Source: Terricaulis sp. (GTDB taxonomy: Bacteria > Pseudomonadota > Alphaproteobacteria > Caulobacterales > Aquidulcibacteraceae). From it: a DNA stretch of 64,000 nt. A model generated the notes under the pieces. The model ran no database searches and had not been told where the DNA came from. It worked only from the letters and a program-made list of their open reading frames with translations. Position 1 is the first letter of the stretch; the number at the start of each line of letters is the position of its first letter. A program made the translations under genes and the position numbers. Of this stretch, positions 1 through 64,000 are shown in pieces. The DNA lies in contig JANPZV010000005.1 in NCBI GenBank assembly GCA_024707365.1, positions 1,550,001 through 1,614,000 on the forward strand. The letters are read 5' to 3'.

Positions 1-99
1 TTCTGGATCGGGCACGCCTGCGAGAATGGCGCGCAGTTCTTGGACCGCCGGCGCCCTCGCCGGCGAGGCGCCGGCGGTCCAAGTTTGCGCGCTCACCAT
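1..99 (-). CDS. paaD: PaaD, phenylacetyl-CoA epoxidase assembly protein (N-terminus only)
   Basis: Reading leftward from an ATG at 99 (or GTG at 96, which overlaps the paaC stop), the peptide begins MVSAQTWTAG and, after a palindromic insert, continues ELRAILAGVPDPE. That second part is the usual start of PaaD, the MIP18/DUF59-family protein thought to help mature the iron centre of the PaaABC(E) oxygenase. The rest lies outside the window. A 45-bp palindrome (39-83) sits inside the reading frame and adds 15 codons near the N-terminus without breaking the frame. Assignment rests on about 13 residues plus its place after paaC. Confidence 0.7.
   Translation of the reverse strand, partial: MVSAQTWTAGASPARAPAVQELRAILAGVPDPE
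39..83. repeat. 45-bp near-perfect palindrome lying in frame inside paaD
   Basis: The 17-base arms (39-55 and 67-83) are perfect reverse complements starting CTTGGACCGCC, and the centre TCGCCGGCGA is itself palindromic. The same arms recur at 7076-7168, so this is a dispersed repeat family, not chance symmetry. Its length is a multiple of three and it is translated as part of paaD. Confidence 0.85.
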
Positions 100-842
100 G
101 TCGCGCCGGGGTAGGCGCGCTGGAGGAATTGCATGTCGCTGATGAGGTGGCCGAGGTGTTCGCTGTGGCGCCCGATACGCCCGCCGAGCACGGGGCGATG
201 CGGCGCGGGCGGGGCAAGGCCCGCTTCCGCCAGCACAGCGCCGATGCGTGCGTCCCAAAGCGGGTGCAGCGCCGCCTTATCGACGCCGGCGCCAGCGTCG
301 ATCGCGGCGCTGTCGATCTCGTCCATCGCGAACAATTCGCCGGTGAAACGCCACATCCAATCGAGCCCGCGCTCCATGCGCGCGCGGCTCTCTTCCGTGC
401 CGTCGCCCAGGCGGATGACCCATTCGCCGGCGAGTTTGGCGTGGTAGGCGGTTTCCTTCACGGCTTTTGCGGCGATGGCGGCAAAGCGTTCGTCTTGCAC
501 AGCCTGCATGCGCTCGAACAAGAGATGCTGATAGTGCGCGAAGAAAAATTGCCGCGCGATGGTTTGCGCAAAATCGCCGTTGGGCTGCTCCACCAAAAGG
601 CAATTGGTGAAATCCATTACGTCGCGGTGGAAGGCGAGGCGGTCCGCATCGCGGCCTTGGCCTTCAAGCGCGCCGGCGAGCGCCAAAAAATGCGTGGCCT
701 GGCCGACGCAATCGAGCGCGATATTGGCGAGCGAAAGATCGATCTCCAGCGCCGGCGCATGGCCGCACCATTCGCTCAGGCGTTGGCCCAGGATCAGCGC
801 ATCATCGCCAAGGCGCAGCGCGTGGGTGGCGAGCGCGTGCAT
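93..842 (-). CDS. paaC: PaaC, phenylacetyl-CoA epoxidase structural subunit
   Basis: The 249-residue protein matches PaaC, the catalytically inactive ferritin-like subunit that pairs with PaaA in the ring 1,2-phenylacetyl-CoA epoxidase. The characteristic start (LRLGDDALILGQRLSEW), LLVEQPNGDFAQTIARQ and the KAVKETAYHAKLAGEWV segment are present, and the length is typical. The start ATG at 842 overlaps the paaB stop (TGATG), and its own stop overlaps the paaD start, so translation of B, C and D is coupled. Substrate is phenylacetyl-CoA in the cytoplasm. Confidence 0.93.
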   Translation of the reverse strand: MHALATHALRLGDDALILGQRLSEWCGHAPALEIDLSLANIALDCVGQATHFLALAGALEGQGRDADRLAFHRDVMDFTNCLLVEQPNGDFAQTIARQFFFAHYQHLLFERMQAVQDERFAAIAAKAVKETAYHAKLAGEWVIRLGDGTEESRARMERGLDWMWRFTGELFAMDEIDSAAIDAGAGVDKAALHPLWDARIGAVLAEAGLAPPAPHRPVLGGRIGRHSEHLGHLISDMQFLQRAYPGATW

Positions 843-1135
843 CAGATGTGCTTGATGTGATCGGGGATCGTGTAGAATGTCGGGTGGCGGTAGACTTTAT
901 CTTCCGCCGGCGCGAACAGCGCATCCGCTTCGCCCGGATCGGACGCGGTGATCTCAGCCGAGGGCAGCACCCAAAGGCTCACGCCCTCCATGCGGCGCGT
1001 ATAGGTGTCGCGCGCGTGCGCCAGCGCCATTTGCGCATCCGCCGCGTGCACGCTGCCGACATGGCGGTGCGAAAGCCCGCCCTTGCCGCGCACGAACACT
1101 TCCCAGAGGGGCCATTCTTGTGACGGGTCGCTCAC
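842..1135 (-). CDS. paaB: PaaB, phenylacetyl-CoA epoxidase small subunit
   Basis: This small subunit (about 97 residues) bridges PaaAC heterodimers in the epoxidase complex. Diagnostic stretches are WPLWEVFVRGKGGLSHRHVG and the C-terminal YRHPTFYTIPDHIKHI. The GTG at 1135 is chosen because AAGGAG lies 8 bases before it; a longer frame to an ATG at 1183 would translate the upstream GGCAATA-type repeat. It is read after paaA and coupled to paaC. Confidence 0.92.
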   Translation of the reverse strand: MSDPSQEWPLWEVFVRGKGGLSHRHVGSVHAADAQMALAHARDTYTRRMEGVSLWVLPSAEITASDPGEADALFAPAEDKVYRHPTFYTIPDHIKHI

Positions 1136-1155
1136 TTCGTTCGCTCCTTGGCGAG

Positions 1156-1246
1156 TAGGCAATAGGCAGTGGGCAGTAGGCAATAGGGGGCGATCAACGG
1201 GAGGTATTTCAATTGCCTATTGCCTATTGCCTACTGCCCATTGCCT
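1156..1246. repeat. inverted array of GGCAATA/GGCAGTA heptads between paaA and paaB
   Basis: About 30 bases of tandem 7-mers (TAGGCAATAGGCAGTGGGC and onward, 1156-1187) are followed, after about 25 bases, by the inverted array 1212-1246 ending CTACTGCCCATTGCC. Twenty-two of 23 bases of the longest arm pair. The element could fold into a long stem in the paaA-paaB mRNA and resembles short tandemly repeated sequences found dispersed in many bacterial genomes. Confidence 0.75.
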
Positions 1247-1251
1247 CACTT

Positions 1252-2242
1252 CTATTCCGCCGCTTGCTTTGCAGCGGCGCGTTTGGCTGCATGGGCGCGC
1301 GCGGCGTCACGCACCCATGCGCCTTCCTCCCAAGCTTTAACGCGGGCGGCCATGCGCTCTTTCGCAACCGGGCCTTGGCCTTTGACCACCGCTTTAAATT
1401 CTTCCCAATCCACCGCGCCGAAATCGTAAGAGCCGCGCGCCTCGTTCCATTTCAGCTCGGGGTCCGGCACGGTGAGGCCAATGGCCTCGGCCTGCGGGAC
1501 GGTGATGTCCACGAACTTCTGGCGCAGCGCATCATTGGTGTCGCGCTTGATGCGCCAGCGCATGCTTTGCTCAGTATTCGGGCTTTGATCGTCGGGCGGG
1601 CCGAACATCATCAAAGATGGCTGCCACCAGCGGTTCAGCGCATCTTGCGCCATGCGCTTTTGCTCAGCCGCGCCGGCGGCGAGATGCATCATGATCTCGT
1701 AGCCTTGGCGCTGATGGAAGCTTTCTTCCTTGCAGATGCGCACCATGGCGCGCGCATAGGGGCCGTATGATGTGCGCTGCAAAGGCACCTGGTTCATGAT
1801 CGCCGCGCCATCGACCAGCCAGCCGATGGCGCCGATATCCGCCCAGGTCAGCGTCGGGTAATTGAAGATCGTGGAATATTTGGCTTTGCCGCTGTGCAGC
1901 GCCTCGATCATTTCATCGCGCGACGTGCCCAGCGTTTCCGCCGCGGCGTAGAGATAAAGCCCGTGCCCGCCTTCATCCTGCACTTTGGCCAGCAGGATCG
2001 CCTTGCGCCGCAAATTCGGCGCGCGCGTGATCCAATTGCCTTCCGGCAGCATGCCGACGATTTCGCTGTGCGCGTGCTGCGACATCTGCCGCACCAGCGT
2101 CTTGCGATACGCCTCCGGCATCCAATCTTTTCGGCTCAATGAATTCATCATTGGCCACGCGCGCCTCGAAGGCGGCGATGCGGGCGGGATCTTCGGCGAG
2201 GTGTTCCGCCTTTTTTTGTAAAGAGAGGTCGGTCGTATACAT
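1252..2242 (-). CDS. paaA: PaaA, phenylacetyl-CoA epoxidase catalytic subunit (frameshifted in this sequence)
   Basis: PaaA is the di-iron catalytic subunit that epoxidises phenylacetyl-CoA. Both carboxylate-histidine motifs are visible ([16 protein letters not shown] and [16 protein letters not shown]), as is the family signature [19 protein letters not shown]. The genuine N-terminus starts [15 protein letters not shown] at 2242, but the frame is lost at an A4 run (2128-2131 on the plus strand): removing one A restores [14 protein letters not shown] exactly as in the family. Restored length is about 330 residues, which is normal. First gene of paaABCD, behind a PaaR-like operator. Confidence 0.92.
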
Positions 2243-2272
2243 GCGCGAGGCTCCCTGGCGTCGTGCGTAGCA

Positions 2273-2292
2273 TTAACCGACCGGGCGGTCAA
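2273..2292. promoter_or_regulatory. PaaR-type operator upstream of paaA
   Basis: TTAACCGACCGGGCGGTCAA is a palindrome (TT-ACCG-CCGG-CGGT-AA) 31 bases upstream of the paaA start and overlapping the paaI stop. It fits ACCG-NN-CG-NN-CGGT, which I recall as the core of the TetR-family PaaR site in actinobacteria. A weaker related half-site (TTGACCGACC, 2731-2740) lies between the divergent paaI and paaG. The cognate regulator gene is not in the window. Confidence 0.6.
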
Positions 2293-2714
2293 GAAATAAC
2301 CGACCCGCCAATTGTGCGGGAAAGCCCGGTAAATTCAGCGATCACGCGCCCGTCGGCGGCGCGCACGGTGACGTGGCACACGGCGCTGCGGCCGGCGCGA
2401 CTGCACTCCTGCGCCTCGGCGATCAGATCCTCGCCCTCGTGCGCGGGCGCCAGGAAATTGATATTGGCGCTTTGCGCCACGGTGATTTCGTTGCGTCCGT
2501 TGGAGGCGTAGCCGAAGGCGGTGTCGGCCAGGGCGAACACCATGCCGCCATGCACGGTGCGGTGGCCGTTGATCATGTCCGCGCGCACGCGCATGCGCAC
2601 GCGGGCGTAGCCGAGGCGCACCTCTTCAATCACCACGCCCCAGGCGGGGCCGGCGCCCGCGCGCGCCAGCATCGCATCCGCGACCTGTCTGGCCAGGGCA
2701 TCCGCATCGTCCAT
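2289..2714 (-). CDS. paaI: PaaI, hydroxyphenylacetyl-CoA thioesterase
   Basis: A hot-dog-fold thioesterase of about 141 residues that removes CoA from dead-end phenylacetate intermediates. The family motif [20 protein letters not shown] contains the HGG turn and the catalytic aspartate. The start ATG at 2714 ([16 protein letters not shown]) is preceded by GAGGCGAGACG; a longer frame upstream lacks family similarity. It is divergent from paaG and about 47 bases before paaA on the same strand. Confidence 0.9.
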
Positions 2715-2782
2715 CGTCTCGCCTCGTGAATTGACCGACCATTTGTTCTGGCTTAGGCCACCGGCAAAGAGGGAGCCCAAGA

Positions 2783-3571
2783 ATGGCGTTTGAGACCATT
2801 GTGTTCGCTGTGCAGGATCGCATTGCGCGCCTCACGCTCAATAGGCCAGATCGCCTCAACAGCTTTACCGTGCAAATGCACGCCGAGATCGCGGCGGCGC
2901 TCGATGAGGTGGAAGAGGGCGCGGCGCGGGTGCTGGTGCTGACGGGCGCGGGGCGTGGTTTTTGCGCCGGGCAGGATCTTTCCGATCGCGTGGTGAGCGG
3001 GGATGGCGCCCCGCCTGATCTCGGGGAATCCATCGAAAAACGCTACAATCCGCTGATGCGCCGGCTTGCGGCGCTGCCGATGCCGGTGATTTGCGCGGTG
3101 AATGGCGTGGCCGCTGGCGCGGGCGCGAACGTGGCGCTGGCCTGCGATATCGTGATCGCGGCGCGCAGTGCAAAATTCATTCAGAGCTTCGCCAATATTG
3201 GGCTTGTGCCCGATAGCGGCGGCACATGGACGCTGCCGCGCCTTGCCGGCCAGGCGCGCGCGCTTGGGCTTGCGCTGACGGCCGAGCCCTTGCCGGCGGA
3301 GCGTGCTGAGGCTTGGGGGCTGATCTGGAAATGCGTCGATGACGATAAGCTCGGCGCCGAGGTCGATGCGCTTGCGGTGAAATTTGCAGCAGCGCCCACG
3401 CGCGGCCTTGCGGAAATCAAAAAGCTAATTCGCGAAGCCGGCGCGCGCACCTTCGATGCGCAACTCGATATCGAGCGCGACGCCCAGCGCGCGTTGGGGC
3501 TGACCAATGACTACCGCGAAGGCGTCAGCGCCTTCATGGAAAAACGCCCGCCGAAATTCACAGGGAGCTGA
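2783..3571 (+). CDS. paaG: PaaG, ring-epoxide isomerase (enoyl-CoA hydratase family)
   Basis: A crotonase-fold protein of 262 residues that isomerises the 1,2-epoxide of phenylacetyl-CoA to the oxepin. The oxyanion-hole segments GAGRGFCAGQDL and GVAAGAGANVALACDIVIA and the acidic active-site loop GLVPDSGG are all present, and the C-terminal FMEKRPPKFTG is the usual ending. The frame is intact. Seventy bases separate it from paaI on the other strand, and paaZ follows four bases after its stop. Confidence 0.92.
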   Translation: MAFETIVFAVQDRIARLTLNRPDRLNSFTVQMHAEIAAALDEVEEGAARVLVLTGAGRGFCAGQDLSDRVVSGDGAPPDLGESIEKRYNPLMRRLAALPMPVICAVNGVAAGAGANVALACDIVIAARSAKFIQSFANIGLVPDSGGTWTLPRLAGQARALGLALTAEPLPAERAEAWGLIWKCVDDDKLGAEVDALAVKFAAAPTRGLAEIKKLIREAGARTFDAQLDIERDAQRALGLTNDYREGVSAFMEKRPPKFTGS

Positions 3572-3575
3572 ACGC

Positions 3576-5596
3576 ATGGCGCCGATCACGCTGCGGAATT
3601 ACGCCGAAGGCCAATGGATCGCCGGCGCGGGCGGATTGGCGGAACTGCGATCGGCGATCGACGGCGAGGTGGTGGCGCGCACTTCCTCGCAGGGGCTCGA
3701 TTTCGGCGCGATGCTGCGCTTTGCGCGGAGAAGGGCGGCCCCGCGCTGCGGGCGCTGACATTCCATCAACGCGCGCTGATGCTGAAAGCGCTGGCCGATG
3801 CGCTGAATGCAAAAAAAGACGCGCTCTACGAACTGAGCTACAACACAGGCGCCACCAAGGCCGATAGCTGGATCGATATTGACGGCGGCATCGGCACGTT
3901 CGCGGTGTATCAGGGCAAGGGCCGGCGCGAATTGCCAAACGGCAAGCTCTTGATTGACGGCGATGTGGAAGCGCTCTCGCGCGGCGGCACGTTCCAGGGC
4001 TTGCATGTGCACACCTCGCTGCAGGGCGCGGCGGTGCATATCAATGCGTTCAATTTTCCGGTGTGGGGCATGCTCGAAAAGCTCGCGCCCACGTTCCTCG
4101 CCGGCGTGCCTGCGATCGCGTGAAGCCGGCCAGCGTCACGAGCTATCTCACCGAAGCGGCCGTGCGCATCATGCTGGAAGCGGGCGTGCTGCCGCCGGGC
4201 GCGTTGCAGCTGATCGTGGGCTCCACCGGCGATCTCTTCGAGCATCTCACCTGCCAGGATGTCGTCTCCTTCACAGGCTCCGCTGAAACGGCGGCTAAGC
4301 TGAAAAACCCATCCCGTGATCGTGCGCGAAGGCGTGCGCTTTGTGGCCGAGCAGGATTCGCTTAACGCGTCGGTGCTGGGGCCGGATGCAACGCCCGATA
4401 GCCCTGAGTTTGATCTCTTCATCAAAGAGGTCGCCAAAGAAATGAGCGTGAAGGCAGGGCAGAAATGCACCGCCATCCGCCGCGCGCTGGTTCCCGCCGC
4501 TTTGCTTGATGCGGCGCAGGCGGCGCTGATTGCGCGGCTTGAGAAAATCGCGCCCGGCGATCCGCGCGATGAGGCTACGCGCATGGGCGCGCTTGTCGGG
4601 CAGAGCCAGCGCAACGACGTGCGCGCCAAAATTGCGGAATTGGCGCAGGATGGCGCCATCGTGTTCGGTGATCCGGACGCTGCGCCGGTGAATGAGAAGG
4701 GCGCCTTCCTTGCGCCGGTTCTGATGCGTTGCGAAACGCCGTGGGAGGCGCGCGCGGCGCATGATGTTGAAGCCTTCGGCCCCGTCTCCACGCTGATGCC
4801 CTACAAGGATGGCGCGGACGCCATCGCCCTCGCCAATCGCGGCAAGGGCTCGCTGGTGATGAGCGTGTTTAGTCACGACACAGCGTTCGCTGAAGCGGTC
4901 ACGCTCGGCGCCGGCGCCTTCCATGGCCGCATCGCCTTTATCGACCGCGATAGCGCGAAGGAAAGCACCGGCCACGGCTCGCCGATGCCGCACATGATCC
5001 ATGGCGGCCCCGGCCGCGCCGGGGGCGGGGAGGAGATGGGCGGGATACGCGGCGTGAAGCATTATATGCAGCGCAGCGCGCTGCAGGGCGGCCCGCGCGT
5101 GCTTTCGGCCATCACGCAGCGCTACATGGCCGGCGCGCCGGTTGAGGCGGCCGCGCAGCATCCGTTCCGCCGCAGATTCCACGATCTGCCGATCGGCTAT
5201 CAGCTCACAACGAAATCGCGCGAGATCACGCTCGATGACATCGAGCACTTTGCGCATTTCACCGGCGACACTTTCTACGCGCACATGGATGAAGCGGCGG
5301 CCGCCGCCAATCCGCTGTTCGGCGGGCGCGTGGCGCACGGCTATCTGATCCTTGCGTTTGCCGCGGGGCTTTTTGTCGATCCCGATCCGGGCCCGGTGCT
5401 GGCCAATTACGGGCTCGACACGCTGCGCTTTGTGAAGCCGGTCAAGCCCGGCGAGGCGATCCAGGTCGCGCTCACGGTGAAGGATAAAACCCTGCGCAAA
5501 CCCGATCAGGGCGAGGTGCGCTGGGATGTGAAGGTCACCAATCGCGCGGGCGAGGTGGTGGCCTCCTACGACCTTTTGACCATGAACGCGGCCTAG
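3576..5596 (+). CDS. paaZ: PaaZ, oxepin-CoA hydrolase / aldehyde dehydrogenase (three frameshifts in this sequence)
   Basis: PaaZ opens the oxepin ring and oxidises the aldehyde. The N-terminal aldehyde dehydrogenase domain (PVWGMLEKLAPTFLAGVPAI, VVSFTGSAETAAKL, catalytic Cys in MSVKAGQKCTAIRR) is followed by a MaoC-like hydratase domain (FTGDTFYAHMDEAAAAANP, FGGRVAHGYLILAF). The protein crosses three frame breaks: GG at 3727-3728 (one G missing), about 4117-4122, and A5 at 4303-4307 (one A extra). Conservation continues exactly across each, so sequence error is likelier than a dead gene. Restored length is about 675 residues, normal for PaaZ. Confidence 0.9.
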
Positions 5597-5644
5597 ATCA
5601 GCGCGCCGCGCAGCGCTATGTAAACGGCAAAGGAGCTGCTCCTC

Positions 5645-7072
5645 ATGGCCGAACTATCCCAACCGGCGCTGCGCGCCTACACCGATGCGATCTGGAATGA
5701 CGAGATCGTGCCCACGCTCGTCGAATACATCGCCATCCCGAATAAATCGCCCTCGTTCGATCCGAAATGGGTTGAGCACGGCTATATGGATCAGGCGGTC
5801 GATCTCTTCGTCGCGTGGGCGAACGAACGGCTCGCGCGCTTGCCGGGCGCAACGCTGAGCGTTGAGCGTCTGCCCGGCCGCACGCCGCTGATTTTCATCG
5901 ACGTACCAGGCTCGGCCAAAAGCGGTGAAACCGTTTTGCTTTACGGCCACCTCGATAAGCAGCCGGAAATGAGCGGCTGGGCCGAAGGCAAGGGGCCGTG
6001 GGTGCCGGTGATGGAGGGCGATAAGCTCTATGGCCGCGGCGGCGCCGATGATGGCTATGCGATGTTCGGCGCGCTGGGTGCGCTGTTTGCGCTGCGCGAG
6101 CAGAACGTGCCGCACGCGCGCGCGGTGATCGTGATCGAAGCCAGCGAAGAAAGCGGCTCGCCCGATCTGCCGGCTTACATGGATGCGCTGGCCGAACGCA
6201 TTGGCGATGTCTCGCTGGTGGTGTGCCTCGATAGCGGTTGCGGCGATTATGATCGGCTGTGGGTGACGACCTCGCTGCGCGGCATGGTGGGCGGCACGCT
6301 GCGCGTGGATGTGCTGGACGAGGGCGTGCACTCGGGCGATGCGTCCGGCGTCGTGCCCTCAAGCTTCCGCATTTTGCGCCAAGTGTTGGCGCGGCTGGAG
6401 AATATCGAAACCGGCGAAGTGATCGTCAGCGAATTGAAGGCGCCGATCCCCGAGGAGCGCGTGGCGCAAGCGAAAGTCGCGGCCCAAGCGCTGGGCGATC
6501 AGGTCTACGCCAAGTTTCCGTTCGTTGCCGGCATGAAGCCGAACGGGAGCGATCTTGCAGAGCTCATCCTCAACCGCACTTGGCGCCCAGCGCTTTCCGT
6601 CACCGGCCTTGCCGGCGCGCCAGAGCCGCAAAACGCCGGCAACGTGCTGCGCCCCTTCACCGAAGCCAAGCTCTCCATGCGCGTGCCCCCGACGACGGAC
6701 GCAAAGAAAGCCAGCGCCAAGCTGAAAGAGATCGTGGAAAGCGATCCGCCTTATGGCGCGCGCGTCACATACGATGGCGAAAAGGAAGGCTCGGGCTGGA
6801 ATGCGCCGGCCACAGCGCCTTGGCTCGCCGCCGCGCTCGACGATGCAAGCCATGCGTCATTCGGCCAAGCGGCGGCGTTCATGGGCGAGGGCGGCTCGAT
6901 CCCGTTCATGGGCATGCTGGGCGAGAAATTCCCGCGTGCGCAGTTCGTGATCACCGGCGTGCTTGGCCCGCACTCGAACGCGCATGGGCCGAACGAGTTT
7001 CTGCACATCCCGACGGGCAAGCGCGTCACGGAGGTGGTCGCGCGCGTGCTGGCCGCGCACGCGGCGCGTTAG
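5645..7072 (+). CDS. M20-family metallopeptidase (carnosinase/DapE-like)
   Basis: A 475-residue zinc peptidase of the M20 family. The metal-site motifs come in order: YGHLDKQPE (His-Asp), LYGRGGADDGYA (bridging Asp), EASEESGSPDL (catalytic Glu-Glu), CLDSGCGDYDRLW (Asp), GVHSG in the lid domain, and GPHSNAHGPNEF (last His). It resembles dipeptidase members more than DapE. No signal peptide is seen, so it is probably cytoplasmic. AAAGGAGCTGCTCCTC before the ATG supplies the ribosome site. It stands alone after paaZ; the natural substrate cannot be told from sequence. Confidence 0.88.
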   Translation: MAELSQPALRAYTDAIWNDEIVPTLVEYIAIPNKSPSFDPKWVEHGYMDQAVDLFVAWANERLARLPGATLSVERLPGRTPLIFIDVPGSAKSGETVLLYGHLDKQPEMSGWAEGKGPWVPVMEGDKLYGRGGADDGYAMFGALGALFALREQNVPHARAVIVIEASEESGSPDLPAYMDALAERIGDVSLVVCLDSGCGDYDRLWVTTSLRGMVGGTLRVDVLDEGVHSGDASGVVPSSFRILRQVLARLENIETGEVIVSELKAPIPEERVAQAKVAAQALGDQVYAKFPFVAGMKPNGSDLAELILNRTWRPALSVTGLAGAPEPQNAGNVLRPFTEAKLSMRVPPTTDAKKASAKLKEIVESDPPYGARVTYDGEKEGSGWNAPATAPWLAAALDDASHASFGQAAAFMGEGGSIPFMGMLGEKFPRAQFVITGVLGPHSNAHGPNEFLHIPTGKRVTEVVARVLAAHAAR

Positions 7073-7075
7073 CCT

Positions 7076-7168
7076 CTTGGACCGCCGGCGTCCTCGCCGG
7101 CATGCGCTCTTCAGTACGCGCTGCACCCTGGGGAAACAGGCTACCGGCGGGGACGCCGGCGGTCCAAG
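7076..7168. repeat. 93-bp inverted repeat, second copy of the paaD palindrome family
   Basis: Perfect 18-base arms (7076-7093 and 7151-7168) share CTTGGACCGCCGGCG with the palindrome at 39-83, but enclose a 57-base centre. It lies between the convergent M20 peptidase and histidine kinase genes, where it could end transcription from both sides. Confidence 0.8.
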
Positions 7169-7169
7169 A

Positions 7170-9459
7170 TCAGCCCGCCAGTTTCTTGGAGCTCAACGTC
7201 GCTACGCTCGCAGGCGCGTTGGTTTCCGGCGGGCGCTTGCGCGCGTAGCGCATCACGGTGGCGGCGAGCTTGTCGCGATCGGCGGGCTTGACCATGTGCT
7301 CGGCCGCGCCCAGCGCCATGGCGTGCGCGCGGTCTTCGTTGACCGAGAGCACGACGACGGGAATGTCCGCCGTTTTCGGATCGTGCTTGAGGCTTTGCAG
7401 CACGCGCCAGCCCGAGCGATCGGGCAGGAAGATGTCGAGCAGCACCAGCGCCGGCGATTTGCTGCGCGCCAAGGCCAGCCCCGCTTCGCCGCCACCCACG
7501 CCAAGCACCTGGAAGCCCGCGCGCGTCAGCGCCGTGCGGCAAGATCGCGTGCATCCGGCTCATCTTCAATCACCAGCACAAGCGGGCTGCCTTCGGCGCC
7601 TTGCACCTCGTCCACCTCCGCCGCCGCGCCTGAGGCTGCGGCTGTGTGGGCGTAATCGGCCGGAATGGTGAGCGTGAAGGTCGCGCCAGCGCCCAGCGCG
7701 CTTTCAACACCGATCTCCCCGCCGAGCAATTGCGCCAGCCGGCGCGTGATGGTGAGGCCAAGCCCGGTGCCGCCAAATTGCTGCGTGATGGTCGGATCGG
7801 CCTGCACGAATGGCTGAAACAGCCGCGCCATATGCGCCTTCGACATGCCGATGCCGGTGTCGCGCACGCGGATCGACAGATGCCGGCTCGCGCCCTTCGC
7901 CTCGGTTTCAAGCGAAACCTCAATGCGGCCGTTCTTTGTGAATTTGCAGGCGTTTGAGAGCAGGTTGAGCACGCATTGGCGCAGTTTTGTTGCGTCGGTG
8001 AGCGCATCGATCGGCGCGCCATCGCAGCTGAGCACCAGCACGTTGTTGTTCTGCTCGGCCAGCGGGCGGAAGGTGGAGATCAGATCCTCCAGCATCTCAA
8101 GCGGCGCGAAGGCGGCGGGCGTCACTTCCATTCGGCCGGCTTCGATCTTGGAAAGATCGAGAATTTCGTTGAGCAAGGAGAGCAAATGTTTGGCGGCCGC
8201 CAGCACGCGGTTGAGATCTTGCACGGCGGCGTCATCGCCGTGATCCTCGGCGTCTTCCTGCAGCATTTCGGCGTAGCCGATAATGGCGTTCAGCGGCGTG
8301 CGCAATTCGTGGCTCATATTGGCCAAGAACTGGGATTTGGCGAGGTTGGCGCTCTCGGCGGCGTGGCGCGCGTGGGCGAGCGCATCGACGCCGCGCTCAA
8401 TCGTTTCGGTGCGCGCCACCAGCGCGGCAAGTTGCGCGCGGAATGATTTCTCCGCCGGCGGCTCAACGCCAAGCGTTGTGGAAAGCTCGTTGCTGAGCGT
8501 TTTTAGCACCTGGCTCTGCGCGGCGGCGAGCGCATTGAGCATGTTGGGATCGGCGCTTTGCGCGCCGACGGCGGCATTGCGCGAGAGGCGGGTGACGCAT
8601 GTGAGCCGGCGCGGCGCGCCATCGGGCCCCGCGCGCATAAAGCCTTGATGGCGTACAAACACATCGCCGCCGCGCACCTGATGCTCCACCGCGATGCGGC
8701 GCAGATCTCCTCGCATGGGCGCGAACGCCTCCTTGGCCAGCGCGCGATCGGCGGGGGCGGCGATGGCGCCGGTGATCACGTCGTCATAGCTGACGTCGCG
8801 GCCGATCAGGGCTGCAAGCTTATCGGCGCCAATCAGGCGCTGATGTTCAAAATCAATTTCCCACGCGGCCGCGCCAGTTTCGGCATAGGTCATGTTCAGC
8901 TGGCGCAGCCATTCGGCGTCCTGATCGCGCGCATGGGCGGCCCGGCGGGCGTGCTGCAGCGTGGCGAGGAAAACATACGCGCCCACGAGCGCGGCCATGG
9001 CCGCGGGCGCAAACGCGCCATCGCCCGTCGCTTCAAACAAAAACGCATAGCCAAGCGCCCAATACGGCGCGCAGACGATCAGCGCGTCGCGGCCTGAACG
9101 CCCGCCCGCAAACGCGGCCTGCACGGCCAGCGCCGCCAGCATGACGACGGCGAGCGGCTCGCCCATGTCCACGCGCGCAAACCAAGCGATCGCGGGCGCT
9201 GCGGCAAGGCTCGCGTGGCTGGCGATGTCGAGCGAAAAGTGGGCAAGGCGCGCCGAAGGCCGCGCGCGCGCGCTTTAATGGCTTTGTGCGCGTGGGCAAC
9301 GAAAAGGGCGCAGCCCAGCCAGATCGCGCCGATTGCCGGCCCGGCCGCCGCGGCGGCGCAAACCGCCAGCAAACCGATCAGCCACAGGCGCGCATGCGCG
9401 CCTGTGAAGATTTCCGCCGTGGCGCGTTCTGCGTTCGCACGGTTGAAGATTGATTGCAC
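7170..9459 (-). CDS. hybrid sensor histidine kinase with C-terminal receiver (two frameshifts)
   Basis: N-terminal hydrophobic segments (LWLIGLLAVCAAAAAGPAIG; MLAALAVQAAFA; MAALVGAYVFLATL) precede a PAS-like region, a HisKA domain (FLANMSHELRTPLNAIIGYA, phospho-His), a HATPase domain (NLLSNACKFT, VRDTGIGM, GGTGLGLTI) and a receiver (VLVIEDEPDARD, phospho-Asp in LVLLDIFLPDRSGW, Lys in HMVKPAD). The receiver is shifted at 7532-7533 (one base missing) and the membrane region at a CG run near 9260-9276. GTG at 9459 is the likely start. The signal is unknown; no partner regulator is adjacent. Confidence 0.82.
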
Positions 9460-9632
9460 GGGCCCAGCCTTGATCGCTAATGACGGGGTAACGATAAGCC
9501 GCGTCCGTAAAGCAAGCGTGTTCCCGCATGCGAAATTTGCATTATTTTGGCGCACTATCGGCGTATTTGGTTTCCGCGCGCGAAAGTTGCGTGAACAAAA
9601 GCGCCGCGTCTGTTGAGGAAGGTTGCTGGGGC

Positions 9633-10649
9633 ATGAATTTCAGATCGGACAACACCGCAGCCGTGGCGCCCGAAATCCTAAAAGCGATGAGCGCGGTGAA
9701 TGAAGGCGCAGCGCGCGCGTATGGCGCCGACGATGCGTCGATCGCGCTCGATGCGGCGTTTGGCGCGCTGTTTGAACGCGAGGTGCGCGTGTTCACTGTG
9801 GCGACAGGCACGGCCGCCAACGCGATTTCGCTTGCCGCGCTTACCCCGCCTTGGGGCGCCGTGCTTTGCCATGAAGGCGCGCATATCGCCTGCGATGAAG
9901 GCGGCGCGCCAGAATTTTATACGGCGGGCGCCAAGCTGGTGCTGATGCAGGGCGCGGGCGCGAAGGTGACGCCGGAGGCGGTTTTAGAAGCGGCGGGGCG
10001 GCATGCGCGCGGCGTCCATTCGGTGAAGCCCTCTGTGCTTTCGATTTCGCAATCGAGTGAACGCGGCGCGTGCTACACGCCGTCTGAGATGGCCGCTTTG
10101 GGCGAAGCCGCGCGCGCGGCGGGGCTTGGCTTTCACGTCGATGGCGCGCGTTTTGCGGCGGCGGTTGCAGCGCTCGGCTGCGCGCCGGCCGACATCACCT
10201 GGCGCGCCGGTGTTGAGCTTCTCTCCTTTGGCGCCACCAAGAACGGCGCGATGGCGGCCGAAGCGATCATCTGCTTTGACCCAGCGCGCGCCGAGGAGAT
10301 TGAGCGCCGCCGCAAGCGCGGCGGGCATCTTTATTCCAAAGGCCGCTACGTTGCGGCGCAATTGCTGGCCTATCTGGAGGATGGCCTGTGGCTCAAGCTT
10401 GCGGGCCGCGCCAATGGGTTTGCGCAGCGGCTGGGCGCGGCGGCGCAGCCTTGGCTTTCGGTTCCGGTGGAGACCAATCAGGTGTTCATCAAGCCGGGCG
10501 CTGAGGGGCTTGCGAAGCTGCGCGCGGCGGGCGCTGAGTTTTACGATTGGGGCCCGCCCGGCGGCGAGGAGGCGCGGCTCGTGGTGTCGTGGGATCAGCC
10601 GGAAGCTGAGATCGCGGCGATGGAGGCGGCGCTCGCCGCGCTGGCCTGA
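9633..10649 (+). CDS. low-specificity L-threonine aldolase family protein
   Basis: A PLP-dependent fold-type I enzyme of about 338 residues that would cleave L-threonine or related beta-hydroxy amino acids to glycine and an aldehyde. The start MNFRSDNTAAVAPEILKAM, the phosphate-binding TVATGTAANAIS, GFHVDGARFAAAV and the PLP lysine in SFGATKNGAMAAEA are typical. ATG at 9633 is chosen because GAGGAAGG lies upstream and homology begins there. It overlaps the 3' end of the glycosyltransferase gene by 55 bases, tail to tail. Confidence 0.85.
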   Translation: MNFRSDNTAAVAPEILKAMSAVNEGAARAYGADDASIALDAAFGALFEREVRVFTVATGTAANAISLAALTPPWGAVLCHEGAHIACDEGGAPEFYTAGAKLVLMQGAGAKVTPEAVLEAAGRHARGVHSVKPSVLSISQSSERGACYTPSEMAALGEAARAAGLGFHVDGARFAAAVAALGCAPADITWRAGVELLSFGATKNGAMAAEAIICFDPARAEEIERRRKRGGHLYSKGRYVAAQLLAYLEDGLWLKLAGRANGFAQRLGAAAQPWLSVPVETNQVFIKPGAEGLAKLRAAGAEFYDWGPPGGEEARLVVSWDQPEAEIAAMEAALAALA

Positions 10650-11213
10650 GGCGGCGGATGCGCGAAGCGCTGGCGGGTTGAAAGGCCGTGCGCGGTTTTG
10701 CGCCAATAGTGCGGGCGCAGCAGCAATTCGCCCAGCGCACGATAGGCCGCAAGCGAAGCCAGCGGCCAGTAAAGCGGCATCGTCAGCGCCGCGCGCGCAT
10801 GGCCAAGGTCATTGGAGAGCGCGCTTGCCGTCAGCGCGGCGAAGATCGCGGTGCAATAGCCGGCGAGCGCCAGGATAAAGCCCGCCGCACCCAGCACGTT
10901 GTCGGGCGAGATCAGCGCATACGCAATGATCGCCGCCAGCGGCCCGTGCACGAACGCAGCGGCGATGCCCCCGCCCAAGGTCAGCTGCATTGCCGCGAAA
11001 TCCTTCAGCCCCATCTCGTGCGCGCATCGGAACGGATTGCGCATCAGCACAAGCCATGTCTGCATGTGGCCCTTGACCCAGCGCGTGCGCTGATTGAGCC
11101 AGGCGCGAAGCGTGACGGGCGCTTCCTCCCAGGTTGGCGGGCCGATGATCCCGCATTCGGCGCGCGCGCGCGAGGCGATAGCCAATGTCTGCGTCCTCGG
11201 TGACATTAAACAT
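10595..11213 (-). pseudogene. family-2 glycosyltransferase, C-terminal part only, cut by the integrative element
   Basis: The remnant begins precisely at FNVTEDADIGYRLAR, which carries the TED motif of processive GT2 enzymes. It continues through GIIGPPTWEEAPV and QRTRWVKGHMQTW (the Q..RW acceptor motif) to several membrane helices. Everything upstream of FNVTED, including the nucleotide-binding half, is missing. A CG-repeat slip near 11160-11172 breaks the frame again. An integrase lies 400 bases away, so the gene was probably split by insertion, with its 5' half expected at the far end of the element beyond the window. Confidence 0.78.
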
Positions 11214-11530
11214 GTGCCTCGAATTTCGAGCCCTGCACAGCACGCGCGCACAATTGGGACGTGAATGGGATGCAAACGCGCGCGCTCGAAAGCATTTGAG
11301 TTCACTTGAAAAATTCGATCGATCTTCGCTGACGTTGAGTAATTTTCGGGATTTTTGCGGCGTTTTGCGGTTTTTCCGCGCGTGCGGCGCATGGTCTTGT
11401 TGCGCTTGAGTTTTTCTCGCTAGCTGCCCCTACCACGCCCTCTCTGTCCCTACGGCTCCCTACGCAGCGAATGGGACAGGAACGGGATGTGTGGGACCCG
11501 GTGGAGCGTATAAGTTGCCAAGACCATCCA
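11214..11530. other. non-coding left end of the integrative element
   Basis: I see no convincing gene here. The stretch is less GC-rich than its surroundings in 11290-11400 (runs such as TTGAAAAATTCGATCGATC) and holds an imperfect direct repeat, GGGACGTGAATGGGATG at 11256-11272 and GGGACAGGAACGGGATG at 11473-11489 (14/17 identical). Repeats of this sort beside an integrase gene are candidates for arm-type binding sites; the crossover site would be close to 11213. Confidence 0.45.
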
Positions 11531-11611
11531 ATCACAAGCTCAAATTGACGCGGCGTCGCGATCGAAGACCTGCAACCGGAGGGGCGGCGCTATCGCGTTC
11601 TCGACACCGAG

Positions 11612-12772
11612 ATGGCGGGTCTTTGCATCATGGTGATGCCATCAGGGCGCAAGACCTGGTCGGTGCGCTACACGCCGGATGGCGCGTCACCTACTGAAGT
11701 TGTGCTCGGCGACTATCCAGGCGTCCTTCCCGAGACGGCTCGCGACTATGCGGGAAAGGTCCGCTCTGGCGCGCGCCTGGAGGGCCGCGACCTCGCCAAG
11801 GAACGCAAGGAGGCGAGACGGACAAACGCCATTCGGCGCGAGCGCACTGTTGATAAGGTGCTAGAGGTCTACCTAGCCGACGCGCAGCGGCGGATGCGGG
11901 ATTGCACAATCGTGCGCCTCCAATCGACGATCCGGGTCCACGTCACCCCGAAATTCGGCAAAAAGAGCATTGAGCTGGTCACGCTGGATGAGGTCCGCCG
12001 CTACGTCGAGGAGATTGAGGATTCTGGCCGCCCGGGGGCGGCGCGCGGCGCATGTTCGGCCCTAAAGGGGTTGATGGCCTTCGCGCTTCAGCGCGGCTTG
12101 ATCGAGCGGAACGTGCTCGCAGGCTATCCAGGCCCCGGCATCGCAAGCCGGGAACGCGTGGCGACCCATGACGAACTAAAGCTGGTCTGGTGGGGGCTTG
12201 TAGATATGGCCAACAACCCACAGGGACGGTCGACGGCCCAGGCGTTGCAACTGGCGCTGCTCACATTGCAGCGCCGCGGGGAGGTGGCCGGGCTTTCCAG
12301 GTCGGAAGTCGATCTCGGCGCCAAGCGCTGGACCATCCCCGGCGCCAGAACGAAGAATAAGTCGCCGCAGGTCGTTCCACTTGCGCCCCTCGCGCTTCAG
12401 ATCGTGCAAGAGGGGTTTTCGCACACCGGCACCGATCAGGCCTTCGCTGGGCGGAAGCGTCAGATTGCGTCCACAGGTCACGCGCTCACGCGAGGATTTA
12501 TTCGACTGCGAGAAGACGTGGGCGCCGGCGATCTCACCGTGCATGACCTGCGTCGCACCGGAGCGACGATGATGGCGGAGATCGGTGTTTCTGGCGACGT
12601 CATCAGTCGTATCTTAAATCACACGCCGCCCGGCCCGCAGGTGACGAAGATTTACAACCGCTTCGACTACGAACCTCAGAAGCGCGAAGCGCTCGAACGG
12701 TGGGAGGCGCACCTGATGTCGATCGTGCGAAAGAAGGAAACTGGAGCCGTTCGACGCGCTGATCTCGGCTGA
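11612..12772 (+). CDS. tyrosine-type integrase with N-terminal arm-binding domain
   Basis: The 386-residue frame has the end of a DUF4102-like arm-binding domain (VMPSGRKTWSVRYTPDG), a SAM-like core-binding domain, and a catalytic domain with Arg in LLTLQRRGEVAGL, the HxxR motif VHDLRRTG, His in ILNHTPPG and the nucleophile Tyr in KIYNRFDYEP. The natural start lies further upstream: KLKLTRR and AIEDLQPEGRRYRVLD are encoded at about 11533-11600 in two frames joined by a slip near 11553. It is the outermost gene of the element and most likely drives its integration into the glycosyltransferase gene. Confidence 0.88.
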   Translation: MAGLCIMVMPSGRKTWSVRYTPDGASPTEVVLGDYPGVLPETARDYAGKVRSGARLEGRDLAKERKEARRTNAIRRERTVDKVLEVYLADAQRRMRDCTIVRLQSTIRVHVTPKFGKKSIELVTLDEVRRYVEEIEDSGRPGAARGACSALKGLMAFALQRGLIERNVLAGYPGPGIASRERVATHDELKLVWWGLVDMANNPQGRSTAQALQLALLTLQRRGEVAGLSRSEVDLGAKRWTIPGARTKNKSPQVVPLAPLALQIVQEGFSHTGTDQAFAGRKRQIASTGHALTRGFIRLREDVGAGDLTVHDLRRTGATMMAEIGVSGDVISRILNHTPPGPQVTKIYNRFDYEPQKREALERWEAHLMSIVRKKETGAVRRADLG

Positions 12773-12792
12773 GGGTATGCATCGCCGCCGGA

Positions 12793-14725
12793 TCAAGCGT
12801 TCTGCCAGACCCGATTCAGCACTTGGGCCGCCAAGTGTGCTTTGTTCTCGGGCAGGAATCGAGCGTAGTGTTTTGCCACAATTTCCGGGGTGTCCTGTAT
12901 CGCGTAGCTGGCCTGCTCGAACGATCCTGTCTGCTTTAGAATGTGCGTGGCCAGCACGTCGCGGACGTTGTGCGGGCCGTGAGGAAGCAGGCCAGCGATG
13001 GCGCCACGTTTGGTGTATGGATTGTAGATGCCATAGCGCTGCGTCATCCAGCGCCAGGCCTCGTAAAACGTTGTCTGCGAGTAGGCCGCATTTTTGCTTG
13101 ATCGTTTCACTGTCTTCACAAAAAAGGTCTCTGGATCGGTCGCTGTTGCGAGCAATAAGGGGCGCGCGCCCGACAGGTAGCGGTCGATGCATACGTAAAG
13201 TCCGCATAAATCTGGCAGCAGCAGCCGGAACGGCTTCCCCGAGAAGAAGGACGAACCCGCATTCTTGAAGCTGACGGACGGAATGAACACTTCCCAGCCA
13301 TTATCACGATCAGACCAACGCAGTTCTCCGCATTTCAAATCTTCCAGCCGACGCTCGCTCGACGCCTGGGCGCCTCTCGCCTTCACGAGGAGTTGACGCA
13401 AGTTCTTTTGCCGAACGCCAAGATGAAGTCCCAACCGAACCATCAACAGCGCGCGTAGCGCCTCCGCAGCGGCCCCTCGGATGAACGCGTCCACACGGCA
13501 TCAACCGCAGAATCTCATCCGCAATCTTCTTGTATTCTCCGAGGGGGCTCGCAGACTCAAGTACGGGCAGGATGGGCTCGAAGGGATCGCGGTGTACACG
13601 CAGGACGCGCTCTAATTCTTTGATCCGCCTGTGCGCGTGCGCCCGAACAGTGGTGCAGGCGTCTCCCCAATTGTCGCGAAGTGCTTTGATTTCGGAAGCG
13701 GTAACGATACCTTCGATTGGCGTAAGCGCATCGGCCAATGAAGGCGTTTGGCGCAGCCATCCGGTTTCAGGTGCGGTTAGCCCCACCAGCAGACTGAGCA
13801 TGTCCACCTCCCATGCGGTGAAGAAGCCGCGGCGGCTTTCGCGCCAGCAAATGTACCAGTCCCAAATCGACGGAAGGACAAGAAGGGCGAAGCACAGTGT
13901 TTCGGTTGGCAGGCCGCGTCCGCGAACAGGACCGTTAGGGCAAGCCGCCAGAGCGCCGAAGAAAAGACTGAGGTGTTCAATCTTCTGCGCCGCTGTCTCC
14001 GGACCCCACACGCCGCGCCGCTGGAGGCCAGCGGGCGCAAGTGTCGAGGTTTTGAATTCGACCAGAGAAGCCAATTCACTGGCTAGCCTGGGTGGCGCCG
14101 CCAAAGAGTGCGTTGCAATGCCCGGATTGTCCGGGATTCTGGCTGTAAAGCGCAGACCGTAGGGGTGTTTGATCGCCTCTGCGTGAAAGCACCGAAAATC
14201 TGTCGCGCCAGAAACAACAACCCTGCGGACCCACTCCAGAATTTCGGCTCGCTCGCGAGATGACCTGGAAGCGAAATCGTTTGGGAGATGCCATGCGAGA
14301 CGCCGCTGCTCAGCGGCCGTGACTGATCTCAGACTCTGAAAGCATGTGGCGCGGCTCTGATGTGGCAGGAGCGGCCGGAAGTAACCTTCGCCTAAGGCGT
14401 ATCGATCTTCAATTCGCGCCAAGTAGATGAAGCTTTGAGCAAATCGCGGAGACTTCACTCCGCGCCGCCAAGCAGAGATCGTCGAGGGCTCTAGGATTTC
14501 GCCGTCGCGGATGATGGCTCGCCAGAGCTTGTCCGAGGTCTCGTCATGCCGCCGCATCTGCAGATCGAGCGCCTCTGCAAATGTTTCCGGCGTACTGGTG
14601 TCGCGCCATAGCGGTTTCGCAGGACCGACAAGCATGAGCCGCCTGCGCGACAATCTTGCCGCGTGCGTCGACTGCTTTTTGTTGCGCGCGCGCGTTTTCC
14701 GCTTTGAAGTGCTCGAATTGACCGC
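12793..14725 (-). CDS. large tyrosine recombinase with extended N-terminal region (frameshifted)
   Basis: The restored protein is about 640 residues. The C-terminal third has recombinase features: Arg in MVRLGLHLGVRQKNLRQLL, HNVRD (HxxR) and the terminal AKHYARF tyrosine. The N-terminal two thirds contain a helix-turn-helix-like segment (EILEPSTISAWRRGVKSPRF) and no recognisable domain otherwise. The frame breaks near 13500 (LRLMP then DAFIRGAAAEAL). ATG at 14725 follows AAGGGA. It is convergent with the first integrase. It may be a second, independent recombination module. Confidence 0.7.
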
Positions 14726-14949
14726 CATTTTCTTCCCTTCCGGCTCCCCGGGAGAGAGCGACGGAGCCAAGACAACTGACGCGCTTGGATGCGCCACCTG
14801 TTCCAGCGAACATCCGTCGACTGGGCTGCGACCTTTGAGCGCCCAAGGAGATCGGCGCCCTCGCGACAATGATACAGGAATGCCCACGGTGAGGATTTGC
14901 GCGTGGATAAGCGCGAAGCTGGGATAAGGTCGGGCCTCAGGAGATTCGC

Positions 14950-15357
14950 ATGCGCCTTTGGCTCATTGCTATCTGCTTTGTGGCGTTGCCTGCCGTGGCT
15001 TGGGCTGACCCTTGCGAAGGCGCGCTGCCCAGGCGGGCAGGAGAAAGCTTCAGCGGCCAAGTGCGCTATGTCGGCGACGGCGATAGCCTCTGCGTAGGCA
15101 ATTCTTCCGATCCGGCGACTTGGATCGAGGTAAGGCTCGCTGATTTCGATGCACCGGAACTGCATGCTGACGGGGGCCAGGCGGCGAAGATCGCGTTGGA
15201 GCAATTGACGCTTGGGCGTCACGTCCAGTGCGTCGCCGCGCGTGGCCGCAGCGGGCGCGTGATTTCGTATGATCGCGTCATTGCGGCGTGCACGATCGGC
15301 GGACGGCGTATCGGCGATGCGCTGCGCGCGTCGGGCGCCCGCGAAGGCGGCAACTAA
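14950..15357 (+). CDS. secreted staphylococcal-nuclease-like protein
   Basis: A 135-residue protein with a signal peptide (MRLWLIAICFVALPAVAWA) and an SNase domain: VRYVGDGDSLCVG, VRLADFDAPEL with the catalytic Arg and acidic residues, and SYDRVIAACTIGG with the second Arg. Such small SNases are common cargo of alphaproteobacterial integrative elements and would degrade nucleic acid in the periplasm. It is a little shorter than many relatives, lacking the C-terminal helix. Confidence 0.82.
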   Translation: MRLWLIAICFVALPAVAWADPCEGALPRRAGESFSGQVRYVGDGDSLCVGNSSDPATWIEVRLADFDAPELHADGGQAAKIALEQLTLGRHVQCVAARGRSGRVISYDRVIAACTIGGRRIGDALRASGAREGGN

Positions 15358-15615
15358 TCAGTCGTACCACTTGTGCGCCCGATCAGTGCGTCGGCTTAAA
15401 TGTCTCGCGACCACACTTGCAAGCGCACTAAGAGCGAGTGCTTCCAGCGGTGCAAGCCCGCGGTGCTGGGCAAGCCATCCTGCAATCGTTGCTACGATAA
15501 GCACCGGCGCCCAGCGGATTAAGCTGACCGCGAGCCAATAGCTGGCGTCGATCATCACGAGCGCGATCAATATGGCGGCCCCGACCACTAACGCTTCCAT
15601 GGCTGACTTCCACAC
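15358..15615 (-). CDS. small membrane protein of unknown function
   Basis: Eighty-five residues with two or three hydrophobic segments (ALVVGAAILIALVMI; LAVSLIRWAPVLIVATIAGWL; LALSALASVVA) and a basic C-terminus. I do not recognise a family. Its start overlaps the end of the HNH gene by 28 bases, so the two are probably co-transcribed. Confidence 0.55.
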   Translation of the reverse strand: MWKSAMEALVVGAAILIALVMIDASYWLAVSLIRWAPVLIVATIAGWLAQHRGLAPLEALALSALASVVARHLSRRTDRAHKWYD

Positions 15616-15923
15616 AGCTCAGAAATTTGCCCAAAGGGGCGGGCGCCAAATTGAGAGCCGTAGCGCCGCCGGCGTTCGTATTGGGAGAGCACGGCGCCGT
15701 TCAGCCGTTTGACCTTCCAGATCGCCTTGATGTCCCTGAGCGTCTTGATCTTGTGGCAGCTTTTGCACATGAGTTGATCGGGCTTGGCGCGGCGCCATGT
15801 GTTCGGCGTCGAGTGCTCGGCGATCAGACCTTCGGTCTCTTCGCAATCGTCGACGCAACAGGCGCCATTCTGCTTCTCTAGCAGTGCTTCGTATTCCCGC
15901 GCGGTCAAATAGAGACGGCTCAT
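15588..15923 (-). CDS. HNH endonuclease-like protein
   Basis: About 111 residues starting MSRLYLTAREYEALLEKQNG. The order of Cys pairs and His (CCVDDCEETEGLIAEH, then CKSCHKIK) is that of HNH nucleases with a structural zinc site. The start ATG at 15923 is chosen because similarity to HNH proteins begins there; a longer frame upstream is basic and unlike the family. A role in DNA nicking or element maintenance is possible but not shown. Confidence 0.65.
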   Translation of the reverse strand: MSRLYLTAREYEALLEKQNGACCVDDCEETEGLIAEHSTPNTWRRAKPDQLMCKSCHKIKTLRDIKAIWKVKRLNGAVLSQYERRRRYGSQFGARPFGQISELCGSQPWKR

Positions 15924-16049
15924 GGCGAGACGCGCCTTCTTCAAGCGTTGAAGAGAAGGGCGCTGATGTCTCGACGTGTTCGGCCTGCAATCGATGCGCG
16001 CCAAATGGTCCCCAGATGTGAGAACAAAACAAGCACAAATTGGTTGAGC

Positions 16050-16439
16050 ATGCAAGAGGTCTCTGCGAGGAGACTGAACGTTGCGATCAGCATTGCGAGC
16101 GGGGCGCGTGGGCTACGAAGAAAAAGGCGCCGGTAAAGTTTGGCCAGCTCGGTCGTTTGAGCGGGCTCTATTTCGGCTGTACGGGATGTGCGCGCGGCAC
16201 GCTCTTCACAACGATTGAGCTGGTGCGGCTCTATGGGACAGAGGGGCGCGTCGCCGATCTTGCCAAGCGCTTATCGTGCAAGTTTTGCAAACAACACCGA
16301 AAACGCACGCCGCGCGTCTTTTGTCGAAGTCTCAAGGCCGTTCTACACCAAGGCAGAGGCGGCGGCGCTCACGGCGACGGACTTGGACGCGCTTATGTTG
16401 AGCTTGGAGAAGCTTAAGCCGAAGAAGACGATTTCATGA
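16050..16439 (+). CDS. hypothetical protein with paired cysteines (frameshifted)
   Basis: The N-terminal part (KFGQLGRLSGLYFGCTGCAR, then LAKRLSCKFCKQ) has two CxxC pairs that could bind zinc. The C-terminal part continues in another frame (VEVSRPFYTKAEAAALTATD to KPKKTIS) after a slip near 16290-16300. Start uncertain: ATG at 16050 has no clear ribosome site. I do not recognise the family. Confidence 0.45.
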
Positions 16440-16458
16440 GCCTCGAGCGACCCCGCGC

Positions 16459-16797
16459 CTAATTCGTCCCGATGGTAATTTTGCTACGCCGCGCAGCGAT
16501 CCAAGCGTCGAGATCGGCAGGGTCGTACCGGACCGCCCGATCCGTCGATTTGACGTATCGCGGCCCTTTGCCGGCGCAACGCATTTTATCCAAGGTGGAC
16601 TTGGAAAGGCCCAGACGTGCGGCGGCTTCGCGGACGTTGAGCAGCAGAGGCGGCGGGGCGGCGATTCTTTGACGGTTAGATCGGGGCGTGGTTTGCGCGC
16701 GCGGCGACGTTTGTCTGGACGCCTCCGTCAATTGAGTGGCGTCGCCAAAGAGATCGGGCTGCGGCAAGGGCCCTTCTTTCGCGCGCGGTTTCTTCAC
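16459..16797 (-). CDS. AlpA/excisionase-like helix-turn-helix protein
   Basis: Residues 50-110 (NVREAAARLGLSKSTLDKMR, then RYVKSTDRAVRYDPADLDAW) form a winged helix of the MerR/AlpA type used by excisionases and by regulators of integrases; the first 45 residues are low-complexity. Its GTG start overlaps the trbI stop (GTGA), making it the last gene of the transfer operon. It may link transfer-gene expression to element excision. Confidence 0.7.
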   Translation of the reverse strand: MKKPRAKEGPLPQPDLFGDATQLTEASRQTSPRAQTTPRSNRQRIAAPPPLLLNVREAAARLGLSKSTLDKMRCAGKGPRYVKSTDRAVRYDPADLDAWIAARRSKITIGTN

Positions 16798-17932
16798 GGC
16801 GGGTAAGGACGCAGCTGTATATCTTGACTGACGAGCACCCGAACGCGCGCGCCAGCGCGTATGCGCAGGGTCGGGCGTACGTTCAATTCGCGATCGACAA
16901 TGCGCGATCCGGTTTGCGCGGCTTGCTGGGCGGCGGCGTCGCCAATGCTCTGCGATAGCCTCGCGTGGTCTTTGTCTGCACTTTCATTGGCGGCGACGCC
17001 AAGCACGGCGGAGATGAGCGAAGCCACAACGATGCGGCCAATGTGTGCATCAACTTCGCCGCCCAGACCGGCGCCGCCGGCGGCGTCGGCGCCAGGCATC
17101 GCGCGCAGCGGGATCGACCACCCATTCGGCATGATGAGCCTGTTCCAAACCACCAATAGACGCCGCTCACCATAAGCGGTGTCGGCGTCGTAGGACCCAA
17201 TCAGACGTGCGCCTTGCGGGATCAGCAATATCTCGCCCGTAACGCTGTCGAACACATTCTCGCTCACCTGCGCGATCACGCGACCGGGCTGGTCGGAATT
17301 GAGCGCGGTGATAAGCGCGGCGGAGATCGTGGCGCCTGCCTGGATCGTGTAGGGCGAGCGGGGAGGTGCGTATGTTGCGTCGAGAACGCCATCGTCGCGT
17401 CCGCGCTGAGCATTGAGGAACGCGGCGCGTTGGCCGGTTTCACTGAAACTCCGCGCGTCAGCCGCGCCAGCGGCGCCGCGGCCATGTGAAAAGAGAATAG
17501 AGGATATGCGGGCCGCCTCCGCGTCGGTTTCAAGCGGCGAGGGGCGGGCTGTCTCGTACATGGCGGGCCCAGGATCGTCGCGCGTCGCCATCGTCGTGTC
17601 AGCAGGGGCGTGATCGCCCCAAAGTAATCCCGCCCCTCTTCGGGCGGCTGCAAATTTGCGAGATCGTAGTTCGCAGGCGCCCGGCGAATGTTTTCGGGCG
17701 GATTGGCGATTTGAAGGTTCGGCGTGGTATCCTCGCGCATCGCGGGAGCTTGGTCGCGTTCAGATAGCCCACCGATGAGGGCGAAGGCGATGAGGGCGCC
17801 CAATCCGAGCGCGCCCGCCATCAAGGTCTTGCGCGAGAGCCGCCGTGGCTTTGGCGGCGCCGCGCGAATGGCGGTGACGGGCGCAAGCGAGGCGCGTGTT
17901 TTGTCGTTCGCGCTGGATTGTGAGGCGGTCAT
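16794..17932 (-). CDS. trbI: TrbI, conjugal transfer channel protein (VirB10-like; frameshifted)
   Basis: TrbI is the energy-sensing component spanning both membranes in the mating channel. One inner-membrane helix (LMAGALGLGALIAFALIGGL) precedes a proline-rich linker and the conserved TrbI domain (YTIQAGATISAALITALNSD, LLIPQGARLIGSYDADTAYG, RIRAGARVRVLVSQDIQL). The frame is lost at AAA 17621-17623 (coding T3): one more T restores DYFWGDHAPADTT. Restored length is about 379 residues. Start overlaps the trbG stop. Confidence 0.88.
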
Positions 17933-18759
17933 GGTCGCCCCCCACGGCGAGTGGTTCGCGGCGCAACCGCGTCGTTGCGGCTAATGCGCACGATCACGGG
18001 GCGCTCTGCGCCTAAGCGAAGCTCGGCGATGTCGAAGAGGCGATCGATCACGTAGCGGACGCCGGAGACTCGATAATTGACCAGCCCGGCCTCGCCGTTC
18101 TCGATGATGAAGAGCGGCGGCGCCTCGCTCGTCGCCATGGCAGGCGGAAATTCAATGTAGGTCTTTCGTCCGTCGTCAAAGACACGCACGGGTCGCCAGC
18201 GCGGATCGAGCCCGCGTACGGTGCGGATGCGATAGCCGAAGTGGAGCGTCTCCGCCGCGGTCGGACCTTCCGTACGTGCTTGGTGCGCCTCTTCAGGATA
18301 TCGCCACGCTGTCTGCGCGGAATAGGTTTGTCCGCTGGTTGCGATCGCTTCGATGGAATAGCTGCGCCGATCGGTGACCAGCACGATGTTGGTGCGGATG
18401 TTGACGCGCGTGGGCTTAATGAGCAGCATGGCGCGCGCGTTGCTGATGTCGCCGCCAATTGTCTGTTCAACCATCCAGCGCGTCGTGTCGCCCGCCGCGA
18501 CAGTGGCGATCGCCTCGCCGGGTTCAAGCATAAGGGTCGAGATAAAGCCAGGCGCCCCATAGACTTCGAAGATAGCCCCAGGCGCATAATCGTAGACCTG
18601 CGTGGCGTCGGTGAAATTGGCGGGGTCAGGGCGGCGTCGTGCTTCGGAATTGGCCTCCGCGAGCGCTATAATCGGGGTCGGCGCCCGCGGACTCTGGGCC
18701 TGAGCGTGTGTCGCAGCCGCAAAGCAGGAGACGAGGCAGATAAGAGCGGCGCGCTTCAT
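17929..18759 (-). CDS. trbG: TrbG, outer-membrane channel protein (VirB9-like)
   Basis: About 276 residues with a signal peptide (MKRAALICLVSCFAAATHAQ). The VirB9-type domains follow: an N-terminal part (TDATQVYDYAPGAIFEVYGA, LEPGEAIATVAAGD) and a C-terminal beta region (DDGRKTYIEFPPAM, PLFIIENGEAGLVNYRVSG). ATG at 18759 overlaps the trbF stop (ATGA) in the restored frame. In the raw sequence trbF and trbG read as one open frame because of an extra base in a run of six G at 18860-18865. Confidence 0.9.
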   Translation of the reverse strand: MKRAALICLVSCFAAATHAQAQSPRAPTPIIALAEANSEARRRPDPANFTDATQVYDYAPGAIFEVYGAPGFISTLMLEPGEAIATVAAGDTTRWMVEQTIGGDISNARAMLLIKPTRVNIRTNIVLVTDRRSYSIEAIATSGQTYSAQTAWRYPEEAHQARTEGPTAAETLHFGYRIRTVRGLDPRWRPVRVFDDGRKTYIEFPPAMATSEAPPLFIIENGEAGLVNYRVSGVRYVIDRLFDIAELRLGAERPVIVRISRNDAVAPRTTRRGGRP

Positions 18760-19467
18760 GGCCGCACCCGCGAATATGAGGAGGCCGGCGTTTCCGGCGA
18801 CATTGAAAATTCGGTGATGAAGAGCCCAAGCGGGTTGTGCATCAGCGCATCCGCGTTGCGGGGGGCGCTCGACGCGTACGGTGAAGAGCCCGGTAAAGCT
18901 CTGCGCCGAACGCGCATTGGTCCCGTGCGTGGCTTCGATCCAACTCACCTGCCAAGTCGCTTGCGAGCGCTGCACAACCGATGTGATGACAGCAGTGCGC
19001 GCGGTCGCGCCCAAACGTTCGAACGGATCGTCTTCACGCGCGATTTCGTTAAGGTGCTGAGATGATTGCGGCGTCAGGAAGCGGTAAGCGGCGAACCAGT
19101 TCTGGCGCAGCACCACGCCATCGGTTGGGATCTCGCGCACCAGGCGGACGAAATGGCCGAGGAAGTAGCTGATCTGGGCGTCGGTCGGCGTGTGGCGTCC
19201 GGAGAGCGGCTCCACTGAGAGGACGCGACCTTGCGGGCTCACTTCGACGACGTGGACGAAGGTGCGCTTCTGCAACGCCACAAAGGTAAGACCGGCCGCG
19301 AGCACGATGGCCAGCACGCCAAGACCGAATGCCAGCCAGCGCCACGTTAAAGCTGCCTGCACGGCCGAGCCCATGCGCATGTCCCATGCTTGCTGGGCGC
19401 GCGCAAACGGTGTGTCTGGCGCATCAGGCGCGTAAGCACGGGGAGGGCGTCGGAATGGAAATGTCAT
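18756..19467 (-). CDS. trbF: TrbF, inner-membrane channel protein (VirB8-like)
   Basis: About 237 residues: a short cytoplasmic part, one membrane helix (WLAFGLGVLAIVLAAGLTFV) and a periplasmic VirB8-type domain (YFLGHFVRLVREIPTDGVVL, ATWQVSWIEATHG). Restoring the C run to five bases (18860-18865) gives the typical C-terminal NPLGLFITEFS followed by a stop that overlaps trbG. It links the inner-membrane complex to TrbG and TrbI. Confidence 0.88.
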
Positions 19468-19485
19468 GACCCTGATTTCTCCATG

Positions 19486-20455
19486 TCAGGACTTTTGCCT
19501 CGGACGCATCGCCGCGTAGTTCGGCCGTGGGCGTGCGCCGCCACTGGAATGGCGTCCGCGTGGAGGGCGGGCGCGGGGACCGCCACGGCCGGAGGTCAGC
19601 AGTTTCGTGGTTGCGGCAGCGCCAACAGCCATGCCGGCGCCCGCCATCGCGCCCTGAATGGGCTGCGCGGCCGAAAGGCTCGGATTGCCTTGCATCACTT
19701 CGCTTGCAAGCGCGGGCGCAAGGAATGACAGCGCAAGGATGGTGAGGCCAAACAGCAGCACATCAAGCACCCCGCCATTGGCGAGCGTCATTGTTTGCGG
19801 CAATTCGGCAACGAAACTCAGGGCCACGCTGGCGACAAAGGCCAGAAGAAAGAGCCGGATCGCCGAACCGGCGACCCAGCCCAGCGGGCGCTCCGCAGCC
19901 CATGCGGTGCCGGAGAAAACACCCCAGGGCAACGCGACGAAAGCCGCCAGCGAGCCAAGCTTAAAGGCGATGAGTTGCACAAAGATTTGCAGCGCCAGCA
20001 CAAAGAAGGCGATCAGAATAGTGACGCCCGCGAGCAGGATGGTGGCGAGCGTCAGGAAGTCGGTGAAGATGTTCATGCCGTCGCCCATGTCCATGACGCG
20101 GCCAAAGAGCTCTTTGCCCTGAACCGCGACGCGGGCGGGATCGTGAAGTTGCGCGAGGGTCATGCCGCCGCCGCCCGCCTTCAAACCAAGCGCAGCGCCA
20201 GATTGGTTGATGGCGCCGGCGATCGCGTTCCAATTGTTCACGAGAAACGCAAACAGGCCGACGAACAGCACCTTGCGGAAGAAGGGGGCGATTGGCGCTT
20301 CAGCTTTCAGCGCCCACATGGCGCCGGCGAGCGTCACCGAAACGACAATGAGCGCGTTCAGAACGAACGCCACATCGCCCTGAATTAGACCAAATCCACG
20401 ATCGGCAAGACCGAGGAAGGCGATCGAGAAAGGAATTGACGCTGCCGGTATTCAT
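19486..20455 (-). CDS. trbL: TrbL, polytopic channel protein (VirB6-like; frameshifted near its start)
   Basis: TrbL is the multi-spanning inner-membrane protein of the transfer channel. At least five hydrophobic helices are visible (for example VLNALIVVSVTLAGAMWAL and ILLAGVTILIAFFVLALQIF), then a low-complexity basic C-terminus. The start MNTGSVNSFLDR at 20455 is out of frame with the rest because of one extra base at 20419-20420; correction gives FLDRFLGLADRGFGLIQGD. No trbK lies between trbJ and trbL. Confidence 0.87.
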
Positions 20456-20460
20456 GTCGA

Positions 20461-21174
20461 TCAGAAGCGCGGACGCGCGGCGGGCGCATCGTGAGAAACG
20501 TCCGTTGGAAAGGCGCGGCGGCGAAGCTCGCGTGAGCGCTCTTCGCGCGAGATGCGTTCAAGCCGCTCTGCGGCGATGGCGCGCGCTTGCGCCGCCTGAA
20601 GCGCTTGCAATTGCGCAATCTGCGCGGAAAGCACGCCAATGGTCTGAGCCGTGGCTTGTTCAGCAGAAGTTTGACCTTCGGCGCTGGCGCTGGCCTGCAG
20701 CGCGCGCGCCAGTGCGGCGTCTGTGGTGCGGAGCCCATCGCTGCTCGCGGCGGCGCTCATGGTCATCAGTGTTTCCATGCTCGCGCGGCTTTCTTCGAGC
20801 CAGCGGTCCGATTGTCCGAGCAATCTCTCGAGATCGAAGGCGGCAGTGTCGTCCGGATAGAGTTCGCGCATGTCTCTGGCGATAGATTGCGCGTTCTGCC
20901 GTAAGCCCTCGGCCTCTGTGAGCAATGCGCGCGCCCGCTGGATCGACGTGGACAATTCAGGCGACAATTGCAGGTTCAGACTTTGCAGCATCTGCGATTG
21001 TTGCCGGATCTGTTCGATCTGGTTGGTGATCTGAGAGATCATATGCGTCACTTGCGAAATGCTCTGCGCCAGATTGGCCGGATCAATCACGACCCATTGG
21101 GCGCGTGCGGGCGCGCCGCCGAAGGCGAGCGCGAGCGCACAAGCGGCAGTGAGAAGACGTGGTTTGAGCTTCAT
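20461..21174 (-). CDS. trbJ: TrbJ, periplasmic transfer protein (VirB5-like)
   Basis: About 237 residues with a signal peptide (MKLKPRLLTAACALALAFGG) and long coiled-coil helices rich in Q and A (QSISQVTHMISQITNQIEQI). TrbJ helps assemble the pilus and contact recipients. ATG at 21174 overlaps the trbE stop (ATGA). The reading frame is intact. Confidence 0.88.
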   Translation of the reverse strand: MKLKPRLLTAACALALAFGGAPARAQWVVIDPANLAQSISQVTHMISQITNQIEQIRQQSQMLQSLNLQLSPELSTSIQRARALLTEAEGLRQNAQSIARDMRELYPDDTAAFDLERLLGQSDRWLEESRASMETLMTMSAAASSDGLRTTDAALARALQASASAEGQTSAEQATAQTIGVLSAQIAQLQALQAAQARAIAAERLERISREERSRELRRRAFPTDVSHDAPAARPRF

Positions 21175-23643
21175 GCGAGAAGTCCTTGCGCTTGGAGGGG
21201 CAGGTTGGGGGAAGCCGTCGCGGCGAAGCGTTGGAGAGCAAGCGCCGCATCGGCGAGGTTCTTGTGTTCGAGCCAAGCCGCGGCGAAGCTGGAGGCGCCG
21301 GCCTCAGCGCGCACTGCATCGATATCGCGCTGATCTTGAGGTTTGGAGGCGCCGAGAAAGGCAAGCGCCGCCGGCCCGAGAGCCAAGTCTATGAGCCGCG
21401 CGCCGCTGCGCGTCTGTACGTAATAGTCCCGCTTGGGAGCCGCTTCCCCAATCAAGGCAATCTGGCGGGCGTTGAGGCCGAGGCCTTCGTAAAAGGCGCG
21501 TGTGCGCGGCTCGCGCGCGCGGTCATTGGCGAGGAAGATGCGCGTCGGGCAGGCTTCAAGAATAGTGGCGGCGATTGTACTGGCTTCAACATCGGCCAGT
21601 TCTTGGGTGGCGAACACGACGACGACGTTGCGTTTGCGCAGCGTCTTCAGCCAAGATTGGATTTGATTGGCGAAGGCGCCGTCACGCAGATAGGCCCACG
21701 CTTCATCAAGAATGAGCAGGGTAGGACGCCCGTCGAAGCGCGCTTCGAGCGCGTGCACCAGGCAGGGCAGCACCGCCGCCAGCGCATCGGCGTGTCCCAT
21801 CAGATCGCCCATTTCGAAGGCCTGCACGTCTTGCTCGGCGATGTGGTTCACGTCCGCGTCGATGAGGCATCCCAATGGGCCGGCGTGCGTAAAGGGCTGG
21901 AGCGCTGTGCGGATGTCGCCGTCCTGGATGAGTGCGGACAATACCGACAATGTTCGCTCGTTTGCCGGTCTTGCCCCGAGCACCGAGAGGGAAGCCCAGA
22001 TTTCCTCTCGCCGCGGCGGATCGATGGCGATGTTGGCGCGATGCAAAAGCGAGATCAGCCAGTCGCGCGCCCATGTGCGTTCGGCTTCACAATCGATCCC
22101 CGCGAGCGGCTGGAGCTTGATTGAGGCTTGCGTCTCCTCCTGCATTAAATCGACAAAGACGCCGCCCAGACCAAGCATCAGCGCGCGGCTCGAGCGCCCA
22201 GCGTCGAGCACGAAGACCTGTGCGCCGGCATAGCGGCGCCATTGCGCGGCGATGAGACCCAAGAGAACGGATTTACCGGCGCCGGTTGGGCCGACGATCA
22301 AAGTGTGGCCGACATCGCCATGATGAAGGTTGAGCCGGAAAGGCGTGGCTCCATCTGTTGCTGCAATCAGGAGCGGCGGGCCGTTCAGGTGCTTGTTGTA
22401 AGGCTCGCCCGCCCACACGGCTGAGAGCGGCAACAAATGAGCAAGCGACGGCGTCAAGAGGATCGGACGCCTGAGATCGGCATAGGGCTGGCCCGGTAGC
22501 GAGCCTAGCCAAGCCTCCACCGCGTTGATGGTTTCGAGCGCGGTGACAAACCCCATGCCGTCGGCGATCTGGCGAATTTGGCGCATGCGCTCGAACGCGA
22601 TCGCCTCGTTTGCATCGGCGATTGTAATAGTCAGCGTCACATAGGCGGCGCCTGCGGCTTTCGCCGTTTACGTCCAGCAAAGCCAGATCGGCGTCTTCGG
22701 CCTGCGCCGTCGCGTCGTTGTCCAGCAGCGTGGCCTCTTCGCGATAGAGCGCTTCGCGCAACAGCGTCAGAATACCTTTGCGCTTGGAAAACCAACGCTT
22801 TCGGATTTTCTCGATCTCGGCGCGCGCCTCCTCGCGGTCGAGCGGCATCACCCGTGTCACCCAGCGATAGGGAACGCCCAAACGGTTAAGCGCATCCAGA
22901 AGGCCAGGTTCTGTCTCGCTCACATAGGCGCGCACCGACAATATTTTGAGGTGAAGGTCGCCCAGTTTTGGCGCGACGCCGCCGACCAGACCAGAATCGG
23001 AAACGAGCTCGTCAATGTGGAACGGCGTCTGCGGGACCGCGATCGCATGCGGGCGGTCCGAAATGCAGGAATGGAGATAGGTCAGCGTCTCTGCGCCATC
23101 GAGAAAGCGAGCCTCGTTCATGACAAGGTCAAGCAGCGCCTTGAACGCTTGTGTCTCCTCAATAAAGCGAGCGAGGCTCGCCTTGTAGTCGACGCCGAGC
23201 GAAGCCGAATAGGCGCCGCTTTCGAACAGAGCGGCTTCGAACTTTCCTGACGTTTCGCTTGGCGGAAGCCATGACAGGGTCAGATAATAGGCGCTCTCGA
23301 AGCGGCCCCCGGCAGCCGCGAAATCTTGTGCGCGTTCCTGGTCGATGAGCCATGAGAGCGGGTCGGGCCAGTCGCTGATCGGATACTCGTTCGTCTCCGA
23401 GCGTCGCGCTTCCACGTGCAGGCACCAGCCTGACCCGAAGCGCTTGAACGCATTGTCGAGCCTGGCGCTGGCGCCCATCAATTCAGAGAGCGTGGACAGA
23501 TCGAGATCGGGCCCGCGGAATGTGAGGGTGCGTTGGAAGGCGCCGTCCTTGTTGATGACGACGCCATCGGCGACAAGCCCAGCCCAGGGCAGCCAGTCCG
23601 CCAGACGGGCGCCATTCTGGCGATAGGGGCGCAGATCCATCAT
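21171..23643 (-). CDS. trbE: TrbE, mating-channel ATPase (VirB4-like; frameshifted)
   Basis: Restored length is about 824 residues, normal for TrbE. The N-terminal CagE/TrbE domain (MMDLRPYRQNGARLADWLPW) is followed by the ATPase core with Walker A GPTGAGKSVLLGL and Walker B LLILDEAWAYLRDG. One extra A in a coding A3 run (22659-22661) shifts the frame after DVNG; correction gives AAGAAYVTLTITIAD. The start at ATGATG (23643/23640) follows GAGGCGGGG, eight bases after the trbD stop. Confidence 0.9.
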
Positions 23644-23650
23644 CCCCGCC

Positions 23651-23914
23651 TCACACGCCGAAATAGGAAGGCTTGGCCATGGCGCGCGGCCAGGTGTCCA
23701 AGAACCACGGATCGCGCGCCGAGGCGTAGGCGCCGGCCCCCTGTATGATCGCCCAGAGCGGAATCCCAATCAGCGGCTGTTGCAAGCCAAAGGCGATGGC
23801 GGCAGCGACGGTGGCGTTGAGGATCGCGAATGTCCGCGGGACCCCTCCCAGAAGCAGCGGGCGCGTCAGCGAGGTGCGCAGCGGAATGCGATAGCCTTCG
23901 GGCTCTTCGAGCAT
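23651..23914 (-). CDS. trbD: TrbD, small inner-membrane transfer protein (VirB3-like)
   Basis: Eighty-seven residues (MLEEPEGYRIPLRTSLTRPL onward) with two membrane segments (FAILNATVAAAIAFGL; LIGIPLWAIIQGAGAYASA) and the usual ending DPWFLDTWPRAMAKPSYFGV. In the raw sequence it is in one open frame with trbC. Reducing the five-C run at 23925-23929 by one base gives trbC its own stop in a TGATG overlap, the normal arrangement, so the fusion is probably artificial. Confidence 0.85.
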   Translation of the reverse strand: MLEEPEGYRIPLRTSLTRPLLLGGVPRTFAILNATVAAAIAFGLQQPLIGIPLWAIIQGAGAYASARDPWFLDTWPRAMAKPSYFGV

Positions 23915-24235
23915 CAGAGCACCGCCCCCGCCGGCGAATCCGAAGAAGCCGAGGAAGAATGACACCGCCGCGAACATGATGGCGATGCCGAGCCCGACAA
24001 AGGCGAGTTTTCGGATGCCGCCGCCGCCTTCGCCGAAAATAATGCCGACGCCCGAGATGATGATGGCGATGACGGCCGCAGCGCGCGCGACAGGACCGGT
24101 TATAGAGTCCACGACCTGCTGCAGCGGCGCTTCCCACGGCATGCCTGAGCCCGAGGCAAAGGCGGGGCCAGCTACGGAGAGGGTCAGAACGATGACGGCT
24201 CCGGTCGCAACGAACCTCACGCGTGATGCATTCAT
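23914..24235 (-). CDS. trbC: TrbC, conjugative pilin precursor (VirB2-like)
   Basis: About 106 residues: a signal peptide (MNASRVRFVATGAVIVLTLS to FAS), the conserved GMPWEAPLQQVVDSI motif, and two hydrophobic helices (AAAVIAIIISGVGIIFG; VGLGIAIMFAAVSFFLGFFG) separated by a glycine-rich turn. RP4 TrbC is cyclised to form the pilus subunit. ATG at 24235 overlaps the trbB stop. Confidence 0.88.
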
Positions 24236-25173
24236 CGCCGATCTCCTTTGCAGCTGATGATTTCTTCAATGCGGCGACCTGCCGCCGTGCGGGCCATGAA
24301 GACGATAGTGTCGACGGCCGAGGCGATGAGCCGCTCGGGGCGCGCGGCGCCAGTTTCCAGGCAGAGATCTTCAAGCCGCTGCAGAGCGTCGGCGGCGGAA
24401 TTGGCGTGGATGGTCAAAAGGCCGCCAGGGTGGCCGGTGTTCCAGGCCTTCAAGACTTCTAAGGCGGCGCCGTCGCGCACTTCGCCAACGACTATTCGGT
24501 CGGGCCGGAGGCGCAACGTCATCTGAACGAGATCGCGCATCGAGACTGGCGGATGCGTGCGCTTGGTGAGGAGGTGCACGACATCGGAGCCGGCGCACTG
24601 AAGTTCGGCCGTGTCTTCGAGCAAGAGGAGGCGTGACGCGGTAAAGGCGGGTTCGGCCAATAGCGCATTGAGCAGTGTCGTCTTGCCCGAGCCCGTGCCG
24701 CCAGCGACCAGGATGTTGCGTCGCGCAACAATGGCCTGGCGTAGTTCCGCCGCCTGTGTTGGCGAGGCGATACCCGCGCGCACATATTCGTCGAGCGTCA
24801 AGATGAGCTTTGGGCGCTTTCGGATCGCCAACACCGGCGCGCTGACGATGGGCGCGATGAGCGCCTGCACCCGCGCGCCGGAGCCGGGGAGGGTCGCGGC
24901 GAGGAAGGGATGTTCTTCGGTGACGGTTTCGTAGGCTTCGGCCGCGAGCAAGCGAATGGCGGTCTCGCGCTCCGCGACACTCAGGCGCGTATCTGTTGTT
25001 TCAATGCCGCGGCCGACGCGGTCGACGCGCATCTGGCCGTCGCAATTGATCAGCACTTCGACGACGGAATCATCGGCCAGTGCGGCCTGCAACGCTGATC
25101 CTAGAGCGCCTCGCAGGGCGGCACGCCGCCGCTCGGCGACGACGCGTTCTTGGGAAGGGGATATCACACTCAT
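24232..25173 (-). CDS. trbB: TrbB, transfer ATPase (VirB11-like)
   Basis: A 313-residue hexameric secretion ATPase with Walker A in LVAGGTGSGKTTLLNAL, an Asp box (LLLLEDTAELQC), Walker B DRIVVGEVRDGAAL and the His box HPGGLLTIHANS. The frame is intact and the length typical. It overlaps copG upstream and trbC downstream by four bases each. Confidence 0.93.
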   Translation of the reverse strand: MSVISPSQERVVAERRRAALRGALGSALQAALADDSVVEVLINCDGQMRVDRVGRGIETTDTRLSVAERETAIRLLAAEAYETVTEEHPFLAATLPGSGARVQALIAPIVSAPVLAIRKRPKLILTLDEYVRAGIASPTQAAELRQAIVARRNILVAGGTGSGKTTLLNALLAEPAFTASRLLLLEDTAELQCAGSDVVHLLTKRTHPPVSMRDLVQMTLRLRPDRIVVGEVRDGAALEVLKAWNTGHPGGLLTIHANSAADALQRLEDLCLETGAARPERLIASAVDTIVFMARTAAGRRIEEIISCKGDRR

Positions 25174-25618
25174 TCCGCCGCTCCATTGAGGTCGGCGCCG
25201 GCCCCGTCGCGGCGGCCATGGGCCGCGTAGGGAAAGAGCGTGTGACCAGGCGCCATGCTCTCGGCGAGAAGCTCGAGGAAGGACTGAAAACGCCGCTCCG
25301 CGACGGCATGGGTGGCGTCGAGTGTTTCCTCCAGTGGCGGCGGCGTGTGCTCTAGCCAGACACGAATGAAGAGAAGCAACATCTCTTTGACGATGGCGAT
25401 CTCCCGCTCGCGCACCACTTCGCGCTTTTCGAGGCGGTCGAGCCGCATCTTGACCGTATCGGCGACCGCTTCATCCTTTTCATCAAGGAAGACGCGCCGC
25501 ATCGCATCGGCCGCCGCGCGCGTGGTCGGCAGGCCGCGAAGACGAGCTTCCAAGTCGAGCGCCCGCGCGAGATCTTGCTCGAGATAGATCGTGATCTTTT
25601 TTTGGGCCTGGCGCTCAT
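25170..25618 (-). CDS. CopG/ribbon-helix-helix protein of the transfer operon (frameshifted at its start)
   Basis: The N-terminal strand-helix-helix KKITIYLEQDLARALDLEAR is a ribbon-helix-helix DNA-binding fold, followed by helical and possibly coiled-coil sequence. The gene begins at ATG 25618 (overlapping the traG stop as ATGA) with MSARPKK. A seven-T run at 25597-25603 needs one more base to join the start to the rest. Genes of this type commonly sit between traG and trbB in alphaproteobacterial elements; it may regulate transfer. Confidence 0.72.
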
Positions 25619-27663
25619 GACTCGGCCTCTTTGCTTCGATCTTCGGAGGACGGGCGCAGCGTGAAACGGGAGGCAGATTGAGCCCGGACATTCCTAGTGG
25701 GCCGAGAATCTGCGTCGCGACCTCCCTCCGGCAGGTTCATCTCCAGCGCTGACAAGAGGTCGCCCTGTTGCAGCTCGGGCGCCGGACGTGACCGAAGCGG
25801 CGCTTTTGTGTTGAGCGCGCGGCCGATCGCGCCAACGCGTTCTGCATCTGGCGCGCGGCGCTGGGCGAACCCGAGTGAGGAGATGCCGCTCCAGGGCGAG
25901 GGCAGTGCGGGGCGCTGCGCTTCCTCGGGGATAGGGAGCAGCCGCGCACGGAAGATCGGCTCTTCATCGTAGCGCAATTTCTCGGCGCGCAGCGGTTTTG
26001 CGCCGGTGACAAAGATCAGCTCCTCGCCTTCGCTGAGCTGTCGCACCTCCGAGGGCAACAAGAGCGGGCGTCGCTCCTCGCGATAGGTGATGGCGCGATG
26101 ATCAAGCCCGAACAGCTGGCGCCTGCCCGACCAAGTCTCTTGGGGGCGCATCTCGAAGAGGTCGCCGGCAAGTTTTGAGATCGTCTCAGCTGTTTCGACA
26201 TCGGTTGCGGCAAAGCTGGTGACGATCTGGCAATTATCCAAAATCGTGTGATAGCGGCCATAGGCTTGCGTGACCTGGTGCAGCGATTGGGTGATGAGAT
26301 AGGCGCGGAGGCCATAGCCCGCCATCGCGCCCATCGATTGCTCAAACAGGTCGAGCTTGCCGAGTTGGGGAAATTCATCGAGCAGAAGCAGAAGATTGCG
26401 TGTTTTATTTCGGCCATCAGCGGCGCGCTCTTGATGCTCCATCAGAACGCGAAGCACAGCGCCAAAAACGAGACGGATGAGCGGTTTCACGCGCTTGGCG
26501 TCGTTCGGCGGCCAGCAAAGATAGAGTGTCACCGGCGTATCGGCGCACATCAGGTCGGAGATTCTGAAGGTCGAGGTCGCCGTGTTTTGGCGTACAAGCG
26601 GATCGGCGAAGAGCCCGAGATAGCTCTCGGCGGTGGCCTTGATGCCGGCACGGAGCTTCTCATGATAGGCAGCGTAGGAGTGCGCTGCGCGTTTTACCTC
26701 GGGGTGTGTTTCAGGCTCGCCGCTCGTTTCGTTTTTGCGATGGAGCGTCGCCTCCATCAGCTTAGCCGTGTCGTCGAAACGGGCCAGCAATTCGAAGACG
26801 CGCGCGAGCGTCTTGCTGGGCGCCGGCTCAGCATAAACGACGTGGATGATGAGGCCGGCGAGAATTTGCTTGGCGGCGCGGTCCCAAAATTCCTGGAAGC
26901 GCCCATCGCCGTAAGGGTCTGCGATGAGTTCCACGAGATTTTGAACGTCGCGCACTTCTTGTGCGCCCGGCCGGATCGTATCCAGAAGATTGAGCCGGTC
27001 TGAGATCGCATCGGTCGGCGCAAAGCGGAGCACCGGGCCGAGTTTGGCGCGCCAGCCAGCGGTGCCGGGGAAGGCGACGCGGGCGTCGCCGGAATGAAGT
27101 TCGCCTTTGAGGTCCAGCACCAGGATAGAGTTCGGCGAAGCGAGCAAGGTCGGGATGACGCTGCCACGGGTTTTGCCCGAGCGCGTGCCGCCGGTCAGCA
27201 GCAGGTGATGTGGTCCATCATAAGCGAGGATCTCGCCGTCGAACTTGCCGATGATGATGCCGCCTTCTGCGAGGAGGCCGGCCTCGCGCGCATCTTTCCT
27301 CCCGCCCCAACTCTTCACGCCGAATGGCCGTTGGCTGGGATGGGGCGATTTCAGCACCACCAGCAAACAGATTGCGCTCGCCATGAAGCCGAGGAAGACT
27401 ATCAGTTTCGGCAAAGCAAAGGCGCGCGGATAGTGCGCGCCCCAGCGCTCTGACCATGTGAGGATCGAGAAGGGCGCATAGATCGGCGTCGAACCGAAAA
27501 CAAAAACTGGTTTGCCGAGCGCGGCCTGGTAGCCGAAGGTGCCTGCGCACGTTTGGGTGGCCGCGAAGCCAGCGAGCACGCTGATCGACAGAGCGGCGGC
27601 GCCGGCCCAAATCAGTCGCGTATTGAGTTTTCGCTCCCACATGACCGGAAGCGTCTCGCTCAA
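25615..27663 (-). CDS. traG: TraG/VirD4-family coupling protein
   Basis: A 682-residue type IV coupling protein that would bring the relaxosome to the mating channel. Two N-terminal membrane helices (LIWAGAAALSISVLAGFAA; LIVFLGFMASAICLLVVL) precede the ATPase with Walker A LLTGGTRSGKTRGSVIP and Walker B NLLLLLDEFPQLGK. The frame is intact. It is the first gene of the operon that runs through trbI; all following genes overlap or nearly so. No relaxase gene lies in the window. Confidence 0.93.
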   Translation of the reverse strand: MSETLPVMWERKLNTRLIWAGAAALSISVLAGFAATQTCAGTFGYQAALGKPVFVFGSTPIYAPFSILTWSERWGAHYPRAFALPKLIVFLGFMASAICLLVVLKSPHPSQRPFGVKSWGGRKDAREAGLLAEGGIIIGKFDGEILAYDGPHHLLLTGGTRSGKTRGSVIPTLLASPNSILVLDLKGELHSGDARVAFPGTAGWRAKLGPVLRFAPTDAISDRLNLLDTIRPGAQEVRDVQNLVELIADPYGDGRFQEFWDRAAKQILAGLIIHVVYAEPAPSKTLARVFELLARFDDTAKLMEATLHRKNETSGEPETHPEVKRAAHSYAAYHEKLRAGIKATAESYLGLFADPLVRQNTATSTFRISDLMCADTPVTLYLCWPPNDAKRVKPLIRLVFGAVLRVLMEHQERAADGRNKTRNLLLLLDEFPQLGKLDLFEQSMGAMAGYGLRAYLITQSLHQVTQAYGRYHTILDNCQIVTSFAATDVETAETISKLAGDLFEMRPQETWSGRRQLFGLDHRAITYREERRPLLLPSEVRQLSEGEELIFVTGAKPLRAEKLRYDEEPIFRARLLPIPEEAQRPALPSPWSGISSLGFAQRRAPDAERVGAIGRALNTKAPLRSRPAPELQQGDLLSALEMNLPEGGRDADSRPTRNVRAQSASRFTLRPSSEDRSKEAES

Positions 27664-27821
27664 TTCCTAGTGACGCCACATGTTGCAACTCTCCGACGCG
27701 CGCCGCGCCATCAGCGTCGACTCGCCTGCGAGTTTCATCACCTCCGTTGGTGTTAAGTGCTCAATTAAGGCAGCGAATGGCAGGTGGTGCGGCTTGCGAA
27801 ATCGGCTATACTTCGGGTTGC
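27664..27821. promoter_or_regulatory. divergent control region between traG and the first luxR
   Basis: This 158-base gap must hold the promoters for the transfer operon (leftward) and for luxR (rightward). I cannot assign clear -10/-35 boxes, and I do not find here the lux-box-like site seen upstream of luxI. Confidence 0.4.
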
Positions 27822-28556
27822 ATGCGCGAAAGCCTCATCAGCGCCGAGATGATCTCCTTCGCCGCCGCGTGCGATGCGGCCGCGACGCTGGACGAGCTCG
27901 AAAGCATTTGGCGTGAGCATTTGGTTGAGATGGGGTTCACCTTCGTCGCTCTCGGCGTACATGCCGACCCGCTGCGTCCCGATCGCGCAGCCTACGTATT
28001 CCAGAACTACCCCGACGAATGGATCGCTCATTTTTCGACGCAGCGTTACCACCTCGTCGATCCGGTGTATCGCGCGGCGGAGGCGGGAACCGTCGAGTTT
28101 GCTTGGACCGATCCCGAATTTCTTCAGCCGCTGTCTTGGCGCCAGCGCCGCATCCTCAACGAGGCGCGCGAATTTGGCCTCCGACATGGACGCACGCATG
28201 GGCTGGCGTCCATGCTTCCGCGTCGCGCCTCGGCTTCCCTGGTGACGAGCGACCCGGATATGCCGGAAGGCGCCTATACAGCCGGTAAATTGATCAATGT
28301 GCTCGTGCATCACCGCGCCACCCAAATGTGTATTGCGGAAGCGCCCCGTTTTGCGGAGCTAAAGCGGCGCGAGCGGCAATGCCTCGAGCTTTGCGCCAGC
28401 GGTCTCGTCGACGCCGATATCGCGCGTGGCCTGGGACTAAGCGTCGCCACCGTGCGGCGTCACATTGAACGCGCGCGTGTACGCTTGGGCGCGAGCACAC
28501 GCATCCAGGCCGCGGCGCGCGCAATCGCTTCGGGTCAAATCAAACCTATTTCCTGA
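27822..28556 (+). CDS. LuxR-family quorum-sensing regulator (first copy)
   Basis: About 244 residues. The autoinducer-binding domain keeps the expected positions: Trp in YPDEWIAHF, Tyr/Asp/Pro in RYHLVDPVY, Trp in VEFAWTD and Gly in RTHGLASML. The GerE-type helix-turn-helix (LKRRERQCLELCASGLVDAD, then VATVRRHIERARVRLGAS) forms the C-terminus. ATG at 27822 (MRESLISAEM) is preferred over an upstream in-frame ATG at 27747 because similarity starts there. It is divergent from traG, which makes control of conjugation a plausible role. Confidence 0.85.
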   Translation: MRESLISAEMISFAAACDAAATLDELESIWREHLVEMGFTFVALGVHADPLRPDRAAYVFQNYPDEWIAHFSTQRYHLVDPVYRAAEAGTVEFAWTDPEFLQPLSWRQRRILNEAREFGLRHGRTHGLASMLPRRASASLVTSDPDMPEGAYTAGKLINVLVHHRATQMCIAEAPRFAELKRRERQCLELCASGLVDADIARGLGLSVATVRRHIERARVRLGASTRIQAAARAIASGQIKPIS

Positions 28557-28597
28557 GGCCAGGCCAAGGCGGAAGGGCGAAATCGCTCGCGAATGTG

Positions 28598-28623
28598 GTG
28601 AACATTGCTCAAACGATGTTCAC
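28598..28623. promoter_or_regulatory. inverted repeat upstream of the second luxR
   Basis: GTGAACAT (28598-28605) and ATGTTCAC (28616-28623) are perfect 8-base arms 10 bases apart, about 100 bases before the second luxR start. This could be an operator. It differs from the site upstream of luxI. Confidence 0.5.
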
Positions 28624-28647
28624 GCAAAACTCTTTGCGGGGTTTTGC
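28624..28647. terminator. stem-loop after the first luxR
   Basis: GCAAAAC (28624-28630) pairs with GTTTTGC (28641-28647) around a 10-base loop, 68 bases after the luxR stop. No T-run follows, so it is a weak terminator candidate at best; it directly abuts the inverted repeat before it. Confidence 0.35.
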
Positions 28648-28720
28648 CTCGTTCTATTCACGCTCCCGCTTGCCACTACGCGTTTTTACCATCTAAAGTT
28701 GCTGGGACGAGGAACGTCCC

Positions 28721-29452
28721 ATGCATGCCCGCATCAATTGGGCGTTCGCTGAGGTCTGCGATCGCGCGACAAGTGTTGAAGAGCTTCACGCCGCCTTCAT
28801 GCGCGAGATCCGCGCGCTCGGCTTCAGCTATGGCGCATGCGCATCGCACGTCGATCCACTGAATCCGCCCGCCGAAGCGGTGATGATGGTCGATTATCCG
28901 CTCCCTTGGCTGGAACGCTTCAGTGAGAAAAACTACGCCAAACGCGACCCAGTCTATTGGAGGGCGCGCCGTCAATCCCTGCCGTTTCAATGGAGCGACC
29001 GGGTGTTTCGTTCGGGTCTTGGCGCCGATCAGGTGCGGATTTTGAACGAGGCGGCCGAAGCTGGCCTTGGCGATGGCATCACGATTCCCATCCACGCGCC
29101 CGACGCATTGCCGGCCTCGTGTTCGCTGGTCATTGGACCCGATGGAATTGATCCACTCGATGCGCAGAAGGCGACTTGGTACGGCGTCTACGCGCATGAA
29201 AGCGCGCGGCGGCTGCGTCTCGCGGCCCTGCCCGCCAAACCCGTCTTGAGCCCGCGCGAGCGGCAGTGCGTGCAAATGCTGGGGCAGGGCAAGGACGACG
29301 GCGCGATGGCGATCATCCTCGGCCTGAGCGAACACACCGTGCACAATATTGTACGCCGCACGATGGGTAAGTACGGCGTGGGCAGCCGGGTGCAGGCCTT
29401 CGTTCGGGCGCTGAAAGATGGCCAGATCCGATTGGAGGACGTGGCCCCTTAG
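28721..29452 (+). CDS. LuxR-family quorum-sensing regulator (second copy)
   Basis: A 243-residue regulator with conserved ligand-domain residues (YPLPWLERFSEKNYAKRDPVYW; FQWSDRVF; GLGDGITIPIHAP) and a C-terminal GerE helix-turn-helix (LSPRERQCVQMLGQGKDD, EHTVHNIVRRTMGKYGV). It lies directly before luxI on the same strand and is the more likely cognate receptor. The frame is intact. Two different LuxR proteins beside one LuxI allows activator/antiactivator or two-tier control. Confidence 0.87.
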   Translation: MHARINWAFAEVCDRATSVEELHAAFMREIRALGFSYGACASHVDPLNPPAEAVMMVDYPLPWLERFSEKNYAKRDPVYWRARRQSLPFQWSDRVFRSGLGADQVRILNEAAEAGLGDGITIPIHAPDALPASCSLVIGPDGIDPLDAQKATWYGVYAHESARRLRLAALPAKPVLSPRERQCVQMLGQGKDDGAMAIILGLSEHTVHNIVRRTMGKYGVGSRVQAFVRALKDGQIRLEDVAP

Positions 29453-29463
29453 TTTTTTGCGTT

Positions 29464-29485
29464 TGTCAATAGGCACGTTCGTGCC
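29464..29485 (+). promoter_or_regulatory. lux-box-like site upstream of luxI
   Basis: TGTCAATA is followed by the perfect 14-base palindrome GGCACGTTCGTGCC (29472-29485), ending 59 bases before the luxI ATG. The same TGTCAATAGGCAC...CGTGCC arrangement (19 of 22 identical) lies on the minus strand at 63383-63362, about 40 bases before another gene. It is the best candidate for the LuxR binding site and would give autoinduction. Confidence 0.65.
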
Positions 29486-29544
29486 CATTTCGGATCAGCT
29501 CAAAATCGGCAAGCTCTCCACCGTATATCGCGGACGGAGATCTT

Positions 29545-30174
29545 ATGATCCACATCATCACTGCCGAGAACCGGCGCAATTATCATCACGCCCTGATGGA
29601 AATGCATCGCCAACGCAAGACCGTGTTCATCGACCAGATGAAATGGCGGCTACAAGAGAGCGCAGGCATAGAGATCGACGCGTATGATTGCCCCGAGGCG
29701 ATCTATCTGATCGAAGCGGTCGCGCCGCGTGCGGCTGTGACCGGTTCAGCGCGCTTGTTGCGCACCGACCGGCCCCATCTCATGGGCGATCATTTTCCGC
29801 ATCTGTGCGATGGTCCTGTGCCGCAGGGGCCGGAAGTTTGGGAAGCAACACGGTTCTGTCCCGCGCCCGAGACGCCTGCCGGGGAGGCGAGGCACGATCT
29901 GCTTGCGCGCCTGATCGCGGCGATCATGGAGACCGCGCTCATCTTCGGTGTCGAGCGCGTCACCTTTGTGGCCAACGCAGCGCTCGCGCCCTTGGCTTTG
30001 CGCGCCGGCTGGGAGGTTGAACCCCTCGGAACCTCAAAGCGCGCGGGCCGAGATCGGCTGACCGCCATGAGTGCTGCCATCGACCAGCGCGGTCTGCGCC
30101 GCGTCCGTGCGCGCGCCGGGCTCAATGGCCCTGTGACGCGCTTTCTGGGCGGCGATCTCCTTCAAGCCGCGTAA
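29545..30174 (+). CDS. LuxI-family acyl-homoserine-lactone synthase
   Basis: A 209-residue AHL synthase joining S-adenosylmethionine with an acyl chain. The invariant residues are present: Arg/Phe/Trp in QRKTVFIDQMKWRL, Asp pair in IEIDAYDCPEAIYLI, Arg in GSARLLRTDRPHLM and Glu/Arg in EVWEATRFCPAP. The acyl group cannot be predicted. ATG at 29545 gives the standard start MIHIITAENRRNYH. phyH follows after 11 bases with a GGAGGA ribosome site. Confidence 0.93.
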   Translation: MIHIITAENRRNYHHALMEMHRQRKTVFIDQMKWRLQESAGIEIDAYDCPEAIYLIEAVAPRAAVTGSARLLRTDRPHLMGDHFPHLCDGPVPQGPEVWEATRFCPAPETPAGEARHDLLARLIAAIMETALIFGVERVTFVANAALAPLALRAGWEVEPLGTSKRAGRDRLTAMSAAIDQRGLRRVRARAGLNGPVTRFLGGDLLQAA

Positions 30175-30185
30175 CGGAGGAAGCC

Positions 30186-31079
30186 ATGAACACGAAAGTA
30201 TTGCCCTTCGCCGCAAAACAATTGAGCCATATCGAAACGCTCGAGCGTGACGGGTTCGTTGTGCTTGAAAATGTGCTCGACGCGCGGCGTAGTCAAAAGC
30301 TCGCCGATGAACTTGAGCCCTGGCTCCAAGCGACGCCGCGCTGCGAAGGCGATTTCTACGGCTGGAAAACGACGCGCGTCGGCGGGCTCCTCTCGAAAGC
30401 GCCCAGCGTCGCCGACCTTGTCATGGATCCGTACATCTTGGCGATTGCTGAAGCGCTGCTTTTACCCAATTGCGATTGCATCCAGCTCAATCTCACCCAA
30501 GCGGTGCGCGTGCATGGACAGGAGCGCCCGCAGGCGCCTCACCGCGACGAAGAGATGTGGCCTTGGCCAACGAACGGCCAACACTGGCTCTTGAATGTCA
30601 TGTGGTCGGTCAGCGATTTTACAGAGGAGAACGGCGCGACCCGGCTCTGGCGCGGCAGCCATCGTCAAGAGCTTGACCGCAGCATTGACCCGGCCGACAG
30701 CGTCGCTGGTGTGATGCAGCGCGGCTCGGCGCTGCTTTTTTTGGGCTCGCTTACCCACGGGGCGGGGCAAAACCTGACGCCGTATCCGCGCACAGGCATC
30801 ATTGTCAGTTATTGCCTGGGCTGGTTGAAGACCTATGAGAACCAATTTCTGGCTTACCCGCGCGAGGTGGCGGCGTCTTTCCCTGAGGATCTGCAGCGCC
30901 TCATCGGCTATCGCATCCATCGACCAAATCTGGGCGGCTGGGAAGGACAAGATCCGATCGCCCATTTGCGCGATACGCGCGGGCCTGCGCCGCACGTCGA
31001 TGCGTTGACGCCGGAGATCGCGGTTCAGCTTAAAGCCCATTACGGCGAGGCCCAGGAGCGAGACGAGGATGGTGCTTGA
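30186..31079 (+). CDS. phytanoyl-CoA dioxygenase (PhyH)-family protein co-transcribed with luxI
   Basis: A 297-residue non-haem iron/2-oxoglutarate oxygenase-like protein. The iron-binding HxD lies in QAPHRDEEMWPWP, the distal His in LGSLTHGAGQN, and the 2-oxoglutarate Arg in PYPRTGIIVSY. It follows luxI by 11 bases and overlaps gntR. luxI-phyH neighbours are, as I recall, known from sphingomonads. A natural inference is oxidation of the acyl chain of the signal or of a precursor, but the substrate is unproven. Confidence 0.85.
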   Translation: MNTKVLPFAAKQLSHIETLERDGFVVLENVLDARRSQKLADELEPWLQATPRCEGDFYGWKTTRVGGLLSKAPSVADLVMDPYILAIAEALLLPNCDCIQLNLTQAVRVHGQERPQAPHRDEEMWPWPTNGQHWLLNVMWSVSDFTEENGATRLWRGSHRQELDRSIDPADSVAGVMQRGSALLFLGSLTHGAGQNLTPYPRTGIIVSYCLGWLKTYENQFLAYPREVAASFPEDLQRLIGYRIHRPNLGGWEGQDPIAHLRDTRGPAPHVDALTPEIAVQLKAHYGEAQERDEDGA

Positions 31080-31680
31080 TCCGCGTCCTGGCGAACGCGT
31101 CTATCAAGAGATCAAGCAGGCAATTTTGTCAGGAGAACTTGTCGTTCTCCAACGCCTCGACATTGACAAGCTCTCCTCTCAGTTTGGCGTCAGCGCTACG
31201 CCGGTTCGCTATGCGTTGGCAATTTTGGCCGCTGAGCGCCTCGTGAGATTGAGCACATCGCGGATTTATCAAGTCGCGTTTTGGTCGGAGCGGGAGTTGC
31301 GAGATCTCTATAAGTGGCGCCAACAGCTTACAAAATGGGCGCTCCAATCTTACTTGCCTTCGTCCGCACCAATCGTGCTGAACGACAATGATTACGTGGG
31401 CGCGTACCTAACGCTGATGGGCCATATTGACCGTGACGCCAACACCGAGGCGCGCCGCGCCGGCCGATCCGCGGACGAAAGGCTTGTGAACGCACTTCGC
31501 GCTGAAGCAGAGATACTTCCGGGCGCGTCCGATGAGATCAGAAAAATAGTCGCCGCGCTTGGCCGTGGCGGCGCCTCGGCGGGGGGCGCAATGAGAAGAT
31601 ACTTTGAGCGGCGTATCAGCCAATGCGCGCTGATACGAAGTGCGGCGCACGCCAAGGCGATGCCGAACAACGGCGCTTAA
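31069..31680 (+). CDS. GntR-family transcriptional regulator
   Basis: A 203-residue protein with an N-terminal GntR winged helix (VYQEIKQAILSGELVVLQRL, SQFGVSATPVRYALAILAAE) and a helical C-terminal ligand domain of FCD type. It overlaps the phyH stop by 11 bases, so it belongs to the luxI operon, and it directly precedes the lasso precursor genes. It may couple quorum sensing to the lasso locus. Confidence 0.82.
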   Translation: MVLDPRPGERVYQEIKQAILSGELVVLQRLDIDKLSSQFGVSATPVRYALAILAAERLVRLSTSRIYQVAFWSERELRDLYKWRQQLTKWALQSYLPSSAPIVLNDNDYVGAYLTLMGHIDRDANTEARRAGRSADERLVNALRAEAEILPGASDEIRKIVAALGRGGASAGGAMRRYFERRISQCALIRSAAHAKAMPNNGA

Positions 31681-31792
31681 TCGCCCTTTGAAAAACTTCC
31701 AACGAAATCTTTAGCCAGATAGTCCGCCAAATCTTGGTTCGCGGCGGCAAGCTGTCATCCGCCGCAAGGTGATGCGGTGGATGGAGAGTGCT
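31681..31792. promoter_or_regulatory. leader region before the lasso precursor genes
   Basis: A 112-base gap with an imperfect GCGGCGG...CCGCCGC stem (about 31741-31766) just ahead of the precursor ribosome site GGAGAG. It may hold the lasso promoter; TTGAAA at about 31687 is a possible -35 element, but no firm -10 is seen. Confidence 0.35.
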
Positions 31793-31918
31793 ATGCGTGA
31801 AGATACAGAACGCCAAGAAGACATCGTTGATCTCGGCGCCGCGACCGAAGTGACGCAAGGGATCTATGATCCCGTGAAAAAGGAAAACCTCGTCACGCCG
31901 CAAGCGCGCGACTTCTGA
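31793..31918 (+). CDS. lasso-peptide precursor 1
   Basis: A 41-residue precursor. The leader ends DLGAATEVTQ, with Thr at the penultimate position as in nearly all lasso leaders. The predicted core is GIYDPVKKENLVTPQARDF: Gly1 and Glu9 would form a nine-membered macrolactam ring, leaving a ten-residue tail. GGAGAG lies five bases before ATG 31793; two in-frame upstream ATGs (31781, 31772) are less likely. The next precursor has a matching plan and the B and C maturation genes follow, which supports the call. Confidence 0.85.
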   Translation: MREDTERQEDIVDLGAATEVTQGIYDPVKKENLVTPQARDF

Positions 31919-31926
31919 TCATCCCT

Positions 31927-31958
31927 CTGCGGCGCGGACATTGTCGTTTGCGCCGCAG
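31927..31958. promoter_or_regulatory. stem-loop between the two lasso precursors
   Basis: CTGCGGCGC (31927-31935) and GCGCCGCAG (31950-31958) are perfect 9-base arms with a 14-base loop, followed by ATCTTTCTT. It may act as a partial terminator or stabilise the upstream precursor message. Confidence 0.5.
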
Positions 31959-31979
31959 ATCTTTCTTGGGAGATTTTCG

Positions 31980-32111
31980 ATGGAAAACTACGATGACCTG
32001 GATCACGAAGAGATTGTGACCGACCTCGGTCCTGCGAGCGACGTCACACGCGGGATTTGGGACCCGATTCTCAAAGAAAACTTCGTGTTGCCGCAGATGC
32101 GCGACATGTGA
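31980..32111 (+). CDS. lasso-peptide precursor 2
   Basis: A 43-residue precursor, MENYDDLDHEEIV to the leader end DLGPASDVTR, again with penultimate Thr. The predicted core is GIWDPILKENFVLPQMRDM, with Gly1-Glu9 ring closure. It shares G-I-aromatic-D-P, K-E-N at 8-10 and P-Q-x-R-D near the end with core 1, so the two are paralogues with a conserved scaffold. GGGAGA precedes the ATG. Confidence 0.85.
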   Translation: MENYDDLDHEEIVTDLGPASDVTRGIWDPILKENFVLPQMRDM

Positions 32112-32123
32112 ACTCGTGAGGGG

Positions 32124-32150
32124 CGCCGGGCGCAGATGAGGCGCCCGGCG
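32124..32150. promoter_or_regulatory. stem-loop between precursor 2 and the maturation genes
   Basis: CGCCGGGCGC (32124-32133) and GCGCCCGGCG (32141-32150) form a perfect 10-bp GC stem with a 7-base loop. There is no T-tract. Such a hairpin after precursor genes would let precursor mRNA exceed that of the B and C genes. Confidence 0.6.
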
Positions 32151-32158
32151 GCGTCGCC

Positions 32159-32804
32159 ATGACAACCTACCAATTAAGTGCACATGTGCGCGCATGCAGG
32201 GATGGCGGCTACATCGTCTTTCTTGATTTGCGACGCGACCGTTATTGGAGCGTCCCCGCGCAAACGGCGCCGGCCATCGCAGGGCTTGTGGAGGGGGAAT
32301 GTGCGCATGGGGGAGGCGCTCGGCTCATTGAATTGGGGTTGATCGAGCCGGCTGGAGTGAGGCGCGCGCTTGACGCGCCACGTCAAGATGCGCCGGAGCG
32401 GAAGCTGATCCAAGCAGACAATTATAGGGCGTCCCTGTTCGAATTAGGCCAATGCGCGTCTGCATGCTGGTGGGCAGAAAGATCGCTCGCGCGCCGTAGA
32501 TTGGATCTGACGCTGGCTCGCCTGGCCGTGCTCAAGTCGCGAGCGGCGAACCTAGAGGCGGATGCGCAAGACTTGGTCGGCGTGTTCGAGCAATTCAGAC
32601 CTTGGTATCCGCGCCAGCGCGTTTGTCTGTTCGACGCCGTGGCGCTGGCGTGCTTCATGATGATGCGTGGGTTGAAACCGGACATCGTCTTTGGCGTGCG
32701 CACCGCGCCATTTGCGGCCCATTGTTGGATCGAGTGGCAAGGTTTGCTCGCTGGCGATAGCTCGGATCATTGTGCGTCTTTCACGCCGATCAGCGTGGGT
32801 GTAG
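32159..32804 (+). CDS. lasso-peptide B protein (leader-binding RRE plus transglutaminase-like protease)
   Basis: Residues 1-75 form a PqqD-like recognition domain (GGYIVFLDLRRDRYWSVPA). The rest is a transglutaminase-fold leader peptidase with Cys156 in QRVCLFDAVALACF, His188 in APFAAHCWIEWQG and Asp200 in LLAGDSSD. The natural end is uncertain: no stop separates it from the next gene here, although a TAG in another frame at 32802-32804 would give the usual overlap. Length to that point, about 214 residues, is normal for proteobacterial B proteins. Confidence 0.87.
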
Positions 32805-34588
32805 AGGTGGCTTTCATTGGCTTTCGCTGGACACCCGGAGAGCGCAATGAGGCGCGCGCGTCGCGTGCGCTTGCCGAGCGCCTAAGGGACGGCGCCACAT
32901 CTCTCATCGAATGGCGTGGTCTTGTGCTGCTGCATCGCGGAGCAGGGCCCATTGAGGTTCTGCCGCATGGGATGGGCTTTGTTTTCGGGGCGCGTTTCGG
33001 GCGCGAACCGGATCCGTCACCGCCATGTGAGGCCCGTGTCGATCCCACGCCAACATGGATTGCCGAGCGGTGGGGGGCCTATGTCGCCGTGCTGGTTGAT
33101 CGCGGCTTTGACATTGTGCGCGTGCTTCGAGATCCAAGCGGCGCGCGTTCGTGCTTCTTCTCGGAGGTCGACGGCGTGCGGATCTTCTTCTCCGATGCCG
33201 AGGATTTCCTTCGGCTGGCGCCCGAAACCCGCGCCGACCTCGGGTTCATCCGCGGATTCTTGCGCTATCCCGCTTTTATTGGCCGGCGAACCGGACTTGA
33301 AGGCGTTCAAGAACTCGCGCCGGGAGAATGCGCGGTCTATCCACGGAAAGGCCTGAAAGTGGAGGCGGCTTGGACGCCGTTCGGTTTTGCACGCGCGAAC
33401 AAGGCGCTGGATTGGTCCGATGGCAAACAGGCGTTGCGCAATGCAGCCGATGCGAGCGTAAAGGCCTGGGCCGGACCGCACCAGCGGGTTGCTCTCCGGC
33501 TATCCGGCGGTTTCGATTCATCTGTCATGCTGGGCTTGCTACGGAGCAACACCGAGGCGGACATCACATGTGTCACGGAATATTGGGAAGGCGCCCTGAG
33601 GGGGATGAGCGCCGCTATGCGCACGCGGTGGCCGCTGCAAACGGAACGAAACTCGAGGAGCTACGTTTCGATCCGGCCCGTGTAGACTATGGGCTTTGCC
33701 TGGATGGGGCCTTAACGCCCAAACCGACCCTTGCTGTGCTCAGCCTGGGCAATCGCGATCTGACCGCATTTTATGGCGACCTTGGCGTCAGCCTTGTCAC
33801 GTCGGGGCAGGGCGGCGATCATCTCTTCCAGCGTAGCCGCACGCCTTGGATCGCAGCGGATGCGGTTTGCGATCGCCTGCGCCCCAAAGCGCTTATGCAA
33901 ATCGCGCTCGACACCGCGCGGCTGACCGGACGCCCCGTCTGGGATGTGTTTGCCGCGATGGTGGTCGGCGCGGCGCGGCTGAAATCGCCAGCTTCCCCGC
34001 AATCGGACGTCATGGGCGTCCTCAAAATAGAGGAGAACGGTGATGAGGGCGCCGCAGGATCATGCGTGGCTCGCCAAATTGCGATGGGGGACGCCTGCGC
34101 GGTCGCTGAGAGTTCATCAGCTGTTGCAGGCGCTTAGCTATTTTGATGAAGCCGCGCTTGCTGGCGGCGCACGCACGCACCCGCTCTTGCTCTCGCAGCC
34201 GATTGTCGAAGCCTGCCTGCGCATTCCGCCCTATGTGATGGTTGCGGGCGGCAAAGAGCGTGCGCTCGCACGCGCAGCCTTCGCGGACCTTGTCCCTCTT
34301 GATGTCGTGCGCCGCATCACCAAGGGCGAAACCACGCGCTATTTTGCCGCCGTGCTTGCGGCCAACGAGGCTTGGATCCGCGACATCCTGTGCGGAGGAA
34401 AGCTCATCGAAAACGGCGTGGTTGATTCTACCGCACTTCAGCACGCGCTGGCGGGCGGCTGGCTGCAGGACGGAATGGCGGCAGATGGACTTTACGCTCT
34501 TATCGCCGCCGAATGTTGGCTCAGAAACCTGGAGAAGGCGCGTGAACGCGCCCTCTCTGATTTAGCGGTGTCTGCTACGGGCCCGTAA
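32795..34588 (+). CDS. lasso-peptide C protein, asparagine-synthetase-like macrolactam synthetase (frameshifted)
   Basis: This enzyme adenylates the ring Glu side chain and closes the lactam. An N-terminal glutaminase-like domain (from VAFIGFRWTPGERN) lacks a catalytic Cys at its start, as in lasso cyclases. The synthetase domain has the PPi loop ALRLSGGFDSSVMLGLL and SLVTSGQGGDHLF, and ends in VVRRITKGETTRYF. Slips at 33594-33596 (one C missing) and 34039-34040 (one G extra) break the frame; conservation continues across both. It meets the isopeptidase gene tail to tail with a 27-base overlap. Confidence 0.86.
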
Positions 34589-36592
34589 GCTGCGCCAACG
34601 CTCTAGGCGGTCAGGGTCGTCGGGGTCGGCGCGTTCGACGCCCCGTAACCAGAAATCCAGCCAATCCATGGCGCGGGTTTGCGCTGCCAAAAGCTGAGCC
34701 GGTCGCCATTTGATGTGATAGGCGCCGGGATAGACATAGAGGTCGACCGGATGGCGGAGTTCGTCGAGCCGCGTGGCCAATGGAAACCCCATTATGGCTT
34801 CGCTTTCCGCCAGGTTCATGAGCAGGGGCGCTCGGATCTGCTCGGCATGCAGTATTGTCGTGTTTCGCCGCCACCAGGCCGCCCACGGATCGTCGCCCTC
34901 GGCATCGGGACCACGCATGCCTTCGTCCAACAGGCCCTGGCGGAACGCGCGCGAGCCAAGCGTCCATGCTGTGGTGTCCGTTGGCTGGGTGCTGACGACG
35001 GCTGCGGCGAACAGATCTGAATTGGTGATCGCCCAATAAAGCGTCTCGGCGCCGTCGCTGAGTCCGGTAATACCGATGCGGCGAGGGTCGCTGAGACCGC
35101 GTCGGTCAAGCTCAGCCAGCATCGCCTCAAGCGCGGACTGCTTCATCAAATTCTCGGAATTATCCAGAGCTGTCCGTTGCTCAAGTTCAACTGGGGATAG
35201 GGCCGCTTCGGCGCCGCGCCATTCGGGCCGATCAACGCTCAGCACGAGATAGCCGCGGCCAGCCAGCGGCAGTATGGGATACTCGCCGCCGACACCGCCC
35301 CGAAGAAAACCGCGCGATCGGTACTGCACCACCACGACCGGATAACGACGGCCGGCTCGATAATTTCTCGGGAAGACGAGATGGGCAAAAGACGCGTTGC
35401 CGTATGCGTCGTTGACCTCGATGGTCTCTATGCGCGGCTGCTCGAATGCACGCCAACCGGGGTTTGGATCGTAAAGCTCAGCGAGTTCGCCGGTATCGAC
35501 ATCAATCGAGACAATACGACGTGGCTGTAGCGGACTCTCCTGCAGGCATATTAGCCGAGCGGCGGCCCGGCCACAGCCAAACAATTCTTCGTCCGCACGT
35601 CGGATGCGGCGGACCGTGTTTGCGCGCCAGTCCCATGTGTAAAGTGCGGTCAGACCCTGACCATGTCCCTCCATGCGGCGAAACACAATACGATCGGCGA
35701 AGACCCATGCGCCGAGCATGCGTCCGCTGCAAGCGGCATCATCACACATCGCGACATCGCCGGCCGGGGCGGCGGCGTAGTAGAGGCCGAGCGCGGGCGT
35801 AGAGGCGCGATCGTCAGCGATCCGCGGCGCAATCCAGGCCGTCGCCTCGCCAGCCCGATCCTGCGCGATCGCATTGGACGGCGCAGGATGGTGAGGTCGG
35901 GCGTTGAGGCGCTCGCTCTCATGCGGCGATGCCGCCCGCTCTGCGCGGGTTACTACATTGACGACAATGTGCACGCGTGCTGGATCGGCTATCGCGCGCG
36001 GCCTGAGGCTGGCGTAAGGCGTAAAATAATCGTCGGGGCGGAAGCCATAGGTCTCGGCGCGTGCTGAGGCGGCGCTCAAGGCGGCGCGTGGCGCAGCAGT
36101 TTCCACAACGAGATGGCCCTCGTCGAGCCACGCAAAGCGAAGCACGTCACCGGGCCTTTCGACGAGCATTTGAGCGGTCGCGCCGTCGAGGGAGGCGCGC
36201 CAGAGTTCTGTGCGCCCATCGCGTTCCGCGATGTAAGCAAGCGTGCGACTGTGGGGTGACCAAACTGGCGCGCGGTCCGCCGCGGCGCCTGTGGGCCCAT
36301 ACGGCGTATCGCGCAGAATGATGTCGCCCGCGTCCGCGATCTGGCGTGGCGATCCGCCCGCGCTCGGCATCACGAGCAGGCGATAGCGATAGGAATTGTC
36401 CCGCACGCGGGTTTCGCGGGCGAACACGGCGAGGGTTTGGCCGTCGGGCGAGATCGTCAGCCCGCCGCGATAATCACCGAGGTCGATCAGCGCGAGGAGA
36501 TCTTCCGCGCTTGGGGGGCGCGCCGCCGCCTGGCTGGAAAAGAGCAGGGTGATCCCCGCCAAGGCAGCGGCGCAGGTGAGGCGGCTTACCAA
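34562..36592 (-). CDS. lasso-peptide isopeptidase (AtxE-like, S9 prolyl-oligopeptidase family)
   Basis: A 676-residue protein with a signal peptide (VSRLTCAAALAGITLLFSSQ), a beta-propeller-like N-terminal domain and an alpha/beta-hydrolase domain: catalytic Ser in GITGLSDGAETLYW and His in PGAYHIKW. Astexin-type clusters carry such an enzyme to linearise the threaded peptide by cutting the isopeptide bond. The TTG start overlaps the receptor stop. Next to lasso genes, this function is preferred over a general dipeptidyl peptidase. Confidence 0.85.
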   Translation of the reverse strand: MVSRLTCAAALAGITLLFSSQAAARPPSAEDLLALIDLGDYRGGLTISPDGQTLAVFARETRVRDNSYRYRLLVMPSAGGSPRQIADAGDIILRDTPYGPTGAAADRAPVWSPHSRTLAYIAERDGRTELWRASLDGATAQMLVERPGDVLRFAWLDEGHLVVETAAPRAALSAASARAETYGFRPDDYFTPYASLRPRAIADPARVHIVVNVVTRAERAASPHESERLNARPHHPAPSNAIAQDRAGEATAWIAPRIADDRASTPALGLYYAAAPAGDVAMCDDAACSGRMLGAWVFADRIVFRRMEGHGQGLTALYTWDWRANTVRRIRRADEELFGCGRAAARLICLQESPLQPRRIVSIDVDTGELAELYDPNPGWRAFEQPRIETIEVNDAYGNASFAHLVFPRNYRAGRRYPVVVVQYRSRGFLRGGVGGEYPILPLAGRGYLVLSVDRPEWRGAEAALSPVELEQRTALDNSENLMKQSALEAMLAELDRRGLSDPRRIGITGLSDGAETLYWAITNSDLFAAAVVSTQPTDTTAWTLGSRAFRQGLLDEGMRGPDAEGDDPWAAWWRRNTTILHAEQIRAPLLMNLAESEAIMGFPLATRLDELRHPVDLYVYPGAYHIKWRPAQLLAAQTRAMDWLDFWLRGVERADPDDPDRLERWRSLRARSRHR

Positions 36593-39534
36593 CGCTGCCT
36601 CACTTCGATCATGGCAACGCGGCCCACCGGGGAGGCGTTTAGCGTGTCGAATCCCATGCCGATCGGGTTGTTGGCGAACGGCGGATCCTCATCAGTGAGA
36701 TTACGGATGTCGAGGGTGATTTCGGCGCCGGATCCATCGGTGTTTTGTCCGACCTTGCGCGTCACGCGCGCGTCGAAAGTCGTCCAGGAGCCAATCTCGC
36801 GCATCGGCGTGCTGAGATTGTCGCGGTAAGCGTCCGTGTATTGCAGCGAGAGCGCGCCGCGCCATAAGCCGGCGTCGAGCGCTACGCCCGCCCGCGCCCG
36901 CCAGTCAACGGGATTGAGCATGGTGTCGAGCACTTCAGTGCTGGCGAGCGAAGGATTGTTCTGACGTGAGAACTGAAGCAGCCCGCTTGCGCTCGCGAAC
37001 ATCGAGAGCACGCCCCAGTCGGTTTGGAATGCGTAAGAGACGGAGAGATCAACCCCGCGCACGTACAGGGCAGCGAGATTGGTTAGCCGTTCGTCCCAGA
37101 TAACTTCGATGCCGTCGGGCGGGATCACGCCCGAGATGTCGTCAGCGAACGCGAGATAGTCCGCGATTTGTTGCGGCGTTGGATTGCGGATGAAATACCC
37201 CTGGTACTGATCGGGGTTCTGGAACGCATCGAGAATGAAACCCGGGGTCGCGATCCGGTTAGAGAATTCGATATCGAAATAGGTTGCGGAGATTTTGAAA
37301 TCTTCCAGCCACGATGGCGCGAACTCAAATCCGGCGGTCCATGTTTCAGCCTCTTCGGGGTCGAGCCCACGATTGGCGCCGAGGATCTGCAACAGGCCGG
37401 TCGAACCATTGGTGGCGTCAGGGTCTAAGAAGCCAGGGAGCGAACCAATCGACGCGCCAACGCCGCCGAGCATTTGCGCAAATTGCGGGGCCTTGAACGA
37501 TTGGCCCCAGGTCGCGCGAAGCGTGAGCTCCGAGAGCGGGCGCCATTGCACGCCGATTTTGGGCGTGGTGGCGTCGCCAAAGTCCGAAGAATCTTCGCGC
37601 CGGACCGAAAGCGACAGCGACAGGTCATCAAGCACCGGCAGGAAGGCTTCGGCAAACAGGGCGTCGGTGGTGCGCGCGCCCGGCGCTTGGGTGAATGGAT
37701 TGGTGATGAGGCCCGAGCCGAAGATCTCTACGCGGTTGATGCTGAATGTCTCGCGCCGCCGCTCGATGCCGATGGCGACGCGCGCCCGCCCGCCGGGCAA
37801 ATCGAACACGCCGCCATCGGCGCGCAAAGCGTAGCTCAAGAGTTCAGAATCGGTGTCGATGTGTTGGCGCATGGTCAGAGCGGCTAGCGCTGCGCTCGGC
37901 GTGTCGCCGCCGCCGCCGAACGGATTGAAGGCAATGGCTGGGTCTGAGCTTGCAAGAGAAGAAGCGAGCGCGCTTGAATCGGCGATGTTGGTGTTGTCGA
38001 CCTTGTCGACGTGGCCGCCATAGGAGACGCTGGCTTCGATCTGCCAGTCCCGTCCGAATTCAAATTGCGCCCCAGCCGTTGTGGCGATCGTGTCCGAGCG
38101 TGTGTCGGTTGTCAGTGGCCCGAAATCACCGCCGAAAAAATATGCCATGAACAGTGTGCCGTCGCCAGCGAAGAGGCCGTTTTGCTGGCGGTAGTAATTC
38201 GTCTCAGGCACAGCCACCACGCCGCCCAATTGCGCCTTCTCCGCATGCGCCTCTCGCCGCGACGCCAATACATCCCAGAAGAAGCTGATGTTTGGCGTCA
38301 TATTCTGGTTGAGGGACAAGAAGACCGAATGGCTTTCCTGTTCAGGCAACAGGAATGTCCCCTCATTGCCGTTCTGTAGGTTGACGGCGCCATCGAGCAA
38401 ATCTGCTTCCGTCAGCGTGAGTCCATTCTGCCCATTCGGAATTGCAAGCGTCACCGGGGTTGAACCGACCAAGATGATGTTTCCAGGCGCAGAGGTGAAG
38501 CGAGAGAAGTTCGAGCCGCCGGAGGGCGTAAGATCGGTGGTCGCGGCATAATCGCGATCGACGGCCGCCAGCGCGTCACGATGACGATAGTCGTACCCAG
38601 AAATCAGCGCGCCTTTCGCCCAATCGGCGCCCATGACGTGCGAGAAACCAATTTCGTCCATGCCGTCAGCAATGCTGAAGCGCACAGCGGTTTCAGCACG
38701 CTCCATATGGCGTCGGAGCAGAATGTTGACCACGCCGCCAACCGCGTCGCTGCCATAGGTTGCCGATGCGCCGTCTGCGAGCACTTCGACGCGTTCGATG
38801 GCCGCCATAGGGATGGCGGAAATGTCGACAAAGTTGCCGAGGCCCGCGGGCGCGAGGCGTCGGCCGTTGAGCAGGGTCAGCGTCGCGTCCGATCCGAGGC
38901 CGCGTAAGTCCACGGTCGAGCCGAGGGCGATATTGTGTCCGGGCGCGGTGGAGTTGAGTTGCGTGAGTTCGCCTTGGCTTCCGGGAAAGACCTGGGGCAG
39001 GGTCTGCAGTAGGTCCTGCACGGTGCTGCGGCCGCTCTGTTCGATGTCGCTGCGGTCGAGCGTGAGAAGATCCGCGCCTGAGGGTACAGCGCCGCGAATG
39101 CGTGTGCCGGTGACGACAAGCTCGTTTTCGCTGCTGGTTTCAGCGCCGCTCGCGGCGCTCTGTTGCTGGGGGCGGGAGGATTGCTCCTGCGCCAGTACGA
39201 GATTGCCGCCGCTTATGCCTGCATTATAGCCCGAACCCGCGAGCAAGAGGTCGAGCGCCTGTTGGCGCGTATAGGAGCCGCGGATCTGCGGTGCAGAGAG
39301 GCCGCGCAGATCGTCTGAGAAGTAGAGAGTGTTGACGCCAGCTTGCCGTGCAAATTCGCTCAAGGCGGTGCTGAGAGGCTGAGCCGCGATGTTGAACTCT
39401 ACGCGCGCATCACTCGTCTGCTGAAGATCTTGCGCGCGCGTTGGTTCGACCACAACAGCGCCCATAGCGCCAAGAATGAGAGCGGTCGCGAGCTTTCGCC
39501 GGCGGTTGTAACGCTTGGTGATCGTCTCTTTCAT
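36586..39534 (-). CDS. TonB-dependent receptor with N-terminal signalling domain
   Basis: A receptor of about 982 residues: signal peptide (ALILGAMGAVVVEPTRAQ), an STN domain (FNIAAQPLSTALSEFARQAG), a plug (ENELVVTGTRIRG, TLTLLNGRRLAPAGLGNFVD) and a 22-strand barrel ending VAMIEVRQRW. STN domains relay ligand binding to a FecR anti-sigma protein. Beside the isopeptidase, the ligand is likely a lasso peptide, its own or foreign. The ATG at 39534 follows AGGGGG; the frame is intact throughout. Confidence 0.88.
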   Translation of the reverse strand: MKETITKRYNRRRKLATALILGAMGAVVVEPTRAQDLQQTSDARVEFNIAAQPLSTALSEFARQAGVNTLYFSDDLRGLSAPQIRGSYTRQQALDLLLAGSGYNAGISGGNLVLAQEQSSRPQQQSAASGAETSSENELVVTGTRIRGAVPSGADLLTLDRSDIEQSGRSTVQDLLQTLPQVFPGSQGELTQLNSTAPGHNIALGSTVDLRGLGSDATLTLLNGRRLAPAGLGNFVDISAIPMAAIERVEVLADGASATYGSDAVGGVVNILLRRHMERAETAVRFSIADGMDEIGFSHVMGADWAKGALISGYDYRHRDALAAVDRDYAATTDLTPSGGSNFSRFTSAPGNIILVGSTPVTLAIPNGQNGLTLTEADLLDGAVNLQNGNEGTFLLPEQESHSVFLSLNQNMTPNISFFWDVLASRREAHAEKAQLGGVVAVPETNYYRQQNGLFAGDGTLFMAYFFGGDFGPLTTDTRSDTIATTAGAQFEFGRDWQIEASVSYGGHVDKVDNTNIADSSALASSLASSDPAIAFNPFGGGGDTPSAALAALTMRQHIDTDSELLSYALRADGGVFDLPGGRARVAIGIERRRETFSINRVEIFGSGLITNPFTQAPGARTTDALFAEAFLPVLDDLSLSLSVRREDSSDFGDATTPKIGVQWRPLSELTLRATWGQSFKAPQFAQMLGGVGASIGSLPGFLDPDATNGSTGLLQILGANRGLDPEEAETWTAGFEFAPSWLEDFKISATYFDIEFSNRIATPGFILDAFQNPDQYQGYFIRNPTPQQIADYLAFADDISGVIPPDGIEVIWDERLTNLAALYVRGVDLSVSYAFQTDWGVLSMFASASGLLQFSRQNNPSLASTEVLDTMLNPVDWRARAGVALDAGLWRGALSLQYTDAYRDNLSTPMREIGSWTTFDARVTRKVGQNTDGSGAEITLDIRNLTDEDPPFANNPIGMGFDTLNASPVGRVAMIEVRQRW

Positions 39535-39681
39535 GGATTCCCCCTTCCGCCCTTGAATGAGCGTTGTCGGGAGAAAGACACCGCACTTCACAAACTGCGC
39601 CATGGCGGTGCGCACAAAGATTGTGGGAGAGGGGCTGGCGTGCAGACGGGCGCGCTCCGATGATCGCTGAGGAGGAACGCA

Positions 39682-40050
39682 ATGAGAGGTATGGGCGATT
39701 TTCAAAGGGCGCAGATGAAGCACAGAGACGCGCGCGTCAGCGCGATGGCGCAACATTTGCGCGCGGCGATCGATCTATGGGAGGAGATCCAGCTTTATCC
39801 GTTCAAGAAGGAGGGGCCCCCCGAGCCGCCGCCTTCGCCGCCAGCGCCGCCGCCGGTTATCGCGGCGCCGCCAGAGAAGCTTGCATACGGGGTAAAAGAG
39901 GCGGCGGTTGCCCTGGGGGTCGGCGGAACGACGGTCTGGCGCGCGATCAGAGAGGGGAAACTGCCGACCGTGAAGGTGGGCAATCGCACGCTCATAAGGA
40001 CGGAAGTCTTGCAGGCGTGGCTTTCCGCGCCTGTTGCGCCCAAGACCTAA
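39682..40050 (+). CDS. AlpA/excisionase-like DNA-binding protein (second copy)
   Basis: A 122-residue protein with a helical N-terminus, a proline-rich linker (about residues 48-66) and a C-terminal winged helix of excisionase type (GVKEAAVALGVGGTTVWRAI, KVGNRTLIRTEVLQAWL). GAGGAGGAACGC precedes the ATG. It is divergent from the TonB receptor and could regulate that operon or element excision. Confidence 0.72.
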   Translation: MRGMGDFQRAQMKHRDARVSAMAQHLRAAIDLWEEIQLYPFKKEGPPEPPPSPPAPPPVIAAPPEKLAYGVKEAAVALGVGGTTVWRAIREGKLPTVKVGNRTLIRTEVLQAWLSAPVAPKT

Positions 40051-40115
40051 CCCGGGCGGGGGGAGTGAGTCGCGTCCGCTGGCGTACGGAGAGCCAAAGC
40101 TCTAGATTTCGGTGC

Positions 40116-40813
40116 ATGTGCAATCGATACGCCGCCGACATCCGCAAAGCCGGGAAGGAACGAGACTATTGGGGCTTCGACGAATGGAGCGAGGCCCGCA
40201 TCAATCCTGTGCTCGGCAATGCCGTGCTTGAAGTCTTTCCCAAAGTCAGGCGCCGATCATCCGCAGAAGGTGGATCGACGGTAAGCAGACGGATGAACTG
40301 GAATGGCTAAATATGCGCTGGGGTTTGCCGGGGCCGCCGCAAATTGGCGGCGCGCCGGTCACCAACATTCGCAATGTGAAGAGCCCGCATTGGCGCAGCG
40401 TCTTGGGTGTGGCGCATCGGTGCATTGTGCCATTTACGGCGTTCAGCGAGTACGAAGACGCCTCACCGAAAGGCAAGAAACAGATCCGCTGGTTTGCGCC
40501 GCGGGATCGGGGGATCATGTATTTCGCCGGCCTCTATAGAACCTGGTACGGCGATTACGGCTCCAAGAAGGAGCCGAATGAGGGCGACCACGTCCTGTTC
40601 GGTTTCCTGACGACCGACGCGAACGAACTCGTTCGGCCCGTGCACGCGAAGGCGATGCCCGTTGTTCTAGCCAATCAAGCCGCCTGCGAGGAATGGCTGA
40701 ACGCGCCGGCCGACAAGATTGAAGCAATTCAAGCCCGCGTACTGCCAGCAAACGCCCTTGAAGTCGTCCGCGACGAAGAGGCGGCGCAATATGTTGGCGG
40801 GTACATCAAGTAG
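40116..40813 (+). CDS. SRAP-family protein (YedK/HMCES; frameshifted)
   Basis: SRAP proteins crosslink to abasic sites in single-stranded DNA through the N-terminal cysteine. Here the protein starts MCNRYAADIRKAG, leaving Cys2 exposed after Met removal. TNIRNVKSPHWRSVL, CIVPFTAFSEYED and VRPVHAKAMPVVL supply the other conserved residues. One G is missing at 40249-40250; restoring it joins EVFPKVRAPIIRRRW. It is common cargo of conjugative elements, where single-stranded DNA enters cells. Confidence 0.85.
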
Positions 40814-40893
40814 GGGTGCGGGGCAGGGCGTCGCGCGCTTGCGCGCGCCGGGCTTTGTGCTGCGCACCGAGCCGCGCGGTGTAATCAGACGGG

Positions 40894-40928
40894 CGCGTCT
40901 CGGCCCTTTGGGCTTCGATCCCTGACGC
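40894..40928 (+). repeat. 35-bp direct repeat, copy 1
   Basis: CGCGTCTCGG followed by CCCTTTGGGCTTCGATCCC and TGACGC. The same 35 bases with one mismatch lie at 62857-62891 in the same orientation. The preceding 70 bases are also loosely similar (GGCGTCGC...CCGGGC). Each copy follows the end of a small accessory gene (SRAP here). Confidence 0.8.
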
Positions 40929-41052
40929 ATTGATGCGCCTGGATCTGCATTGGAAAAACGCGAGAGTGAGGGAAATGAGTAAACAGCGGACGAGGGACGC
41001 CGCTGGCGTCGATAGTGGAGATACGATAGGTTCACGTGGGCGAGGGCGACCA

Positions 41053-41279
41053 ATGCGATTCTCAATCGAGTACTTGCGAGAAACGACAGACGAATACTCA
41101 GTCTGTTATTCACGCCACGTCGATGTCAGCAATCTCGACCTCGCAAAAATCGAGGCGTGGCGCCACCTCCAGCCCGCCAGAGTTTTGGGCGCGACCGGTT
41201 TTCAGATCTGCAACGCTTCCTCAATGTGGTTGCGATTGAAGACAACGATACGATGATCGGGTCGCTGACCGTTCACTGA
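41053..41279 (+). CDS. hypothetical protein (frameshifted near its end)
   Basis: Starts MRFSIEYLRETTDEYSVCYS at 41053. The ending LNVVAIEDNDTMIGSLTVH is encoded in another frame after a slip near 41212-41216. About 75 residues, no recognised domain. Support comes from the coherent start and end and from base composition. Confidence 0.4.
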
Positions 41280-41333
41280 CGGACAGTCTTTGCCGGAACG
41301 CGATTATTTGCGGGCTTGCGCCCTATGTGTCCT

Positions 41334-41579
41334 TCACGCGTCCGTCGCTCGATCGGGAAGACGCAGACTTTCCGCAAGCGAGCGCAACGCGACCTGCATC
41401 GCCGCATGATGGGCGGGATCGCGCTCGGGCGGGGCGCTTTCCGCAGCCTTGTCTAAAGCTGCGGCCAGGGCGCGACGCGCATCTTTGCCTTTGATAACGG
41501 CAAGCGCCGTGAGCGCCGACTCAAGCGCTGCAATGCGCGCATCCACCGAGAGCCGCCACGCCTCTTGGTCGAACGACAT
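41334..41579 (-). CDS. hypothetical small helical protein
   Basis: Eighty-one residues, alanine-rich and mostly helical (MSFDQEAWRLSVDARIAALE onward). Its start overlaps the stop of the next gene upstream (TGATG), and both lie downstream of groEL on the same strand. No family recognised. Confidence 0.5.
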   Translation of the reverse strand: MSFDQEAWRLSVDARIAALESALTALAVIKGKDARRALAAALDKAAESAPPERDPAHHAAMQVALRSLAESLRLPDRATDA

Positions 41580-41839
41580 CAGCTCTCGGCCAAGAACATG
41601 TCGCCCTCGTCCGAACTTAACGCCGCCTGACCGGGCTTCGGCTCCGTACCTGCGCCTGCTTGAATAGCGGCTTGCTCCGTCGGTTTTTTGTTCTCTGCCG
41701 GCACAGGCTCGGCGCTTGGCGCGGACGCCGCGTGATCCTCAGTCAATTCTTCCGCATCGGTCACGGGCTTGACTTGCTCAGACGCTGCGCTTGGCGTGGA
41801 TGTATCGGCCTGCCCTGGCAATGCTGTGAGCGCCAACAT
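41579..41839 (-). CDS. hypothetical exported protein
   Basis: The first residues continue an upstream hydrophobic stretch (KTILATALAMLALTALPGQA), which would be a complete signal peptide. AGGAGG lies just before that stretch, but no in-frame ATG follows it; a lost base or a rare start at about 41860 is possible. The mature part is acidic and low in complexity. No family recognised. Confidence 0.45.
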   Translation of the reverse strand: MLALTALPGQADTSTPSAASEQVKPVTDAEELTEDHAASAPSAEPVPAENKKPTEQAAIQAGAGTEPKPGQAALSSDEGDMFLAES

Positions 41840-41902
41840 AGCGAGCGCAGTGGCCAGAATTGTCTTCCTCCTTTCGCCTTCGGTTAAAGCGTGAGCCGAG
41901 GT

Positions 41903-41938
41903 GGTGCGGACAATCGCTTGCCCGCACCTTTGCCCCCG
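41903..41938. terminator. stem-loop after groEL
   Basis: GGTGCGG (41903-41909) pairs with CCGCACC (41932-41938) across a 22-base loop in the gap between groEL and the exported-protein gene. The loop is long and no T-run follows, so this is only a weak candidate. Confidence 0.25.
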
Positions 41939-41961
41939 GCCCCGGACTTCTGACTGGCGAC

Positions 41962-43946
<1,985 letters not shown>

Positions 43947-44069
43947 GAGCCTCGATCTCCTCTTCGTGAGTGCAAACGGGAAGAGGGCGGGGCGATTATT
44001 GTTCTTCGTGAATGGAAGCAACATCTGCCTGCCTCTCTTGTCCAAGACAGTTCGGCCGCCGCGGGCACG

Positions 44070-44096
44070 TTAGCATCCGTCGCCAGCGACTGCTAA
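44070..44096. promoter_or_regulatory. CIRCE-like HrcA operator of groESL
   Basis: TTAGCATCC, a 9-base spacer, and GACTGCTAA match the CIRCE plan (TTAGCACTC-N9-GAGTGCTAA) at 15 of 18 arm positions with exact spacing. Position, upstream of groES, is as expected. It predicts HrcA repression from the host chromosome, since no hrcA is in the window. Confidence 0.75.
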
Positions 44097-44109
44097 AATG
44101 TCGGCGACG

Positions 44110-44137
44110 ATTTGGGCGCGTCCAAATCGGCTTCAAG
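44110..44137 (-). promoter_or_regulatory. possible RpoH-type promoter of groESL
   Basis: On the minus strand CTTGAA (44137-44132) is followed after 16 bases by CCAAAT (44115-44110), a partial match to the alphaproteobacterial heat-shock consensus (CTTG near -35, CCxxAT near -10). It lies just upstream of the CIRCE-like site, as expected for dual control. Confidence 0.4.
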
Positions 44138-44189
44138 AGGGGCGTCTGAAAAAATTTTCGAGCGGGAGCGGAGGTTGGATTTTGCTCGC

Positions 44190-44203
44190 GTAACGATCGT
44201 TAC
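44190..44203. promoter_or_regulatory. perfect 14-bp palindrome between groESL and hsp20
   Basis: GTAACGATCGTTAC is fully self-complementary and sits in the middle of the 400-base divergent region between groES and the first hsp20. Its regulator is unknown. Confidence 0.45.
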
Positions 44204-44370
44204 CAACCAACGCCCGGCGTTGGGTGAAAAAAATTTTGGTAAGGGGTGTTGAAGGGCAAACTAGGCCTCCTAATTCTTTGGCCGCCGGGCGCCGAAGAGG
44301 GCCTGGCCACGGCGCCGGCGACGTCCGGCGTTCCTCGTGACCCATGTTGCTTTGCGAAGAGGATATGGAG

Positions 44371-44850
44371 ATGAGGACCTACGATTTTTCACCGTACTAC
44401 CGGTCAACGGTTGGGTTTGACCGGATGCTCGATCTCTTGGGCGCGCCACAGCGGCCGGAAGTGGACGAAACCTGGCCGCCTTATGACATCGAACGCCTCG
44501 ACGAAGACCGCTACTCAATCACCATGGCGGTCGCAGGCTTTGCCCAGGACGAAATTTCGGTCGTGGCAGAGGCCAACGCGCTTCTTGTTGAAGGGCGCAA
44601 GGAGGGCGACGATAGCGCCCGCAATTTCCTGCACCGCGGCATCGCTCAGCGCGCTTTCCGCCGCCAGTTCGACCTGGCCGACTTCGTCAAGGTCACGGGC
44701 GCGTCCTTGGAACATGGTCTCCTGCGCATCGAACTCGAGCGCGAGATCCCGGAGGCGATGAAGCCGCGCCGGATCGAGATCAGCACGGGCCAAGCGCGCG
44801 TGACCAACGCCGCGCGCAAAGGCGAGGCGCCGGTCGAGAACGCGGCCTAA
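44371..44850 (+). CDS. small heat-shock protein Hsp20 (first copy)
   Basis: About 159 residues of IbpA type, starting MRTYDFSPYYRSTVGFDRML. The alpha-crystallin domain (YDIERLDEDRYSITMAVAGF, LEHGLLRIELEREIPEAMKP) and the C-terminal RRIEI motif that mediates oligomer contacts are present. ATG at 44371 (or 44365) fits the family start better than 44344. It precedes the second hsp20 by 16 bases. Confidence 0.9.
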   Translation: MRTYDFSPYYRSTVGFDRMLDLLGAPQRPEVDETWPPYDIERLDEDRYSITMAVAGFAQDEISVVAEANALLVEGRKEGDDSARNFLHRGIAQRAFRRQFDLADFVKVTGASLEHGLLRIELEREIPEAMKPRRIEISTGQARVTNAARKGEAPVENAA

Positions 44851-44866
44851 GAGCGCGGAGGAAACA

Positions 44867-45356
44867 ATGCGAGACTTGATCCCGTGGGCCCGCACGCGCG
44901 CGCCTGCGCACCGAGAGCCGCATCCCGACGCGGCCATAAGCCCGTTCTTCACCCTGCGCCGTGAGATGGACCGGCTGTTTGACGACGCCTTCCGCGGCTT
45001 TGGCCTTTCGGCGTTCGGGCAAGGCGGTCTGAATTGGCCGCACGTCGAAGTCGCCGATCGCGACAAAGACGTGCGCGTCACCGCCGAGCTTCCGGGGCTG
45101 GAAGAGGAGGACGTCGAATTACGCGTCGAGGACAACGTGCTCATCCTCCGCGGTGAAAAAGCGCACCGAGGTCGACGATGCCGAGCGGCAATATAGCGAA
45201 CGTTCTTACGGTCGCTTCGAACGCCACCTCACCTTGCCGGCGGAAGTCGATGAAGACCGGGCGAGCGCCACGTTTCGCAATGGCGTCTTGACCGTCACGC
45301 TGCCGAAAACGGAACGCGCGCGGCAACAGACCAAGCGCATTCCGATCTCGCACTAA
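44867..45356 (+). CDS. small heat-shock protein Hsp20 (second copy; frameshifted)
   Basis: A class of Hsp20 different from the first: MRDLIPWART, then FTLRREMDRLFDDAFRGFG, WPHVEVADRDKDVRVTAELP, and after the break TEVDDAERQYSERSYGRFER and RNGVLTVTLPK with the C-terminal KRIPIS motif. One extra A in the run 45156-45160 causes the break; correction gives LRGEKRTEVDD. Restored length is about 163 residues. Two unlike Hsp20 in tandem recall stress-tolerance islands. Confidence 0.88.
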
Positions 45357-45436
45357 CCTTTCGGTGCTGCGCAGGGTCCCAACTCTGTGCAGCGTCGCAT
45401 TTATTGAAAAGAAGAGGAGATTTGGGAGAACGCCCC

Positions 45437-46330
45437 ATGACGTTTTCAGGTGATCCGATCAGGCTGCAGCCGCGCATGCTGCCGCGCCGCTGGGGACGCG
45501 AAAAGGTTCACGCCTGGTGTGAGGGCGCGCTGCGTCCGCCCGCGCCGGTCGGTGAAATCTGGACCGCGCACGCGCACAACACCACGAGCGATGGCGCACA
45601 TTTCGCCGCGCTCCTAGAGGAGGCGCCGCAAGCCATGCTGGGGGATTTGGGCCGCGCCCCGCCAACCCTGCGGCTCATCACGGCGGCTGAGCCGAGCGAT
45701 CCTATTCTTTCTGAGGGGGCTTTAGGACTTTGGCGCATTCTTGAAGCCCCGCTCGACGCCAGGGTGAACATCTACGGTGCGGAAGGCGCGCCGCCTCGCG
45801 CGATGCGTTGCCGGCGCGGCGATCTCATTCGCGTTGGCGCCGGCGCGCGTCTTGTTTTTCCCGCGGGCGTCACAGCGCTCGAAGCGCGGGCCAACTTTAC
45901 GCCCACGAATGCGCCGAGCGCTGCGCGCGCACAAAAGCTGCTCGCCGCCAGCGAAAAGCGGCATCGCGCCGCCTGGCTGCGTGACCCGGCCATGAGCGTC
46001 GAACTCTGGACGTTGCCGGACCTGAGCTTTCTCGAACCCGACGGCGAGACGTGTCATGTGCTCGCTGCGTTGACGCCGGGCGTGTCGCTGGACGGTCAGA
46101 TGCTGCAGCGGGGCGAAGCGGTCTTTCTGCCGGCCGAAGGCCGGCGCGTGACCCTCACAGGGCGCGGTGCGCAAGTGGTCGTGGCCTATCCAGATCTCGT
46201 GCCCACCGAAATCTGGAAACATCCCCAGCCGCCGAAGCCCGCAGCGCTCGCGCTCGATCTCTCCGAGCTGAAGCGCACGCCCTTCAATATCGAAGCGCAT
46301 GCGGCGCGTGCGCTTCGCGCCGCGGCCTGA
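45437..46330 (+). CDS. class I mannose-6-phosphate-isomerase-like cupin protein
   Basis: About 297 residues beginning MTFSGDPIRLQPRMLPRRWG, with PVGEIWTAHAHNTTSDGAHF corresponding to the GE.WE region of class I phosphomannose isomerases. The usual zinc motif (QVHP followed by Asp) is not evident, so isomerase activity is doubtful. GGGAGA precedes the ATG. It follows the hsp20 pair by 80 bases on the same strand and may be co-expressed with them. Confidence 0.65.
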   Translation: MTFSGDPIRLQPRMLPRRWGREKVHAWCEGALRPPAPVGEIWTAHAHNTTSDGAHFAALLEEAPQAMLGDLGRAPPTLRLITAAEPSDPILSEGALGLWRILEAPLDARVNIYGAEGAPPRAMRCRRGDLIRVGAGARLVFPAGVTALEARANFTPTNAPSAARAQKLLAASEKRHRAAWLRDPAMSVELWTLPDLSFLEPDGETCHVLAALTPGVSLDGQMLQRGEAVFLPAEGRRVTLTGRGAQVVVAYPDLVPTEIWKHPQPPKPAALALDLSELKRTPFNIEAHAARALRAAA

Positions 46331-46355
46331 GGCTCGATGCCAGGGTTGGGGCTGT

Positions 46356-46646
46356 TCATTGCCTGGAACCAGGCGCAAGCAAGCGGCGCGCTCTTGAGCG
46401 TGGCGCTTGGCGCCAGTTTCTGGACCCGCATCTCCGAGCTGATGCGCGGTGAAGTTCGTCACGTCGCCCACAAGCGCGGCGACTTGAGCGCGCGTGGCGC
46501 GCCTGCGATGGGTCGAGACTTCGCCGAACCGCCACCGCTTCGACGTTGAGGGAGCGATCTGAATCCGTTCGCGCCGACGCAGCGCCAGTGGCGATCAGGA
46601 GCGCGGCGGCCGCCGCCAATAATGCGCGTCGAGAGGTCTCGGACAT
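46356..46646 (-). CDS. possible exported small protein, probably broken
   Basis: MSETSRRALLAAAAALLIAT GAASA (46646 leftward) is a good signal peptide with twin arginine-like residues. After about 60 residues the frame becomes arginine-rich and unlike a protein, which suggests a frameshift. I do not recognise the mature sequence in any frame. Confidence 0.35.
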   Translation of the reverse strand: MSETSRRALLAAAAALLIATGAASARTDSDRSLNVEAVAVRRSLDPSQARHARSSRRACGRRDELHRASARRCGSRNWRQAPRSRARRLLAPGSRQ

Positions 46647-46756
46647 GAGGAGTTAGCTCCATTTCATGTCCCTGAGACTGCCGGGGCGAGCATCGATAGC
46701 GCTTGCCTGATCCGCTGTGAGATTTGACCAATCCTACGAGCGATCCGACGCTGGCG

Positions 46757-47230
46757 TCAGAGCGGCACGACGCGGCCTTTCAGCGCCTCGACGTCTCGTT
46801 TCGGCGCGACGCCGAACATGCGCGCATACTCGCGGCTGAACTGAGAGAGGCTCTCATAGCCAACTTGATAAGCAGCACTGGTTACGCTGACCGCTTGCGT
46901 GACCATGAGCTTGCGGGCTTCGAGCAAACGCAATTGCTTCTGGAATTGAACCGGACTGAGCGCGGTCAGCGTCTTGAAGTGTTCATGGAAAGATGAGGGG
47001 CTCATGCGCGCGGCGCGGGCCATCTCTTCAACCCGAACCGGTCGCGTGAGATTTTTTCGCAGGAAGGTGATGGCGTCGCCGATGCGGCGGGTGTGCGAGT
47101 CGCGGCGCACGACCTTGCAAATCTCGCCGCCATTGGGGCCAGTGAGGAGCCAGTAATAGAGCTCGCGCATGATGGCTGGATAAAGCGCAGGTAGTGTGCG
47201 ATTGCGGGCAGCCGCTTTTGCTCGGTTATC
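46757..47230 (-). pseudogene. AraC-family regulator lacking its N-terminus
   Basis: The end of an AraC_N-type ligand domain (LPALYPAIMRELYYWLLTGP) and both C-terminal helix-turn-helices (VRVEEMARAARMSPSSFHEH; SVTSAAYQVGYESLSQFSRE) are intact. The first hundred or so residues are missing: at about 47230 the sequence passes into the end of the helicase gene of the nuclease cassette. It was probably cut when that cassette arrived. Confidence 0.75.
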
Positions 47231-50200
47231 GTCGTGATTTATCAGATAGGTCGGGCTCGAGGCGGATTTGCAAGTCGCTGAGCAGACTGGCTTCCATGCC
47301 CTCGCCCGCCAGATTTTGCAGGTAGTCAATTAGGTCGTCCTGGCGTGGCTGTCCGAATGCCAGACGATAAACGGTGAGACTGCGTTTCAGCCAGGCGAGA
47401 CGCGCGACCTCCCGACTGAACGGCAACATCGGCACTCGCCGTTCGATCCGCACGGAACCTTCGTAGATCCAGTATGGGATGATATCACTGTCGATCGGCG
47501 CTTCGGATCGCGCGCGTTCAAACATCAACTTCCACGGATCGTCAGGAGCTTTCCCACTTCCCCGGACCACAGCAGCTTGGCGCTCGGCGAGGTTGAGGCG
47601 CACGGCGTGGCCCTTGAAGCGGTGGACACGGCCTTCACGCTGTTCGAGGTCCACCGGATTGCCGGGCAGGTTCCAGTGATAGACGCGATAGCAATAGGGA
47701 TGGAAATCCAGTCCCTCCTGTCCGACGGACGTGGTGGCGAGAATGAATGGCCGGAACGGCGAGTTGAACGCATCGCGCACGCCTCCGAGCCGCGCGACGG
47801 CACCGTCTTCGTCCTTGTAGTCGGCGAGCCGCATAGCGAAGCGCCCGCGCATCTGGAATTTGCTGATGGAGAGGGTCTCGCCATCGACATGCACGTCGTC
47901 GACGTCGATCTGCGACGGGCGGATAGCCAGGGCCTGGGCCATGGCGCGGGCGACACCCATCGCGCGCTCTTCGGGAGGGCGCGCGCCAAGGCCCTCGGCA
48001 TCGACAAGGTAGTGGGCGTATTCGTCGAGGACGGCCTGGAGATTGTGTTCGGAGCAATAGACCAGCACGCGACGCCAGTAGTGATCGTCGGTATCCCGCC
48101 GTAGCAAGGCGACCGCATCATGCTGGTTGAACAGTGCCCGGAACGACCAGGCGACTTCAGCGGCGCCGCTGAGCAAACGTGGGTCGTCCCACGACAGCTC
48201 CGGTGCGATCCGCTTGAGGGCGCGAAGCGCGCAGACGGCTGGGCTGCCGAGCGCCACGTCAACCAGCAGATCCGAGAGATCGGCGGACGAAGCGCCGATG
48301 TCGTGTGCCTTCACCGCTGCCGCCAGCTCGGCGACATGATCCTGAAAGGCGTCTTCGCTCGCCAGGGCGCGCATGCCGTGGGGCGCCTCCAGCCAAACGC
48401 GGGATCGCGCGCCCAGCAGGTCATCGATCACGGCGGGAGCGGCCCACTCGGCGCTGTTGGCGTCCGGCTGCGACACCGCCTCTTTGCTCAGGGCCTCAAC
48501 AGCGGGCTTGAGGCGATCGCTTATGGCGGCGCGCATACCCTCCTGCGACAAGGCAGTCTCGGTCTCACTGAAAACTGCGAGCGGATCGGCTAACTCGGCC
48601 AGAGCTGGCGATGGATAGATCAGCATCAGCGCGCGCAGACCCACGAGCCGGCCCTGATCCTGTCGGAACTGCAAGGGGCGCAGACGATGCTGCTCGAAAT
48701 AGCGCCTGCCGGATTCCCCGACTCCCATGCGGCGTTCAGCCTCGTAGGACAGCAGGGCCGCGACCGCATCGGGCACCATCGACCAGGACGAAAATATCAG
48801 CGCCTTGGTCAGCGGCGCGCCAGATCGTGCGTCGCCGTAGTAGGGCATGGCGGCGGGTATCCAGAGATTTTGATCGAGGTTCTGGCCGAAGATGTCGTCC
48901 ATGATTGCGCGCATGCGGCCATTGGCCGGCTTCAACGGCGCATAAGAGTTGATAGCCTCGTGATCGAGCATGGCCGGCCGCGCCGCCCGAATGGCGTCGC
49001 GGAGGCGCCGAAGGCGCCGCCGCTTCGTTCGTTAGAAGTTGCTTCAGGCTGTAGTGGCGCATGAAGTTGAGCAGGTAAGGCGCCGATTTCCAGTATTCTA
49101 TGATTTCCGGGGCATCGAGCGTGCGCGCCACTTGCGACAAGGCCGATGCCTGCACGAGGTCGGCGGGCGCGATCGAGACCGTGATGGCGGGTTCGCTCAT
49201 CATGGAGTCGCGCTCGACTGTGGATGCGACCCGCTCGGTTCGAGCAATCACTTTGCGCAGGCGCTGTTCGATAGCCTGGCGAGTTTCGACAGCAGAGGCA
49301 TGCGAATGCGGCAGGGCATGTAGGAGACCACGAAAGGCGCGCATTTCCTGCGCCAGAGTGGCGGCTACCTCCGGACCGTTTTCGCGACCGTAGAGGAAAC
49401 TCAAGGTCTCAAGAAAATCCTGATAGTGGTCGCCTTCGTCGGGCTCGTCGCCGGCGAGCGTGAGCATCCGGTAGGGTGTGGCGGACAGCAGCAGGGTGCG
49501 GGCGGCGTGCCCGTCCCCTCCAGAGTAGTCGAAAAGCTCGCGTGCGAGGATCGCCGCGTCGCTGTCGCCATGCAGCAGATCCCGGAACCGCTGGAACTCG
49601 TCCATGATGATGAGGTCGGGTTGGAGCGCATCGACGCAGGCGTGAGACAGCTTGGCGCGGAGCCGGGCGACCAGGCTGTTGCGGGGCTGTGTCATTTCTG
49701 CGGGATAGGCGTCCCGGCGCCGCGGGAAGAGTTCGCAAACCCGTTCGAGTTCCTCGAAGAGATCGCGATCGGCCTGCACGTCGCGGCGGAACCGCTCGAT
49801 GATGCGCTTGTCGACGCCTTCGAGGGTGAGATTGTCCACGGCGCGGTTCCAGCCCTCGACGCCAGCCGTGACTTGCAACAGGTTGTGCAGGCCGCGCGGG
49901 CGCTAACGAGGTCACGCAGGAGATGGAGCAGCAAGGCGCGTTCCTGCGTCACGCCTGTCGAGGAGCGCAGATCGAAGGTCGTGCCTGGCGTCAGGCTGAT
50001 GAAGTTCACCTTGTTGGCGTCGAGGCCCGCCTGGTCGCGTAGTTGCAGAGGAACGAGCGTCATGCGGGTTGGCAGGGCCTGCTCGCGCCGCCCGAGGACG
50101 TTCAGCCGGTTGAGGTTCTGGGCGGCGATCGCCTGGTTCGAGCAGATGTAGAGGATGTCGATCCGCTTGGTGCTGTCCCACAGGTGTTCGATCATGCGGG

Positions 50201-50375
50201 CGATGACCCCGCGCGCCACCATCGTCTTGCCGAGGCCAACTTCGTCGGCGACCAGGAACTGGCGGACAGGATCGTTCTGGCCGTAGAGCCGATCGAAGAC
50301 GTAGTCGACGGTCCGCCGCTGAAAGACCTTGAGGGGAGCGAGCGCCGCGTCGGCGCGAAACCGTTCATTCGGCAT
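47226..50375 (-). CDS. SF2 DEAD/SNF2-like helicase of the nuclease cassette (frameshifted)
   Basis: About 1,050 residues restored. Helicase motifs: Walker A LVADEVGLGKTMVARGVIA, DExx box LIIMDEFQRFRDLL, motif III LLLSATPYRML, and in the C-terminal lobe TTSVGQEGLDFHPYC and DLEQREGRVHRFKG. Slips near 49900 and 48990-49020 break the frame. ATG at 50375 (or 50384) overlaps the end of the phospholipase-D-like gene. Last gene of the cassette; its 3' end abuts the araC remnant. Confidence 0.82.
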
Positions 50376-52220
50376 GCGCGGCATCCTGCGTGGCGAGTGC
50401 AATTCGGAATGTGTTCCAGAGAGCGCGGAACTCGGCCGGAACCGGATCGGTATCGTCACCGTCGCCGGTTTCCAGCCGTGTGATCAGTCGTTCGATGGCG
50501 CGAAGCTGATCCCCGCCCCGGCAGAAGGCCCGAACCATCTCCTCGAGGATGGGCGCGTCATCGCTTGCCACGCGCCAGGCGCCCTGACCCGCCCCGTCCT
50601 GCGCTGCAAGGGCGGCTGCGAAGGGATCGCCCAATTCGGAGAGGAGCAGACGGAGATAGCGGAAGAAGGCGTCCTTGCTGTCGATCACCCAGCGCAGGAT
50701 GGCTGCGTGACGCTCGGCCGGCAGTCCCTCCATCATGAGCCCGGTGCTGAACAGGATCGAGACGTCTTCCGTCTCGTCCGTCAGGTGACAAGCGAGGAAT
50801 CGCGTGAGGTCGACCAACGGCATTGCGCCAAGGTCGGCGGGTTGTCCCTGCCGAAGCGGCTCCAGCACATCGCGTGCATGCCCTTCGCCCCGCGTGATCG
50901 GCCAAACACGCAAGACGCCGACCCCGGCAAGCGGAAGCGGTTCGGACGGGACCAGCCAGACCCGCCAGACTGGCGAGCCATCGGCGGCGGGCTCGCCGCG
51001 CTCGCAGCGGAGCGTGAGGCCGCTGCGGCAAATCTCGCGCCGGGCCTGGTCCAAACGCGCCTCGGCGGCTCGTTGTGCGACATCGGCGGCGCTCGTCTCG
51101 TCGCGGACGAACGGCCGCGTCAGCCGGCCGAATCCTTTGTCGCCAAGGATTTCCTCGACGCTTCCGACCCGCGACCGCTTGCCGGTCAGGGTCGTGAAGA
51201 TCTCGACATTGCTGCCGGTCAGCAAAGCCGGCCGCGTCGCGTTTCCTGAGCCGACCGTGATCTCAGTGTCCCAGCCGCGTTCGGCGATGAACGCCTTGGC
51301 ATGGAGCCCTTGCAGGGCCGCTGCGTCTTCTTCCTCACCATCTTCCGTGGCCGCCATCTCGTCGAGCACGGCCACGCGGGCAAAGCCATCGAGCGTGGCC
51401 CCGGGCACCTGGGCGAGTTCGTCGGATCGCCCGATGAAGATGGGTTTTTCGGCGCTGGCCAGGCCGGCGAGCATCGACAAGGTTTGATCGTCGCAGAAGG
51501 GCGACACGACGCCCAGCCGAACGCAGGGTTCCGGGCGCCATGGCTTTCCGCCGAGGCCGTTCACCGCGAAGGAGACGCTCTGGAACGGTTCCGGCAGGCT
51601 CCATTCGGCGCGGCGCATGTCTTCGGCCAGGTCATCGACAAGCGTCTTCGTTCCGTCGGGAACACCTACGGTCGCGAGGTCGGGGAGCTGGCGAAGGAAG
51701 TCGGCGACCGGGCGATTGACTGCTTTGGGCTGCCTGGTGATCACGCCGTCGAGGGTGGCGGCGATGTCCCACGAGCGGTCGCGCGTCAGGTTTCGGGAGA
51801 GAATGAGCAGACGCAGGCGGACCGGGTCTTCGGGCCGTAGTGGGGTGAAGCGCAGCGCCCACATTTTGGGGTGGAAGGCCCCGCCTTGGGGGCAGCGACC
51901 TCGACGATGATGCGTTCGAGTAGCGAGCAAAGGCGGGAATGCGGCCGGGCGCTCGCCTGGATATGGCCAGCGTCGGTGAAGATGACGAGGCGGCCGGCGA
52001 TGCGCTCGGCACCCTCGAGCAGTGCCAGAGGATGAGCGAGAATGTCGTCCCGGTTCTCGGCAGCGAAGAGCGCCAGACTGACCGGGACGGCGAGCGCGGT
52101 CTCGAAGTCGAGCGAGAACGTCGTGGCGACCGCCGCGTCGAAGACATATCCCGCCGGCGGCTGAAGATTCGCGCCGTAGAGCGTTCGCTGTTCGGGGTCG
52201 AGGCTGCGTCTATTCAGCAT
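50365..52220 (-). CDS. phospholipase D-like nuclease of the cassette (frameshifted)
   Basis: About 618 residues. Two HKD-type motifs are seen: GGAFHPKMWALRF with ILSRNLTRDRSWD, and GLHAKAFIAERGW with ITVGSGNATRPAL. In defence systems such proteins act as nucleases. One C is missing at 51888-51892 (coding C5); restoring it gives EVAAPQGGAFHPK. The ATG at 52220 overlaps the end of the DUF6361-like gene by 11 bases. Confidence 0.82.
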
Positions 52221-53388
52221 GGGCGAGATCCCGCAGATGGGATTTGGCCTGTGCCCAGCGGAAGCTGAGGCGATCAGCGCCCGATGCGCCGGTCCAACGG
52301 TCGCGGACAGCGTGATTGGCGTAGCGTGATTGGCTGGTCTTGAGCCGGCGTTCGCGTTCTTCGATCAGCCGCCGCGCCGCAGGCGCCGAGATCAGCTGCG
52401 CCGTCCCGGTCAGAACCAGATCGCGCCACTCGCTCACGAACCGTTTGGCGGCGGGTCGGACGGCATGCGCCGGATGCTCTACGACATACCAGAAGTCATC
52501 GAGCGACCACGCGCGGACCGCGCCGGCGTCGAGTTCGTCGCTCCAGGCTTCGAGCCGACCGCGATATTCGTCGATCCAGTCGTCGCGCTGCCGCAGCTCG
52601 CTGAGCGCGAGGTTGTAGAGAAGCGCGGCACCGTGCATCACTTGCGAGAAGATTTCGCCATGCCGTACGAGGCGGCGCGCGGCGGATGGGAACGCCGACA
52701 GATGGGGATGCGTCCAGATATAGTCGCAGTCCGCGTCGATCCCTTCGCGGGCGAGCATCGTGAGCAGCGCGGTGGGCTGGCTGGCGACCAGACGGTCGAT
52801 GAGGAATTGCGCCTCATCTGTGGTCAGGCTGAAGACAGCGCGCTCGAGCAGGTCGCCGGGCATCGGCGGCAAGGCCGGATTCCAGACGCTAAGTGCCTCG
52901 GCATCGGCTAGGGTGTCTTCGCCGCTGGATGCTCTCCGCGAACGGCTGCGGCCTCGCAAGGCGACGAATAGGCTGTCGAGCGAGCCAGGAAAAACCCGGA
53001 TGCCCCACGCGCCCAGCCCGGCCCAATAGACGGAACTCGGCAATCGCTGGAGCCGTGGTCCTGCATCTCGGCCGATGATGCCGTTAGACTCACCGCCCGC
53101 TTTCAGGGCGTCGGCAAGCCGGATCTCAGTGTCGCGTGCTTCGATGCGAAGCTGCGCCTCGGGGGCTTCGCGCTTTTCCAGCTCTCGATAGAGCCAGGGA
53201 ATGAACAGCATGTATCGCAGGCGTGTCTGGATCGTGCTCGTACCTGGAAAGAGATGATCGGCGATGGAATCGCGGATCGCTCCCAGCCCAAGCTCATCGC
53301 GGGTCTCGCGCTCCTGAAAGAGCGCCATGATGCGCTGCGCCCGCTGCCGCTCGGCTTCATCGAAATCGATCCAAGCTAGAGACGACAT
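52210..53388 (-). CDS. DUF6361-like protein of the cassette
   Basis: An intact 392-residue protein starting MSSLAWIDFDEAERQRAQRI, with DELGLGAIRDSIADHLFPGT, STIQTRLRYMLFIPWLYREL and RRLVRHGEIFSQVMHGAALL. I recognise these as DUF6361-type segments, found beside phospholipase-D-like and helicase genes. No enzymatic motif is visible. It sits four bases after the AddA-like gene. Confidence 0.75.
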   Translation of the reverse strand: MSSLAWIDFDEAERQRAQRIMALFQERETRDELGLGAIRDSIADHLFPGTSTIQTRLRYMLFIPWLYRELEKREAPEAQLRIEARDTEIRLADALKAGGESNGIIGRDAGPRLQRLPSSVYWAGLGAWGIRVFPGSLDSLFVALRGRSRSRRASSGEDTLADAEALSVWNPALPPMPGDLLERAVFSLTTDEAQFLIDRLVASQPTALLTMLAREGIDADCDYIWTHPHLSAFPSAARRLVRHGEIFSQVMHGAALLYNLALSELRQRDDWIDEYRGRLEAWSDELDAGAVRAWSLDDFWYVVEHPAHAVRPAAKRFVSEWRDLVLTGTAQLISAPAARRLIEERERRLKTSQSRYANHAVRDRWTGASGADRLSFRWAQAKSHLRDLAHAE

Positions 53389-53392
53389 GGGC

Positions 53393-56300
53393 TCAGGCCG
53401 CCTTGCTCGCGGTCGGCTGCGTCGGGAGGACTGGAATGACAGTGCCGGAGGACATCAGCACGATCAGTCCACGCTCGGCGCCGGTCATGCTGAGATAGGC
53501 CCGCACTTGCGCGCGATAGTGATCGAGCGCTTCCGGTGCCGGCGTCACATCGCTTTTCCAGTCGACGACGACGGCAGGGCGACCCTCGGCTGTCAGGGTC
53601 AGGGCATCGGCTATCCCGGCCGTTACGGCCTCCACGCCGTCGGCTGCTTGTGCGGCATAAACGGGAAATTCGGCCAGAAGACCCGGCCGCAAGGCCACGA
53701 TGTCGGGCAAGGCCAAGGTCCGGGCGACACAGGCAGCAAGTTCCTCAGCAGACAGCCCCGTCGCCGGGTCGGCGACCGGAGAATGGCCAAGAGCGCGGAT
53801 AAGCTCGGCTGCCCGTTCGATGAGGGCAGCCTCCGTCTCAAGGACTTCGCCGGTCAGAACCTCTTCCATGAGCTTATGGAGGATCAGCCCACGTTCGCGG
53901 CCGCCCTGCACGAGAGTCGCGGCTTCCAATTCGGGAGGCTGCTCGTCGGCCGCCCCCGTCCAGAAGCGCGCCTTCTTCTTCCCGCAAGACAGTCCCGGCG
54001 GCGCTTTCATCGCGACTGGGCGCAAGCCAGGTCAACCGCGTCTGCGCGGCCGCGATGGCTTCGGCTTCGGCGGCGAAGCTAGCGCGCGTTTGGGTGTTGC
54101 CCGCGCCAGCACCCGCCGCCGTGAGGCCGACAGGCAGGTGAGAGACGTCCAGTCCGGGCAAGCCGGCGAGCGACAGATCGACGAGGCCGATCCAGGCCGA
54201 TTTCGACGGTGTGGCGTCGAGCCGGGGAAGGACGAGGAGTTCGCGAGCGCGGGTGGCTGCGACATACCAGAGCCGGATGCGTTCGCGGTCCAGCTCCTCC
54301 TTTTCCGCTTGGCGGGCGGTTTCGTAGCCCTCAGGCGTGACGCCCAGCACCGGGCAGTAGAAGGTCTCGGCCTGACGGTCGATGACGGCGCTGTCGGGCG
54401 CCATGACGGGTGTCATGGTGTTGACCGGAATGACGATCGGCCATTCCAGCCCCTTGGCCGCGTGCATGGTGAAGAGCGCGACCGCTTCCTCCTGGGCATC
54501 GGGCCGTCCCTCGACGGCGCGGGCCTCGTCGGACCACGCCGCTGTCATCGCCTCGGCGAAGGCGCGCAAACCGCGCACGGCGTAGCCGGTCGACAGGCTG
54601 AGATAGAGATCGACATTGGCGAGCGCGCGCTCGGCCTGGCCGCGATGGCGCTCGAGGAGGAGCGGACGGACGCGCATCACGTCCACGGCCTGCGACAGCA
54701 GCTCATGCGGGGTCGTGCTGTTGCCGCGCCGGGAGAGCGATTGCAGCCGCTCGATGACGTCGCGCGCGAGCGGGTGCGCGATGACGGCGGGATCGATGCT
54801 GAGATCCAGGCGCGGAATCCGATCCGGCTGTTCCTCCGAGCGCGGAAGTCCCCAGATGATATCCAGCAGGTTTTCTTCGGTGAGGCCGACCAGAGGGCCG
54901 CGCAGCAACGCGCCGAGCGCCAGGGTGTCGCGGCGGTCGGCCAGAACGCGGGTCAGCGCGATCAGATCCTGGACCTCCTGGCGGCGGAACAGCCCCTTGC
55001 CGGCTTGGGTCGCGACAGGGATGCCGCGGCGTTCCAAGGCTTCCTCATAGCGCCACAGCTCCGCGCCGGTTGGCGCCAGCAAGGCGATGTCGCCCGGCTG
55101 GCAGGGGCGCTCGACGCCGCTGCGACGGTCGATGATTGGGTGGCTTTCGATCAGCCGGGCGCACAGATCGGCGATGGCGTCGGCCTCGGCATCGCGCTGC
55201 TGCTCGGCGCTGGCCTTGCCGTTTTCATCGGCCACGGCGATGTCGAGGGCCGCCACGCACAGGCCGCCGCGATCGTCATGGAACGGGTCGAGCGCGGTGA
55301 AGCGGGGCTGCCCATCGGCTGAGAGCGCGACCTCGAAGCGCTCGTTGACGAAGGTGAGGATCGAGGCGCAGGAGCGGAAATTGGTGGAGATCGACAGGAG
55401 GCTGCCGGGGTCCTGGTCGCGGAAGGCGTCGCGCGCCTGCACATAGGCGCCGACATCGGCGCCCCGGAAGCGATAGATCGCCTGCTTGGGGTCGCCGACC
55501 AGGAAGAGCGCGCCCGGCCGGATGCGGAACCCGGTCCAGTCGTCATCGCCATCGGCCGGTTCGCCGCAAAGGCGCCAGAAGATCTCGGTTTGCAGGGGAT
55601 CGGTGTCCTGGAACTCGTCGACGAGGACGTGGGCGAAACGCTGCCCGAGCGCTCGGCGAACGTCGTCATGGTCGCGCAGCAGGTCGCGCGCGGCGAAAAT
55701 CAGATCGTCGAAATCGAGCTGAGCGCTGGCGCGCTTGTGGTCGCGATAGCGCTGCAGGATCGGACGCGCTTCGTCGATAAGCGCCGCCAGGGCGTGGCTG
55801 GCGGCGGCCTGCACAAGCGAGACCCAGGCGCCGCAGCAGGCGGTATAGTGGACCTCGGCGGCGTCGTTCAGCCGATCGCCGTCGGCCTTGGAGAGGCCGA
55901 CCTCTTTCGCCGCGGCGGCCCATTTGCCCTTCTTGCGGTAGGAGGCGAAGGCCCCGGCTTTGGTGGAAAGGTCCGGATGTGGCCGCAAGGTCAGGAGGCG
56001 GACGAGGCCCGCAGGCGTTGCGGGATCGGGACCGTTGGCCAAAGCGGTCGCCATCTCGGCCAGCCGCTCGACGATCGCCGCCGTTTCCGGCTCGGCCGCA
56101 GTCACACCATCCATGAAGCCTTTGAAATCCGCAGCGGCCTGCCGGAACGCCGTCAGGTGGCCGTCAAGCGGGGAGACGGCCGGGGCCGCGAGCGTGGGGC
56201 GACGGCGCAGATTCTCGGCGATCTTGTGGATGAGCGCCACGGTCTCGCCGGGGCTGTGCAGCACCATCTCGGCCAGGATACCGCCCTGACCGCCGGACAG

Positions 56301-56796
56301 GCGTTCGCGCAGCCAGACATCGACAATCTCAAGGAAGATGAGGTCGGCCTGGTTGCGATCCATGACCCCTGCGCCGGGATCGATGTTGGCCTCCGCGGGA
56401 TAGGGCTTAATGAGGCGCTGGCAGAAGCCGTGGATGGTCGAGCACGTGATCTCGTCGATCGCGGCGCTGGCGGCGGCGAGATTGTCGCGATGGGCTTGGG
56501 ACAGCCCATCGGGCAGCGCCACGCGCAGCTCGGTCGCGATCGCTGCCGGCGGAGAGATCGGCGACGAACTCGCGGACACGCGACAGTAGCTCGCTCGCGG
56601 CGAGTTCGGTGAAGGTGACGGCGGCGATGGAACGCGGCGCGACGCCTTCGGCCAGCATCGCGGCGATGCGGCCAGCCATGACGGCAGTCTTGCCCGAACC
56701 TGCGCCGGCCTCGACCAAGATCGAGCGATCATGCAGGCTGATCGCATCGCGGCGCGCGCCGTCGTCCTTCAGCACCTTGGACACGCTGCTCATCAT
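53393..56796 (-). CDS. AddA-like UvrD helicase with C-terminal PD-(D/E)XK nuclease (frameshifted)
   Basis: About 1,130 residues. SF1 motifs: Walker A ILVEAGAGSGKTAVMAGR, EITCSTIHGFCQRLI, VLVDEFQDTDPLQTEIFWRL, LFLVGDPKQAIYRFRGADV, FTMHAAKGLEWPIVIPV and IRLWYVAATRARELLVL. The C-terminus has a RecB-type nuclease (RGLILHKLMEEVL; VVVDWKSDV). Slips lie near 56540-56555 and 53960-53990. It overlaps the AddB-like stop (ATGA). The pair resembles AddAB, but the neighbours indicate a defence cassette, not the housekeeping enzyme. Confidence 0.85.
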
Positions 56797-59472
56797 TCCG
56801 CCTCCCAGACCTGAGCGACCTCGCCAAGCCGCTCCGTGGCTGCCGGCATTTTGCGTTTGCAATATGTGGCGCCCGCGTTGGCCGGCAGGGCGAAGGCGAG
56901 GTCGTCATAGTCGCCGCCGGTGTCCGGGCCAGGCAGTGCCGCACCGCCGGCCAGACTCGCCCATGCCGCGCGCAGATAGCCTGTGATGTCGGCCAGCACG
57001 GCTTCGGGATCGTCGAGCTGAAGATCCACGGGCTCGCGCGGATAGAGCAGCGAGGCGCTGATGGCGACGTCGTCGCCGAGGAGCGCCTTCACCGCGAAAG
57101 CATAGAGGCAGCGTTGAAGCTCCCGCCCGCCGTTCAGCCGGATGTCGCTCCGCGGGGGCGGCCTGTCTTGTAGTCGCGCACCAGCGCACGTTTGCCGTCG
57201 CCCGAGATGTCGAGCCGATCAATATAACCGGCGATGTTGAAACCCGTGCCGGGAATCGTGACCGGCTTGCGCGCATCCCAAGGCGTTTCCGCGTCGGATT
57301 TTGGCTCCGATCCACCGAAGGGCACCTCTCCGTAGGAGCGTGCGCCCGGCAGGACATCTTCACCATAGGAAAGGGCTCGGCCCGCCATCACGCGGGCGTC
57401 GTCGATCGCTGCGGCTCCAGATGACGGCCGGCGGAACCGGACGCTCGCTTTCCCAATCGGCGGCGACGGCTTGCGCGGCCCGCGCCACCGCGGCTTCGAT
57501 GGTCTCGGCGTCGGCGGAGGCTAGACCATCTCCGGTTTCGAGGTCGCGCAAGGCGCGGTCGAGAACCAAGTGAACGAGATCGCCGATCCCGAGCGCGTCG
57601 AGCACGAGCGGTTCAGCGCTGCTCTGCGGTTCACGCCATCCGAACGCATAGACCCACACGAAACTCAGCGGATTGCGCAGCAGGCGGCGCAGCGAGCTGG
57701 CCGACTGGGTGCGGCCGAGGATGGCGAGAACGAGTGGATGATCTGCCCGCACGAGCCCGTCATGGGGAGTAATCTCGGCCTGCCGCCAGTCGCGCCAGCA
57801 GCCCTGCGCACCGACCGCTTGCGGATCGGCTGCGAACTCCTGGAGGCCGGGCCATGAGGCGGTCTGTTTCGCTGAAGGCGTGCGCCGGCGTCGCGTTGCG
57901 GCGCAGATAGGTTTCGTCACCACGCCCGGCGAGCAGAGGGCTGCGACCCAGGAGACGCCCGTCGCTGTCGCGCCGGGCGCGCGACAGAACGACGGTGTCG
58001 GCCGTCGTGGCGAGGATCGTCTCGAAGTCGCGGCGGTCGGCGAGGTTGACCGGCAGCGGATCGAGCACCGGAGTCGGGATGATATGGTCCGGGATCAGTC
58101 GGTCTTCGGCGATCCCGCGCGGCCAGCGCGAGGAATTAAGCCCGAGGAGCCGCACGAAGCGGCGGGGCGACGCCGCGAGCGCGCTGGCCGGCATCCAGGC
58201 GACGCAGACGCATGCTTCCAGCCCGTCGTCCTGCTTCAGGGTTTCCAGCGTGGCGTCGATCGAGGCGGCGGGGCCGGCGAGCAGAGCCTTGCGCCAGATC
58301 GCGAGCGCGCGGCCCTTGAGGAAGGCTTCTCCGATCTCGCTGGCGGCCTCCGATCCTTTCACAAGGGTCTCGACCGCCGTGCGCAGCGCCGGAACATGGT
58401 CGGCGCCGTCGGGAAAGTCTTCGGGTGCCAACCGGCTCAGGAGGCGGTTCCAGGCGCCCAGCGTCGAGAGCGGCGCATCGGTCGGCAGGACACGCAGCCA
58501 GCCTTCAGGCAGGGTCTCGAATGGCGCGCTGTCACGGCAGAGCGCCGCGAGGCGACGCAGCCGCGATTGCGACAGGCCACGGACCACGATGTCGGCCAGC
58601 GCTGCGGCCGTCTGGCCCTCGCGGGTGGTGACCGTGCGGACTCCGTGGACGAAGTGCAGGTCGATATTGGCGTCGGCGCGCAGGGCCAGGAAATGATCGT
58701 CATAGTCGGCGGGCGATGCGGTCGCGATGGCGATATCCGAGGGCGAGACGCCATTGGCGAGCAGGCTGCGCGCCCAGCGCATCGCCTCGATGGCCTCATG
58801 ATAGGCGGTCGCGGCGCTGACGGCTCTGATCCCTGGCGTTTGCGCCGGTGCATGCACGACCGTGACGCCGATGCCGTCAAGCCAGGCGGGAACGCTTCTC
58901 GGGCCGGCCGTCCACTGCACCGGGATATGGGCAGTTAGGTCCTGGAGCAGTGGCCGCCAGCAGGGCGAGAGTTCGGTAAGACCGACGATTTCCATCGGTC
59001 CGAGGACGGCTGGCGCATGAGCGATGCGGGCGGTCGCGGCTGCAACGATGTCGTGAGGCCGCATCATCCCGGGCGGAAGCTGGTCGAGGACGCCCGATTC
59101 TAGGCGCGCGATGGCGGCGAGACGCGGATGGACGCCCGCGCATGCGGCAAGATCGACCCCCGCGCGCCAGACTTTGTGGAGCGTGTCGGCCGCCGCGCCG
59201 ATCATGCCGGGAAGAGCTTTGATGCCTTCAAGTTCGCCCATCGGCGTGGCGGGCAGAACGGCCTGGATGGCCGCACGCAGGCTCTCTTCGTCGATAGGGC
59301 GAACGAAGCCGCCAGCCAGTCGGACGGCGGCCTGCTCGAACGACATGATCTGAAGGCCGTGACGACGGTCACGGCCAGCCGCCAGCCGGCGCTCCCGCAT
59401 GGCGAGACGACCGTGAACGACAAGGGTGGATCGATTTGCGCCTGCCATGACCGCCAACCTCTCAGAAATCAC
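56793..59472 (-). CDS. AddB-like PD-(D/E)XK nuclease protein (frameshifted)
   Basis: About 893 residues. The N-terminal part is an inactivated helicase-like domain of AddB type (STLVVHGRLAMRERRLAAGR; EIVGLTELSPCWRPL; VRLLGLNSSRWPRGIAEDRL). The C-terminus carries the nuclease: DLVHLVLDRALRDLE, GYIDRLDI and VRDYKTGRP, then a Cys in ELQRCLYAFAVKAL. Slips lie near 57862-57869, 57415 and at the five-G run 57154-57158. The GTG start at 59472 overlaps the small upstream gene (GTGA). Confidence 0.8.
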
Positions 59473-59612
59473 TTGCGGTTCGAGCGCTGAGTCAGCGCTG
59501 AGGCGGCGGCAGTCTTCGCGGCTTTGCTGCTCTTCGGGTCGCGCAGGACTTTCGCTGCGGCGCTGGCCGCCCGCTTGCTGGTGACTTCACTATTGGGTCC
59601 GCGTTTTGGCAT
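59469..59612 (-). CDS. small basic protein leading the nuclease cassette
   Basis: A 47-residue lysine/alanine-rich protein, MPKRGPNSEVTSKRAASAAA and then KVLRDPKSSKAAKTAAASAL, resembling short histone-tail-like proteins I recall beside defence genes. GGGAGC lies before the ATG at 59612. Its stop overlaps the AddB-like start, so it is translated with the cassette. It may bind DNA or act as a coupled leader; function unknown. Confidence 0.65.
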   Translation of the reverse strand: MPKRGPNSEVTSKRAASAAAKVLRDPKSSKAAKTAAASALTQRSNRK

Positions 59613-60447
59613 CGCTTGCTCCCGAAATCTGGGTCCTCATTGACCATTGACCCGTCGACGCCGCGCCTGTTGCGGCAAACCTGTAATGCGTCGCCTCCGA
59701 ACCATCGACGTCGAAAATTTCGGCAAGCCGTGTGGGATCTGGATCAACAGACCTGCTGTCCGACATACCAAGCGGTACGAAAATCTCGCGTCGCATAAAG
59801 GCGTCGAAGTTCTCTCCGGTGACATCCTCGATCATCAATTGCAGGATGAGATATCCGCCGCCCGAATAGCGCCATCCAGACCCCGGTTCTGCGCCGACAC
59901 GAATTTCGCCATCGGCGGAGGGGAGCACGTCGGTCGTATTCGCCAATTCCTGTTCAAGCGAAGGGATTGCTTGATCGGGCCTGAAGCCCAGAAATCCCAA
60001 TCCATCAGTCAGACCGGCATTGTGTGCGAGGAGTCGTCGGACTGTGACTTCGTTGTGATCGTACTCGCTCGCGGGTAGTTGCCAGCGCGTGAGGTAGTGA
60101 GACACTGGCGCATCTAAATCGATGCGGCCTTCTTCGGCGAGCTTCAGCACGCCCCAGGCCGTCAACCATTTACTTAAAGACGCCACTTGGAAGATCGTGT
60201 GTTCGTCTACGTCTTTGCCGTGAGACGCAAAGAAGCTCTCTACGGGCCGGCCTTGGTCGAGCAGCACTATCGCGATATTGCCGCGGGATTCGCGCGTGTA
60301 GCGAGACGCAGCCCATTGGATGAAGGCAGCGGAGTCGCCGGCGGAGGCGACCTCTTGGCGCGCCAAGCCGTTGCGCGCGCCGACGCCGACGAGCGCGGTC
60401 CAAAACACGAGCAGAACCACCGCTATCAAAATTGGTCGTCGCATCAT
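59590..60447 (-). pseudogene. beta-lactamase-family serine hydrolase, C-terminally truncated
   Basis: The N-terminal part is good: membrane anchor or signal (ILIAVVLLVFWTALVGVG), SxxK in FQVASLSKWLTAWG, and the YxG motif WRYSGGGYLIL. Similarity ends after RFAATGAAS (about 59650), then an unrelated tail of about 20 residues contains the ribosome site of the cassette's first gene. The missing C-terminus would carry the third active-site motif, so it is probably inactive. Confidence 0.72.
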
Positions 60448-60569
60448 CGCCCCTGAAGCTGATCCTTAAGGCCATTCACGATGAATTTCGAGGCCGGGGA
60501 TCCCGCTCTCAGGGCTGGAAAGGCGTTACGAGCAGTCACTTCAATGCAGCAAAGCAGATACCAATCGTG

Positions 60570-61573
60570 TCACGGCGGCCGCCTCAAAGTGCGGCGATAG
60601 AGCACGACGCGGCGATCGCCATGGCGGCGCGCCTCAAGGCCCAAGCTCGACGACATAAGCTCGATGAAGGCGTCCGCGTCGGCGCGCACATAGCCGCCGA
60701 CCCGCATCTCTCCGAGCGCGGGATCTTCAAGCTCGAACGTCCAGCCGGTCTGTTGCGATACCTGGGCGATTGCCTCATTCAGCGTCTCGCCATCGAATTC
60801 CAGCATGTTGTCGCGCCACGCGAGACGGCGAGGGATGGCGTCAGCGCTGATGGGAATGAGTTCAGCGTTTCCGGCTGAGAGGACAATTTCTTCGTTCACC
60901 TGTGCCGTAACTGGCGCGCTCTCGCTTGAAAAGAGGCCGGTGGGTTGGGCAACGCCTGAGACTGAGCCTCGCAAAACCGTGGTGCGCACTTCGCCAGCGC
61001 TAATGCGAACCACGAACGAAGTGCCAAGCACGGTGATGTCGCCTTCGGGGGTAGACACCACGAAAGGCCGCTCGGGGTCGTGTGCGACTTCGAAGAGGGC
61101 GGAGCCCCGGGCGAGGTCGACGCGGCGTTCCTGGTCGGTCAGTGTAACCGACGCTTCGCCGGCGCCGGAGAGGGTGATGCTGGAGCCGTCGGCAATATTG
61201 ATGGTGCGCACTTCGGCAGGGGCGGTGGCGTAATGCTCTGCGGGCGCGAAAGAGGATGGTGCCCGACTGAACCAGAGGCCGGCGCCGATCGCCAGTAGCG
61301 CGCAGGCGGCGATCGCAGCGGGCAGCGCCCAGCGGCGGTTAGGCGGCGGGGCGGTGTCGTTGGCGGGAATGCGGCCCTTCATATGCTGCAGCGATTGCAC
61401 CGCGCTCCAGGTGCGATCGAGCCTCGAATAGGCCTTGGGATGCGCGGGATCCACGTCAAGCCAGGCCTGGAATTCTTTGCGGTCAGCCCTCGGTCGCATC
61501 GTGCGCCTTGATGCGGACGATCCAGCCGGTGGCTTCGCGCTCGGCTCGTGTCAGGGGGCGCCGGTCGGGCATT
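60570..61573 (-). CDS. fecR: FecR-family anti-sigma factor (frameshifted)
   Basis: About 334 residues: an N-terminal sigma-binding domain (MPDRRPLTRAEREATGWIVR, then FQAWLDVDPAHPKAYSRL), a membrane helix (LPAAIAACALLAIGAGLWFS), and the periplasmic FecR domain (FAPAEHYATAPAEVRTINIA, VDLARGSALFEVAHDPERPF). A C-terminal STN-like part binds a TonB receptor. One extra G at 61487-61489 breaks the frame; correction gives DATEADRKEF. It follows fecI by 12 bases. Confidence 0.88.
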
Positions 61574-61585
61574 GTGGCTCAGAGC

Positions 61586-62086
61586 TTACGTGTCAGGTTC
61601 GGCAAGGGCGAGCGCCATCTTGGCTAAAGCGGTTTCGATGTAGCGTTGAAGCGTGCGGCGCGACACGCCAAGGCGCTTGGCCGCCTCGGGCTGGGTCAGC
61701 CCCTCAATGATGTGCAAGACCAGCGCTTGGCGAAGATGCGGCTCCAGCGCGGCGAGAGCCGTTTCAGCGGCAGAGCCCTCCTCAGAGGCGATCAGTTCGG
61801 CCTCAGGGTCAGAGTCCGATGCTGGGGCCAGGGTCTCGATCCCGGCATGGGTGTCGGTCTTGTGGTTGGCCTGACGGCGGAGGTCGTTGAGCGCCAGATT
61901 GCGGGCGGTGGTCATGAGATAGGCCTGGGGATTGGCGATCTCTTCGCTCTTGGCCGCGCAGAGCTTGGCGAAGGCGTCCTGGGAGATGTCCTCTGGCGAG
62001 ATACGGGGGCCAAAACGGCGCAAAAAGCGCTTAAGGCGCGGGGCTTCCGCTTCGAACAGGGCGGCCCATTTGAAGGCGGAGCTCAT
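61586..62086 (-). CDS. fecI: FecI-type ECF sigma factor
   Basis: A 166-residue ECF sigma factor: region 2 (PRISPEDISQDAFAKLCAAK, NPQAYLMTTARNLALNDLRR) and region 4 (HIIEGLTQPEAAKRLGVSRR, TLQRYIETALAKM). It would be held by FecR and released by a TonB-receptor signal. Its start overlaps the stop of the gene before it (ATGA). The only STN-type receptor in the window is the one at 36.6-39.5 kb. Confidence 0.9.
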   Translation of the reverse strand: MSSAFKWAALFEAEAPRLKRFLRRFGPRISPEDISQDAFAKLCAAKSEEIANPQAYLMTTARNLALNDLRRQANHKTDTHAGIETLAPASDSDPEAELIASEEGSAAETALAALEPHLRQALVLHIIEGLTQPEAAKRLGVSRRTLQRYIETALAKMALALAEPDT

Positions 62087-62436
62087 GGGCCGCTCTCCTT
62101 GGCCAGGAGCGCGGCAAGCTCATCGATGCGGGAGAGGGGGTAGGTTGGGATCTCGCCAGAGAGCGGAGGCTGGCCTTCGGCGGTGTAGACCATGAAGGCG
62201 CGGGTGAAGTCACCTTCGGTGAGCATGGTTTTGAGCGCGATGTGATCAGCGGATTGTGGTTCGGTTGCGCAACGAATGACAATGGTTCGTCCGGCGCCAT
62301 CAAGAAGTGCCAGATCGTAGGCGCGCTTTGAGTCCCACACGCGACCGATTACGGCGAAGCCTGTCGCCTTCAGTTGGCGCTCGATCCTCCGTGTGTTGAA
62401 GGCCAAATCCGTGAATGTCTCGGTTATGCCGGTCAT
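62083..62436 (-). CDS. hypothetical protein coupled to fecI
   Basis: About 117 residues (MTGITETFTDLAFNTRRIER onward). The middle (DSKRAYDLALLDGAGRTIVIR) has the alternating hydrophobic pattern of an endonuclease-like beta core, but I see no complete active site. ATG at 62436 is chosen over an upstream start whose extra residues look unrelated. Four-base overlap with fecI and divergent from the XRE gene. Confidence 0.55.
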   Translation of the reverse strand: MTGITETFTDLAFNTRRIERQLKATGFAVIGRVWDSKRAYDLALLDGAGRTIVIRCATEPQSADHIALKTMLTEGDFTRAFMVYTAEGQPPLSGEIPTYPLSRIDELAALLAKESGP

Positions 62437-62587
62437 TTCGGGCAAGAGTCTACGTGATCCCTCTTCGGGATCAATCTGAAAACTGCTTACTCGGGCTGTC
62501 CACCGCGTTTTTTGCGGAGCGGACGCGCCTTGGCCAAACACACTTCGCGATCCCAGATACCGAGCCATCGTCGCTCGCCTGATCGCA

Positions 62588-62794
62588 ATGCGGAAGGCGG
62601 CGGGATTGAATCAACGTGAGTTGGCGGAACGTCTTGAGAAAACTCAGTCGTACGTTGCCAAAGTTGAGCTTCATGAGCGGCGCCTCGACATCGTTCAGCT
62701 GGTCGAGTGGCTTCGCGCGCTAGAGGAGGACGAGAAGTCTTTCTTCGCCGAGATGTTGAAGGATATTCCGAAGGCGAAGCGCAAGCGCGGATGA
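62588..62794 (+). CDS. XRE-family DNA-binding protein
   Basis: Sixty-eight residues with a Cro/C1 helix-turn-helix (RKAAGLNQRELAERLEKTQS, YVAKVELHERRLDIVQLVEW). The frame is open upstream and reads LRDPRYRAIVARLIA before the ATG at 62588, which looks like genuine family sequence, so the true start may be 40-50 bases earlier or lost to an indel. Divergent from the 62.4-kb hypothetical gene. Confidence 0.72.
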   Translation: MRKAAGLNQRELAERLEKTQSYVAKVELHERRLDIVQLVEWLRALEEDEKSFFAEMLKDIPKAKRKRG

Positions 62795-62856
62795 AGCGGT
62801 GTTGGCGTCGCCCGCTGCGCGGGCCGGGCCTCGTCGCTTCATGATCGAAGCCGCTT

Positions 62857-62891
62857 CGCGTCTCGACCCTTTGGGCTTCGATCCCTGACGC
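62857..62891 (+). repeat. 35-bp direct repeat, copy 2
   Basis: Matches 40894-40928 at 34 of 35 positions in the same orientation and follows the end of the XRE gene. The two copies enclose 22 kb holding the heat-shock module, the nuclease cassette and fecIR. Confidence 0.8.
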
Positions 62892-62913
62892 GGCCGTGCG
62901 TCGGCCGGGCGCT

Positions 62914-63323
62914 TCAGTTGTCCCGCGCTTCCGTCAGTCGCCCAAACGCGAGCCAACCACCAAAGAGTGCGTAGGCGATTGAGATTGCCTGTCGCCACGC
63001 ACTGGACGGCACGAGGCCTTCCAACAGATCAAGACCGATATTGTAGCCGAGGATCAGCGAGGGAAGGATGAGCAAGAATGCGATGGCGTGCGCATCGGAC
63101 CGACCGGCATTGCGGCGAGAATGAAACGCAGGCAAGCGAAGGTTCCTATTGCCGCCGCCATGCCGACAATGGCCGCGCCTTCCATCCCGGCGCCCGAATT
63201 CCAGGCGAACGTCGCAGCGCTCCATCCTGCCACGAATGGCAGAGCGTAAACCGTGGCTGTGCGCAACATCCAGGCAAACGCGATCGCGGCGAAGGCGATC
63301 AGCACAAGAGGTAGGGCAAGCAT
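62914..63323 (-). CDS. small multi-spanning membrane protein (frameshifted)
   Basis: About 136 residues with four hydrophobic segments: LPLVLIAFAAIAFAWML, ATVYALPFVAGWSAATFAW, AAIVGMAAAIGTFACLRFIL, then in another frame after a slip near 63095, AIAFLLILPSLILGYNIGLD and AISIAYALFGGWLAFG. No family recognised. A lux-box-like site lies about 40 bases before its ATG, so it is a candidate quorum-controlled gene. Confidence 0.6.
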
Positions 63324-63361
63324 GGGCGACTAGTAAGCACGTGATCGAAGGACGGGGAACG

Positions 63362-63383
63362 GGCACGTTTGTGCCTATTGACA
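63362..63383 (-). promoter_or_regulatory. second lux-box-like site
   Basis: On the minus strand TGTCAATAGGCAC, four bases AAAC, then GTGCC: 19 of 22 positions match the site upstream of luxI, in the same orientation towards its gene. Three of the four central bases differ, which weakens the inner palindrome here. Confidence 0.6.
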
Positions 63384-63534
63384 GGCGGCGGCGAGGTGCG
63401 CGGCCGCTTCGGGGCAGATGCACTAACCCGCTCTCGCGGGACGCAGTGCCTGTAAGGCTTGCGCATTTCCCTGATCCTCCTGTCTGAGGGCTGCGCCTGG
63501 ATTGGCTAGGTCGAGCCCGAGACGGGAGATCCCC

Positions 63535-64000
63535 ATGTCCGAGCCGACCCCGGTCCATCCGATCCGCCAACGCTTGATCGATGACATGACGCTGCGCGGC
63601 TTCACCGCGCCGACGCAGAAGGGCTACATCCGTGTTGTGCGCAATTGCTTGGCGCACGCGCAGAAGCCGCCGAAGGATTTGCAGGTCGACGATGTTCGCG
63701 CCTTCTTGCTCCATTTGCAGCAGAGCGGGGCAGCGTCTCCACCATCAACAGCGCTTCGGTGGCGTTGCGGTTTTTTCTTCGGGTGACGCTCGGGCGCAGC
63801 GAGCACATTGAGCGCATTCCGGTGTTGCGTGAGCCCAAGCGCTTGCCGGCTGTGCTGACGCCCGATGAAGTGGCCCGGTTGCTGCTATGTGCTCCGAGCT
63901 TGAAGTGGCGCGCCGCCCTGGGCGTCGCCTACGGCGCCGGACTCAGGGCGGCGGAGGTCTGCAACCTGAAGGTTGCCGACGTCGACGCCGGCGAGATGCG
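63535..64000 (+). CDS. IS91-associated tyrosine integrase, N-terminal part (frameshifted, runs off the window)
   Basis: Starts MSEPTPVHPIRQRLIDDMTL with the SAM-like DNA-binding domain (GFTAPTQKGYIRVVRNCLAH), then continues after a slip near 63731 (one C missing) with RFFLRVTLGRSEHIERIPVL and TPDEVARLLLCAPSLKWRAA, ending at the first catalytic Arg (AYGAGLRAAEVCNLKVADVD). This is the integrase type that accompanies IS91-family transposases; the transposase would lie just outside. GGGAGA precedes the ATG. Confidence 0.8.

Follow-up and report, generated by a model that had tools for sequence, protein, structure and literature searches.

A lasso peptide cluster of the isopeptidase type joined to a luxR-luxI block in Terricaulis

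The window, a stretch of 64,000 nucleotides from Terricaulis sp., carries between 27825 and 39756 a block in which quorum-sensing genes are followed by a lasso peptide cluster (Table 1). An earlier note had listed luxR, luxR, luxI, phyH, gntR, two lasso precursors, B and C, and then a convergent isopeptidase and TonB receptor. HMM searches and sequence reading upheld that gene list with its order, strands, and coordinates, and both convergent genes were borne out by their HMM matches. Each LuxR combines PF03472 with PF00196 (the scores of luxR1 were taken on a longer ORF from 27747), and a LuxR with an AHL domain adjoins LuxI, a feature of AHL circuits. The top NCBIfam match of LuxI is a TraI-type synthase, with a score under that model's cut-off. 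The TonB receptor adjoins the isopeptidase, as it does in isopeptidase-type lasso clusters; its STN match (PF07660) reached 24.2 bits, below the cut-off of 28.4.

Table 1. Features of the window, in positions of the 64,000-nucleotide stretch
Feature	Position	Strand	Basis
Tyrosine integrase	11612..12769	+	PF00589 59 bits, PF13356
trbB..trbI transfer genes	16794..25173	-	TrbI, VirB8+CagX, TrbL domains; trbE, trbB
traG coupling protein, divergent from luxR1	25615..27663	-	tblastn matches to traG in relatives; order as on PP1Y Lpl
luxR1, AHL-binding regulator	27825..28556	+	PF03472 85.2 bits, PF00196 41.5 bits
luxR2, regulator adjoining luxI	28721..29452	+	PF03472 94.3 bits
Lux-box-like palindrome TAGGCACGTTCGTGCCCA, 7 of 9 pairs, 57 bp before luxI	29470..29487		predicted site, palindrome search
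luxI, AHL synthase (TraI-like)	29545..30174	+	PF00765 77.8 bits
phyH, Fe/2OG dioxygenase of luxI-linked subfamily	30186..31079	+	PF05721 91 bits
gntR regulator, start overlapping phyH end	31069..31680	+	PF00392 51.8 bits
Lasso precursor A1, predicted core GIYDPVKKENLVTPQARDF, ring G1-E9	31793..31918	+	read from sequence
Stable hairpin between A1 and A2	31926..31959	+	terminator-like scan; fold of 31915-31985 z = -4.4
Lasso precursor A2, predicted core GIWDPILKENFVLPQMRDM	31980..32111	+	read from sequence
Lasso B (leader peptidase)	32159..32806	+	NF033537 (lasso B2) 63.5 bits, cut-off 33; L105 comparison
Lasso C (cyclase), three pieces, two frames	32807..34588	+	HMM: C-type cyclase/Asn synthase pieces
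Atxe2-family lasso isopeptidase, one ORF	34562..36592	-	NF033523 585.5 bits (cut-off 400)
TonB-dependent receptor, one ORF	36586..39756	-	PF00593, PF07715 (barrel + plug)
FecR anti-sigma	60570..61499	-	PF04773
ECF sigma factor beside FecR	61586..62086	-	PF04542, PF08281

Lasso precursors of isopeptidase-type clusters carry Thr at position -2 and pair Gly1 with Asp or Glu at positions 7-9. Both precursors in the window have Thr at -2 and Gly1 and Glu9 in the predicted core. The predicted core of A1 is the same in the related locus L105, and across the genus loci the cores vary widely behind a conserved leader. Folding placed stable hairpins in two gaps, A1/A2 and A2/B, which speaks against simple read-through from the operon upstream.

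The earlier description of the lasso locus as complete fails in this assembly. Specifically, the ORF at 32159-33685 reads from B on into C without a stop codon between them, after which C continues in another frame (33328-34137) and then in the first frame again, in a separate ORF (34040-34588), with frame changes near 33594 and 34046. The peptide-making genes thus appear to be broken in this genome. That the window holds a decayed cluster whose peptide this strain no longer makes is a reading to which we give somewhat less than an even chance. Alignment with L105 places one-base gaps at 32790/32804 (the B/C junction), 33594, and 34046. No frame-changing gap falls inside the genes from luxR1 to gntR, in the isopeptidase, or in the receptor up to about 39129; trbE and ZacC are split as well. 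Against decay, the C pieces have dN/dS values of 0.15-0.22, so any decay would be recent (the range is 0.065-0.22 across the genes compared, C pieces included, with 0.13 for luxR1 versus L105), and C is a single ORF in 17 of 20 relatives, being frame-broken in the window and in the other 3. Assembly error is also possible: completeness is 89.7%, and the median ORF of 243 aa is slightly shorter than the 254, 272, and 273 aa of three relatives, a comparison that rules out gross assembly noise and leaves room for errors at a low rate. Should the frame breaks in B and C be real, this copy would lack peptide production, yet could still listen, import, and open.

The pairing of lux and lasso genes extends well beyond the window. 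Among 30 genomes of the genus, lasso B starts 2.7-2.9 kb from luxI in 21 of the 24 loci with a readable upstream flank, or 21 of 22 when only isopeptidase clusters are counted; by an arithmetic estimate, uniform placement would bring about 0.2 lasso B genes within 10 kb of luxI. The earlier note had asked whether lasso and lux blocks lie apart at random in related genomes, and on these 24 B loci the link survived. The order luxR-luxI-phyH-gntR-A-(A)-B-C followed by convergent isopeptidase and TonB genes is that of the window and of all 20 fetched relatives. Strand and order are alike in these 21 genus loci, luxR2 is found in every one, and so are the receptor and isopeptidase, which are broken in L092. 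The modules also occur singly: genome G008 holds both a lasso cluster that lacks lux genes (L239) and a lux-phyH-gntR block that lacks lasso genes (L243), and G009 has, beside a full locus, an orphan sigma-FecR-TonB-isopeptidase set with no B2 match. A class-wide draw of 337 genomes was dropped as a linkage test because it was too sparse (isopeptidase in 2, luxI in 52), so the argument rests on the genus set and on a set seeded with PhyH. Judged from gene neighborhoods, the lux-lasso link is real and conserved.

The only good lux-box-like site in the window lies in the luxI promoter, at the head of an operon that runs toward the precursors. Measured from corrected luxI starts, a palindrome behind a GTCA anchor upstream of luxI forms 6 or more of its 9 pairs in 20 of the 21 genus loci and 7 or more in 17, counts to be read against shuffled 110-base regions, of which 69% reach 6 pairs somewhere and 16% reach 7, and against the near-identity of many loci across the lux block, which are hence not independent. 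No clear palindrome was found before luxI in L107. In sphingomonad and gammaproteobacterial loci the pre-luxI palindromes mostly have 6-9 of 9 pairs, many no better than chance. Exact sites of the window's palindrome class occur once per genome in the four genomes searched, its own included. Elsewhere in the window's genome (G000), one-mismatch near matches number 7 forward and 8 reverse, versus 3 and 1 for a reversed-pattern control, and further lux-box targets are therefore possible. A close second copy (16/18) is present only in L093 and L096, upstream of an ORF that by eye is AsnC/Lrp-like. Weaker second copies were seen in L110 (15/18) and at window position 63360 (14/18).

Outside the genus, we relied on loci seeded from luxI-type PhyH, a biased set that informs only on lux-to-lasso rates. 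In the best 80 of 440 confirmed PhyH loci, luxI lies directly 5' of phyH in 78. After excluding 20 of the 80 with less than 9 kb of downstream sequence, lasso genes accompanied 26 of the 32 loci with gntR right after phyH versus 5 of the 28 without it; the exceptions are thus those 5 and the 6 gntR-bearing loci that showed no lasso genes. Genes in this set were called by tblastn, so a gntR or B that has diverged far could have escaped notice, and since 14 of the 80 are contigs of the genus set (L120, L122, L124-L127, L129-L131, L135, L136, L139, L140, and L161), the two sets of counts are not independent. The pairing also occurs on sphingomonad plasmids (Novosphingobium, Sphingomonas, Blastomonas, and Sphingopyxis), whose precursors carry the annotation "benenodin family," as well as in a Telmatospirillum MAG and in Povalibacter and Steroidobacter loci, which include a gammaproteobacterium; C, at the end of the Steroidobacter locus, is the only lasso gene showing there. 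Candidate linked loci in cultured strains include plasmids of Sphingomonas paeninsulae and Novosphingobium PP1Y as well as Sphingopyxis witflariensis (L181) and Novosphingobium capsulatum (L167). The PP1Y-type layout has the lux operon leading into sigma-FecR-TonB-isopeptidase, with A-B-C convergent to it, so read-through is not the universal coupling. On pCHQ1 of UT26, luxI-phyH is about 10 kb off and gntR lies on the lasso side.

The two modules recombine against each other yet remain joined. Correlations between identity matrices are 0.61-0.81 inside each module and 0.01-0.23 between lux and lasso genes, and the pair L095/L098 shares 96% identity in luxR and 94% in luxI but 34% in B and 40% in the isopeptidase. 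Identities of gntR track the lux genes (0.58-0.61) rather than B (0.10) or the isopeptidase (0.06), which does not favor a GntR specific to the lasso cassette. Recombination at conserved flanks, without regulation, could be what keeps the modules joined.

With the observed gene content, conserved order, palindrome, and modular re-association as its footing, our preferred reading, at a probability of roughly 70%, is that an AHL quorum-sensing switch is built into this isopeptidase-type lasso cluster. We infer its regulation, and the uptake and opening of the peptide, as follows. LuxR with its AHL would bind the predicted palindrome before luxI and fire a single operon, luxI-phyH-gntR, raising AHL (feedback) and GntR. 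At high density GntR, read-through into the codirectional A-A-B-C genes, or both would then switch on two lasso peptides. Carriers would reimport the lasso peptide by way of its cognate TonB receptor, perhaps with a signal to FecR and sigma, and the isopeptidase would open it. Points against this reading are the hairpins on either side of A2, the PP1Y-type layout, the lux and lasso modules that occur singly, and the tracking of gntR with the lux genes. The sigma/FecR pair of the window lies at 60.6-62.1 kb, 21 kb from the receptor; its region matches, at 71% on the DNA level, a pair in genome G019 that lies 8.6 kb from the lasso block there. Of the 20 relatives fetched, 12 have sigma and/or FecR genes next to the block. 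The FecR is possibly a displaced partner of the receptor.

Alternatively, lux and lasso genes may share an address only, the lux block being the transfer switch of conjugative elements and the lasso genes recurrent cargo with no regulatory link, which we consider unlikely. The earlier note had placed the block inside a conjugative element. In part this stands: integrase, T4SS genes (trbI, trbF/G, trbL, trbE, and trbB), and the traG coupling protein are all present to its left, with traG divergent from luxR1. On the other side, trbE is split over two frames (trbF and trbG domains share one ORF), and a search with the PP1Y DUF3363 protein, which we take to be a relaxase, matched nothing in the window; its closest hit, G000:C5:1652379, is some 63 kb to the right of the lasso block. 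Repeat searches around the window did not locate element borders; one search gave only short repeats, and another, between the left flank up to position 12000 and the stretch from 40000 rightward, gave no att repeats of at least 20 bp. Tn4371-like integrative conjugative elements have a tyrosine integrase and the order traG-trbB..I, both of which the window shares, differing in its lack of a relaxase match, its unlocated borders, and its split trbE. The claim of density-controlled transfer did not hold as written, because no lux box was found near traG or trb in the window and such control is thus without sequence support. Among the genus loci, traG borders 5 of 21, and the other 16 keep the lux-lasso pair while their fetched flanks show no traG, which makes the conjugation link looser than the lux-lasso link. 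Agrobacterium-type TraR/TraI is a lux-type switch that controls conjugation, and the window resembles it in the TraI-type matches of LuxI and in the divergence of luxR1 from traG; here, however, the operon points to the lasso genes and not to transfer genes.

Plasmids provide evidence for the shared address. On pEP2, pSLPG, and an S. naphthae plasmid, a virB operon comes directly after luxR-luxR-luxI-phyH, and the stretch shown contains no lasso genes (on the S. naphthae plasmid a transposase insertion separates luxI and phyH); 11 of the 60 PhyH loci have T4SS genes and no lasso; and the modules recombine. The association of gntR with lasso linkage, the uniform strand and order in the genus, the 16 genus loci whose fetched flanks show no traG, and the failure to find a lux box near traG or trb in the window argue against it. 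These virB loci also bear on PhyH itself. A role as lasso tailoring enzyme, by analogy with CanE (described in part of PMC9266682), was judged less likely: phyH goes with luxI before virB operons that lack adjacent lasso genes, which makes a role for PhyH on the AHL side more probable than one on the peptide.

Two other functions for a density-controlled peptide seem improbable to us. The peptides could be weapons that poison importing relatives, with the isopeptidase as carrier immunity. Variable cores behind a conserved leader fit this, as do the constant presence of receptor and opening enzyme in the genus and the orphan set of G009, which resembles spare immunity; against it, to our knowledge the lasso peptides of isopeptidase clusters are not known as antibacterials, and self-import via TonB would be odd for a toxic peptide. 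A scavenger that would bind a putative cargo, bring it back, and release it on opening is likewise doubtful: a siderophore-like idea is discussed in the accessible part of PMC11006600, where disruption of lasso B in Sphingomonas BPH cost phenanthrene use, and sigma/FecR neighbors fit it, but core sequences vary widely between loci. Another reading, also rather unlikely, is two-key private signaling on mobile DNA, in which an AHL circuit that uses a lux-box class of its own and then a variable lasso peptide would let carriers recognize each other; if true, only cells that carry the matching receptor and isopeptidase could read the peptide. Within single genomes, the orthogonality of lux-box classes fell short of significance: no class is repeated in any of four genomes with two or three fetched copies (10 copies, L107 being without a clear palindrome; shuffle P = 0.15). 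The nonrepetition of classes is suggestive only; in addition, lasso cassettes have been exchanged while the lux blocks before them stayed conserved.

A conserved AHL operon before the lasso genes would supply a concrete inducing condition (an AHL) and a candidate relay (GntR), and the related loci, which number in the dozens and include named isolates, are places where the natural role of lasso peptides that are imported and opened by their own producers could be tested. Clusters of the astexin, benenodin, and sphingopyxin type share with the window A-B-C, an Atxe2-family isopeptidase, a TonB receptor, and GntR before the precursor, and they have a sigma/anti-sigma pair, the architecture given in the accessible part of PMC9266682; luxR-luxI-phyH is not named in that passage and "quorum" has 0 occurrences in the text as available. 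The window differs from them in its disrupted B/C frame and in the distance of FecR/sigma. Searches of the open PMC literature found no report, by title or abstract start, of a luxI-lasso pairing. The novR-novI-phyH block of Sphingomonadaceae matches luxR-luxI-phyH of the window in all three genes and in their order (PMC3704786, PMC4288048, and PMC5012321, each in part). The word "lasso" has 0 occurrences in the available text of PMC4288048, and none of the three papers was among the open PMC matches for "lasso peptide" together with luxI. In its accessible part, PMC5012321 describes a GntR-like gene directly 3' of one phyH calls the reaction of the bacterial PhyH beside luxI yet to be described, and names 3-OH-C8 and C8 as signals of the LuxI enzymes of N. 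subterraneum. The lasso linkage may give context to this long-noted pairing of luxI and phyH.

The quorum-sensing block and the lasso peptide genes are closely linked in the genus. In the window's own genome and 29 genus relatives, we counted 34 luxI genes and 30 matches to the B2 profile of the leader peptidase gene (B). Twenty-one B2 matches lay within 10 kb of luxI, always with a start-to-start spacing of 2.7 to 2.9 kb; uniform placement (30 B2 in approximately 102 Mb, 34 windows of 20 kb) predicts approximately 0.2. Contig ends truncate the flank of six of the nine unlinked matches (five lie less than 2 kb from the end, and in G012 the contig stops inside gntR). The other three had a readable flank but no luxI (G008:C7, G010, and G020), with an isopeptidase cluster seen only in G008:C7. 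The earlier note had joined the two blocks functionally, and a check for their random separation across the genus left their linkage intact, with luxI accompanying 21 of 24 readable B2 loci and 21 of 22 isopeptidase clusters. All 21 genus loci (the window and 20 fetched relatives with the pairing) contain luxR, luxI, phyH, gntR, B, at least pieces of the cyclase gene (C), a convergent isopeptidase gene (split in L092), and an at least partial TonB receptor gene. Candidate precursors number two in 19 loci and one in 2, the L096 pair being atypical in having no Gly1. In G009, an additional uptake gene set adjoins a complete lux-lasso locus and may be spare uptake or immunity.

The pairing extends to plasmids and to distant taxa. 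With plasmid luxI matches taken from 60 of 695 records, at least 7 of 25 plasmid records with an isopeptidase-like match have luxI within 12 kb. The enzyme of pBSY18_2 and pMC4 is prolyl-oligopeptidase-like, weakly resembles Atxe2 and the window isopeptidase, and is possibly a divergent isopeptidase. Two layouts recur. The lux operon leads into A-B-C in the window and S. paeninsulae; in PP1Y (where a HEPN gene intervenes), ES2-1, Blastomonas, and S. indica it leads into sigma-FecR-TonB-peptidase, and A-B-C is convergent. In both layouts, gntR follows phyH. A PhyH-alignment scan of named genomes confirmed 440 loci; among the best 80, luxI is immediately upstream of phyH in 78, and most of the closest named relatives of the window's PhyH come from MAGs with the label Hyphomonadaceae or Alphaproteobacteria. 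Sixty of these 80 loci include 9 kb or more of downstream sequence; of the 60, 31 have lasso genes, 11 have T4SS genes without lasso genes, and 18 have neither; lasso linkage was found in 26 of 32 loci with gntR after phyH versus 5 of 28 without it. Thirteen of the 31 fall outside the 22 genus-like loci (L120-L140 and L161), in Novosphingobium, Sphingopyxis (4), Sandaracinobacteroides, Telmatospirillum (Rhodospirillales), four MAGs labelled only Proteobacteria, and the Gammaproteobacteria Povalibacter uvarum and Steroidobacter gossypii. Looser links are those of two MAG loci (L152 and L154), with approximately 7 kb from phyH to the lasso genes, and of Steroidobacter, with C alone at the locus end.

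Features by position, and plasmid records pairing luxI with a peptidase gene
Record	Position	Feature	Remark
Window	17929-19467 (-)	VirB8/TrbF and CagX/TrbG domains in one ORF	fusion or frame change
Window	29470-29487	palindrome TAGGCACGTTCGTGCCCA	putative lux box before luxI
Window	32159-33685	ORF reading past B end into C	
Window	32790/32804	one-base gap, B/C junction	alignment with L105
Window	near 33594	one-base gap	alignment with L105
Window	near 34046	one-base gap	alignment with L105
Window	41962-44045 (-)	groES/groEL pair	between lasso block and FecR/sigma pair
Window	47226-53388 (-)	ZacA, ZacB, ZacC (PADLOC)	candidate anti-phage defence set; third gene broken
Window	60.6-62.2 kb	FecR/sigma pair	
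Window	63360	lux-box match	14/18
G000:C5 (window's contig)	1652379	nearest relaxase-like match	contig coordinate; the window covers 1550001-1614000
L093	1367	second lux-box copy	16/18
L096	639	second lux-box copy	16/18
G009:C3	~1084057-1090512	sigma-FecR-TonB-isopeptidase set	partly in L097; no B2 match beside
L243	11914-12993	359-aa ORF	
PP1Y Lpl, plasmid		luxI + isopeptidase-like	annotated
S. paeninsulae plasmid		luxI + isopeptidase-like	annotated
UT26 pCHQ1		luxI ~10 kb away	annotated
ES2-1 p2		luxI + isopeptidase-like	annotated
Blastomonas pBSY18_2 (L115)		luxI + peptidase	annotated
S. indica pMC4 (L118)		luxI + peptidase	annotated
THN1		luxI + isopeptidase-like	match coordinates only

Parts of this architecture are known. 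Isopeptidase clusters with GntR, TonB, and a sigma pair, in which GntR is the gene before the precursor, appear in part of PMC9266682, and luxI-adjacent phyH appears in parts of PMC3704786, PMC4288048, and PMC5012321, the last including one phyH with a GntR-like gene behind it. Our check of the open PMC literature, with most subscription literature outside it, covered PMC4288048, PMC6771000, PMC11006600, and PMC13352647 at word level and other papers by title or start of abstract, and found no joint report of a lasso peptide with luxI or quorum sensing.

Within the genus, the lux and lasso modules stay side by side although they appear to have been exchanged against each other. Pairwise identities of luxR2, luxI, and phyH are mutually correlated (0.61 to 0.81), as are those of B and isopeptidase (0.76); between the lux genes and B or isopeptidase the correlation is 0.01 to 0.23. 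The identity of gntR tracks the lux genes (0.58 to 0.61), not B (0.10) or isopeptidase (0.06). For example, L095 and L098 share 96% identity in luxR, 94% in luxI, and 91% in phyH versus 34% in B and 40% in isopeptidase, and L092 and L098 share 79% in isopeptidase versus 44% in luxR. Swapping of lasso cassettes behind a retained lux block would give this pattern. Selection for the link can keep the modules joined, as can recombination at conserved flanks.

In the mechanism that we propose, LuxR with AHL, the LuxI-made signal, would fire luxI-phyH-gntR. GntR would then probably pass the signal on to the lasso genes, whichever layout they have, and transcription might also read through from the lux operon into A-B-C where the two share a direction. 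We would place PhyH on the AHL side because phyH also occurs without lasso genes. The peptides themselves may be signals, weapons, or scavengers. Upstream of luxI, an 18-base palindrome after a GTCA anchor has at least 6 of 9 pairs in 20 of the 21 genus loci (L107 is without one) and at least 7 in 17. The shuffle control is a permissive one: after shuffling, 69% of 110-base regions contain 6 pairs somewhere, 16% contain 7, and 1.4% contain 8. Real regions reach 8 pairs in 11 of 21 loci, in L095 and L104 away from the anchored site, and the loci are not independent because the lux blocks of several are near-identical. The inner sequence falls into approximately four classes. Four genomes contributed two or three fetched copies each, and none of them has the same class twice, but this is not significant on shuffling (P = 0.15). 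The window-class pattern has one exact site, before luxI, in each of four genomes searched, with one-mismatch sites elsewhere. In the window, the sole other match of at least 14/18 lies near its right end, so traG, the precursors, and the isopeptidase gene have no such site nearby, and the sequence there gives no support for control of transfer by AHL. The second copies in L093 and L096 lie upstream of an ORF that is AsnC/Lrp-like by eye, near a sigma gene. A further ORF, in L243, stands behind a luxR-luxI-phyH-gntR block without lasso genes; its C-terminus is LuxR-like by eye, and the same ORF in L129 has no Pfam match at 1e-5.

HMM scans confirmed the gene order claimed for the window, with luxR1, luxR2, luxI, phyH, gntR, two short precursors, B, and C on the plus strand, followed on the minus strand by an Atxe2-family isopeptidase (585.5 bits; cut-off, 400) and the TonB receptor. 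Both precursors have a predicted core of 19 residues with Gly1 and Glu9. Compared with L105 on G019:C2, the closest relative fetched (76% DNA identity, identical A1 core), dN/dS is 0.065 to 0.17 for luxR1, luxR2, luxI, phyH, gntR, B, isopeptidase, TonB, and traG. The locus had been called complete, but B and C are disrupted in this assembly, with C in three pieces and two frames (the second frame, then back to the first). Among the 20 relatives, 17 have C as one uninterrupted ORF; the exceptions, with C broken, are L102, L107, and L108. Decay of C, if real, would be recent because its pieces are still at dN/dS 0.15 to 0.22. Gross assembly noise is an unlikely source of the frame breaks: in genome samples, coding-like ORFs have a median length of 243 aa in the window's genome (8 contigs, 3.4 Mb, completeness 89.7%) versus 254 (G009), 273 (G018), and 272 (G023). 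A low error rate is a possible source. Other split genes in the window are trbE and ZacC, the latter as two ORFs covering profile parts 4-174 and 451-1016.

Judging by gene content, the setting is mobile DNA. Left of the lux block are a tyrosine integrase, trbI, trbF and trbG in one ORF, trbL, a split trbE, trbB, and traG. These genes agree with the proposal of a self-transmissible conjugative element, but trbE is split, a search for element borders around the locus found none, and the nearest relaxase-like match is outside the window. Proximity to transfer genes holds for the window; across the genus, traG borders the lux block in only 5 of 21 loci. In 14 others the fetched flank contains matches to ParB genes, zincin (ArdC-like) genes, or both, and two loci have neither traG nor these. 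Since luxR-luxR-luxI-phyH also precedes virB genes on other plasmids, what the lux block controls may differ from one element to another. Most of the window from 15.6 to 40.8 kb is collinear with G019:C2, the last piece inverted, and the window's FecR/sigma pair matches a pair 8.6 kb from the G019 lasso block.
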